Notes: generated by a model from the sequence alone, not told the origin. A DNA stretch of 40,257 bases from Synergistaceae bacterium (GCA_017451025.1 JAFSSM010000039.1:1-40257); one strand, 5' to 3'; shown: positions 1 through 40,257, counted from the first letter of the stretch. Program-made: numbers and translations.

Positions 1-702
1 ACCCCGATTATTCGCGGCTCAGCACTCGAAGTCCTCGAGAAGGGCACAGGCAAGAGGGACGACCCCGTCTGCAAGTGCATCTATGACCTTATGGATGCTT
101 GCGACACCTTCATTCCTGAGCCTGTCCGCGAGATCGATAAGCCGTTCCTTATGCCCATCGAGGACGTGTTCACGATTTCCGGACGCGGCACAGTCGTTAC
201 CGGCAGAGTCGAGCGCGGCATAATCAAGGCCGGCGAGCCCGTCGAGATCGTCGGAATGGTCAGAGACACGCAGAAGACCGTAGCAACATCGCTCGAAATG
301 TTCAGAAAGATTCTTGATGACGCAGAGGCAGGAGACAACGTAGGCGTACTTCTTCGCGGCATCGACAAGACCGACGTACAGCGCGGCCAGGTTCTGGCCA
401 AGCCCGGCACCGTTACGCCTCACACGAAGTTCAAGAGCGAGGTCTACGTCCTCAAGAAGGAGGAAGGCGGCCGTCATACACCGTTCTTCGCGGGCTACAA
501 GCCTCAGTTCTACTTCAGGACGACCGACGTTACCGGCAACATCAAGCTGCCTGAGGGTGTCGAAATGGTCATGCCTGGCGACAACGCAACGTTTGAGGTT
601 GAGCTGATTGTGCCGATAGCGATGGAAGAGGGCCTTCGTTTCGCAGTACGTGAAGGCGGCCACACGGTCGGTGCAGGTGTTGTAACGCAGATTATCGAGT
701 AA
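1..702 (+). CDS. tuf: Elongation factor Tu, 5'-truncated by the window edge
   Basis: The frame is open from base 1 and ends at TAA 700-702, giving the C-terminal 233 residues of EF-Tu, the GTPase that delivers aminoacyl-tRNA to the ribosome. The end of the GTPase domain is followed by domain 2 ([25 protein letters not shown]) and domain 3 ([18 protein letters not shown], ending VVTQIIE). The start codon and the G1-G4 GTP-binding motifs lie outside the window. The gene sits 9 bp before rpsJ, the usual str-to-S10 junction. Identification is by direct motif recognition and is not in doubt. Confidence 0.98.
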
Positions 703-711
703 GGCGGAAAA

Positions 712-1017
712 ATGGCACGCAAAATCCGCATTAGACTAAAGTCGTTTGACCACAGGGTGCTTGATACATCGGCGGCTCAGATTGCGGAGACAGCCCAGTC
801 CACAGGTGCGAGGGTTTCAGGGCCGATACCGCTTCCTACAGAGGTAGGGAGGATAACGATCCTGAAGTCCCCTCACAAGGACAAGGATGCCCGCGAGCAG
901 TTCGAGATGCGCACGCACAAGAGGCTGATAGATATTATCGACCCCACACAGAAGACTATGGATGCCTTGATGCAGCTTAATCTCGCATCAGGTGTAGACA
1001 TACAGATAAAGTTCTAA
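712..1017 (+). CDS. rpsJ: 30S ribosomal protein S10
   Basis: This encodes 101 residues, the normal length for S10, which sits in the head of the 30S subunit and in many bacteria also joins the NusB antitermination complex. Typical features are the start [18 protein letters not shown] and the motif GPIPLPTE. It is the first gene of the S10 operon and follows tuf by 9 bp, with no visible terminator between them. Start ATG 712 has a weak purine-rich ribosome site (GGCGGAAAA). Confidence 0.98.
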
Positions 1018-1036
1018 ATAAGGAGACACATTAACT

Positions 1037-1663
1037 ATGTCAATTGGGATTCTGGGGAAGAAGCTCGGAATGACACAGATATACGACTCCGAAGGACAGG
1101 CCGTAGCAGTTACGGTCGTCCTTGCGGGGCCGTGTTCTGTGGTAGCTCTGAGAACCCCTGAACAGAACGGTTATTCTGCCGTTCTTCTCGGCTTCGGTGC
1201 TGTCAAGGCACATAAGCTGTCCAAACCGCAAAGGGTAATGTTCGAGAAGCTGAAGCTCGAACCGAAGAGGACACTTCGAGAATTCAGGCTTGATGACGTG
1301 AAAGGCTACGAAGTCGGCCAGGAGATTAAGGCAGATCTTTTCGCAGAGGGCGAGAAGGTCAACGTAAAGGGCATCTCCAAAGGTAAGGGCTTCGCCGGTG
1401 TAATGAAGCGTCATCATTTCGGAGGCCAGCAGTTCAGTCATGGTACATCGGTCGAACACAGGCACGGAGGCTCAAGCGGAGCAATTTCGTATCCCGGCAG
1501 AGTGTTTCCCGGCAAGAGAATGCCCGGACACATGGGAAGCGAAAAAGTTACGGTGAAGAACCTTACGGTGATGGCCGTTGACGTTGAGAATAATCTTGTT
1601 CTGTTGAAAGGTGCAGTACCAGGCGCGAAAAACAGCCTGCTTGCCCTCTACAAGAAAGCATAA
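1037..1663 (+). CDS. rplC: 50S ribosomal protein L3
   Basis: 208 residues, family-typical for L3, which binds 23S rRNA early in 50S assembly and reaches towards the peptidyl transferase centre. It starts MSIGILGKKLGMTQIY and carries the central extension FAGVMKRHHFGGQQ and the HGSSGA-like loop (HRHGGSSGA) expected of the family. A clear AGGAG site precedes ATG 1037. It sits 19 bp after rpsJ and 17 bp before rplD in the standard S10 order. Confidence 0.98.
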   Translation: MSIGILGKKLGMTQIYDSEGQAVAVTVVLAGPCSVVALRTPEQNGYSAVLLGFGAVKAHKLSKPQRVMFEKLKLEPKRTLREFRLDDVKGYEVGQEIKADLFAEGEKVNVKGISKGKGFAGVMKRHHFGGQQFSHGTSVEHRHGGSSGAISYPGRVFPGKRMPGHMGSEKVTVKNLTVMAVDVENNLVLLKGAVPGAKNSLLALYKKA

Positions 1664-1680
1664 GGAGGGAAAGAGATACT

Positions 1681-2307
1681 ATGCCGTTCGTAAAAGTATA
1701 CGAGTTCGACGGTACGAGAGCCGGAGAAATGGAAATACCTGCGGAGATTTTCGATGTTCCTGCGAACATGGCCGCGATACATCAGGTAGTAGTTGCGCAT
1801 CTGGCGAATTGCCGTCAGGGCACAGCGAGCACAAAGACGCGCGGAGATGTCAGCGGCGGAGGCAAAAAGCCGTGGAGGCAGAAGCACACAGGCCGCGCCC
1901 GTCAGGGAAGCACAAGGTCGCCGATCTGGGTGCACGGCGGAGTCGCACATGGCCCGCATCCTCGTGATTATCACCAGAAGGTCAACAGGAAGGTACGTCA
2001 GCTTGCGTTGAAGTGCGTATTGTCCGACAAGGTACGCGAGGAGCTTATGGCAGTAGTGAAGGGTTTTGACGCAATCGAGAAGCCGTCAACTAAGGCCATT
2101 AAGAATCTCATCACGGCACTGGGCTTCGGCAAGACGTTAGTTATCTACAGCGGAAATGCCTTCAACGTCAGCAAGTCAGTTAGCAACCTGCCTGATGCCA
2201 AGTGCATAAATGTCGCGAGCATCAACGTTTACGACATCCTTAACGCGAAGAACTTAATCGTAACGCCTGAAGTTGTCGCAAAAATTGAGGAGGTATATTC
2301 GAAATGA
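1681..2307 (+). CDS. rplD: 50S ribosomal protein L4
   Basis: 208 residues, normal for L4 (UL4), which lines the peptide exit tunnel. The tunnel-loop signature is visible as [19 protein letters not shown]. In gamma-proteobacteria L4 also represses the S10 operon; whether it does so here cannot be seen. A strong AAGGAGGG site precedes ATG 1681. Its stop overlaps the rplW start by 4 nt (ATGA), suggesting translational coupling. Confidence 0.98.
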
Positions 2308-2600
2308 ATTTAACTGCTCATGACATAATAATTCGTCCGATTATCACGGAGAAGTCAAGCTCATTGATGGCACTGAACAAGTACACATTCGAGGTGCACA
2401 AGAGCGCGAACAAGATACAGATTCGCCAGGCCGTCGAAGAAGTCTTCAACGTCAAGGTAGACGGAGTGAACACGATTAACGTGAAGGGCAAGCTGCGCCG
2501 TCGCGGAATGACGAAGGGATATACGCGTTCGTGGAAGAAAGCGATAGTGTCCCTGAAGCCCGACCAGCATATAGAGTTCTTCGAGGGTGCCTCGATTTAA
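2304..2600 (+). CDS. rplW: 50S ribosomal protein L23
   Basis: 98 residues with the family start ([14 protein letters not shown]) and the basic loop [20 protein letters not shown]23 lies at the tunnel exit and docks trigger factor and signal recognition particle. ATG 2304 overlaps the rplD stop by 4 nt and has GAGGAGG upstream. Standard position between rplD and rplB. Confidence 0.97.
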
Positions 2601-2618
2601 CACAGGAGATTTAGCGAT

Positions 2619-3446
2619 ATGTCAATCAAACAGTTCAAGCCGTATACGCCAGCCCGCCGCCACATGAGCATTCAGGGCCGCGAGGATATTACGGCAGACA
2701 AACCGGAACGCTCATTAGTAGTTCAGCTCCGCAAGCATGGAGGCCGCAACAACACAGGCCGTATAACCATGCGCCATATTGGAGGCGGACACAGGAGAGC
2801 GTACAGGATTATAGATTTCAAGCGCGAGAAGCTGGGCATACCCGGCAAGGTTGCTACGATTGAGTACGATCCCAACCGCAACGCCAGAATAGCGTTAATC
2901 AACTACGCTGACGGCGAGAAGAGATATATCATTCTGCCGAAGGGCCTTAACGTAGGCGACACGATTTATTCCGGCCCGGACAGCGACATTACGCCCGGCA
3001 ACGCGTTAAAGCTGAAGGATATTCCCGTAGGTACGGTGATTCACAACATAGAGATGGAGCCGGGATGCGGCGCAAAGCTCGTAAGGTCAGCCGGAACGAG
3101 CGCACAGCTCATATCCAAAGAGGGCAAGTATGCATATATCAGGATGCCCAGCGGTGAGTTAAGGCTTATCCTGCTTGAGTGCATGGCCACAATCGGGCAG
3201 GTTGGCAATGAAGATTACGACAACATTTCGCTCGGCAAGGCAGGCAAAACCCGCTGGAAGGGCAGAAGGCCAAGCGTTCGCGGAATGGTAATGAACCCAG
3301 TAGACCACCCGATGGGCGGCGGTGAAGGCAAGAGCAAGTCCAACAAGCACCCCGTCTCGCCTTGGGGAACTCCTGCGAAGGGTTACAGGACTCGCAAGAG
3401 GAAGCCTTCCGATAAGCTGATTATCCGCAGGCGTTACGCGAAGTAA
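2619..3446 (+). CDS. rplB: 50S ribosomal protein L2
   Basis: 275 residues, the usual length of L2, which is needed for subunit association and peptidyl transfer. It begins [17 protein letters not shown] and has the C-terminal signature [19 protein letters not shown], including the conserved histidine near the catalytic centre (within [10 protein letters not shown]). An AGGAG site precedes ATG 2619. It continues the S10 operon with an 18-bp gap after rplW and 16 bp before rpsS. Confidence 0.98.
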
Positions 3447-3462
3447 AGGAGCTGAAGAATAA

Positions 3463-3732
3463 ATGCGCTCGACTAAGAAAGGGCCTTTTGTTGAACAGAG
3501 GCTCCTCAAGAGAATAGAAGATATGAACGTTTCCGGCAGCAAGAAGGTAGTAAAGACCTGGTCGAGGCGTTCAACGGTAGTGCCGCAGATGATCGGCCAC
3601 ACGATAGCCGTGCACAACGGGAAGATGCACCTGCCTGTGTACATCAGCGAGAACATGGTGGGACATAAGCTCGGAGAGTTTGCACCGACCCGCAGATTCG
3701 GCCATCACGCCGGGCAGGACAAGAAGAAGTAG
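3463..3732 (+). CDS. rpsS: 30S ribosomal protein S19
   Basis: 89 residues, typical for S19, which pairs with S13 in the 30S head. Recognisable blocks are [39 protein letters not shown] and [21 protein letters not shown] lies upstream of ATG 3463. Located between rplB and rplV as in nearly all bacteria. Confidence 0.97.
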
Positions 3733-3742
3733 GTAAATAGTC

Positions 3743-4105
3743 ATGCCAGAAATCAAGACAGCAACAGCTAAGACCCTCAACGCGAGGATTTCGCCGTATA
3801 AAGTGCGTCAGGTGCTTGAACTTATACGCGGCAAAACAGCGGAGAAGGCCGTAGTAATACTCAAATTCAGCGACAAGAAGGCAGCACGCTTAATATTGAA
3901 GGTGCTGAACAGTGCTATGGCGAACGCGGAGCATAATTACGGAATGGATCTCGACAAACTTTATGTGCATGAGGCATGGGCGGATCACGGTCCTATGATG
4001 AAGAGGTTCAGGCCTGTATCAATGGGCAGAGCACATCCGTATGTTCACAGGACATCGCACATAACGATAAAGCTCGGCGAACGTCAGCAGGAGGCAAAGA
4101 AATAA
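3743..4105 (+). CDS. rplV: 50S ribosomal protein L22
   Basis: 120 residues. The family blocks ISPYKVRQVLELIRGKTAEKA and GRAHPYVHRTSHITIKLGE are present; the latter belongs to the loop that reaches into the exit tunnel and is where macrolide-resistance changes occur in other species. The ribosome site before ATG 3743 is weak (AGGT). The next gene starts immediately at 4106. Confidence 0.97.
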   Translation: MPEIKTATAKTLNARISPYKVRQVLELIRGKTAEKAVVILKFSDKKAARLILKVLNSAMANAEHNYGMDLDKLYVHEAWADHGPMMKRFRPVSMGRAHPYVHRTSHITIKLGERQQEAKK

Positions 4106-4783
4106 ATGGGACAGAAAGTTCACCCAGTAGGCTACCGTCTCGGAGTGTCCAGCGAATGGCAGTCGAGGTGGTATGCCGACAAGAAGAATTACGCGAAGAA
4201 GCTTCATGAAGACCTGAAGCTGCGCAAATACATCATGAAGAAGTGGGAAGGAGCAGGCATCTCACGCATAGAGATTGAACGCGTCGGGCCTGTAGTCCGT
4301 TTCACGATTCATACGGCTCGTCCCGGCGTGGTGATCGGCAAGGGCGGCAACGAGATTCAGAACATCAAGAATGAGCTTCAGGCCATCACTGGCGGCAAAG
4401 TCATGGTGAATGTTCACGAGATCAAGAATCCTGACGTTGAGGCACAGCTTGTTGCGGAGAACATAGCCAGCTCGCTTGAGCGCAGGGTGTCCTTCAGGAG
4501 AGCCATGAAGCAGGCAATTTTCCGTGCGACTAAGGCCGGAGTGAAGGGCATCAAGGCACAGGTAGCCGGCCGTCTCGGCGGAGCAGAAATCGCCCGCACA
4601 GAGTGGTACAACGAGGGCCAGCTTCCGCTTTCGACGATACGTGCAGACATAGATTACGGGTTCTCAGAGGCCGTAACGATGTACGGAGTAATCGGCTGCA
4701 AGGTCTGGATTTACAGAGACCGCAAGAACGAGAAGGCACAAGCTCCTGCACGTCCGGCACGCAACAGGCCGGCTAAAAGCTAA
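4106..4783 (+). CDS. rpsC: 30S ribosomal protein S3
   Basis: 225 residues. S3 binds mRNA at the 30S entry channel. The start [14 protein letters not shown], the KH-domain loop [11 protein letters not shown] and the C-terminal block [21 protein letters not shown] are all clear. It ends in a basic, Ala/Pro-rich tail ([13 protein letters not shown]). It starts directly after the rplV stop; the ribosome site AGGAGG lies inside the rplV end. Confidence 0.98.
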
Positions 4784-4800
4784 AGGGGGGCGTAATCACT

Positions 4801-5217
4801 ATGTTAATGCCGAGCAGAGTAAAGTATCGCAAATCCCATAGATCGCCCCTTCGCGGAATTTCTAAGGGCGGCACGGAAATAGCCTTCGGAGATTACGGAA
4901 TACAGGCTCTTGAGAACGTGTGGCTTACAGCCCGCCAGATTGAGGCAACGCGTGTAGCGATCTCCCGTAAGATGAAGAAGGGCGGCAAGATATGGATACG
5001 CATTTTCCCGGACAGACCCTACACCAAGAAGCCCCTTGAGACTCGTATGGGAAAAGGTAAGGGCGCACCGGAGTTCTGGGTAGCCGCAGTGAAGAGAGGC
5101 CGCGTACTGTTTGAGTTCTCTGGAATAAGCGAGGACTTGGCACAGGAAGCCTTCAGGACAGCCAGCCATAAGCTGCCCGTAAAGGTTCGCATGGTACGCA
5201 GCGGAGGGAGTGATTAG
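4801..5217 (+). CDS. rplP: 50S ribosomal protein L16
   Basis: 138 residues, typical for L16, which organises the A-site region of the 50S subunit. It begins [19 protein letters not shown], close to the usual MLMPKRVKYRK start, which supports ATG 4801. The block [18 protein letters not shown] is diagnostic. A G-rich site (AAAGGGGGG) precedes the start. Its end lies 4 bp before the rpmC start. Confidence 0.97.
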
Positions 5218-5221
5218 CCTG

Positions 5222-5446
5222 ATGGACGCGAGCGTAAAGCCGGCGAAGCTGAGAGAACTGACCAGCGAAGAGATAGCCGGAAAGATTAAGGAATATAAGA
5301 CAGAATTATTCAATCTGCGTTTTCAGAATGCTGTCGGGCACTTGAAGAATACCAGCCGTATCCGTGAGGTCAAAAAGACAATCGCACGGCTGTTGACGAT
5401 AGCGACTGAGAAGGCAGTTGCAGAAAAGGAAGCAGACAATGCCTAG
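5222..5446 (+). CDS. rpmC: 50S ribosomal protein L29
   Basis: About 74 residues of L29 with the family block [26 protein letters not shown] (quoted only in part here: LRELTSEEI and ELFNLRFQ). L29 sits at the tunnel exit beside L23. I chose ATG 5222, which has GGAGGGAG 11 bp upstream; an in-frame GTG at 5210 would lie on the ribosome site itself. Its stop overlaps the start of rpsQ by 8 nt. Confidence 0.94.
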
Positions 5447-5735
5447 CAAAGTAAGAACGGGAATAGTCGTCAGCAACAAGATGGACAAGACGATAATCGT
5501 CCGAGTTGAGAGGATGGCCGAGCACCCGCTGTACGGAAAGAGAATCAAGCGCGCAAAGAAGTACGTAGCCCACGATGCGGAGAACACCTGCAGAATGGGA
5601 GATGAAGTGCGTATCCGTGAGACACGTCCTCTCAGCAAGACCAAACGCTGGGAATTGGTGGAGGTTACGCGCCGTGCACCTGTATTCGGTGAAGCAGAGA
5701 CACTAGAGGCAGTAAGCGAGGAGGCCGGAGAGTAA
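5439..5735 (+). CDS. rpsQ: 30S ribosomal protein S17
   Basis: 98 residues from ATG 5439, slightly longer than many S17 because of an acidic C-terminal tail ([13 protein letters not shown]). The OB-fold blocks [19 protein letters not shown] and the end [14 protein letters not shown] are typical. S17 is a primary 16S rRNA binding protein. An in-frame upstream ATG at 5418 would add seven residues, but ATG 5439 has AAAAGGAAG upstream and gives the usual S17 start. Confidence 0.95.
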
Positions 5736-6104
5736 ATGATTCAGCTAACAACAGTGCTTAACGTCGCTGATAATTCCGGCGCAAGGAAGTTGTTCTGCAT
5801 ACAGGTAATGGGCGGGAGCAAGAGGCGTTACGGCACGATAGGCGACGTAATTGTTGCGTCAGTGCGTGAGGCTATACCGAACAGCAACATTCCGAAGGGA
5901 AGCGTTGTTAAGGCCGTGATAGTCCGCACAAAGAAGGAAGTCCGCCGCCGTGATGGTACGTATGTACGTTTCGACGACAATGCGGCAGTCCTGATTGACG
6001 CGAACGGTGAGCCGAGAGGTACGCGTATTTTCGGGCCTGTAGGCCGTGAGCTTAGGGCGAAGAAGTACATGCGCATATTGTCGCTTGCTCCTGAAGTGGT
6101 ATAG
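5736..6104 (+). CDS. rplN: 50S ribosomal protein L14
   Basis: 122 residues, exactly the usual size. It starts [19 protein letters not shown], and has [19 protein letters not shown] and the end [24 protein letters not shown]14 forms part of the intersubunit bridge and binds the silencing factor RsfS in other bacteria. It begins immediately after the rpsQ stop; the ribosome site GAGGCCGGAGAG lies inside rpsQ. Confidence 0.98.
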
Positions 6105-6116
6105 GAGATTTTGACC

Positions 6117-6446
6117 ATGACAGTAAGACTCAAGAAGAATGACCGCGTGAAAGTCATCACCGGCAAGGACAAAGGCAAGGAAGGCAAGATTATTCGCCGC
6201 ATACCCGAGCGCGACCTTGTAGTAGTTGAGGGCGTAAATGTGGTATCGCGTCACGTCAGGCCCTCGCAGACCAATCCGCAGTCAGGGATAATCAAGCAGG
6301 AAGCTCCGATTTATGCGAGCAAAGTTATGCTTGTGTGCCCGCAGTGCGGAAAGGCTACGCGTGTAGGATCGTCATTCCTGGAGAATGGCAAGAAAGTCCG
6401 CGTGTGCAAGAAGTGCGGAGAAATAATAGATCGCGGAGGACTTTAA
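6117..6446 (+). CDS. rplX: 50S ribosomal protein L24 with C-terminal zinc ribbon
   Basis: 109 residues. The N-terminal KOW segment ([13 protein letters not shown]) binds 23S rRNA during assembly. The C-terminus holds four cysteines (C74, C77, C97, C100) in CPQCG and CKKCG, predicted to bind zinc; this extension is known in many L24 proteins. ATG 6117 has AGGAG at 6103-6107 with 9-nt spacing, so it is preferred over the in-frame TTG 6111. Confidence 0.96.
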
Positions 6447-6449
6447 GCC

Positions 6450-7007
6450 ATGACACCGAGAATGCTGGAAAAGTACAAGAATGAAGTGGCACCTGCGCTT
6501 CAGCGTGAGTTCGGCTATAAGAACGTAATGCAGCTGCCAAAAATCGAGAAGGTAGTTGTGAATATCGGAGTAGGCGACGCGAAGCTGGACATCAAATTTA
6601 TGGATGCCGCAATCGCAGAGCTGAGGGCTATAACCGGACAGGCACCCCTGCTGAAACGTGCGAAGAAGTCAATTGCAGGCTTCAAGGTCAGGCAGAACAT
6701 GCCTGTAGCATGTGCGGTAACGCTCAGGGGCGCAAAAATGTGGGAGTTCCTCGACAGGCTGGTATCACTTGCCCTGCCGTCAATAAAGGACTTTCAGGGT
6801 ATCTCACGCAAGGGTTTTGACGGGCGCGGAAACTTTAACTTAGGTCTCCGCGAGCAGTTGATTTTCCCTGAGATAAGCTACGATAAAGTTATCAGGTCAC
6901 GCGGTATGAACGTCTCGATCGTAACGACAGCCAAGACTGATGAAGAAGCCTTTTCGCTGTTGAAGGGACTCGGAATGCCGTTCAGGACAGGTAATCAGGG
7001 GGCATAA
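6450..7007 (+). CDS. rplE: 50S ribosomal protein L5
   Basis: 185 residues. L5 binds 5S rRNA and contacts S13 across the subunit interface. Blocks seen: [19 protein letters not shown], the middle [21 protein letters not shown] and the end [18 protein letters not shown] lies upstream of ATG 6450. It follows rplX by 3 bp in the spc operon order. Confidence 0.97.
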
Positions 7008-7015
7008 GTAAAAAT

Positions 7016-7201
7016 ATGGCACGTAAAGCATTAAAGAATAAGGCAAAGCTCACCCCCAAATTCAGCACCAGACAGCACAACAGATGCCCGTTATGCGGAC
7101 GCATTCACGGCTACATCAGGATGTTCGACATGTGCAGGTGCTGTTTCAGGAAAATGGCGCGCGAGGGGTTATTCCCGGGCGTGGCCAAGTCGAGCTGGTA
7201 A
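7016..7201 (+). CDS. rpsZ: 30S ribosomal protein S14, zinc-binding type Z
   Basis: 61 residues, the length of the zinc (C+) form of S14. Four cysteines C24, C27, C40 and C43 ([10 protein letters not shown] and MCRCCFRK) form the expected zinc site; an extra Cys follows at C42. It starts [11 protein letters not shown]. In other bacteria a zinc-free S14 paralogue can replace it under zinc starvation; none is seen in this window. Confidence 0.97.
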
Positions 7202-7216
7202 GGGGGCGCATTTAAG

Positions 7217-7621
7217 TTGTACGTAAACGACCCTGTAGCAGATATGCTGACGAGAATCCGCAATGCGAATATGATTTACGCAGAGAGCGTTGATGTTCCG
7301 TCCAGCAAGATGAAGTTAGCCCTTGCACGCATTCTCAAGGACGAGGGTTACATAAAGAATTTCAGAATGATAACTGATCCTGACAAGCCCTATGCGGAAA
7401 TAAGAATTTACCTGTCATACGGCGCGAACAGGGAGAGAGTCATTCAGGGACTTCGCAGAATCAGCAAGCCCGGCAGAAGAATTTATGTCGGAAGCGACAA
7501 GCTCCCCGTAGTAATGGGCGGACTTGGCCTTGCGATTCTCTCAACGTCGAAAGGACTGAAGACCGGTTCAGAGGCTCACAAGCTGGGTCTTGGCGGAGAA
7601 GTCCTGTGCTACGTCTGGTAG
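7217..7621 (+). CDS. rpsH: 30S ribosomal protein S8
   Basis: 134 residues beginning at TTG 7217. The family start ([16 protein letters not shown]) immediately follows, so the TTG is convincing, with a G-rich site (AAGGGGGCG) at 7200-7208. The C-terminus [15 protein letters not shown] and GEVLCYVW is diagnostic. S8 binds 16S rRNA early in assembly and represses the spc operon in E. coli; no matching mRNA structure was checked here. Confidence 0.97.
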
Positions 7622-7634
7622 GAGGTAAGTATTC

Positions 7635-8174
7635 ATGTCTCGTATTGGACGCAAAGCAGTAGAGATCGCGAAGGGCGCGAGCGTTGAGCTTAAGGGCAAC
7701 GATATAGTTGTGAAAGGCCCGAAGGGAGAGCTTCACGCCCAGCTTATGCCCGGAATCACTTTAGCGATTGAGGGCGGGCAGGTAAAGGTAGACCGCACCA
7801 ACGAGGAGAAGCAGACCAGAGCGTGGCACGGAATGACCAGAGCGTTAATCGCGAACATGGTTACCGGAGTTACTACGGGCTTCTCGAAGACGATGGAGAT
7901 CGTCGGAGTAGGCTGGAGAGCGGCGTTGCAGGGAAAGAAGCTCGTGATGAATCTGGGCTATTCGCACCCGATAGAGTTCACTCCTCCTGCAGGAATAGAG
8001 ATCGTTGTTGAGAACCCGATTAAGTTCCACGTTAGGGGTATCGACAAGGAATTAGTGGGACAGACATGCGCCCTTATCAGGGAGTTCAGACCGCCGGAGC
8101 CTTATCACGGAAAGGGTATCAAGTTCGAGAATGAGCAAATTCTCCGCAAGGCCGGCAAGACAGGGGCGAAGTAA
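7635..8174 (+). CDS. rplF: 50S ribosomal protein L6
   Basis: 179 residues. L6 lies near the sarcin-ricin loop. It starts MSRIGRKAVEIAKGA and ends with the diagnostic RPPEPYHGKGIKFENEQILRK (quoted in part: EPYHGKGIKF). TAGGAGG is placed well before ATG 7635. Standard spc-operon position between rpsH and rplR. Confidence 0.97.
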   Translation: MSRIGRKAVEIAKGASVELKGNDIVVKGPKGELHAQLMPGITLAIEGGQVKVDRTNEEKQTRAWHGMTRALIANMVTGVTTGFSKTMEIVGVGWRAALQGKKLVMNLGYSHPIEFTPPAGIEIVVENPIKFHVRGIDKELVGQTCALIREFRPPEPYHGKGIKFENEQILRKAGKTGAK

Positions 8175-8177
8175 ATC

Positions 8178-8543
8178 ATGAAGAAGAGAAGCAGAAACGA
8201 TATGCGCGTAATCAGGCATGAACGCCTCCGCAGGACGCTTTCGGGAACAGCTGAGAAGCCGCGTCTGTGCGTGTTCAGGAGCCTGAAGAATATTTACGTT
8301 CAGGTAGTCGACGACGAGAAAGGCCACACGCTGGTGAGCGCGTCAACTCTTGAGAAGGCATTACAGCCGGAGCTGAAGGGGCACTGCAACATCGAGGCCG
8401 CAAAGGTAATCGGAAAGACTATAGCTGAACGTGCAAAGGCTAAAGGTATCAATGCAGTAGTGTTTGATCGCGGAGGTCATGCCTATCACGGTAAGGTAAT
8501 GGCACTAGCAGATGCCGCAAGAGAAGGAGGCTTAAGTTTCTAA
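8178..8543 (+). CDS. rplR: 50S ribosomal protein L18
   Basis: 121 residues. L18 binds 5S rRNA together with L5. Blocks seen: RRTLSGTAEKPRLCVFRS, NIYVQVVDDEKG and the end FDRGGHAYHGKVMALADAAREGGLSF (only GHAYHGKVMALADAARE is needed for recognition). It starts 3 bp after rplF and the rpsE start follows immediately. Confidence 0.97.
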   Translation: MKKRSRNDMRVIRHERLRRTLSGTAEKPRLCVFRSLKNIYVQVVDDEKGHTLVSASTLEKALQPELKGHCNIEAAKVIGKTIAERAKAKGINAVVFDRGGHAYHGKVMALADAAREGGLSF

Positions 8544-9080
8544 ATGCCAAGAAGAAATGAGACGGAGGCCGTAGAGTTTCAGGAGCGCGTAGTAGCCATC
8601 AACAGGGTTAGCAAGGTTGTCAAGGGCGGGAAGAGATTCCGTTTTGCAGTTCTTGTAGTTGTTGGTGATGGCATTTCGCAGGTCGGAACAGGAATCGGCA
8701 AGGCAAAGGAAATCGCTGAAGCAGTCCGCAAAGGCATCGAGAAGGCCAAGAAGGAAATGGTAACAGTCCGCCACGCAGACAACACGATACCGCATCCGGT
8801 AGTCGGTGAGTTCGGAGCGGCGAGGGTACTCCTCAAGCCCGCACCCGAAGGAACCGGAGTTATTGCCGGCGGAGTTGTCCGCGCGATTATGGAGCTTGGC
8901 GGCGTAAAGGACGTTGTTACGAAAGTTACCGGAAGAACGTCAAATGCAATCAACGTTGCACACGCTACGCTTGAGGCCATAAAGATAACGAGGACTGAGG
9001 CAGAAATAATGAAGCTCAGGGGACTTGCAGGCGAGACCGCCGAAGAAGCGCAGGAGAGTGATTCACATGGCGAAGATTAG
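8544..9080 (+). CDS. rpsE: 30S ribosomal protein S5
   Basis: 178 residues. S5 affects translational accuracy and lies at the mRNA entry site. The double-stranded RNA-binding region (ERVVAINRVSKVVKGGKRF) and the block VGTGIGKAKEIAEAVRKGIE are typical. AGAAGGAGG at the end of rplR precedes ATG 8544. The C-terminal tail is acidic (AGETAEEAQESDSHGED) and overlaps rpmD by 14 nt. Confidence 0.97.
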   Translation: MPRRNETEAVEFQERVVAINRVSKVVKGGKRFRFAVLVVVGDGISQVGTGIGKAKEIAEAVRKGIEKAKKEMVTVRHADNTIPHPVVGEFGAARVLLKPAPEGTGVIAGGVVRAIMELGGVKDVVTKVTGRTSNAINVAHATLEAIKITRTEAEIMKLRGLAGETAEEAQESDSHGED

Positions 9081-9249
9081 GGCAAAGTGGGTCAAAAGCG
9101 CAATAAGTTTCCCTGAGAGGCAGAAGCGGACGATAAAAGCTCTCGGCTTCAAGAAGCTGAACTCTGAGGTTGAGCATGAGGACACTCCGCAGATACGCGG
9201 AATGATTGAGCATGTCCGCCACCTTGTGAAATGGGAGGTAGTCGAATAA
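9067..9249 (+). CDS. rpmD: 50S ribosomal protein L30
   Basis: 60 residues starting MAKIRAKWVKSAISFPERQK; the length and the block LGFKKLNSEVEHEDTPQIRG match L30. ATG 9067 lies inside the end of rpsE with a CAGGAGAG site before it. Longer in-frame starts would only add residues read from the rpsE region. The stop TAA overlaps the rplO start ATG at 9249. Confidence 0.95.
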   Translation: MAKIRAKWVKSAISFPERQKRTIKALGFKKLNSEVEHEDTPQIRGMIEHVRHLVKWEVVE

Positions 9250-9698
9250 TGATTACGTTGCAGGATTTGCACCCCGCTGAAGGTTCGACTCACAAGAACA
9301 AGAGGCTTGGACAGGGTCCCGGAAGCGGAAAGGGCAAGACCGCCGGAAAAGGGCACAAGGGCGACAAGTCGAGGACTGGCGGCGGAGTCAGGCCCGGATT
9401 TGAGGGAGGCCAGATGCCCCTGACCAGAAGGACACCGAAGCGCGGGTTCAACAACTACCGTTTCGCAAAGGTATTCCAGACGGTTAATCTTGGTACGCTC
9501 GACAAGAAGTTTGACGCTGGCGCGGAAGTCGACGCAGAAGCCCTCTTCAACGCAAGAGTAATCCGCAAGAAGGATGTACCCGTGAAGATTCTTGCTGACG
9601 GTGAGCTGAACAAGGCTCTCAAGATCAAGGCGGGAGCATTCAGCGCAGAGGCCGTGAAGAAGATTGAAGCGGCTGGCGGTACACATGAGGTAGCCTGA
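9249..9698 (+). CDS. rplO: 50S ribosomal protein L15
   Basis: 149 residues. Recognisable by ITLQDLHPAEGSTHKNKRLG, the glycine-rich GPGSGKGKTAGKGHKG and FEGGQMPLTRRTPKRGF. L15 is a late 50S assembly protein. ATG 9249 shares its A with the rpmD stop and has GGGAGG upstream. Its TGA overlaps the secY start by one base, indicating coupling. Confidence 0.97.
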   Translation: MITLQDLHPAEGSTHKNKRLGQGPGSGKGKTAGKGHKGDKSRTGGGVRPGFEGGQMPLTRRTPKRGFNNYRFAKVFQTVNLGTLDKKFDAGAEVDAEALFNARVIRKKDVPVKILADGELNKALKIKAGAFSAEAVKKIEAAGGTHEVA

Positions 9699-10996
9699 TG
9701 TTCGGGTCTCTTGGAGATATTTTCAGGCTGCCCGACCTGAAACGCAGAATATTCTTCACGCTGTTCATACTGTTTATCTTCAGGCTTGGGGCATATATCC
9801 CAAGTCCTGGAGTTGACCGTGCGGCGATGGCAAATCTTTTTGCTTCAGGCGGCGGCATAATGGATTTCCTTAACCTGTTTTCGGGCGGAGCTTTGAGCAG
9901 GTTCGGAATATTCTCGTTGGGAGTTGCGCCATATATCAACTCGAGCATCGTCATGCAGCTTCTGGTAGTAATCTTCCCGTATCTGGAGAAGCTCCAGAAA
10001 GATTCTGCTGACGGCCACAAAAAAATTACTCAGTGGACGCGCTACGGTGCTGTGCTGTTCGCAGTCGTTCAGGCAATAGGTATGACGGCATGGCTTGGCA
10101 ATCTGGGCATAATGCAGGGCGGATTCTTTGACTGGCTGCTGGTTGTGATTACGCTGGTTGCCGGTTCGGTCGCTGTTATGTGGCTGGGCGAAGAGCTGAC
10201 GGATCACGGCATCGGAAACGGAATATCCCTGCTGATTTTCGCGGGCATAGTCGCAAGAATCCCTGAGGCAATCCTCCAGACCTGGAGCATGGTGCGCTTG
10301 GGGTCATTGAGCGTTATCGGGCTGCTGCTCGGAATCGTGCTGATGGTGGTAGTCGTTGCGGGCTGTATCCTGCTTCAGGAAGGGCAGAGGCGGCTTCCGG
10401 TTCAGTACGCAAAGCGCGTCGTCGGCAACAAGATTTACGGCGGGCAGAGCACGTTTATTCCGCTGAAGGTCAATCAGGCAGGAGTTATCCCGATAATTTT
10501 TGCCAGCTCACTGCTGATTTTCCCCTACACGATCGCTAATTACTTCAGTGAAAGTTCGGTCGGGCGGTTCTTCAGTACGATATTTGCCCCGAACAGCTTT
10601 ATATATCTTGTGCTCTACGTTGCCCTGATAATATTTTTCTCGTACTTCTACACGGCAGTAGTCTTCAACCCTACGGACATTGCCAACAACATGAAGAAGT
10701 ACGGCGGTTTTATTTTGGGCATCAGGCCCGGACAGCCCACGTCGGATTACATCACCCGCGTAATGGAGCGTATAACTCTCGGCGGAGCGGTGTTCCTCGC
10801 GGCTGTTGCGTTAATCCCTAATGTCATGTCGTCCGTTTTGAGGGTCAACAGCTTCTACTTCGGAGGTACTGCGGTGCTGATCGTTGTAGGCGTTGCGATG
10901 GACACGATTAACCAGATTGAGGCACAGCTTCTTATGCGCCACTATGACGGAATAATCAGGAAGTCCGGCGGCGGAAAAGGACTGCTGAGGGGTTAA
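9698..10996 (+). CDS. secY: SecY preprotein translocase channel subunit
   Basis: 432 residues, the normal length of SecY, the ten-helix channel for protein export through the inner membrane with SecE, SecG and SecA. The start RLPDLKRRIFFTLFILFIFR, the first-helix region RLGAYIPSPGVD and the loop GGQSTFIPLKVNQAGVIPII are diagnostic. Many hydrophobic segments are visible throughout. It is placed as usual after rplO and before adk. Confidence 0.98.
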   Translation: MFGSLGDIFRLPDLKRRIFFTLFILFIFRLGAYIPSPGVDRAAMANLFASGGGIMDFLNLFSGGALSRFGIFSLGVAPYINSSIVMQLLVVIFPYLEKLQKDSADGHKKITQWTRYGAVLFAVVQAIGMTAWLGNLGIMQGGFFDWLLVVITLVAGSVAVMWLGEELTDHGIGNGISLLIFAGIVARIPEAILQTWSMVRLGSLSVIGLLLGIVLMVVVVAGCILLQEGQRRLPVQYAKRVVGNKIYGGQSTFIPLKVNQAGVIPIIFASSLLIFPYTIANYFSESSVGRFFSTIFAPNSFIYLVLYVALIIFFSYFYTAVVFNPTDIANNMKKYGGFILGIRPGQPTSDYITRVMERITLGGAVFLAAVALIPNVMSSVLRVNSFYFGGTAVLIVVGVAMDTINQIEAQLLMRHYDGIIRKSGGGKGLLRG

Positions 10997-10998
10997 TT

Positions 10999-11610
10999 AT
11001 GAAGTTAGTATTATTAGGTGCGCCTGGGGCCGGAAAAGGTACTCAGGCTGTATTCTTGAAAGACAGGCACGGATTAGCCCATATATCTACCGGCGATATT
11101 CTCAGGCAGAACATCAAGGACGGAACGCAGTTAGGTCTTGAGGCCAAGAAGTTCATGGACGCAGGGCAGTTAGTCCCTGATGAAGTCGTGATGAACATGA
11201 TGAAGGAGAAGCTCGCCTCACTTCCGGAAGGTCAGGGCTTTATGCTCGACGGCTTCCCGAGAACTGTAAAGCAGGCAGAGTTCCTCGAGGGCATCACCAA
11301 ACTTGACGGCGTAATACTCTTCAAGGTCAGCGATGACGACATCGTGAAGAGGCTCATGAACCGTGCAGTTTGCCGTTCCTGCGGCGGCATCACGACGTGG
11401 GACAACGACAAGTGCCCTTCGTGCGGCGGAGAACTCTACAGGAGAGCCGACGACAACGAGGAGACCATCAGGAGCCGCCTCAAGGTGTTTCACGAACAGA
11501 CTGAAGCCCTAATCGAGTTCTACCGTGCCAGGAAAATGCTGCTTGAAGTAGACGCTACGGGAATGCCTGAAGAAATATTCATGCGTGTGCTTGAACTGCT
11601 GAAGTCATGA
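10999..11610 (+). CDS. adk: Adenylate kinase with Cys4 zinc-type lid
   Basis: 203 residues. It interconverts ATP plus AMP and two ADP. The P-loop GAPGAGKGT is at residues 7-15, the AMP-site block STGDILRQNI follows, and DGFPRT is at 84-89. The lid holds four cysteines (C125, C128, C139, C142), the zinc-binding form common in Gram-positive and several other phyla rather than the short or Cys-free lids. It follows secY by 2 bp; its stop overlaps map by 4 nt. Confidence 0.97.
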   Translation: MKLVLLGAPGAGKGTQAVFLKDRHGLAHISTGDILRQNIKDGTQLGLEAKKFMDAGQLVPDEVVMNMMKEKLASLPEGQGFMLDGFPRTVKQAEFLEGITKLDGVILFKVSDDDIVKRLMNRAVCRSCGGITTWDNDKCPSCGGELYRRADDNEETIRSRLKVFHEQTEALIEFYRARKMLLEVDATGMPEEIFMRVLELLKS

Positions 11611-12386
11611 TTACTCTCAAGAAACGCGAAGAAATCGAGCTTATGAGAATTGCAGGGCGGGTAACGGCGGAAGTGCTGGAAATTATGCGCGAAGCCGTCC
11701 GCCCTGGCATTTCGACAGGTGAGCTTGACTGTCTGGCCGAAGAACACATACGCGCGAACAACGGAATACCCGCGTTCAAGAATTACCGGCCTGCGTCTAA
11801 CATGACACCCTTTCCCGGAACGATATGCGCCTCAATTAATGACGAGGTAGTTCACGGGATTCCTAAGCAGAGCAGGATTCTCGAAGAGGGAGACATAATC
11901 AGCGTGGATGTCGGTGCATATGTCAACGGCTGGTGCGGAGATGCGGCCTGCACTTACCCCGTCGGAACGATAAGCCCTGAACGGATGGCACTGCTCAAAG
12001 CAACTGAAGAGTCCCTCAACCGTGCGATAGCGGCGGCAATTGCCGGAAACACTCTTGGAGACATCGGCCAAGCAGTGGAAAGCTATGTTGTTCCTCTGGG
12101 CTACGGAGTGGTCAGGGATTACACGGGACACGGCATCGGCAAAAAGATGCACGAAGCTCCGCAGATTCCCAATTACGGGAAGGCCGGACAGGGAATGACG
12201 CTGAAGGCCGGAATGACTATCGCGATTGAGCCGATGATTACGGCCAGAGGCGAGGCAGTCAGGACGGGAAGCAACGGCTGGACAGTTCTCACTGTTGACG
12301 GTTCGGACGCGGCACACTTTGAGCGGACGGTCGCAATTCTTGAGGACGGTCCGGAGGTTATGACGAAGTGGCAGAGTTTTCTTTAG
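11607..12386 (+). CDS. map: Methionine aminopeptidase type I
   Basis: 259 residues, a cytosolic metalloprotease that removes the initiator methionine. Visible are the active-site regions: the PxxR-like loop with ICASINDEVVHGIP, the metal-ligand aspartates in SVDVGAYVNGWCGDAA, the histidine in TGHGIGKKMHEAPQIPNYG and the glutamate in IAIEPMI. Overlaps adk by 4 nt (ATGA). The adk-map-infA order is typical of the spc-alpha junction outside proteobacteria. Confidence 0.97.
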   Translation: MITLKKREEIELMRIAGRVTAEVLEIMREAVRPGISTGELDCLAEEHIRANNGIPAFKNYRPASNMTPFPGTICASINDEVVHGIPKQSRILEEGDIISVDVGAYVNGWCGDAACTYPVGTISPERMALLKATEESLNRAIAAAIAGNTLGDIGQAVESYVVPLGYGVVRDYTGHGIGKKMHEAPQIPNYGKAGQGMTLKAGMTIAIEPMITARGEAVRTGSNGWTVLTVDGSDAAHFERTVAILEDGPEVMTKWQSFL

Positions 12387-12637
12387 CTTTAGCTCTGGGC
12401 CAAATCGTAACTTCACGGCAGGGCAAAGATGCAGGTATGCTTTACGTGGTGAGCGGCGTTGACGACAAGGGCAGGGTAAAAGTAATTCGGCCTCCTAAGT
12501 TCAACACGACGCACCCCAAGAGCAAGAACATGAAGCATCTTCAGCCGACAAACAGGCGCGCAGACGAATTGATAGCAATCATAGAGGCAGGTCAAGACAT
12601 TGACGCGGGATATTTTCACAGGAGCGTAGGGGATTAA
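12368..12637 (+). CDS. KOW-domain RNA-binding protein (L14e-like)
   Basis: 89 residues starting at GTG 12368 inside the end of map. The sequence [20 protein letters not shown] followed by [20 protein letters not shown] matches the small KOW/L14e-like proteins that lie between map and infA in Firmicutes and related phyla. They are presumed ribosome- or rRNA-associated, but the exact role is not established. The stop overlaps the infA start by one base. The placement and the KxKNxKHLxPT block make the family call good. Confidence 0.85.
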
Positions 12638-12864
12638 TGGCAAATTCCGGCAAAGAGGACGTAATCGAGGTTAAGGGCATAATTTCAGAGCCGCTGCCCA
12701 ACGCAATGTTCAGGGTTGAACTTGAGAACGGGCATAGAGTTCTGGCACATGTCAGCGGAAAAATGAGGATGCACTTCATCAGGATACTTCCGGGTGATAA
12801 AGTGCTTGTCGAAATCTCCCCGTATGACTTAACGCGGGGCAGGATAATATATCGCTATAAATAA
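12637..12864 (+). CDS. infA: Translation initiation factor IF-1
   Basis: 75 residues, an S1/OB-fold protein that binds the 30S A site during initiation. Diagnostic blocks: [33 protein letters not shown] and [21 protein letters not shown] 12637 overlaps the stop of the KOW gene, with AGGAGCG upstream. Confidence 0.98.
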
Positions 12865-12882
12865 CAAGGTGGTAATAGAATC

Positions 12883-13008
12883 ATGAAGGTAGGGCCGTCA
12901 GTAAAGCCAATCTGCGAATTTTGCAGGGTAATCCGCCGTCATGGGGTAGTCAGAGTAATTTGTTCGCGCAACCCCAGACACAAACAGCGTCAGGGCGTTA
13001 GGAGGTAA
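12883..13008 (+). CDS. rpmJ: 50S ribosomal protein L36
   Basis: 41 residues, starting [19 protein letters not shown] and including the zinc ligands CEFC, one further Cys in VICSRN and the His in PRHKQRQG. This is the zinc-binding form of L36. It is four residues longer than the usual 37 because the frame runs on after KQRQG to VRR. AAGGTGG precedes ATG 12883. Confidence 0.96.
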
Positions 13009-13016
13009 TTTAGCGC

Positions 13017-13394
13017 ATGGCACGTATAGCAGGAGTAGATCTGCCGAGAGACAAGAGAGTCGAAATCGGCTTGACGTATATTTTCGGAATAGGACTCAAG
13101 ACATCACAGCATATCCTCGAGGTTACCGGTGTAGACCCCAATACGCGCGTAAAGGACTTGAGCGAGGCTGACGCACAGAAGCTCAGGAGAGAGATCGAGG
13201 ACAACCACAAGGTTGAAGGAGATCTGAGGCGCGAAATATCCATGAACATCAAGAGGCTCATCGATATCGGGTGCTACAGGGGACAGAGGCACAGGCTGGG
13301 GCTTCCGGTGAGAGGCCAGCGCACCAAGACCAACGCCAGGACACGCAAAGGCCCGAGAAGGACAGTTGCGAACAAGAAGATGGCAACGAAGTAA
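13017..13394 (+). CDS. rpsM: 30S ribosomal protein S13
   Basis: 125 residues. S13 contacts the P-site tRNA and L5. It starts [20 protein letters not shown] and ends with the basic tail ([18 protein letters not shown]). TTAGGAGG overlaps the rpmJ stop 8 bp upstream of ATG 13017. First gene of the alpha-operon block. Confidence 0.97.
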
Positions 13395-13410
13395 GGGGGG
13401 AAAGTAAGAA

Positions 13411-13809
13411 GTGGCAAAGAGAACAGCTCAGGCTCGCAAGGGCAAGAGACGCGAGAAGAAGAACATCGAGTACGGTGTTGCACATATATATTCAACGTTC
13501 AACAACACGATACTGTGCATAAGCGACAAGGGCGGCAATATAATTTCGTGGGCAAGCGGCGGCAACGTGGGCTTCAAGGGAGCAAGGAAGTCTACACCGT
13601 TTGCGGCACAGATAGCGGCCCAGCAGGTTGCGAAAGGTGCACAGGATCAGGGCATGTCGAAGATTGATGTAGTCGTCAAGGGACCTGGTCCAGGCCGTGA
13701 AAGCGCAATAAGAGCGTTGCAGGCAGCAGGTCTTGAGGTGAACGTAATCAAGGACGCGACTCCGATTCCGCACAACGGATGCAGGCCGCCCAAGAGAAGG
13801 CGCGTGTAA
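13411..13809 (+). CDS. rpsK: 30S ribosomal protein S11
   Basis: 132 residues starting at GTG 13411 with AAGGGGGG upstream. Blocks [35 protein letters not shown] and the end [15 protein letters not shown] are diagnostic. S11 lies on the 30S platform. The next gene is rpoA rather than rpsD, an omission discussed under findings. Confidence 0.97.
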
Positions 13810-13836
13810 TTTTTCGCCCGAAGGAGATCCTGAAAT

Positions 13837-14964
13837 TTGGACAGCACAAGATTTAAGGTTTATATTGAGGAGAAATCTCAGGATTACGGCAGATTCTGCA
13901 TTGAGCCGCTTGAACGCGGTTATGGGGATACGCTGGGAAATGCCCTGCGCAGGCTTCTGCTATCGTCAATCAAAGGAGCGGCGGTTACGGCAGTAAAGAT
14001 CGACGGAGTGCTTCACGAGTTCAGCACGATCAAGGGCATCCGTGAGGACGTGATAGAGATTCTCATGAACCTGAAACACATTCCGATCAAGGCCAAGACC
14101 GATAAGAGCGAGGTCAACGAGGAAGGCTTCAAGATAATCACGCTGGACTCCGACGACCTTGCGAAGGACTTTTTCACCCGCGCGGAAAATCCTGGTGTAA
14201 TCACTGCAAAGGATATGCCTTGGGATAATGATTTCGAGTTCTGCGGAAACGGAGTGCTCTGCACGCTTGAACCTTCTGCTCACCTTCTGATGGAGATATA
14301 TGTTGAGCAGGGCACAGGCTATCTTTCAGCTGAAAGGGAGAGGCCGTCCCATCCGCCGCTCCCTATTGACGCGATGCTGGCTGATGCAATTTTCTCGCCG
14401 GTAAAGCGCGTGAATTATCAGATTGAACCTGCACGTGTAGGACAGAGCATAGACTTCGAGAGATTGATACTCGAGGTGTGGACCAACGGAGCACTTACGC
14501 CGGAAGAGGCAGTGTCAGAAGCAGCAAGTATAGCCCGCGACTGTTTCGGGCAGATTGCGGACACGGCTAACACAGCCCCGCAGAAGTCCAGGCCGACAGA
14601 AGCTCCTGAACCTATGCCGATAAGTGAAAACAAAAAGCGCGAGGAAACTGCTACAGAACAGTTCGCGCACTCAATTCACGAGCTGGAACTGTCGATCAGG
14701 AGCGAGAACTGCCTTCTCAGGGGAGGTATTCAGACAATCGGAGACCTTCTCCAGAAATCGCGCGATGATCTGCTCAAGATTCGCAATCTGGGCAGGAAAT
14801 CGCTCACCGAGATTGAGGAGAAAATAGCATCCTGCGGTTATAACCTGAAGCCAAATTCGGCGGTCAAGGAAGAACAGCCTGAACCTGAAGCGGTGCAGGA
14901 AGAGGCAAAAGACAGCGAGCAGAATAACGAGGAGCAGAATAACGAGGAGGTGCAAGCGAATTGA
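13837..14964 (+). CDS. rpoA: RNA polymerase alpha subunit
   Basis: 375 residues from TTG 13837 (AAGGAG upstream). The N-terminal assembly domain (FCIEPLERGYGDTLGNALRR, LLLSSIKGAAVTAVKIDGV) is followed by a linker and the C-terminal DNA-binding domain (ELSIRSENCLLRGGIQTIGD, IRNLGRKSLTEIEEK). It is longer than the usual 315-335 residues because of an enlarged linker (around residues 240-275) and an acidic Glu/Asn/Gln tail that contains a 15-bp perfect tandem duplication. The stop overlaps the rplQ start. Confidence 0.97.
   Translation: MDSTRFKVYIEEKSQDYGRFCIEPLERGYGDTLGNALRRLLLSSIKGAAVTAVKIDGVLHEFSTIKGIREDVIEILMNLKHIPIKAKTDKSEVNEEGFKIITLDSDDLAKDFFTRAENPGVITAKDMPWDNDFEFCGNGVLCTLEPSAHLLMEIYVEQGTGYLSAERERPSHPPLPIDAMLADAIFSPVKRVNYQIEPARVGQSIDFERLILEVWTNGALTPEEAVSEAASIARDCFGQIADTANTAPQKSRPTEAPEPMPISENKKREETATEQFAHSIHELELSIRSENCLLRGGIQTIGDLLQKSRDDLLKIRNLGRKSLTEIEEKIASCGYNLKPNSAVKEEQPEPEAVQEEAKDSEQNNEEQNNEEVQAN
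14917..14946 (+). repeat. 15-bp perfect tandem duplication in the rpoA tail
   Basis: GAGCAGAATAACGAG is present twice (14917-14931 and 14932-14946) in frame, encoding EQNNE twice in the acidic C-terminal tail of the alpha subunit. It does not alter the reading frame. Confidence 0.95.
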
Positions 14965-15338
14965 GACATAGAGTAGACCATAGGACATTGGGACGCTACG
15001 GCAGCCACAGGAGGCTTATGCTCGGGAACATGGCGGCAAGCCTTTTCCTGAACGGCAGCATCACGACGACAGTAACGAGGGCAAAAGAGCTTCGCAGGGT
15101 CGCCGAAAAGCTGATTACCCGTGCAAGAGGAGGCAGCGTGCATGATATACGCGTAGTGTTCTCGAAGATGCCCCACAAACAGGCAGCAACCAAGCTGTTC
15201 CAGGAAATAGCCCCCAAGTACAAGAGTTTCGACAAGGGCGGCTACACAAGAATAGTCAAGCTGGGCGCTCGTAAAGGCGACGGCTCACCGATGGCAGTGA
15301 TAGAACTTGTTGAACGCACAGAAGAAGGACAGAAATAA
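14961..15338 (+). CDS. rplQ: 50S ribosomal protein L17
   Basis: 125 residues starting at TTG 14961, which overlaps the rpoA TGA. It starts RHRVDHRTLGRYGSHRRLML and has LFLNGSITTTVTRAKELRR, both typical of L17, and ends with GDGSPMAVIELVE. AACGAGGAGG inside rpoA is a good ribosome site. No terminator is visible after it; the ECF transporter genes follow at once. Confidence 0.96.
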   Translation: MRHRVDHRTLGRYGSHRRLMLGNMAASLFLNGSITTTVTRAKELRRVAEKLITRARGGSVHDIRVVFSKMPHKQAATKLFQEIAPKYKSFDKGGYTRIVKLGARKGDGSPMAVIELVERTEEGQK

Positions 15339-16992
15339 TGATACTCCGTTAATCGAAGTACAGTCTGTTACGTTCACATACGGTGCTAAAGATACGGGAC
15401 GTGCGTTAAACGGCGTCTCGTTTTTTGTAGACAGAGGAGAACGTATAGCAGTACTTGGCCATAACGGAAGCGGAAAATCCACGCTGGTGAAGATTCTCGG
15501 TGGGCTTCAGGAGCCTTCGGAGGGAGTATGCCTGATTAACGGCGTGAACATTCAGGAAATGGACTTCAAGGAATTGCGGCGGACTATAGGGATGGTTTTT
15601 CAGGACCCGGAGAACCAGATAGTTGCGGCGATGGTTGAGGACGATGCGGCGTTTGCTCCGGAGAATCAGGGGCTTCCGTCGAGAGTGATACAGGAACGTG
15701 TAGACTCTGCGCTTGTCCGCGTGAACATGACCCACAAGCAGGATGCGGCTGTGTCTGAGCTGTCCGGCGGGGAGAAGCAGAGACTTGCACTTGCGGGAGC
15801 ACTTGCGGCAAAAATAGACTGCCTGATTCTCGATGAGGCTACTGCGATGCTTGACCCGAAAGGCAGGCTGAACATTGAGCAGGCATTGCGCGAACTGCAC
15901 AGGGCCGGAATGACGATAATACAGGTTACGCACCAGATAGAGGCCGAGAATTTCGACGATATACAGCGCGTAATCGTGTTGTCTCACGGGCGCATAAAGT
16001 GGCAGGGCCTTACGCTGGATTTCTGGAATAAAGCGGAAGAATTGGGATTTGAGCTTCCTGATGAGTTCAAGTTCAGGCGTTATTGCGGCGATAGGGGGCT
16101 GAATTTTCCGGAGGACTTTGCGGAAATCAATGCACCTCTTCCCCAAACAGAAAGCTATCACCCTGAAGCTCCGGCCAAGTTCAGCATAAAGGGCTTGTCG
16201 TTCAGGTACACGGATAAGTCTTACGCGCTGAAGGATATTGACACGGAGATATTTTCGGGTAAGTGGCTCTCGATAATAGGCAGGACAGGTTCGGGAAAAT
16301 CGACGCTGGTTCAGCACCTAAACGCCCTGTACAAGATTCAGGAGGGCAAGATTCTTCTTGAGGGACAGGATTTGCCGCAGAAGGGTGAGGAAGTTCACGA
16401 ATTACGGCAGAAAGTCGGGCTGGTGTTTCAGCACCCGGAGGATCAGCTTTTCTCGCCAACGGTACGCGAGGAATTGGCATTTGCACCCAAAAACGCAGGC
16501 TTCAAGGGGAAAGACCTAGATGAAGCGATACTTTACGGACTGAGTTGTGCGGGACTTCCGGAAGAGTTACTTGTGCGAAGCCCTATAGCATTATCCGGAG
16601 GAGAACGCAGGCTCGTAGCGATCGCGTCGGTGCTTTCGGCCAGACCGGAGTGCGTTGTTCTTGACGAACCTCTTGCAGGACTTGATGCATCGTACCAGCG
16701 GAAAATTCTCGGTATGCTCGGAAAATTGCGCGATGAGGGCCGGACGGTAATCACAGTTACTCACGATCTGGATATGGCCCTGAACTTCAGCGACAGGATA
16801 TTAATTCTGCGGGATGCCGGAAAAATTCAGGACGGAGCACCGCGTGAAGTTCTGGAGACGTTAATGGAGAGTCTTGACCCGGAGGCTTGGCCGGACTCGC
16901 TGAGAATTTCTGCGCAGATACGGAAAGTGAACCCAACATTTCCGCTTCTCTATAACTATCAGGAGCTAATATCATGTATTTCACGAACGTAA
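15307..16992 (+). CDS. Fused EcfA1-EcfA2 double ATPase of an ECF-type transporter
   Basis: 561 residues with two complete ABC ATPase domains. Domain 1 has Walker A GHNGSGKST at 51-59, Q-loop DPENQ, signature LSGGEKQR at 152-159 and Walker B LILDEATAMLD. Domain 2 has GRTGSGKST at 325-333, the Q-loop with HPEDQ, signature LSGGERR near 429 and VVLDEPLAGLD. Such ATPases drive vitamin or metal uptake with EcfT and a separate S component. Usually ecfA1 and ecfA2 are separate genes after rplQ; here they are one. The start is unsure: TTG 15307 or 15310 lies inside rplQ, while the ATG at 15338 with a good ribosome site is out of frame. Confidence 0.93.
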   Translation: MLNAQKKDRNNDTPLIEVQSVTFTYGAKDTGRALNGVSFFVDRGERIAVLGHNGSGKSTLVKILGGLQEPSEGVCLINGVNIQEMDFKELRRTIGMVFQDPENQIVAAMVEDDAAFAPENQGLPSRVIQERVDSALVRVNMTHKQDAAVSELSGGEKQRLALAGALAAKIDCLILDEATAMLDPKGRLNIEQALRELHRAGMTIIQVTHQIEAENFDDIQRVIVLSHGRIKWQGLTLDFWNKAEELGFELPDEFKFRRYCGDRGLNFPEDFAEINAPLPQTESYHPEAPAKFSIKGLSFRYTDKSYALKDIDTEIFSGKWLSIIGRTGSGKSTLVQHLNALYKIQEGKILLEGQDLPQKGEEVHELRQKVGLVFQHPEDQLFSPTVREELAFAPKNAGFKGKDLDEAILYGLSCAGLPEELLVRSPIALSGGERRLVAIASVLSARPECVVLDEPLAGLDASYQRKILGMLGKLRDEGRTVITVTHDLDMALNFSDRILILRDAGKIQDGAPREVLETLMESLDPEAWPDSLRISAQIRKVNPTFPLLYNYQELISCISRT

Positions 16993-17741
16993 ATCTCGGT
17001 CAGTATGTACCAACAGGCTCATTCATACACAGGCTTGACCCGCGCGCAAAATTATTCTCGCTGCTGCTGATAATTTCGTCGGTGTTCCCGTCAAAGGGAG
17101 TGCTCGCTCTGGGATTCTGGGTGCTGGTGCTTGCGCTGGCGGTCAAAGCGTCAAAAATTTCGTGGGGTATAGTGCTTAGGGCGGCAAGGCCGGTGATGTT
17201 CTTGGTTATCTTCACGTTCGTGTTCAATGTAATTGCCGTTTCGTGGAGCAAGAGCATAACTCAGGGGATATTCACCTCGCTGTTCACTGCCTCAAGGCTT
17301 CTGGTGCTGATGCTGTTTGCGGTTCTGCTGCCTCTCACAACCGCTCCGCTCGAACTTGCTGACGGACTGGACGCACTGCTCTCACCGTTGGGACGTTTCG
17401 GCTTTCCGGCACACGAGTCCGCAATGATGATAGGTATGGCGTTGCGGTTCATTCCGTTGCTGATGCAGGAGACAGACAAGATTATTCGTGCTCAGTTGTC
17501 GCGCGGTGCCAGGCTGGATCAGGGAAATATTTTCCAGAGGGTGAAGGCATTTCTGCCTGTGCTTATTCCGCTGTTCATAATAATCTTCAGGCGGGCGGAC
17601 GAGATAGCTGTAGCGATGGAGGCCAGAGGTTACGAGGGAGGAGCAGGCAGAACCAGAAGGAAACCGCTCGTGTGGCACTGGACGGATACTCTCGTAATTG
17701 CTGTGTGCGTTGTGCTTGTTGTAGTATCGTTTGCACTGTGA
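16974..17741 (+). CDS. ecfT: EcfT transmembrane subunit of an ECF-type transporter
   Basis: 255 residues with several hydrophobic segments. It starts NVNLGQYVPTGSFIHRLDPRAKL, a typical EcfT opening, and contains the ATPase-coupling motifs with Ala-Arg-Gly: QLSRGARLDQGN and VAMEARGYEGG. It couples the ATPases to an interchangeable substrate-binding S protein; no S gene is present here, so the substrate is unknown. It overlaps the ATPase gene by 19 nt, with CAGGAG before ATG 16974. Confidence 0.94.
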   Translation: MYFTNVNLGQYVPTGSFIHRLDPRAKLFSLLLIISSVFPSKGVLALGFWVLVLALAVKASKISWGIVLRAARPVMFLVIFTFVFNVIAVSWSKSITQGIFTSLFTASRLLVLMLFAVLLPLTTAPLELADGLDALLSPLGRFGFPAHESAMMIGMALRFIPLLMQETDKIIRAQLSRGARLDQGNIFQRVKAFLPVLIPLFIIIFRRADEIAVAMEARGYEGGAGRTRRKPLVWHWTDTLVIAVCVVLVVVSFAL

Positions 17742-17758
17742 TGAAGGAGTTTGACGAC

Positions 17759-18277
17759 ATGTCAGGAATTGTTTTTTTGGGGGACAGCATAACGGATTAC
17801 GTGAACTTTGACGAATATTTGCCCTCGTACCACATAATCAACAAGGGTATAGCCGGAGACACTACATCGGGAGTTCTGCGCCGGCTTGGCGGGGTAATAT
17901 CGATTGAGCCGGGCAAATTATTCCTGCTTATCGGCACAAACGACATAGGCGACGGGATCGAGACAGCCCCGATTGTCCGGAACATCAGGAAGATTCTTGA
18001 ACGAGTGAAGTCGAAATCCCCGGCGACCAGAATCTATTTGCAGGCAGTCTTCCCGACCAGGCACATTGACACGCGACCGAACGCAGAAATTCAGGCACTC
18101 AATACTTCGCTGAAGGCATTAGCCGGTGCACTGCACTGCACGTTCATAGATTTGTACCCGCTGCTGCTGGATTCTGAGGGTGAACTTGCAGAGGAATACA
18201 CGGCAGACGGGCTTCACCTGAGTAATTCAGCGATGGCCAAGTGGATGGAGTTCATCGCTCCGTATTTGGACGAATGA
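17759..18277 (+). CDS. GDSL/SGNH-family hydrolase
   Basis: 172 residues. The SGNH blocks are: block I IVFLGDSITD with the nucleophile Ser, block II Gly in NKGIAGDTTSG, block III IGTNDIGDG with Asn, and block V DGLHLSNSA with Asp and His. Proteins of this kind hydrolyse esters (acyl or acetyl groups) on lipids or glycans; substrate is unknown. No signal peptide is seen, so it is probably cytosolic. I chose ATG 17759 (AAGGAG at 9-nt spacing); earlier in-frame starts, such as ATG 17741, are possible. It overlaps truA by 4 nt. Confidence 0.9.
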   Translation: MSGIVFLGDSITDYVNFDEYLPSYHIINKGIAGDTTSGVLRRLGGVISIEPGKLFLLIGTNDIGDGIETAPIVRNIRKILERVKSKSPATRIYLQAVFPTRHIDTRPNAEIQALNTSLKALAGALHCTFIDLYPLLLDSEGELAEEYTADGLHLSNSAMAKWMEFIAPYLDE

Positions 18278-19023
18278 AGTTTGCGGCGGTAATAAGCTAT
18301 CTCGGCAAGAATTATTCGGGGTGGCAGGTTCAGCCCGATGCGCTGAGCGTGCAGGAAGTTCTGGAGGGAGTGCTCGCGAAAATCAACGAGGCACCAGTCA
18401 GAATCACAGGGGCAGGCCGGACAGACAGGGGCGTTAATGCTTGGGGGCAGGCCGCGTCGTTTTCGCTGGACAAGGACATAGCTCCCGAAAAGCTCAGGCT
18501 CGCAATGAACTTCTATCTGCCTGAGGATATACGGGTCATGAAGATTTTTGCGGTTCAGAGCGATTTTGACGCACGCAGGTCTGCACTTTGGAGGGAGTAT
18601 AGATATTTTGTGTGGCACGGCTGGGTGTGTCCTCCTGCGCTGAATAATTATGTGTGGTGGCGCAAGGGCAAAAACTGGGACATGGACATTGCACGAGAGG
18701 CATGCAGTATAATTCAGGGACGGCATAACTTCCGGGCTTTTTGCAGGGCCGGAGAATGCCCGGACGATCCATTCAGGACGATAGACCGACTCAAAATCAG
18801 GAACAGAGGCCCGCTCTCAATAATAACTGTCCGTGCTCAGTCGTTCTTGACCAACATGGTGCGGATAATCGTCGGAAATGTTAATGCTCTTGCTCTTGGG
18901 AAACAGTCCCTCGATTGGCTTGAAGGTCTTTTGTCGGGCGGAGAGCGGAGCGATTCTGCAATGACAGTACCGGCCTGCGGGTTGTGGTTCTGGAAAGTGA
19001 ATTACGGAAAGGAGTTAGCATGA
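18274..19023 (+). CDS. truA: tRNA pseudouridine synthase A
   Basis: 249 residues. TruA modifies uridines 38-40 of the tRNA anticodon arm. The catalytic aspartate lies in GAGRTDRGVNA (usual form AGRTDxGVHA), and RYFVWHG plus the conserved block GRHNFRAFC further support the call. ATG 18274 overlaps the hydrolase stop (ATGA) and its own stop overlaps the next start in the same way. In Firmicutes truA also follows ecfT, so the context agrees. Confidence 0.95.
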   Translation: MKFAAVISYLGKNYSGWQVQPDALSVQEVLEGVLAKINEAPVRITGAGRTDRGVNAWGQAASFSLDKDIAPEKLRLAMNFYLPEDIRVMKIFAVQSDFDARRSALWREYRYFVWHGWVCPPALNNYVWWRKGKNWDMDIAREACSIIQGRHNFRAFCRAGECPDDPFRTIDRLKIRNRGPLSIITVRAQSFLTNMVRIIVGNVNALALGKQSLDWLEGLLSGGERSDSAMTVPACGLWFWKVNYGKELA

Positions 19024-20120
19024 GCCTCATAGATGTTAAGGGATTGAGCAAGTCCTTCGGAAAGTTACAGGTGCTCCGTGATGTGAATCTCTCGGTTGAA
19101 GAGGGAGAACGCATAGCAATAATCGGAGGGTCAGGGTGCGGAAAAAGCGTGTTTCTGCGCTCGCTTGAGCTTCTGGAAATTCCAGACAGCGGCCACATTT
19201 TCATTGACGGCCAAGAAATCACGGCAAAGGGAGCTGACGTGAACAGAATACGCCGCAAAATGGGCATGGTCTACCAGAAATTTTATCTGTTCTCGCACAT
19301 GAACGTGATGGATAATCTGTGCCTGGCTCCCGTGAAACTCGCAGGAATTTCCAGGCAGGAAGCAGAAGCCCAAGCTATGGACTGGCTTGCGAAAGTCGGA
19401 CTTACCGCAAAAGCTCACGCAATGCCCGCGAATTTGTCCGGAGGCCAGCAGCAGAGAATAGCGATTTGCCGAAGCCTCATGATGAACCCGAAAGTCTTGC
19501 TGTTCGACGAGCCGACTAGTGCCCTTGACCCGACGATGGTGGGTGAAGTTCTGGCGATGATAAGGATGCTCACCAAGCACAGCATGACCATGTTAATCGT
19601 TACGCACGAGATGAACTTTGCACGTGAGGTTGCGGACAGGGTATTATTCTTCGCTGACGGGGGCATCTATGAGCAGGGGACTCCGGCAGAAATTTTTGAC
19701 TCTCCCAAGCGTGAAAAGACCATAGCGTTTATCCGCAAGCTCAAGTACTTTGCGTATGAGGTCAGGAACAGGAATTTTGACCTTATGGCACTTCATGGAG
19801 GCATAAGGAGTTTCGCGGAAAAGTACGGAATAAGTGCAAGGCTTGCGTACAGGCTGGAATTATGTTGTGAGGAACTGCTCTACGAGATGCTCGCAGGGTG
19901 TTATGCTGACGATGAGGCGGTGAAGATTGACGTTGAGGTGTCGTATTCGGAGGCCGATGGTTCGACAGCAATGATTATCACCAGCGGAGGAAGGAAGTTT
20001 GACCCGTTCAGCGTTGAGGACGACGATATCCACTTGGGAGTATCCATGCTGAGGAAGATTGCGAAAAACATTGCCTTCACGTTTTCTGAGGGAACAAACA
20101 GAATCGAGGTTGTCCTATGA
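19020..20120 (+). CDS. ABC transporter ATPase fused to an RsbW-like HATPase domain
   Basis: 366 residues. Residues 1-239 are an ABC ATPase of the polar amino acid (GlnQ-like) type: Walker A GGSGCGKS at 36-43, signature LSGGQQQR at 139-146, Walker B VLLFDEPTSALD, switch His in VTHE. Residues about 244-366 resemble an anti-sigma or serine kinase HATPase domain: an N-box-like helix (LELCCEELLYEML), a G1-like turn (SGGRKFDPF), a G2-like stretch (LGVSMLRKIAKNIAF) and a closing strand (NRIEVVL). The usual N-box Asn is not at its place, so kinase activity is doubtful. No permease or binding protein is nearby. Overlaps both neighbours by 4 nt. Confidence 0.85.
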   Translation: MSLIDVKGLSKSFGKLQVLRDVNLSVEEGERIAIIGGSGCGKSVFLRSLELLEIPDSGHIFIDGQEITAKGADVNRIRRKMGMVYQKFYLFSHMNVMDNLCLAPVKLAGISRQEAEAQAMDWLAKVGLTAKAHAMPANLSGGQQQRIAICRSLMMNPKVLLFDEPTSALDPTMVGEVLAMIRMLTKHSMTMLIVTHEMNFAREVADRVLFFADGGIYEQGTPAEIFDSPKREKTIAFIRKLKYFAYEVRNRNFDLMALHGGIRSFAEKYGISARLAYRLELCCEELLYEMLAGCYADDEAVKIDVEVSYSEADGSTAMIITSGGRKFDPFSVEDDDIHLGVSMLRKIAKNIAFTFSEGTNRIEVVL

Positions 20121-21220
20121 CGGAAATTCAGAGGGGATTTCGCGGCCCGCTGAGCAGTTATGCCGACGTAACACAGCCCATAACTGCGCAAATGTCTGTG
20201 TCCGGGCCGGGAAAGTACAAGTGCCAGTGCTGGAGCATCGACGAATCAGGATTATCGTCTGAACATGCACTGACCTTCTCGCTGGCGGATTTCCCGCCGA
20301 CAACTTCACGCATTCTCTTCACGGTCTGTGTTGACGGCGGAATGATGGGGGAAATTTCGTCGCTGACTTTCTCACTTGGCCAGGCACTGACGCTCTCAAT
20401 GACGGGGCAGGATTTCGGCAGCGAACGCGCAATCATTTTGTCGGAGCTTTACCGCAAAAATGGCGAATGGCGAATTTCTGCAACAGCTTCCGGCTTCAAC
20501 GGCGGGCTTGATGAGTTACTCATGAAGAGCGGTGCACGCCCTAAAGTCTCGCTCGAAAAGAAGCTAGAACACGGAGCACCCAAGCTCGTATCTCTGGCCA
20601 AGCCCCTCACCGTTGAACTCAGGAAACGGAACCTTCAGGAAATTACGGCACGTGTTGCTCTGGTTCTGGACAGCTCGCGCTCGATGTTCCAGCGTTACGC
20701 CAACGGCACAGTTCAGGAAATCGTGAACAAGACTCTGCCTCTGGCTGTACAGTTTGACGATGACGGGGAATTGGACTGCTGGTTCTACGGGACGACTTGC
20801 CGGAGAATGCCCGGCGTGAATATGTCGAACTATGAGCGTGCTGTGCCTGAAGACTGGCGTGGATTGATGCAAGAAATCGGAGGACAGACCAACGCCGCAG
20901 AAGTTATGCAGGAGATTATCGCTGAATACACTGGCAGCAAAATTCCGGCCTATGTCCTGTTCATCACTGACGGAGGCTTTACCAGCGAGCCGAGAGTCCG
21001 GAAGCTGCTCACTGAAGCGTCGAGTCTTCCTGTGTTCTGGCAGTTTGTGGGAATAGGAGGCAAATTAGGCGGAAGAGGCTACGGTATTCTGGAGAAGCTC
21101 AAGGGAATTATCGGCAATGCGGACTTCTTCACGCTGGATGACTTCATGACCGTGAACAGCGGCGAACTTTACGGAAGACTCCTCGACGAATTTCCTCACT
21201 GGCTCAAAACTACAGCCTGA
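20117..21220 (+). CDS. TerD-vWA domain protein (TerF-like)
   Basis: 367 residues. The N-terminal part (about 1-140) ends with the TerD-family block [19 protein letters not shown] plus [10 protein letters not shown]. The C-terminal part (about 175-365) is a vWA domain with MIDAS motif DSSRS at 185-189, the Thr in GGQTNAAE and the Asp in FITDGG, and closes with [11 protein letters not shown] and YGILEKL as in TerF-like proteins. These families belong to tellurite and stress-response systems with poorly known biochemistry. No terB, terC or terE is adjacent. It overlaps the ABC-HATPase gene by 4 nt, suggesting joint function. Confidence 0.82.
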
Positions 21221-23645
21221 ACTTGTGGATTATTCCGTTCAGCTCGGAGACAGCCTCCCTGCAGCCGTTCACCTGCTCAACGCTCCCGGAGGTCTCCTCC
21301 GACATTTCCGAAGTCTTGACGGCTATATCGCTCACTCCCTGTGCTGATTCGTGAATAGTGGTATCGATTTCCCTTATGGCCGCCGCAATGTTATCTATCT
21401 CCTCGTAAAGACTGTCTATGCTCTTCTTAACTGTCCCCATGCTGTTACCGAAAGTGTCAGCATCAGCCCTGTACTGTGTGCTTACTTTCCCGAACTCCTG
21501 ATAGTCCGCCATAACATTGCTCTCGAGAAATTCTGTCGTCTGGTTCAGGCAGGCCGCCATCTGTCCAACCGCACCGTTTACTTCCTCAATAATGACGTTG
21601 ATATTCTTGGCAACATCCGAAGTCTGTCCGGCCAAGTTCCGAATCTCCTTAGCCACAACAGCAAATCCTCGTCCCGCCTCTCCTGCGCGCGAAGCCTCAA
21701 TCGATGCATTCAGCGATAGCATTCCTGTCTGAGTAGATATAGACATGATAGTTCCGATAAGCTCGTTGATTTTGTTCACGGCCTGCGATGAAGTGATTGC
21801 CTCTTCGGATCTGGCCTTAACCTCCGCGTAAAGTTCCGCTGTCCTTCTGCCCGCCTTCTCAGTCGCCGAAGCAAGCTCATTCGCCCTGACCAGCACCTCA
21901 CCTGAAAGCTCGGTGCCCTTCTCCGCAAGTTCGTCTATGCTACGTGCGTGTTCCTTCACGCTGTCGGCCTTCTGGGTCATCGTTTCGGCATTGGCGGCGG
22001 TCTCCTGCATTCCTGCAGCAAGTTCCTCAACTACTGTTGAGTTGCTCTCGCACTTCCGTCCTATGCTGTCTATCATCCGCTTCAAGTCGCTAACGTCCGA
22101 CTCTATGCTCGTCTCAGTTTCGGAGATTGCCGCAACAATTTCGTGCAGGATATTTCTTGTAGTCGCAAGTGCCCTCGCAATAATTCCTATCTCGTCAGAA
22201 CGACTCTCCAGTTTCGCAGCTTCGGGAGTGTCCGAGAAATCCAGTTTTGCGGTCTTGGTGATAATTGGCAGAAGTTTGTTTAGGGCATTCAGCATCCACA
22301 CAGTGAACAGGTACACCAGAACTATGGAGATAATTTCGCACAGGAAGCCGTAGAGAATTAGCGACTTCTTCATTTTCGCGACATCAGTCATCATTGCATT
22401 CCTGTCCGCCGTAACAATTACTATATTCCCCGATTTCGTGAAGGCATAGCCTGCCGCCTTCAACGCTCCATGATATTCATAGACACATGATCCGTCTGCA
22501 ACTTCACGTCCTGCTCTCAGTTCCGCAACTATTCCCCTAACTGCCGCATTCTCTACAGGTTTCCCTATCTTGGCCGCATCCTTGTGGTACAGCATTGTTC
22601 CTGAAGGCGAGACCATGTAGGCATAAGACCCAGCAACTCCGTCCATTCTGATTCCGCCGATAAGTTTTCCGTAGTCAATCACTATCAGCTTGTCGTAGTC
22701 TGCCGTAACCAGAACGATATTTCCCGTGTCGGTGAAGGAATAGCCCGCAAGTTTCAAGGCTCCCCTGTATTCGTAGATGACGTAGCCGTCAGTAACTCTC
22801 TTCCCTGCCTGAATATCAGCGACTATTCCTTTGACTGCCTCGTTCTCTACGGGTTTCCCTATTTTTGCGGAATCCGTGTGCCATAGCATCGTTCCGTAGG
22901 GAGAGACCATGTACGCATAAGAACCTTCCACACCGTCAATGTGAATATTCCCGAGCAGAGAATCGTAGTCTATCTTCATGAACTCGTTGTAGTCCGCCGT
23001 AACGATAAGGATATTTCCGTCCGCAGTGAAGGCATAGCCCGCAAGTTTGAGCGCGTTCTTGTACTCGTAGAGCACTGAGCCGTTCGGAACTGTAAAGCCT
23101 ATTTGGAGATCGTTGACGATTCCCCTTACTGCGGCATTCTCGACAGGCTGGCCTATCTTGTCGGGGCTGGGATGCCAGAGCATTTTACCTGTTGGTGAGA
23201 CCATGTACGCATAGGACCCCTTTACGTCCTTAATCGTTATGTCCTTCAGAATTGAGTCCAGTGCCTCGCGCGAAAGTTTTCCTGCTGTTGAGGCCAGGTT
23301 AATGCTCATTGCGGCTTCTTCTGCTAAGTTCTGCGCATAGGACTTGTAGACGGATTCGCCGAACCTGCGCGAAAAATTGATTGACACTGCGGCCTCCTGC
23401 GCAAGGTTCTTAGCGTAACCGCCGTATGCTTCTTTTCCGAAGTCTGTTGCGAAATCTACACCGTTGGCGGCTTCTTCTGCGAGGTTCTGTGCGTAATTGA
23501 GATATGTGGCCTCCATAGTTACGGAAGCACGGTTTGAAGCTACGAGTACCTGAACAGCAACTGAGATGAGGACGATTGCGCTGATAAGAAGTGCAATTTT
23601 TGTACTCATTCTCGAGAAAAAAGACAGTTCACCCTTATTATTCAT
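21210..23645 (-). CDS. Methyl-accepting chemotaxis protein with three tandem sensory repeats
   Basis: 811 residues. Transmembrane helix 1 is near residues 15-36; residues 44-120 hold helical repeats around QNLAEEAA; residues 141-419 hold three near-identical 98-residue Cache-like units (each with [12 protein letters not shown][KQ]PVEN and a VTAD end); helix 2 is near 428-452, then a HAMP-like region. The signalling hairpin [20 protein letters not shown] is canonical. It should sense a small ligand outside the membrane and signal to CheA. ATG 23645 is chosen because GGAGGG lies just upstream; a longer start at 23687 is possible. Its 3' end overlaps the convergent TerD-vWA gene by 11 bp. Confidence 0.95.
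22389..23225 (-). repeat. Three tandem 294-bp coding repeats (sensor units of the chemoreceptor)
   Basis: Residues 141-238, 239-336 and 337 to about 419 of the chemoreceptor repeat with a period of 98 residues (294 bp). Every unit has GSYAYMVSP, a ML[WY]H turn, KIG[KQ]PVEN, a YEY strand, a LKLAGY-like strand and GNI[LV][IL]VTAD. The third copy stops short of the linking segment (DYxxLxGxIxxDG) that joins the first two. Confidence 0.9.
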
Positions 23646-23737
23646 TAGTGCTTCCCTCCGGCACAATGGAATTATTAGGAGATTCATTCAAGGTGATAAT
23701 ATTATACATACACAAAACTAGAATGAGGTGATTTAGG
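23646..23737. promoter_or_regulatory. Divergent intergenic region with AT-rich promoter core
   Basis: This 92-bp gap separates the chemoreceptor and the protease, which are read away from each other, so it must hold promoters for both. An AT-rich palindrome-like core (ATAATATTAT near 23696-23705) could supply -10 elements on either strand. No clear -35 boxes or operator repeats are visible. Good ribosome sites occur at both edges (GGAGGG for the minus gene, GAGGTG for the plus gene). Confidence 0.45.
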
Positions 23738-25030
23738 TTGTACAGAAAAATATTAGCGTCAATTTTGGGAGTGCTGGTCTGCGCAAGTGCGGCTGGTGCA
23801 CTTCCTTCACGCTATGACCTCAGGGATTACGGCAGAGTTACGGGCATCAAGAATCAGGGAGTGCCCGGACCGTGCTGGGCATTCGCGGCACTCGGAGCAA
23901 TGGAAAGCAATTACCTGACGCAGAACTTGGGGAAAGAACCTGACCTATCGGAGATGCAGTTAGCGTTCTACACGTACAAAGACCCCGACAGCAAACGCAA
24001 TTTTTCTCCGCTGCACAACTCGGGTACACTGAGGCTTGAGGGAGATATGTTTAGGGCGGCGGCATTCCTGATGAGACTATCAGGCCCTACGGACGAAAAG
24101 AATTTGCGCTACAATACCAACATGCCGGATTCCGAGAAGAAGGCTCTATCGAGAAAATCCCCCGAGAGCTTCAAGAGAAGTATGCGGCTTCGTGATGCAT
24201 ATTTTCTTGCTGGCGGCCAGGCCCTTAACGACACCCTCAGGAAGGAATTAATCATGAAGCACGGGGCAATCGCCGTGAGCATGTACAGCGACCCGCTCAA
24301 GTACCATATGCGCAACAAGCACTACACGTACTACAATCCCGAACACGGGAAAGAGACAGACCACGAAGTCCTGATAATCGGCTGGGACGATGATTTCCCG
24401 ATGGACAACTTCAAGCCGCACCCTTCACGCAATGGCGCTTGGCTGGTCAAAAATTCGTGGGGAACCATGCGCGGCAACGAGGACGGGTATTTCTGGATGT
24501 CCTATGACCAGCACACTTGGGGAGGTACTGCGTTCATCGTCGAGAGGGCTAACCCAAAACTCAAGCATTACGGCTACGATGACTTGGGTTATTGCGGGCA
24601 GGCAAATTATTCTTGGGGAGCAAACATCTTCAAGACCGAAGGCTCAAAGGAGACCCTCAAGGAAGCAGCTTTCTACGCTCCGAATAATAATCTGGGCTAT
24701 GAGCTTTACGTGTACGATCTTGGCTACAAAATTCCGTTCTCACCGATTGCTGGAAAATTAGTATCGAGTACCAGCGGCAGCATAAAACTCGCAGGCTACT
24801 ACACGATAACTCTTCCTGAGAGCGTGAGCCTTAAAGGCAGTCAGTATTTTTCTGTTGTGCTGAAATTATCGCGGGGCAATTTCCCTGTTGAGAAGGCACG
24901 TGCTTATTATTCTGGCAATGCTCAGGTGAACGAACGGGAAAGCTATTTTTCCAAAGACGGCAAGGTCTGGGTTGATGGAATAACCATAAAATCAAATGCC
25001 TGTGTCAAGGCTTTCACGATAACCAGATAA
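23738..25030 (+). CDS. Secreted papain-family (C1) cysteine protease with lectin-like C-terminus
   Basis: 430 residues. A signal peptide (about 1-21, ending SAAGA) is followed by the protease: oxyanion Gln40 in IKNQG, catalytic Cys46 in GPCWAFAALGAMESN, His209 in TDHEVLIIGWDDD and Asn239 in WLVKNSWG. The region after about 285 (GYDDLGYCGQANY, YELYVYDLG) resembles the lectin-like domain often found with such bacterial proteases. The substrate is unknown; no C-terminal membrane anchor is seen, so it may be released or periplasmic. The start is TTG 23738 with GAGGTG at 7-nt spacing. Confidence 0.92.
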   Translation: MYRKILASILGVLVCASAAGALPSRYDLRDYGRVTGIKNQGVPGPCWAFAALGAMESNYLTQNLGKEPDLSEMQLAFYTYKDPDSKRNFSPLHNSGTLRLEGDMFRAAAFLMRLSGPTDEKNLRYNTNMPDSEKKALSRKSPESFKRSMRLRDAYFLAGGQALNDTLRKELIMKHGAIAVSMYSDPLKYHMRNKHYTYYNPEHGKETDHEVLIIGWDDDFPMDNFKPHPSRNGAWLVKNSWGTMRGNEDGYFWMSYDQHTWGGTAFIVERANPKLKHYGYDDLGYCGQANYSWGANIFKTEGSKETLKEAAFYAPNNNLGYELYVYDLGYKIPFSPIAGKLVSSTSGSIKLAGYYTITLPESVSLKGSQYFSVVLKLSRGNFPVEKARAYYSGNAQVNERESYFSKDGKVWVDGITIKSNACVKAFTITR

Positions 25031-25043
25031 CGAACAACGAAAA

Positions 25044-25078
25044 TCCCCCCTGCCATTTCGACAAGGGGGAATTTTTTT
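25044..25078 (+). terminator. Rho-independent terminator after the C1 protease
   Basis: TCCCCCC at 25044-25050 pairs with AGGGGGA at 25064-25070, followed by a run of T (25072-25078). It lies 13 bp after the protease stop and 21 bp before the end of the convergent minus-strand gene, so it probably serves the plus strand and may also slow the opposite transcript. Confidence 0.85.
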
Positions 25079-25099
25079 GTGTTTTGTGCGGGGGACGGA

Positions 25100-25660
25100 C
25101 TACTCTGCTTTCTCTGCGGGAACTTCTGGAACTGCTTCTGCCTTAGGTGCGGGAGGAACGTTGCGGTTAAGTTCCTGCTGTTTCCTGAACTCCTCGATAC
25201 GTTCAATCTTCTTCCCGAACTTCCACATATCTATTTCCTGCTCGGCCTTCTGAATCTGAGCGAATATAGCAACAGCTTTATCCTTGTTGACGGGCTTTTC
25301 GGAGAGTGCAGCGTCAAGGTCAATCCTCAGCTTTGCGGCCTCGACAGCCTTAGCCTTAATTTCTTCGGGCATATCCGGCGCAAACATCATTCCTCTGCGT
25401 TCGCCGCGTCTTCCGCACATTTCGCGCGGACCTCTTCCCTCAAACGGTGCGGGAGGCATTCCTGCCGGGCCTCTGCCCTCAAACTGCCTGCCCATACGCT
25501 GGTCAACGTTGGAACCGGGCATGTTCTGGGCGGCCTGTACTCCCTGACCCTGATTCATCGGGAGCCTGCGGGAATTGTCGCGTCCCTTAGGCTGGGCTAA
25601 TGCTGCTCCTGCTGCGAAAACTACACACACTACTGCTACAACTGCTAATACTTTCTTCAT
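25100..25660 (-). CDS. Secreted Spy/CpxP-like periplasmic protein
   Basis: 186 residues with a signal peptide (MKKVLAVVAVVCVVFAAGAALA, cleavage near residue 22). The middle is rich in Gly, Arg, Met and Pro with the repeat [QP]FEGRGP. The C-terminal half (about 94-165) is a charged helical segment (EEIKAKAVEAAKLRIDLDAA, AQIQKAEQEIDMWKFGKKI) like the helical hairpins of Spy, CpxP or ZraP, periplasmic chaperones and metal-stress proteins. It ends in a Pro/Ala/Glu tail. AAGGAGG precedes ATG 25660. The family assignment is by architecture only. It is the last of three secreted-protein genes on this strand. Confidence 0.65.
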   Translation of the reverse strand: MKKVLAVVAVVCVVFAAGAALAQPKGRDNSRRLPMNQGQGVQAAQNMPGSNVDQRMGRQFEGRGPAGMPPAPFEGRGPREMCGRRGERRGMMFAPDMPEEIKAKAVEAAKLRIDLDAALSEKPVNKDKAVAIFAQIQKAEQEIDMWKFGKKIERIEEFRKQQELNRNVPPAPKAEAVPEVPAEKAE

Positions 25661-25687
25661 GATATATTCCTCCTTAGAATTTATGTG

Positions 25688-25996
25688 CTATTTACTTTTT
25701 GGGGGCATAGGCAGCCTCTTGTCCCCACTCATCGGCGGGCGTTTACCGTCAAACTTAGGCAGTCTCTTATCCCCGCTCATGGGCGGACGCTTCTTGCCGT
25801 CAAACTCCGGCGGCTTCTTGTCGAAAGATGGTGCTCCTTTCGGCGGAAGGGGCGGACGTTCTCCCTGCTGAAACTCCATCGGCGGCTTCTTGGTGCTGGT
25901 GGTCGCCGCGTACTTCGGCATATCTTTTGCCAGTGCTGTACCTGCTATTCCAAGTACTCCTGCTAAAACTAAACCTGCTGCTACTTTACTCTTCAT
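25688..25996 (-). CDS. Small secreted Pro/Lys-rich repeat protein
   Basis: 102 residues. A signal peptide (ending GIAGTALA, residue 23) precedes a low-complexity region with the tandem unit PPMSGDKRLPKFDGK / PPMSGDKRLPMPP and KKPPEFDGK. The mature part is strongly basic and proline-rich, so it is probably extended and unfolded. I do not recognise the family. ATG 25996 has AAAGGAG at 9-nt spacing; an upstream in-frame start at 26017 would spoil the signal peptide. Lies 27 bp before the Spy-like gene, likely co-transcribed with it. Confidence 0.7.
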   Translation of the reverse strand: MKSKVAAGLVLAGVLGIAGTALAKDMPKYAATTSTKKPPMEFQQGERPPLPPKGAPSFDKKPPEFDGKKRPPMSGDKRLPKFDGKRPPMSGDKRLPMPPKSK

Positions 25997-26017
25997 GATT
26001 ACTGCTCCTTTCTGCAA

Positions 26018-26404
26018 TTACCATCTCGGCGGCGGAGGCATATGTCTTGGTCCGTGCGGATGGTGAGGCGGCTGTGGAGGCATATATCCCTGAGGGCCTC
26101 CAGGTCCGAAATTGTGCCGGTCTCCTGCAAAGTGCATCTGAGGGGGCGGCATGTGTCCTCTTGGCCCGGCCTGCGGCGGCGGCATATGCCCTCGCGGGCC
26201 TCCCTGCGGAAGGGGCGGTGGCGGAGGAGTTCCGGGTCCTCCCTGCGGATAACCGTACCCGCCTGCGTCGTCATGGTTGCGGCTGAAAACTATATCTACC
26301 TTGTCAAGCTCGATACCTCCTGCTCTCGCTGGAAGGCTTCCGCAAATTACGCTTCCTGCTATTGCGACTGCTAAAGCTGCTGCATACTTCCTTGTGTGCT
26401 TCAT
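26018..26404 (-). CDS. Small secreted His/Pro/Gly-rich protein
   Basis: 128 residues. A signal peptide (ending SLPARA, near residue 28) is followed by a short folded-looking stretch (GIELDKVDIVFSRNHDD) and then a low-complexity tail with repeated RGHMPPPQ, QGYMPP and a final histidine cluster (PPHHPHGPRHMPPPP). Histidine and methionine spacing suggests binding of copper, nickel or zinc in the periplasm, but this is inference. ATG 26404 is set by AAGGAGG; the longer start at 26428 lies before that site. It is the gene next to the divergent response regulator. Confidence 0.7.
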   Translation of the reverse strand: MKHTRKYAAALAVAIAGSVICGSLPARAGGIELDKVDIVFSRNHDDAGGYGYPQGGPGTPPPPPLPQGGPRGHMPPPQAGPRGHMPPPQMHFAGDRHNFGPGGPQGYMPPQPPHHPHGPRHMPPPPRW

Positions 26405-26504
26405 TTTTGTTCGACCTCCTTGCTTCAACGCTGATAGAATAACTCTGTTTTATGAACGCAATGTGAAATGAAAATGTGATTCTTGTGAAGGAGGCTGTTG
26501 TTTC
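26405..26504. promoter_or_regulatory. Divergent promoter region with TGTGA repeats
   Basis: A 100-bp gap between the secreted-protein operon (minus) and the response regulator (plus). AATGTGA occurs at 26460-26466 and again at 26473-26479 (13-bp step), with a third TGTGA at 26484-26488, next to the regulator's ribosome site. Direct repeats are the usual binding pattern of OmpR-type regulators, so these are candidate autoregulatory sites. Promoter hexamers cannot be assigned with confidence. Confidence 0.35.
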
Positions 26505-27188
26505 ATGAAACTCTTGATTGTTGAGGACGAAGCCGCTATCGCTGAAGTCCTCTGCGCTTACGCCAAACGTGAAGGCTACGATACCGTTTATGCCGCCGAC
26601 GGGTTGTCCGCAATAGACATCTTCACTCATGACGATATTGACCTGGTGATTCTTGACCTGATGCTACCGAAACTCAGCGGAGAAGAAGTGTGCAGGAGAA
26701 TACGCGAGAAGTCCAGCGTACCCATCATCATGCTTACGGCCAAGTCCAGCGAGTCGGACGTGGTTGAAGGTCTTGATCTGGGTGCGAATGATTACGTCGC
26801 AAAACCATTCAGCCCGCGTGTACTGATGGCCAGAGTCAGGGCACAGCTCCGGCCAAGAGAATCCAGAGGGAATATTGCGTCAGGAGTATGTGCTGACGGA
26901 AGGATCGAGATTGACCCCGAAAGAGTCGAAATACGCAAGGACGGAACGCCAATTCCCGTAACTAAGAGCGAGTTCCTTATTTTCTCGACGCTGGCTTCGC
27001 GTCCGATTCGCACATGGTCGCGTGAAGAGATAATCCGTACCGCACTGGGTGATGATTACGACGGCTTCGACAGGACCATTGACACGTACATTAAGAACCT
27101 CCGCAAAAAATTAGCCGAACCTGGCCACGAAAACGGCTGGATAAAGACCGTTTACGGTTTTGGCTACAGGTTCGACGATGAAAAATAG
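26505..27188 (+). CDS. OmpR/PhoB-family response regulator
   Basis: 227 residues. The receiver domain has acidic pocket VEDEA, phospho-acceptor Asp51 in LVILDLMLPKLSG, the Thr in IIMLTAK and Lys100 in YVAKPFS. The winged-helix output domain follows (LIFSTLASRPIRTWSREEI, ending IKTVYGFGYRFDD). It should bind DNA repeats as a dimer when phosphorylated by the kinase downstream. GAAGGAGG precedes ATG 26505. The gene overlaps the kinase by 11 nt. Divergent secreted-protein genes are its likeliest targets. Confidence 0.95.
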   Translation: MKLLIVEDEAAIAEVLCAYAKREGYDTVYAADGLSAIDIFTHDDIDLVILDLMLPKLSGEEVCRRIREKSSVPIIMLTAKSSESDVVEGLDLGANDYVAKPFSPRVLMARVRAQLRPRESRGNIASGVCADGRIEIDPERVEIRKDGTPIPVTKSEFLIFSTLASRPIRTWSREEIIRTALGDDYDGFDRTIDTYIKNLRKKLAEPGHENGWIKTVYGFGYRFDDEK

Positions 27189-28551
27189 ATCCCTTAGGGC
27201 ACATTTCCTGTGGCTGTACGTCCTGCTGGCTATCCTCTCCGGAATAGTTGTCCCTGCTCTGAGCGCTTGGTTCAGCGTAAATACATTCAGGACACTGCAG
27301 ATTCAGAGGAGGCAGGCGGATATTGAGAACCTGAGCGATTCTCTGGCGGCACTCTTCACTGAAGAAGGCGGGGTCTGGAAGCGCAGGAGAGTGATGGACA
27401 TTCTGCGTCCTGCCCCTCAGTGGGGAGGAATGACCATAATGCTTATTGATGCCGCCAATCACGAAGTCTTCACTCTGCGTCCGATGTCCCAGATGCAGCG
27501 AAGAAGCGGGCATAATTCACAGCCTGAACCTGTGCAGGGAGCAACCGAACACATCACGGTAAAACTTGGCCGTGCCGGAGAAATAGGCAGGCTCGAAATT
27601 GAGCGGTATATTCCCAGCGGCAGGTATGAACTGTCGTTTATCTCGTACCTGACGCGATACACACTCTACGGTGCGTTTATCATGATAGCGATTGCCTGCG
27701 GTCTGGGGTATCTGGTGTCCGGAAGACTGAGCCGTCCGGTGATTCAGGCTATTAACCGCACAAAGAGCATTGCGCACGGAGAATATGACGCTCATGAAGT
27801 TATGCCCTCCGTCGGGATCAGGGAACTCGACGCACTAACGAAAGGAGTCGAGGACTTGGGACGTTCGCTAGCCGCTCAGGAGAAGTTAAGACGCAGACTC
27901 ATGGTAGATGTTGCCCACGAACTGCGGACACCCCTCACGGTTTCGCGCACACAGCTTGAGGCGATCGCTGACGGAATACTCGACCCCACTCCGGAGAGAT
28001 TGACGTTGTGCGTGAGCGAGATGCAGAGACTAGCCGACCTAATCGGTAACATCGACTCGCTGACACGACTTGAGGCTGAAGTGATTACCCTGCACACTGA
28101 GAGCACGGACATGCTGGAATTTCTGGAGCCTGTAGTTGAGTCGTTCAGGCCGGTGTTCGCGAAGTCTGGAATAACTCTAACCGCGAATCTTGAGGCCGGG
28201 TGCGTGTGCGAAGTTGACAGGGACAATTTCAGGCACGTTATCGATAACCTGTTGAGCAATGCCCTGCGCTACACTGACGAAGGAGGAAAAGTTGAGGTGA
28301 AACTCGCACGTGAGACCAAGAAGGTGAAGATTCGAGTGAGCGATTCAGGAATCGGTATAGCGGAAAAGGATTTGCCGAACATCTTCGAGCGATTCTACAG
28401 GGCTGACGAGTCGAGGACGAGAGTTACCGGCGGGAGCGGGGTAGGGCTTGCGATCGTGAAGGCATCAGTTGAGGCACACGGCGGGAGCATTACGGTTGAG
28501 AGCGTGAAGGGTGAAGGAAGCACATTCACGATAACTCTTAACGCGGCGTAA
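27178..28551 (+). CDS. Sensor histidine kinase (BaeS/CpxA-like architecture)
   Basis: 457 residues. Transmembrane helix 1 is near residues 11-33, a periplasmic loop of about 130 residues follows (Arg-rich RPMSQMQRRSGHNSQ), and helix 2 is near 162-182, then HAMP, then His247 in DVAHELRTPL. The ATP domain has N-box DNLLSNALRY, G1 DSGIGI, F-box IFERFYRAD and G2 GGSGVGLAIV. It should autophosphorylate and pass phosphate to the regulator. ATG 27178 lies in the regulator's last codons. The periplasmic loop shows no family I recognise, so the signal is unknown. Confidence 0.94.
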   Translation: MKNRSLRAHFLWLYVLLAILSGIVVPALSAWFSVNTFRTLQIQRRQADIENLSDSLAALFTEEGGVWKRRRVMDILRPAPQWGGMTIMLIDAANHEVFTLRPMSQMQRRSGHNSQPEPVQGATEHITVKLGRAGEIGRLEIERYIPSGRYELSFISYLTRYTLYGAFIMIAIACGLGYLVSGRLSRPVIQAINRTKSIAHGEYDAHEVMPSVGIRELDALTKGVEDLGRSLAAQEKLRRRLMVDVAHELRTPLTVSRTQLEAIADGILDPTPERLTLCVSEMQRLADLIGNIDSLTRLEAEVITLHTESTDMLEFLEPVVESFRPVFAKSGITLTANLEAGCVCEVDRDNFRHVIDNLLSNALRYTDEGGKVEVKLARETKKVKIRVSDSGIGIAEKDLPNIFERFYRADESRTRVTGGSGVGLAIVKASVEAHGGSITVESVKGEGSTFTITLNAA

Positions 28552-28623
28552 ATTGTGAATAAGCGAGAGTAAGAATCTGCGTGAGCTGGTAAACCCTTTT
28601 GTTGCAAGCAGTAAGTAAAACTC

Positions 28624-28650
28624 TTGACAAAAAAAAAAGTTTGGTAAGAT
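28624..28650 (+). promoter_or_regulatory. Promoter of the cysteine-repeat peptide gene
   Basis: A perfect -35 box TTGACA (28624-28629) is followed by an extended -10 (TGG plus TAAGAT, hexamer at 28645-28650). The spacer is 15 nt and holds most of a run of ten A (28629-28638). It lies in the 139-bp gap after the histidine kinase, 41 bp upstream of the peptide start, and shows the RiPP locus has its own strong promoter. Confidence 0.75.
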
Positions 28651-28690
28651 GATGTTCACAATCCCATCAACACAGAAAGGAGTGAACACC

Positions 28691-28882
28691 ATGAAGCCGG
28701 ACAGAAGTAGTTACTCAAAGTTATTCGCGTACGGTCTTGACTGCGAGCGTCCAATCGGCGGAAGCTGTGTCGGCAACTGCAGGATAGTATCCCAGAATCT
28801 CGACTGCATGCGTCCAATTGGCGGAAACTGCACAGGCAATTGCAGGATCGCAGACACTCATGCGGCAGGACTCGTGTGGTAA
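28691..28882 (+). CDS. Six-cysteine repeat peptide, likely radical SAM RiPP precursor
   Basis: 63 residues from ATG 28691 with AAAGGAG nearby. A short leader (about 1-15, KPDRSSYSKLFAYG) is followed by two copies of a unit: LDCxRPIGG[SN]CxGNCRI at residues 16-32 and 37-53, giving Cys at 18, 26, 30 and 39, 47, 51. Each unit is Cys-x7-Cys-x3-Cys and repeats every 21 residues. There is no signal peptide or double-Gly leader end. The tail is ADTHAAGLVW. Two radical SAM/SPASM enzymes follow directly, the usual context of ranthipeptide or other thioether RiPP precursors. I do not recognise the RPIGG family; modification is inferred. Confidence 0.85.
   Translation: MKPDRSSYSKLFAYGLDCERPIGGSCVGNCRIVSQNLDCMRPIGGNCTGNCRIADTHAAGLVW
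28736..28849 (+). repeat. Tandem 63-nt repeat inside the peptide gene
   Basis: The two 51-nt core units (28736-28786 and 28799-28849), spaced 63 nt apart, match at 40 of 51 positions by eye. Most differences are silent or swap one variable residue (E/M, S/N, V/T), which implies selection on the encoded Cys and RPIGG pattern after an internal duplication. Confidence 0.85.
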
Positions 28883-28899
28883 GAAGTTTTGATTATTTC

Positions 28900-28933
28900 G
28901 GGCTGTCAGGAAATTTCACGGCGGCCCTTTTTT
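28900..28933 (+). terminator. Hairpin with T-run between the peptide gene and its maturases
   Basis: GGGCTG at 28900-28905 pairs with CGGCCC at 28922-28927 (one G-U pair), enclosing a loop with the small palindrome GAAATTTC, and is followed by six T (28928-28933). It lies 17 bp after the peptide stop and 25 bp before the first maturase start. A leaky terminator here would give much more peptide than enzyme mRNA. Confidence 0.75.
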
Positions 28934-28958
28934 CGTGCCAAAATTCAGGAGGAAACAC

Positions 28959-30251
28959 ATGCAATATTCACTTCCACAAGACATATGCGCAAAAAGTTAC
29001 GGAGGGTTCATGCTGATAATTTCCCCTTCTTCCGGAAACTGGATAGTTCTCGACTCCCAGCAGCAAGTAGACATTCTCAAGAGCATTATTGACGGCCTTA
29101 CACTCGAAGAAGTTCGTGAACGCTTTGATGTTCAGGAAGTCGCAAAGGTATGTGCGCAGATTGAGGGGAGAAATTTTGTGCGGGCAGTTCCGGAGCCAGA
29201 AGAGGCATTCACACTCAGGCTGTACATGACCAACAAATGCAATCTCAGATGCACACACTGCTTCATGTACGCGTCCGAAGCACTCAATGACGAATTGACC
29301 ACAGACGAAATTCTCCGTCTGCTTGAGGAGTGCAGGAGCTGCGGCTGTGTGAAGGTAATACTCACCGGCGGAGAAGTCCTAATGCGCAAAGATTTCGGTG
29401 ATGTCGTGAGGGCTGCGGACTCTCTGGGAATGTACGTCCAGGTGCTCACGAACGGTACTCTCTGGACGGAACAGAGCGTCAGGGAATTATCGCCATACAT
29501 TGACGAGGTGCAGGTGAGCATAGACGGCTACGATGAGGCCAGCAACGCGGAGATTCGCGGTCGCAACACGTTTGCTCTTGCAATGAACGCGCTGGATATG
29601 TTCACACGAAAACAGAACATCTTCACTAGTGCGGTAATCACTCCAACGTATGAGGGCCTGGAGGCTCACCGAAAGGACTATACCGACTTCATGAAGGGAC
29701 TTGCGGCCAAGTACAGAGACAGGAATTTTCTTGTGATAATGCAGAACGAATTGATAGACGGTCGCAATCTTAAGGCAGACCCGGAACGCAACAGGCTTAT
29801 GACTCAGACGGTGAAGGCCATTCACGAGGAAGTGTACGAGAACAGCGAATTGACCGCATTCATCATGAACCACAGGGACGGACGAATCTTCTGGAATTGC
29901 GGCTACGGGAATCTTACGGTGAGTTCAACGGGGGATGTGTATTTCTGCGGCAGGGTGCATGACGTGAAGAGGTATGCGAACATCAGAGAAACTCCGCTCG
30001 GCGAGATTATGACGCTGAGAAGTCGTGTGCGGAGATTTTCGGGAGTGGATTACGTTATGCCGTGCAGAGAGTGTGAGGTGAGGTATGTGTGCGGAGGAGG
30101 CTGCAGGGTCAAGAATTTTCCGGATGCTGTTTGCGCAGAAAACGGGGACTTCGGAGCAAGAGTCTTTACGCGCAAGAATGAGTGCACTCCGCAGGATAAA
30201 GAGAACATCTACCGGCTGATGATTGAGGCAAATTCCTTCCTGATGAGGTGA
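28959..30251 (+). CDS. Radical SAM/SPASM peptide maturase with N-terminal RRE-like domain
   Basis: 430 residues from ATG 28959 (AGGAGGA upstream). Residues about 15-75 (GFMLIISPSSGNWIVLD, then ILKSIIDGLTLEEVRERFDV) resemble a PqqD-type peptide-recognition domain. The radical SAM 4Fe-4S motif is C94, C98, C101 (NKCNLRCTHCFMY), and TGGEVLMR is the SAM-binding GGE. The SPASM region has Cys in FWNCGYGNL and YFCGRVHD, then CRECEVRYVCGGGC and a final Cys, for auxiliary clusters. Placed after the six-Cys peptide, it probably makes thioether or C-C links on it. The reaction is inferred. Confidence 0.88.
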   Translation: MQYSLPQDICAKSYGGFMLIISPSSGNWIVLDSQQQVDILKSIIDGLTLEEVRERFDVQEVAKVCAQIEGRNFVRAVPEPEEAFTLRLYMTNKCNLRCTHCFMYASEALNDELTTDEILRLLEECRSCGCVKVILTGGEVLMRKDFGDVVRAADSLGMYVQVLTNGTLWTEQSVRELSPYIDEVQVSIDGYDEASNAEIRGRNTFALAMNALDMFTRKQNIFTSAVITPTYEGLEAHRKDYTDFMKGLAAKYRDRNFLVIMQNELIDGRNLKADPERNRLMTQTVKAIHEEVYENSELTAFIMNHRDGRIFWNCGYGNLTVSSTGDVYFCGRVHDVKRYANIRETPLGEIMTLRSRVRRFSGVDYVMPCRECEVRYVCGGGCRVKNFPDAVCAENGDFGARVFTRKNECTPQDKENIYRLMIEANSFLMR

Positions 30252-30258
30252 TTAGAGA

Positions 30259-31584
30259 ATGAAGCTGTCCGATTACGTCAAAGTTTTCACGATGAATGAC
30301 GGAACACACGCGTACTACCACAGCCTTAGAATGATTCCTGTCTACCTGAACGAACACGAACACTCAGAACTTCAAGCCTCACTCACAGCAGGAAGACCTC
30401 CATCACTTCCGCAGAGCACTCTTGAGGCACTGACGGAGTGCAGGATTCTCGTTGACGACGAGCCGGAATTGCTGGAGGCTGTGCGGAAACTCGTGCCTGA
30501 ACCGTATATCTGCATGGCGTACTTCATCCTGACGGAACAGTGCAATTTGGCGTGCAAGTATTGCTTTCTCGGAAATGCAGGGAAGAAGCCCAGAGTCACA
30601 AACTACCCTATGAGTAAGGAGACAGCGGAGAAGGCGTTAATGTTCTTCGCAGAGCAGACCCGAAAAATCCCCAAATACTTCGGCGAGGAGAAGACTATAA
30701 TCTTTTACGGCGGCGAAGCATTGCTGAATTTCGAGACTCTGCGCTTCACCGTTGATAAGTGCCGTGAACTCCAGGCCAGAAGACTCATTACACGCAATCT
30801 CTCCTTCATGATGGTTACGAACGGCCTGCTGCTCTCTCCTGAAAAAATAGCCTTCCTGAGGGATAACAACGTAAGTGTGTCGATTTCGCTTGACGGTGCA
30901 GATGAACGCGCCAACTCCTCCAGAATAGACAGATCCGGAAGAACAGTATATAGCCGCGTGCTCGAGGCATTGAGGCTCTGTATTTCGATGGGGCTTAACG
31001 TCAGCTTGTCGGTAACCCTCACGGAAGAATCGCTCGACGGAATGGACGCACTAATCACTCTGCTTCAGGAGACAGGGATAAATTCACTGTGCTTCAACAT
31101 TCTGCAGAGAACAGGGGATTTCTTCGTCAGAGATGAGTATTACGTCAGAGCCTCGAGATTCTTGGCCGAGTTTTACCGCAGAACTAAGAGTCTGGGCATA
31201 TATGAGGAACGCTTCATGAGGAAGCTGAAGGCTTTTGCGAATCAGAGGCTATACTTCGCGGACTGCGGTGCCTGTTCGGGCAATCAGATAGTCATCACGC
31301 CGGACGGACAAGTCGGGATCTGTCAGGGCTGTACAGAAGACAGAAGGTATTTCGTGACGGACATCAATCACCCGGAATACGACCTGCGCAACGATTCAAC
31401 GGTAAGGGAATTCGTGAAGAGGTCTCCGGTTTTCCGTGAAGAATGCGTGAAGTGTGAGGCACTTGGTCTGTGTGGCGGAGGCTGTCCGGTCAATGCTCCG
31501 GAAACGTTCTGCACTCACGCAAAATACACTCTGCAATTCCTGATTAATGAGCTGTATTCGGTTATGCACAAACAAGCCCAATAA
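30259..31584 (+). CDS. Second radical SAM/SPASM enzyme of the peptide locus
   Basis: 441 residues starting 7 bp after the first maturase. An N-terminal region of about 85 residues (HAYYHSLRMIPVYLNEHEH) lacks cysteine motifs apart from one Cys and is typical of SPASM peptide maturases. The cluster motif is C95, C99, C102 (EQCNLACKYCFLG), with FYGGEALLNF as GGE motif. SPASM cysteines occur in DCGACSGN, GICQGC, CVKCEALGLCGGGC and FCTHA. The general form resembles anaerobic sulfatase-maturating enzymes and ranthipeptide synthases. The enzyme differs clearly from its neighbour, so the two may do different steps. No sulfatase gene is nearby. Confidence 0.87.
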   Translation: MKLSDYVKVFTMNDGTHAYYHSLRMIPVYLNEHEHSELQASLTAGRPPSLPQSTLEALTECRILVDDEPELLEAVRKLVPEPYICMAYFILTEQCNLACKYCFLGNAGKKPRVTNYPMSKETAEKALMFFAEQTRKIPKYFGEEKTIIFYGGEALLNFETLRFTVDKCRELQARRLITRNLSFMMVTNGLLLSPEKIAFLRDNNVSVSISLDGADERANSSRIDRSGRTVYSRVLEALRLCISMGLNVSLSVTLTEESLDGMDALITLLQETGINSLCFNILQRTGDFFVRDEYYVRASRFLAEFYRRTKSLGIYEERFMRKLKAFANQRLYFADCGACSGNQIVITPDGQVGICQGCTEDRRYFVTDINHPEYDLRNDSTVREFVKRSPVFREECVKCEALGLCGGGCPVNAPETFCTHAKYTLQFLINELYSVMHKQAQ

Positions 31585-31607
31585 CTTATCTGGTTTGAGA
31601 AATGGCA

Positions 31608-31616
31608 TGATATACT
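31608..31616 (+). promoter_or_regulatory. Possible extended -10 promoter before the nitronate monooxygenase gene
   Basis: TGATATACT matches an extended -10 (TG, one base, TATACT at 31611-31616). No good -35 lies at the right distance (TTGAGA at 31595-31600 is too close). It falls in the 77-bp gap after the second radical SAM gene, so the next gene may be read from its own promoter as well as from the RiPP operon. Confidence 0.4.
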
Positions 31617-31673
31617 TCATGAAATCTATTATCACAGAGTAAAAAGGAGTGTACATGTCAGGTGAATGAAGCC

Positions 31674-32741
31674 ATGCCAATTTTGCGCATAGGAAAGTAT
31701 CAGCCGCGCTATCCGCTGATACAGGGAGGAATGGGAGTAGACATATCCGGCCCTAACTTGGCCGGGCACGTCGCGAAGTGCGGAGCGATAGGCACAATCG
31801 CCAGTGTAGGGATTGCGCACAACTCTCCAATCTTCTCGATTGATAAACACAATTATTTTGACGCAAACGAAATAGTCATAAAGGAAGCCATAGCGAAGGC
31901 CAAGAACATAGCAGGCCCTGACGGAATAATCGCCGTGAACTGCATGGTGGCTTTGACGGACTATGACAGGCAGGTTCGTTCTTCAGCAGAAGGCGGAGCG
32001 AACATCATAATTTCCGGAGCGGGATTGCCCTTGCGTCTTCCGGACTACACGAAGGATTTCCCGGATGTTGCGCTCGTCCCGATAGTGAGTTCTGCGAAGG
32101 CCGCCAGCCTCATCACGAGACACTGGGAGAAGAAGTATTCGCGCCAGCCAGATGCTTTTGTGGTGGAGGAACCTGCTACAGCCGGAGGGCATCTCGGAGC
32201 AATGACGATTGAGCAGGTCTACGATCCGGCGTTGAGACTGGAGAATGCTCTTCCTGATGTGGTGAGGTACGTTGCGGAAGAGATGAAGAGCGATATTCCG
32301 GTGATAGCTGCCGGAGGAATTTGGGACAGGTCGGATTTGGAGAGGGTGTTTGCGCTTGGAGCTAAGGGCGTGCAGATGGGAACGAGGTTTGCGTGCACGT
32401 TCGAGGGCGATGCGTCGGACAGGTTCAAGCAGGCGTATATCGACGCAAAGGAAGAGGACGTAGTTCTGATTCACAGTCCTGCGGGGCTTCCAGGAAGGGC
32501 AATCAAGAATCCGTTTGTGGCGAAGTACCTGGAGGGTGAAGTTGAGAGCAAGCCGTGTTTTGCGAATTGCCTGACGCACTGCCGGTACAGGAAGACGAGG
32601 GAGACGTTCTGCATAGCGGCGGCACTTGTTGATGCACAGGTCGGGAATTGGGAGACCGGTTTATTTTTCTGCGGGAGCAATGTCGTGAAGGTGAACAAGG
32701 TTGAACATGTGAAGGACATAATTGCAGAACTGTTCGAGTAA
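31674..32741 (+). CDS. Nitronate monooxygenase family flavoprotein (NPD/FabK-like)
   Basis: 355 residues from ATG 31674. The TIM-barrel FMN family start (YPLIQGGMGVDISGPNLAG), the active-site-region block VEEPATAGGHLGA and the phosphate-binding blocks VIAAGGIW and GAKGVQMGTRF are clear. The family oxidises alkyl nitronates or, in FabK, reduces enoyl-ACP; which applies here is unknown. A Cys-rich C-terminal part (KPCFANCLTHCRYRK) is a feature of one NPD subgroup. Start choice: AGGTGA precedes ATG 31674; GTG 31662 is the alternative. The best ribosome site (AAGGAG) serves a four-codon ORF at 31655. Confidence 0.88.
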   Translation: MPILRIGKYQPRYPLIQGGMGVDISGPNLAGHVAKCGAIGTIASVGIAHNSPIFSIDKHNYFDANEIVIKEAIAKAKNIAGPDGIIAVNCMVALTDYDRQVRSSAEGGANIIISGAGLPLRLPDYTKDFPDVALVPIVSSAKAASLITRHWEKKYSRQPDAFVVEEPATAGGHLGAMTIEQVYDPALRLENALPDVVRYVAEEMKSDIPVIAAGGIWDRSDLERVFALGAKGVQMGTRFACTFEGDASDRFKQAYIDAKEEDVVLIHSPAGLPGRAIKNPFVAKYLEGEVESKPCFANCLTHCRYRKTRETFCIAAALVDAQVGNWETGLFFCGSNVVKVNKVEHVKDIIAELFE

Positions 32742-32756
32742 ACGCGGAAAAGAGAA

Positions 32757-32791
32757 TCCCCCCGCTTCAAACGAGCAGGGGGAATTATTTT
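32757..32791. terminator. Bidirectional terminator between convergent genes
   Basis: TCCCCCC at 32757-32763 pairs with AGGGGGA at 32777-32783, with an inner GCT/AGC pairing. T-rich tails lie on both sides (ATTATTTT on the plus strand; ATTCTCTTTT on the minus strand). It separates the monooxygenase gene (ends 32741) from the minus-strand surface-protein gene (ends 32795). Confidence 0.8.
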
Positions 32792-32794
32792 GCG

Positions 32795-34363
32795 TTAATG
32801 TTTGCGGAATTTGATGATGAGGAGGATTACCGCGAGGCTTCCTGTGAAGATTCCAGTGTTACAGCCTCCGGCGAGGAGAGCGATGATGATTTTGGCGAGG
32901 TATACGCTGAAAGGAGTACCAGCATCGAGGAAACCGACCATGAGGAACTCTTTTGTGCCGAAAGAATCGAGTTTGTCGCCGTTGAGGGTGAAAAGTTCCC
33001 ACGTACTGAGTAATCCGGACAGCAACGAGACACTCACGCCTGCGTGGTCTTTGCTGCTGAGTGCGTAGAACTTGAAGTCAGAGACACTCTGAGTGCCCAA
33101 TAGCTGGTATAGTTCGTCAGTAAGAGTAATCTTGAAGACGTAATAGCCTTGTGTGTTTGCGCTAATGGTGCTAAGTTTGCCGTTTATTTCGTAGCCGTCA
33201 GACTTGACGTAATCAGTAATTTCCTGCGTTGGTTCTTTGGGGGCAGATATATTAGCTTCCGACAGTTCGTGAATCTGTGAAGGGTCAGTGCTGAGAGTCT
33301 GAGCGATTGCTTCGAGGACTTGAGGCTCAAGGCTCACGGGGTGGATTATACCTTCGGGCAGCTCTGAGTGAACATCCTGTGAAGTAGTGTCCGGCTGAGT
33401 GGTGGGGTTATCAGGCTGTGGCTCAACGGGCAAAGCTGAACCGTCTCCTATCGCAGGGTACTCCGAAGGCCAAGTGTTGCCGGAGAAGTTAGCTCTGCTT
33501 GCATCTGTTACGGAGCCTGCAACTCCTCCCTTGAAGCTAGCGTTGCCCGTGAGAGTAGCGTAGGTATTGCAGTCTGTGATAGTGGTTGTACCGTCAGGGT
33601 AGCCACCGACACTAATACCAACATCCCCAGCTATACCTCCTGCAGCGTGTGAGGCCTCTACTGTCGACCCGGAAAGCACGGTGCAGTTCTCTATGCTTCC
33701 CGCTGTGATTTGCCCCTACTATTCCCCCAGCAGTTCCCTGAATTATCCCCGTGCCTCTGACTGTCCCGCTGAATGTGCAGTTTCTCACAGCTGACTCACC
33801 GTAAAACGAACCTGCATGACCTGCTATACCTCCTGCAGATACGGAGTAACTATCTTCTGTCGTGCGCACACTCTCAACTGTTCCCGTGAATGTGCAGTTC
33901 TCTATAACGCCAGCCTGCAGCTCTTCAACTATGCCTCCAACGACGTTGCTGCCTGACACATTACCTGTAACGTTAAGATTCCTGATCACTGTGGATGTAC
34001 CCCTAACGTGAAAGAAAGTCCCAACAGCGAAAGCATAGTCATCCGGATTGCTCTGTATGTTTACCTTCACTGTGTGATTCTGGCCGTCAAACTGTCCGGC
34101 AAATACAGGATGATTTGCAGAGCCTGAGCCGGTAAATGTTGCCGTTGTCATGTCCAGGTCTGCCGTGAGCTTGTAATACTTTCCTCCCCGCCGACGTTAG
34201 TATTCTGCCTCATACGAAGAAAGTCTTCCGGAGAGGCTATGATGTACGCAGTCTCCCAACTGTCCCCGTTGTTCCCTTCATTCCAGTACTCCGCAAGAGC
34301 AGGAACACTACACACCACAGCCACCATTGCCGCACAGAACATCACTATTACTTTCTTCATCAC
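32795..34363 (-). pseudogene. Surface protein with GLUG-type repeats and Synerg-CTERM-like anchor, two frameshifts
   Basis: Three frames together make one protein of about 520 residues. It has a signal peptide (ending VCSVPALA), repeats of the GLUG type (GGIVEELQAGVIENCTF, GGIAGHAGSF, AGGIAGDVG) and a Pro/Thr linker. A C-terminal domain follows, then GTPFSVYLAK, GGCNTG, a hydrophobic helix and the basic end KFRKH, resembling the Synerg-CTERM sorting signal. A missing base in a C4 run (plus strand 34186-34189) shifts the frame; an extra base in a second C4 run (33713-33716) shifts it back. Repairing both restores a smooth protein (GGGKYYKLTADLDM and GGIVGQITAGSIENC). AGGAGGA lies before ATG 34363. 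Confidence 0.8.
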
Positions 34364-34638
34364 AATTTCCTCCTAATGCAAAATTTTCCTCGCACTCCCA
34401 AAAATTCAGAGTGCAGATACGTGCGCATAATGTGTTTTTGTGTTATGGTGGAAGGTCTGAAATGATTATCTCGCTACATAAATTGCAGTATAGGGGGGGG
34501 GGGCATTAATTTATTTTGTGGAGTCCGGAGAATATTCATCGCAAAATTGTCAGCTCCTCTCTGTTCAGGAATGCAAAAATTGTAGCAATAATATCCACCT
34601 ACGTCAAAAATATTCTCGCTTTCGCAAAGGTTGCTCAC
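34364..34638 (-). promoter_or_regulatory. Upstream region of the surface-protein gene with an 11-bp G/C homopolymer
   Basis: This gap holds no convincing gene. On the minus strand a run of 11 C (plus-strand G at 34493-34503) abuts a -10-like TATACT (34492-34487), about 125 bp before the start codon. A weak -35-like TTAATG (34509-34504) sits just on the other side of the tract, so the tract would form the promoter spacer, 11 nt at present. The rest is AT-rich with no other motif I can support. Confidence 0.5.
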
Positions 34639-34673
34639 AAAAAAATCCCCCCGCCTCCTCTTGAGACAGGGGA
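34639..34673 (-). terminator. Rho-independent terminator of the leucine-rich-repeat gene
   Basis: Read on the minus strand, TCCCCT (34673-34668) pairs with GGGGGGA (34652-34646), followed by seven T (34645-34639). It lies 13 bp after the end of the anchor-encoding frame (34686), which supports that frame being the true 3' end of the gene. Confidence 0.8.
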
Positions 34674-34920
34674 AAAACTTTTCCGTTAATGTCTTCTGTG
34701 CATAACGAGAATAACTGCTCCCACAGCAACAACCCCCGCAATTCCGAAGCACGCATCGCAGCCGCCCATCAGCAGCGCAACAATCAGCTTAGTCAGGTAA
34801 ACGCTAAACGGTGTCCCCGCGTTCAGGAAACCTACCATCAGGAACTCTTTTGCACCGAACTCCAGCTTCTCGCCCGTCAGCGTCAGCATCTCCCACGTGT
34901 TCAGCAAGCCCGTGATGAAC

Positions 34921-34942
34921 GATGCACTAACGATGCACTAAC
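34921..34942. repeat. Perfect 11-bp tandem duplication causing a frameshift
   Basis: GATGCACTAAC occurs twice in a row (34921-34931 and 34932-34942), and a partial third copy (AAC) precedes it. Removing one copy joins the main frame to the anchor frame, giving EVSASFITGLLNTWEMLTL, which aligns with VSVSLLSGLLSTWELFTL in the neighbouring surface protein. Confidence 0.95.
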
Positions 34943-37199
34943 CTCTGCATTTCCGGATTCTCCGTTGTCGTGGAGCACATATGCCTTCAAGTCCTCTACC
35001 TTAACGCCCTTGATGTGCTGTTCATACAGATCGTCGGACAAAACTACTTTCAACACATAATACCCGTCCTGACTCACTAACAGCGTGTTCATCTTGCCCA
35101 CTAGATCGCTCTCACGGCTCTTCATTTCGTCGAGCATTGCCTGTGTCGGGTCTTGCGGGTCGTGAATATTTTCCTTCTCAAGCACTTTCAGCTCATCAGC
35201 CGAAATGTTCACAGTATCCGCTATTTTTTCCAGAAGGGCATCGTCCGGCGTAAATGCCTGAATGCTCCCTAGCCCAAGCTCCTTTGGTGCAGTTACTACC
35301 CCTCTGTGAGTCCGGCCGGAACTCAGCCTGAGTGCCGCATACACTACTTTTCCTGCAGGAACTTCCTTAATTTCCCTGCCGCTCTCGTCGAAGAATGCGT
35401 ACTCCATATCCTCAAGCGCAGAGGAATTGACCTGACTGCTTCCTGTTATTCCGTGAAGTTCAAGCCTCGTGCCCTGTGAAACCTCCAGCAGAGTCAGCTT
35501 CAGCAAGTACACTCCATCTCTAGCCGGACGAATTTCCGGCAATGTCATAACTACGCGCAAGTTCCTGTCCGAAATTGCCTGAATGTCCGCTTGTCCGACC
35601 TGCCACGTCTGAGAGATTATCTCTTGTTGTGTGAGCTGGTAGACATTCTCCACTCCAAAGAACGACGCTACTCCATCACGAAGTCCATCTGACATTTGGA
35701 ACGTGTAATCCATGAAGTTACGGTTACCGTTCCTGCTTACTCTGGTTACGGTGATTATCGCCTGGCCGGATATTCTCGTGCCGTCAGACTTTATCGCGTT
35801 TACATTCACAGAATGATTCCCTGTCAGAGTATCGTACGGAATTGTTCCGGTGATTGTGTTATCGTGCGAAGACAGGACGGCCAAGTCGGACGTGAAGCTC
35901 CAGCTCCGTATTCCCTCTGCGTCGAAAGTTATTGCCGTAATTTCCGACCCTTCCTGCACGGTCTGTGAGGCAGGAGTCAGCTCGAGGCTTGATGCATCAT
36001 TCCCGACCTCATAGTCAGCTTCGGTGAAGGAGTTGCTGTTGATGTTTTCGCGCTCCGCATCAGAGAATCCCGCAATGCCTCCTGGATATTTTGCGCTAAT
36101 CGCCGCGTTCGACGAACACCCTATGATTTCGCCGTCAGACACATAGCCCGCAATGCCTCCTGCTGAATAATCAGCGTATATCTCCGAACCTGGAAGCACC
36201 TTGCAGTTCCTGATTGTACCTCCGGATAGTTCGCCGACAATTCCTCCGGCCGCAGAGTTCTCGCCGCTGGCGGACAGGCTTCCGGTGAATGTGCAGTTGT
36301 CGATTATTCCGCTAATGAGTTCTTTGGCGATTCCTCCTGTACTTCCGGTTGCGGCGGATGCCCGGACTTCGGAGGAACTGGTGCTTGCAGTCATTTGGAC
36401 ATGGAGATTCTGGACGGCAATACCGTTAGTCCGGATTATTCCGAACATGCTTATTGCGGCGGAACAGGTTATTGTTTTGCCAGCACCGTCGAAATGTCCC
36501 GTAAATGGATGCTCGCTTGTTCCGAGAGGCTGCCAGTTCCTTATGACGGAAATATCGATGTCTGCATAGAGTGCGTAGTATTGGCCGATGGGTTCCGTGC
36601 CGCTGTTTATCCTGCCGAGAAGAGCGAGAAGTGCACTCGCCGAAGTCAGCCTGACAGGATTATTCTGCGAACTGCCCGTTGATTCTTGGGTGTAGTCGGT
36701 GGAAGGTGTTTGTGAAGGTTCAGGCTCAGAAGAGGGAACATCTCCACTCTGCGGTGCTGAATCTCCGCTCACAGGATTAACGTCATTGCTCGCTGGTGCA
36801 ACGTCTTCACTACTGACCGAAGGGGCTTGTGGTTCGGGCTGTTCTTGAGGTGTATTCTGTTCCTGCGGTGAATACTGTGCATACGGGTTATTGTCTGCGG
36901 TTGAATCTGAGCCGGAATTGGTCTCAGAAATTCTCTCTGCTTCTCCTGTAACTCGCACGTCCATCGATGAGATTGATGTTCCTGTGTCGTAGTAGTAAGT
37001 AAGTTCTGAGGGAGCGGCGGCAAAATAGAGCATTCCTGCGCCAATATCTGCGGAATATGTCATGTCTGGAGAGATGGCAAATCCTGAGACGTTGGAGACA
37101 AATTCCGAAATGCTCATAGGCAGGCCGAGCGTGGACTTTGCGGAATTGAGGTTGAGGACGTAGGGATAACCGGAGACTGACGAGGCATCAACTGATAGT

Positions 37200-40060
37200 G
37201 TGAGTTCTTGGCCGGAAGCCTCGAGAGTAGTAAGTGCGGAATTGGCGGAGAGATCGAGTGCGGCTAAACGGTTGCCGTTGCAGTTCAGCTCCTCCAAAGA
37301 AGTGTTGTTGCTGAGATCTAGATTCGTGAACTGGTTGCCGTAACATATAAGGTATACCAAATTTGTATTCAGACTAAGGTCTAAGGCCGTCAACTGGTTA
37401 CCGCCGCATTCAAGTCCTGTCAAAGCGGAATTGTTGCGCAAATCTAAAGCGGTCAGCTTATTTCCATCGCAATCCAGATTCCTCAATTCGGAATTACTGC
37501 TCAAATCCAGAGCAGATATTTCGTTTCCGCCGCACCATAGCCGCCTCAAAGCTGTATTGCTGCTTACGTCTAAGGCAGTGAGGTGATTCCTGTGGCAGGC
37601 CAGCGTCTGCAAATAGGTGTTCTTGCTCACGTCTAAGGCTGTCAGCTGGTTATCGCTGCAGTCCAGCGTATCCAAATAGGTATTGCTGCTCACATCAAGA
37701 GTGGTCAGCTTATTTTGGCCGAAGACCAGACTCCGCAAAGCTGTATTTTTGCTGACATCTAAGGCCGTAACATCATTTGAGCCGATGTCCAATATTTCCA
37801 GAGCCGTGTTATTGCTCAAGTCGAGAGCGGTTAAGTGAGTGTAGTTGCAGAGAATTTCCGTCAGTGCCGTATTGTTGGTAACATCTAAGACGGTCAAATT
37901 GTTGGAACCGCACAGCAGATTCGTCAATGCTGTGTTATTGCTAACATTGAGTGAGGTTAATTGATTCCCCCAGCAGTTGAGGTATGTCAAGTCCGTGCAG
38001 CTGCTAACGTCTAAAGCCGCTATTGCGTTCCTGCTGCAATCAAGACTGATTAACGCTGTGTTATTGGTTACGTCTAAAGCCGCTATTTCATTACCAGCGC
38101 AGACCAGCTCAGTTAATGACGGGTTGCTGTTAACGTTGAGAGCTGTCAACTGGTTGCTGTTGCAGTCCAAAAACGTCAATGCTGTGTTGCTGCTAACGTC
38201 GAGGGTGCTTAACTGGTTTTCGCCGCAGTCAATAAGTTCCAATGCTGTATTGCTGCCAACGTTGAGTTCGGTCAGCTGGTTGCTGTTGCAATCTAGACTT
38301 ACCAGCAAAGTGTGAAGACTCACGTCAAGAGCGGCTATCTGGTTGTTGCTGCAATTCAGATCGGTCAAGTATAGATTCTGGCTGATGTCTAGAACGGTCA
38401 GCTGGTTGCTGTTGCAGTGCAGATAACTCAAACCGCTATAGGGATTGCTGTTGCCGCCGCCGTAAGCCGAATCCTCCGCCGCTGTAACCAAACTGCTGTA
38501 CTGAACATGCCAGTCAATAACTGAATTACTCAAGTTTAGCGTGGTCAGCTGGTTTTGGGAGCAATCCAGCACCTCCAAATGTGTGTTGCTCACGTCAAGT
38601 GTGGTTAATTGGTTGTAGTTGCACCTTAGTTCGGCCAACGCTGTGTTGCTGCTCACATCAAGTTCTGTTAGCTGGTTTCCGCCGCAGTTCAGCTCGGACA
38701 AATATGTGTTGCTATTTACATCGAGTGCGGATAGCTGGTTGTTGTAACACCAAAGCCCCGCTAAATTTGCACTCCTGCTCACATCAATAGTGCTTATTTG
38801 GTTATTGCCGAAGTTAAGCTCCGTCAACGCCGTATTATTGCTAATGTACAACGCCGTAATCTGGTTATCGTGGCAATACAGCTCCGTCAAGTCAGGATTA
38901 TTGCTAACATCCAACGCCGTCAATTGGTTCCAGCCGCAATACAGGTGAATTAGTGCCGTATTACTGGAAGTGTTTAGTTCGGTCAACTGGTTGTTGTGCG
39001 CGACAAGGTCAAGCAGCTCGGTGCAGCCGTTCACGTTTAGCTTCGTCAGATGGTTATAGCGGCAGAGCAGCCCCGTCAATTTAGGGTTATTGCTCAGGTC
39101 TAGTTCTGCCAGTTCGTTGTTGTCGCAATTCAGATGATCCAAAATTGCACAGTTGCTCAGGTCTAGTTCTGTTAGTGCGTTGCTGTCGCATTCCAAAGTC
39201 GTCAATTCTGTGTTATTGCTCAGGTCAAGTGTAGCTATCTGATTGTCGCGGCATCTCAATTCCGCCAATATTGGGCTGTTGCTCACATCAAGGGCCGCTA
39301 TCTGATTGTAGCTGCAGTTGAGATATGCCAAGCTGGGGTTATTGCTAACATCAATTGTAGTCAGGTACCTTGTCTCTCTCTCTCTATAATGCGAGCCGTT
39401 GCAATCCAGGTACGTCAAAGCCGGATTATGACTCACATCCAGTTCTGTCAGGAGAGTTTGCTGGCACTCCAGGCGTTCCAGCTGGGTATTGCTGCTCAAG
39501 TCAATAGCCGCTATGCTGGTGTAGCCGAAATCCAGTTCCTTCAAGAGCGGGTTATTGCTCACATCAAGAGCTGTTAATCCAGAATTACCGCCGCATCGCA
39601 AATATTCCAGAGATGGATTGTTGCTAACATCCAATACGGTGAATTGATTATTATTATCCCAAAGACCATAGCAATCCAAGTTCGTCAAATTCGGGTTGCT
39701 GCTCACATCCAGCTCCGTCAATTTATTGAAGGCGCAATTCAGTACCCTCAACTTGGGATTATTGCTAACGTCAAGCTGAGTAAGTGAGCTCCCGTAAATT
39801 AACAGTTCCTCGAGATCCGGATTATTGTAGACGTAAAGAGTTGTGAGCTGGTTGAATTCGCCAGATGTATACGCGACGGAATCACCATAATTATTATTGA
39901 GGTTAATCCGCTTCAGTGCAGGATTGCTGCTCACATCAAGGGCAGTCAGTAGATTATTTTCACAAGCCAAGTACTCCAGAAGGACATTGCTGCTCACATC
40001 AAGCTCACTGATATTGTTATACGAGCAGCTCAACGATGTTAGCGACGTGAATTTATCAAT
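37200..40060 (-). repeat. About 43 tandem 63-bp coding repeats (leucine-rich repeats)
   Basis: The repeat period is 21 codons. Most units read close to [TP]xLxxLxCxxNxLTxLDVSxN. A few carry insertions (near residues 70, 140, 225 and a longer one near residue 540). The DNA copies are similar but not identical, so copy number could change by recombination, and short-read assembly here may be unreliable. Confidence 0.9.
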
Positions 40061-40234
40061 ACCGCTCAGTGAATATATACCCATGCTGTCAACATTTATC
40101 GTGCTGACCGCCGCAATCTCCTCATCGCTCAAACTTCCGTCGCTGTCGCTGTCGAAATTGCTGCTCACATACTCCCTGAACACGTCATCAGGAAAATTCG
40201 CCGCGTCAATAGTCAAGGAAGATGAGCCAGGATC

Positions 40235-40257
40235 GGGGGGGGGGGGGGGGGGGGGGG
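40235..40257. other. Terminal run of 23 G at the contig end
   Basis: The window ends in 23 consecutive G. This is the typical look of a two-colour sequencing artefact at a contig edge, although a true G/C tract in the missing 5' part of the surface-protein gene cannot be ruled out. It should not be translated. Confidence 0.8.

Follow-up and report, generated by a model that had tools for sequence, protein, structure and literature searches.

FibroRumin systems are the closest described relatives of the locus presented here. The family, which was named computationally, is covered by a maturase model (TIGR04136) and a precursor model (TIGR04135); a literature search for FibroRumin or TIGR04136 by name or accession found no mention. 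Its maturases occur in gut and oral bacteria from many phyla, and a genome-contig scan recovered 35 relatives (L014-L048). Ordinary loci (n=33) encode Cys-dense peptides and, in 31/33, a UvrA-like ATPase (ABC_tran plus UvrA_DNA-bind) downstream. Fretibacterium fastidiosum (G048, L036) and Synergistaceae RGIG3411 (G028, L040) both carry two Cys-dense peptides, then the maturase, then the UvrA-like ATPase. Among other radical SAM enzymes acting on RiPPs, SkfB and CteB are RRE-bearing and thioether-forming (reviewed in PMC8326336). Joint action of two radical SAM enzymes on one RiPP has precedent (PMC12093266). Thuricin CD and ruminococcin C each involve two such enzymes and one RiPP product (PMC12093266, PMC8188230); in these systems the two are sactisynthases of a single kind, whereas those described below come from different families.

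The locus lies in a window of 40,257 nucleotides, the whole stretch of DNA analyzed, which is contig C25 of the approximately 2.35-Mb genome of a Synergistaceae bacterium. We consider it probable that it constitutes a mobile dual-maturase RiPP cassette whose two enzymes both cross-link Cys residues in each repeat of the peptide. The whole cassette occupies positions 28552-31584, with approximate boundaries, and is flanked by a conserved gene for a histidine kinase and a nitronate-monooxygenase/FabK-like (NMO) gene. All its features are on the + strand, in the order precursor peptide (28691-28882), rSAM1 (28959-30251) and rSAM2 (30259-31584), a layout that supports the preliminary description of a radical SAM RiPP system. 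In 17 genomes of the same genus the site is empty, the kinase homologue directly preceding the NMO/FabK-like homologue with a short gap. Similarity to the intergenic DNA of these relatives ends near the kinase stop codon and restarts at about 31550-31570, within the final codons of rSAM2. The intact junction in the 17 relatives and the break in flank similarity therefore identify the cassette as an insertion of about 3 kb; this insertion carries no recombinase of its own. The empty site shows that the cassette is an accessory gain. Mobility is the best reading, and in two other species of the genus (G037 and G015) the cassette is found at sites other than that of the window.

Two neighbors were considered as parts of the cassette and rejected: the upstream two-component system, since the flanks differ in other species, and a secreted papain-like protease gene (23738-25030), which is not beside the cassette in other species. 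Although probably unrelated, the latter contradicts the earlier statement that no protease gene is nearby. The companion statement about exporters holds: the cassette itself includes neither a dedicated exporter nor a protease, and the C39 exporter of the genome is located on a different contig.

The peptide gene begins with an ATG at 28691, preceded by an RBS-like AAAGGAG, and its stop is at 28882. The 63-aa product, MKPDRSSYSKLFAYGLDCERPIGGSCVGNCRIVSQNLDCMRPIGGNCTGNCRIADTHAAGLVW, comprises a leader (approximately residues 1-16), two core units and a C-terminal LVW. Its six Cys are arranged as two C-x7-C-x3-C units, CERPIGGSCVGNCR (28742-28783) and CMRPIGGNCTGNCR (28805-28846), which are backed by unit conservation and correspond to a 51-nt direct repeat (80% identical). 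Duplicated Cys units had been noticed from the start and are borne out: of the window's 518 stop-to-stop frames with 40 aa or more, no other has two C-x7-C-x3-C matches. Homologues from G037 and G015 are 71% and 65% identical. The pN/pS of the three Synergistota genes (0.23-0.31) is similar to or below that of the enzymes, with saturated synonymous sites (pS 0.82-0.91). Judging from these homologues and the pN/pS values, the ORF is a real gene.

Seven units from four genomes share the consensus C-x-R-[PT]-I-G-G-x-C-x-G-N-C-R, in which 10 of the 14 positions are invariant in 7/7 units (C1, R3, I5, G6, G7, C9, G11, N12, C13 and R14). Position 4 is P or T, and the unit from an uncultured clostridium (L014) reads TIGG. 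Searches of the peptide against Pfam, NCBIfam and PHROGs gave no relevant match. The TIGR04135 precursor model (cut-off 45 bits) left the window, G037, G015 and L014 peptides unmatched up to E 10, whereas six ordinary precursors score 33-93 bits. The absence of a matching precursor family such as SCIFF, pointed out in the preliminary description, is thus confirmed with TIGR04135 included. A full-length HMM of ordinary precursors recognized the RPIGG peptides of L014 and the window weakly and did no better than chance with the others. The leaders were also compared with the FibroRumin leader (YxxMFGNI type) using a PSSM and 5000 shuffles. The likeness is clear for L014 (0/5000 shuffles as good) and weak for the window (107/5000), G037 (126/5000) and G015 (30/5000), and a profile-profile comparison of leaders with hhalign gave an E-value of 2.4e-4 but a probability of 44%.

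Peptide and rSAM1 are present in exactly the same 3 of 188 Synergistota genomes, always adjacent and in the same gene order, G037 and G015 carrying the whole cassette as in the window. TIGR04136 members occur in 5/188 Synergistota genomes, and an rSAM2 homologue was found in 5/151 genomes. The fourth cassette, that of L014, has an rSAM1 and an rSAM2 of 46% and 44% identity and a one-unit peptide of 36 aa, MTANKDNAKKMFGTNTSCSRTIGGRCVGNCRKTGTR. Its leader, MTANKDNAKKMFG, fits the YxxMFG type, and L014 is regarded as a bridge that appears to combine an ordinary FibroRumin-like leader with an RPIGG-type core. Four cassettes were found in all, three of them from one genus. RPIGG core and rSAM1 coincide in 4/4 loci and two phyla, while none of the 33 ordinary loci has an adjacent rSAM1. 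A close rSAM1 was detected only in the genome of L014 among the 22 searched genomes with a FibroRumin-type rSAM2; that of L039 is distant and on another contig. The UvrA-like ATPase is missing from the three RPIGG loci with downstream sequence (0/3), where rSAM2 is followed by NMO (window), a different ORF (G037) or an APH-like kinase (L014); the G015 contig ends within rSAM2. Scanning genome contigs with the peptide alone found no relative, and a peptide-profile match in G166 (E 0.004) was taken as chance, lying in a 567-aa frame.

The proposal that the peptide is the substrate is supported by this exact co-occurrence and adjacency across four genomes and two phyla; the check for co-occurrence, in which peptide and rSAM1 turned up in the same 3/188 genomes, did not refute it. 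Could the peptide instead bind a metal or act as a small redox protein of the CxxxC type, with the enzymes acting elsewhere? Its C-x3-C pairs with Gly and Asn could bind metal, and the cassette has no exporter or protease, but a peptide exactly paired with two SPASM maturases in four genomes, the FibroRumin-like leader of L014 and the annotation of ordinary relatives as RiPP precursors make this very improbable. The cassette peptide might also be only one of several substrates, the maturases processing unlinked peptides as well, since some ordinary FibroRumin loci have two to four different precursors per maturase. However, no second copy of the peptide was found in the genome, the cassette has no further Cys-rich frame, and we think such a wider range rather improbable.

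rSAM2 is a FibroRumin-family radical SAM/SPASM maturase with a putative N-terminal RRE-like domain, according to TIGR04136, the structure model and the tree. It exhibits the motif CNLACKYC and a Cys-rich tail, matches Pfam Radical_SAM, and gives a weak SPASM match below the cut-off. By its TIGR04136 score it is a member of that family just above the curated cut-off of 400 bits (417, compared to 416.6 in G037 and 448 in L014), whereas two ordinary Synergistota members score about 800; the G015 gene, which runs off the contig end, reaches 261.7. Across two phyla, the rSAM2 sequences of the RPIGG loci, four in all, group in a single clade (support 100/99). PapB is its second-best family (NF047865, 129 bits, cut-off 340); the SCIFF maturase model TIGR03974 gives 99 bits (cut-off 425), and there is no match to a SCIFF precursor. 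Both enzymes of the cassette fall far below the cut-offs of every chemically characterized maturase family. The structure model (pLDDT 88) displays a beta-beta-beta-alpha-alpha-alpha N-terminus, and its closest solved structures belong to SPASM enzymes that modify peptides, first CteB, to which it was aligned over nearly its length, and TigE, then anSME and ChlB.

The proximity to TigE, a cyclopropyl synthase acting on Ile in TIGSVS repeats, raises an alternative in which one enzyme alone cross-links while its partner catalyzes some other reaction on the peptide (C-C linkage, epimerization or an Ile-Gly-Gly cyclopropane). The invariant I-G-G of the unit, TIGG in L014, is in line with this. Nevertheless, CteB leads TigE in sequence match to rSAM2, and the invariance of all six Cys speaks for sulfur chemistry. 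Moreover, a Gly-Tyr-Trp motif marks cyclopropyl synthases, and it is absent from the auxiliary-cluster region of both enzymes (CGYGNLT in rSAM1, CGACSGN in rSAM2). Cyclopropane chemistry was set aside for this reason, and we judge the alternative as a whole unlikely.

rSAM1 is probably a StsB/SkfB-like radical SAM/SPASM maturase with a putative N-terminal RRE. It carries the motif CNLRCTHC and seven SPASM-type Cys (C314, C330, C369, C372, C378, C382 and C409), and matches both Pfam Radical_SAM and, above its cut-off, SPASM. Its best family is StsB (NF045574), at 143 bits against a cut-off of 625 (G037 122 and L014 121, likewise below it), and the match also spans the N-terminal region; a literature search for StsB found nothing. 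SkfB is its closest solved relative by sequence. The cassette precursor is unrelated to any model. The structure model of rSAM1 is poor, with a beta-beta-beta-alpha-alpha-alpha order at residues 10-68; Pfam RRE/PqqD profiles matched the N-terminus of neither rSAM1 nor rSAM2. With intact CxxxCxxC motifs, Cys-rich tails and different best families, the cassette does encode two distinct SPASM maturases, as first proposed.

The orthologues of rSAM1 are 60, 55 and 46% identical to it. Its closest other relatives (33-38% identity) belong to four loci linked to SNF2 helicases (L078, L080, L125 and L126). Short Cys-containing peptides lie upstream in 3/4 of these, as in the cassette, but they are of a different kind, such as MKEIKLTWVVKKVEDTSRVNAMYCFKSCSANQN, no rSAM2 adjoins, and an SNF2-type helicase comes after (Pfam, L078 and L125). 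In the tree these relatives group (88/99) beside the RPIGG enzymes, the root and exact order being unsure. No rSAM1 relatives were found in viral contigs. When 46 genomes at class level and 398 at phylum level around L014 were searched, rSAM1 turned up in L014 alone, apart from two distant forms whose peptides differ, and a search of 394 genomes of a Ruminococcus-type order, run with no positive control, yielded none. The least probable reading considered is that rSAM1 is a passenger, the real system being a FibroRumin rSAM2 with a divergent peptide. By gene content rSAM2 alone suffices in ordinary FibroRumin loci, yet rSAM1 is constrained (pN/pS 0.33-0.36) with all cluster Cys present, and it accompanies the RPIGG core in all four loci of the two phyla.

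The peptide gene has a putative promoter of sigma-70 type (28624-28653), in which TTGACA (28624) is paired with a weak second hexamer (10/12 consensus matches). The promoter initially ascribed to this gene is backed by the position of TTGACA, 61-74 bp before the peptide start codon in 4/4 loci, but not by the scan alone, which is not above chance (4 found versus 2.9 expected). Between the peptide and rSAM1 genes, a hairpin formed by GGGCUGUC and GGCGGCCC precedes a U run (28900-28933). Its fold is -17.5 kcal/mol (z -2.3), and each of the other three loci has a hairpin at the corresponding position (z -2.7, -1.5 and -5.1); U runs come after the hairpin in the window and in G015. A terminator pattern scan did not list it. 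It is probably an attenuator between the peptide and maturase genes, a reading drawn from sequence.

In the dual-maturase cassette proposed here, the peptide would be made in excess from its own promoter, the hairpin 3' of the gene lowering maturase expression. Both enzymes may bind the short leader (roughly MKPDxxSYxKLF) via N-terminal RRE domains and act on every C-x-R-[PT]-I-G-G-x-C-x-G-N-C-R unit. Each maturase, rSAM1 as a StsB/SkfB-type sactisynthase and rSAM2 as a FibroRumin/CteB/PapB-type enzyme, would abstract H from a peptide carbon, which would then be joined to a Cys sulfur in a thioether link. Up to six such links, with 2 Da lost per link, would give a compact two-unit peptide. In the working division of labor, rSAM2 would act on the C-x-G-N-C half, because one class of ordinary peptides has C-[IVM]-[GSA]-Q-C, and rSAM1 on the C-x-R-P-I-G-G half, which occurs only where rSAM1 occurs. 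Maturation might close with cleavage and export by general cell functions, and the product may serve in accessory competition or signaling. The genetics and the enzyme-peptide pairing are well supported; we infer the chemistry, the order of steps and the product function. The bond type is not readable from enzyme sequence. A more tentative possibility is a hybrid RiPP, in which the joining of maturases from two lineages would place two Cys cross-links of different chemistry (such as C-alpha and C-beta/gamma) in each repeat; each lineage elsewhere has its own peptide and a large ATPase (UvrA-like or SNF2-like).

The cassette shares with FibroRumin systems an rSAM2 above TIGR04136, a short Cys-rich precursor just upstream, a C-terminal Trp (in the three Synergistota peptides) and a C-x-G-[NQ]-C motif. 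It differs from them in its core, a spaced C-x7-C-x3-C repeat instead of a Cys-dense run, and in the addition of a second maturase. The new class suggested in the preliminary description is only partly supported: the peptide matches no family, but the rSAM2 score and the FibroRumin-like leader of L014 make the system a branch of a family that already has a name from computation. The best reading of these sequences is a rare divergent dual-maturase FibroRumin branch with a new core and not a wholly new class. What is new is this branch and its RPIGG core; the FibroRumin family was already known.

The cassette merits bench work, given how open the reactions of the parent FibroRumin family appear to be. 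The branch offers a short and simple repeat substrate, of which L014 is a natural one-unit version, and constitutes a natural experiment in which the addition of a second enzyme coincides with a new core. It would provide a direct route to ask which reaction a FibroRumin maturase catalyzes and how a single peptide is shared between two unlike radical SAM enzymes.

Upstream of the cassette, the window encodes a secreted papain-family cysteine protease (23738-25030) with a lectin-like domain at its C-terminus (PF00112 and PF18560). Three small secreted proteins rich in Pro, Gly and Met follow on the minus strand (25100-26428) and are divergent from a two-component system (26505-28551), an arrangement that recalls periplasmic operons of the stress or metal type. 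Further upstream, a polar-amino-acid type ABC ATPase (18984-20120) seems, as judged by eye, to carry a GHKL/anti-sigma-like ATPase domain as a C-terminal fusion. At the opposite end, a very long leucine-rich-repeat surface-type protein (34901-40255, minus strand) runs past the contig end and is adjoined by frames of similar repeat-type sequence (32795-34363) that look interrupted.

Ordinary FibroRumin loci (L016-L048) lack an adjacent rSAM1 (the StsB/SkfB-like maturase of the cassette). In 31 of these 33 loci the gene directly 3' of the maturase encodes a UvrA-like ABC ATPase, about 700 aa long, that includes a UvrA DNA-binding domain. A hypothetical protein of comparable size (6394-8487) occupies this position in the Campylobacter plasmid locus L122.

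Other loci (L078, L080/L081, L125 and L126) include an rSAM1-like StsB-type enzyme, 33-38% identical to window rSAM1, with a SNF2-type helicase 3' of its gene (Pfam-confirmed for L078, 5968-9752, on Treponema saccharophilum plasmid pTS1, and for L125, 5189-9261). Their short peptides (for example MKEIKLTWVVKKVEDTSRVNAMYCFKSCSANQN, MKKVTVSWKVKKVKNSARINTMYCFKSCERNQN and MILTWNVVGEDQRLIHSFGCFKCCCVMAKGSAAFTDH) retrieved no match in an NCBIfam search. These SNF2-linked loci are candidates for a separate RiPP family.
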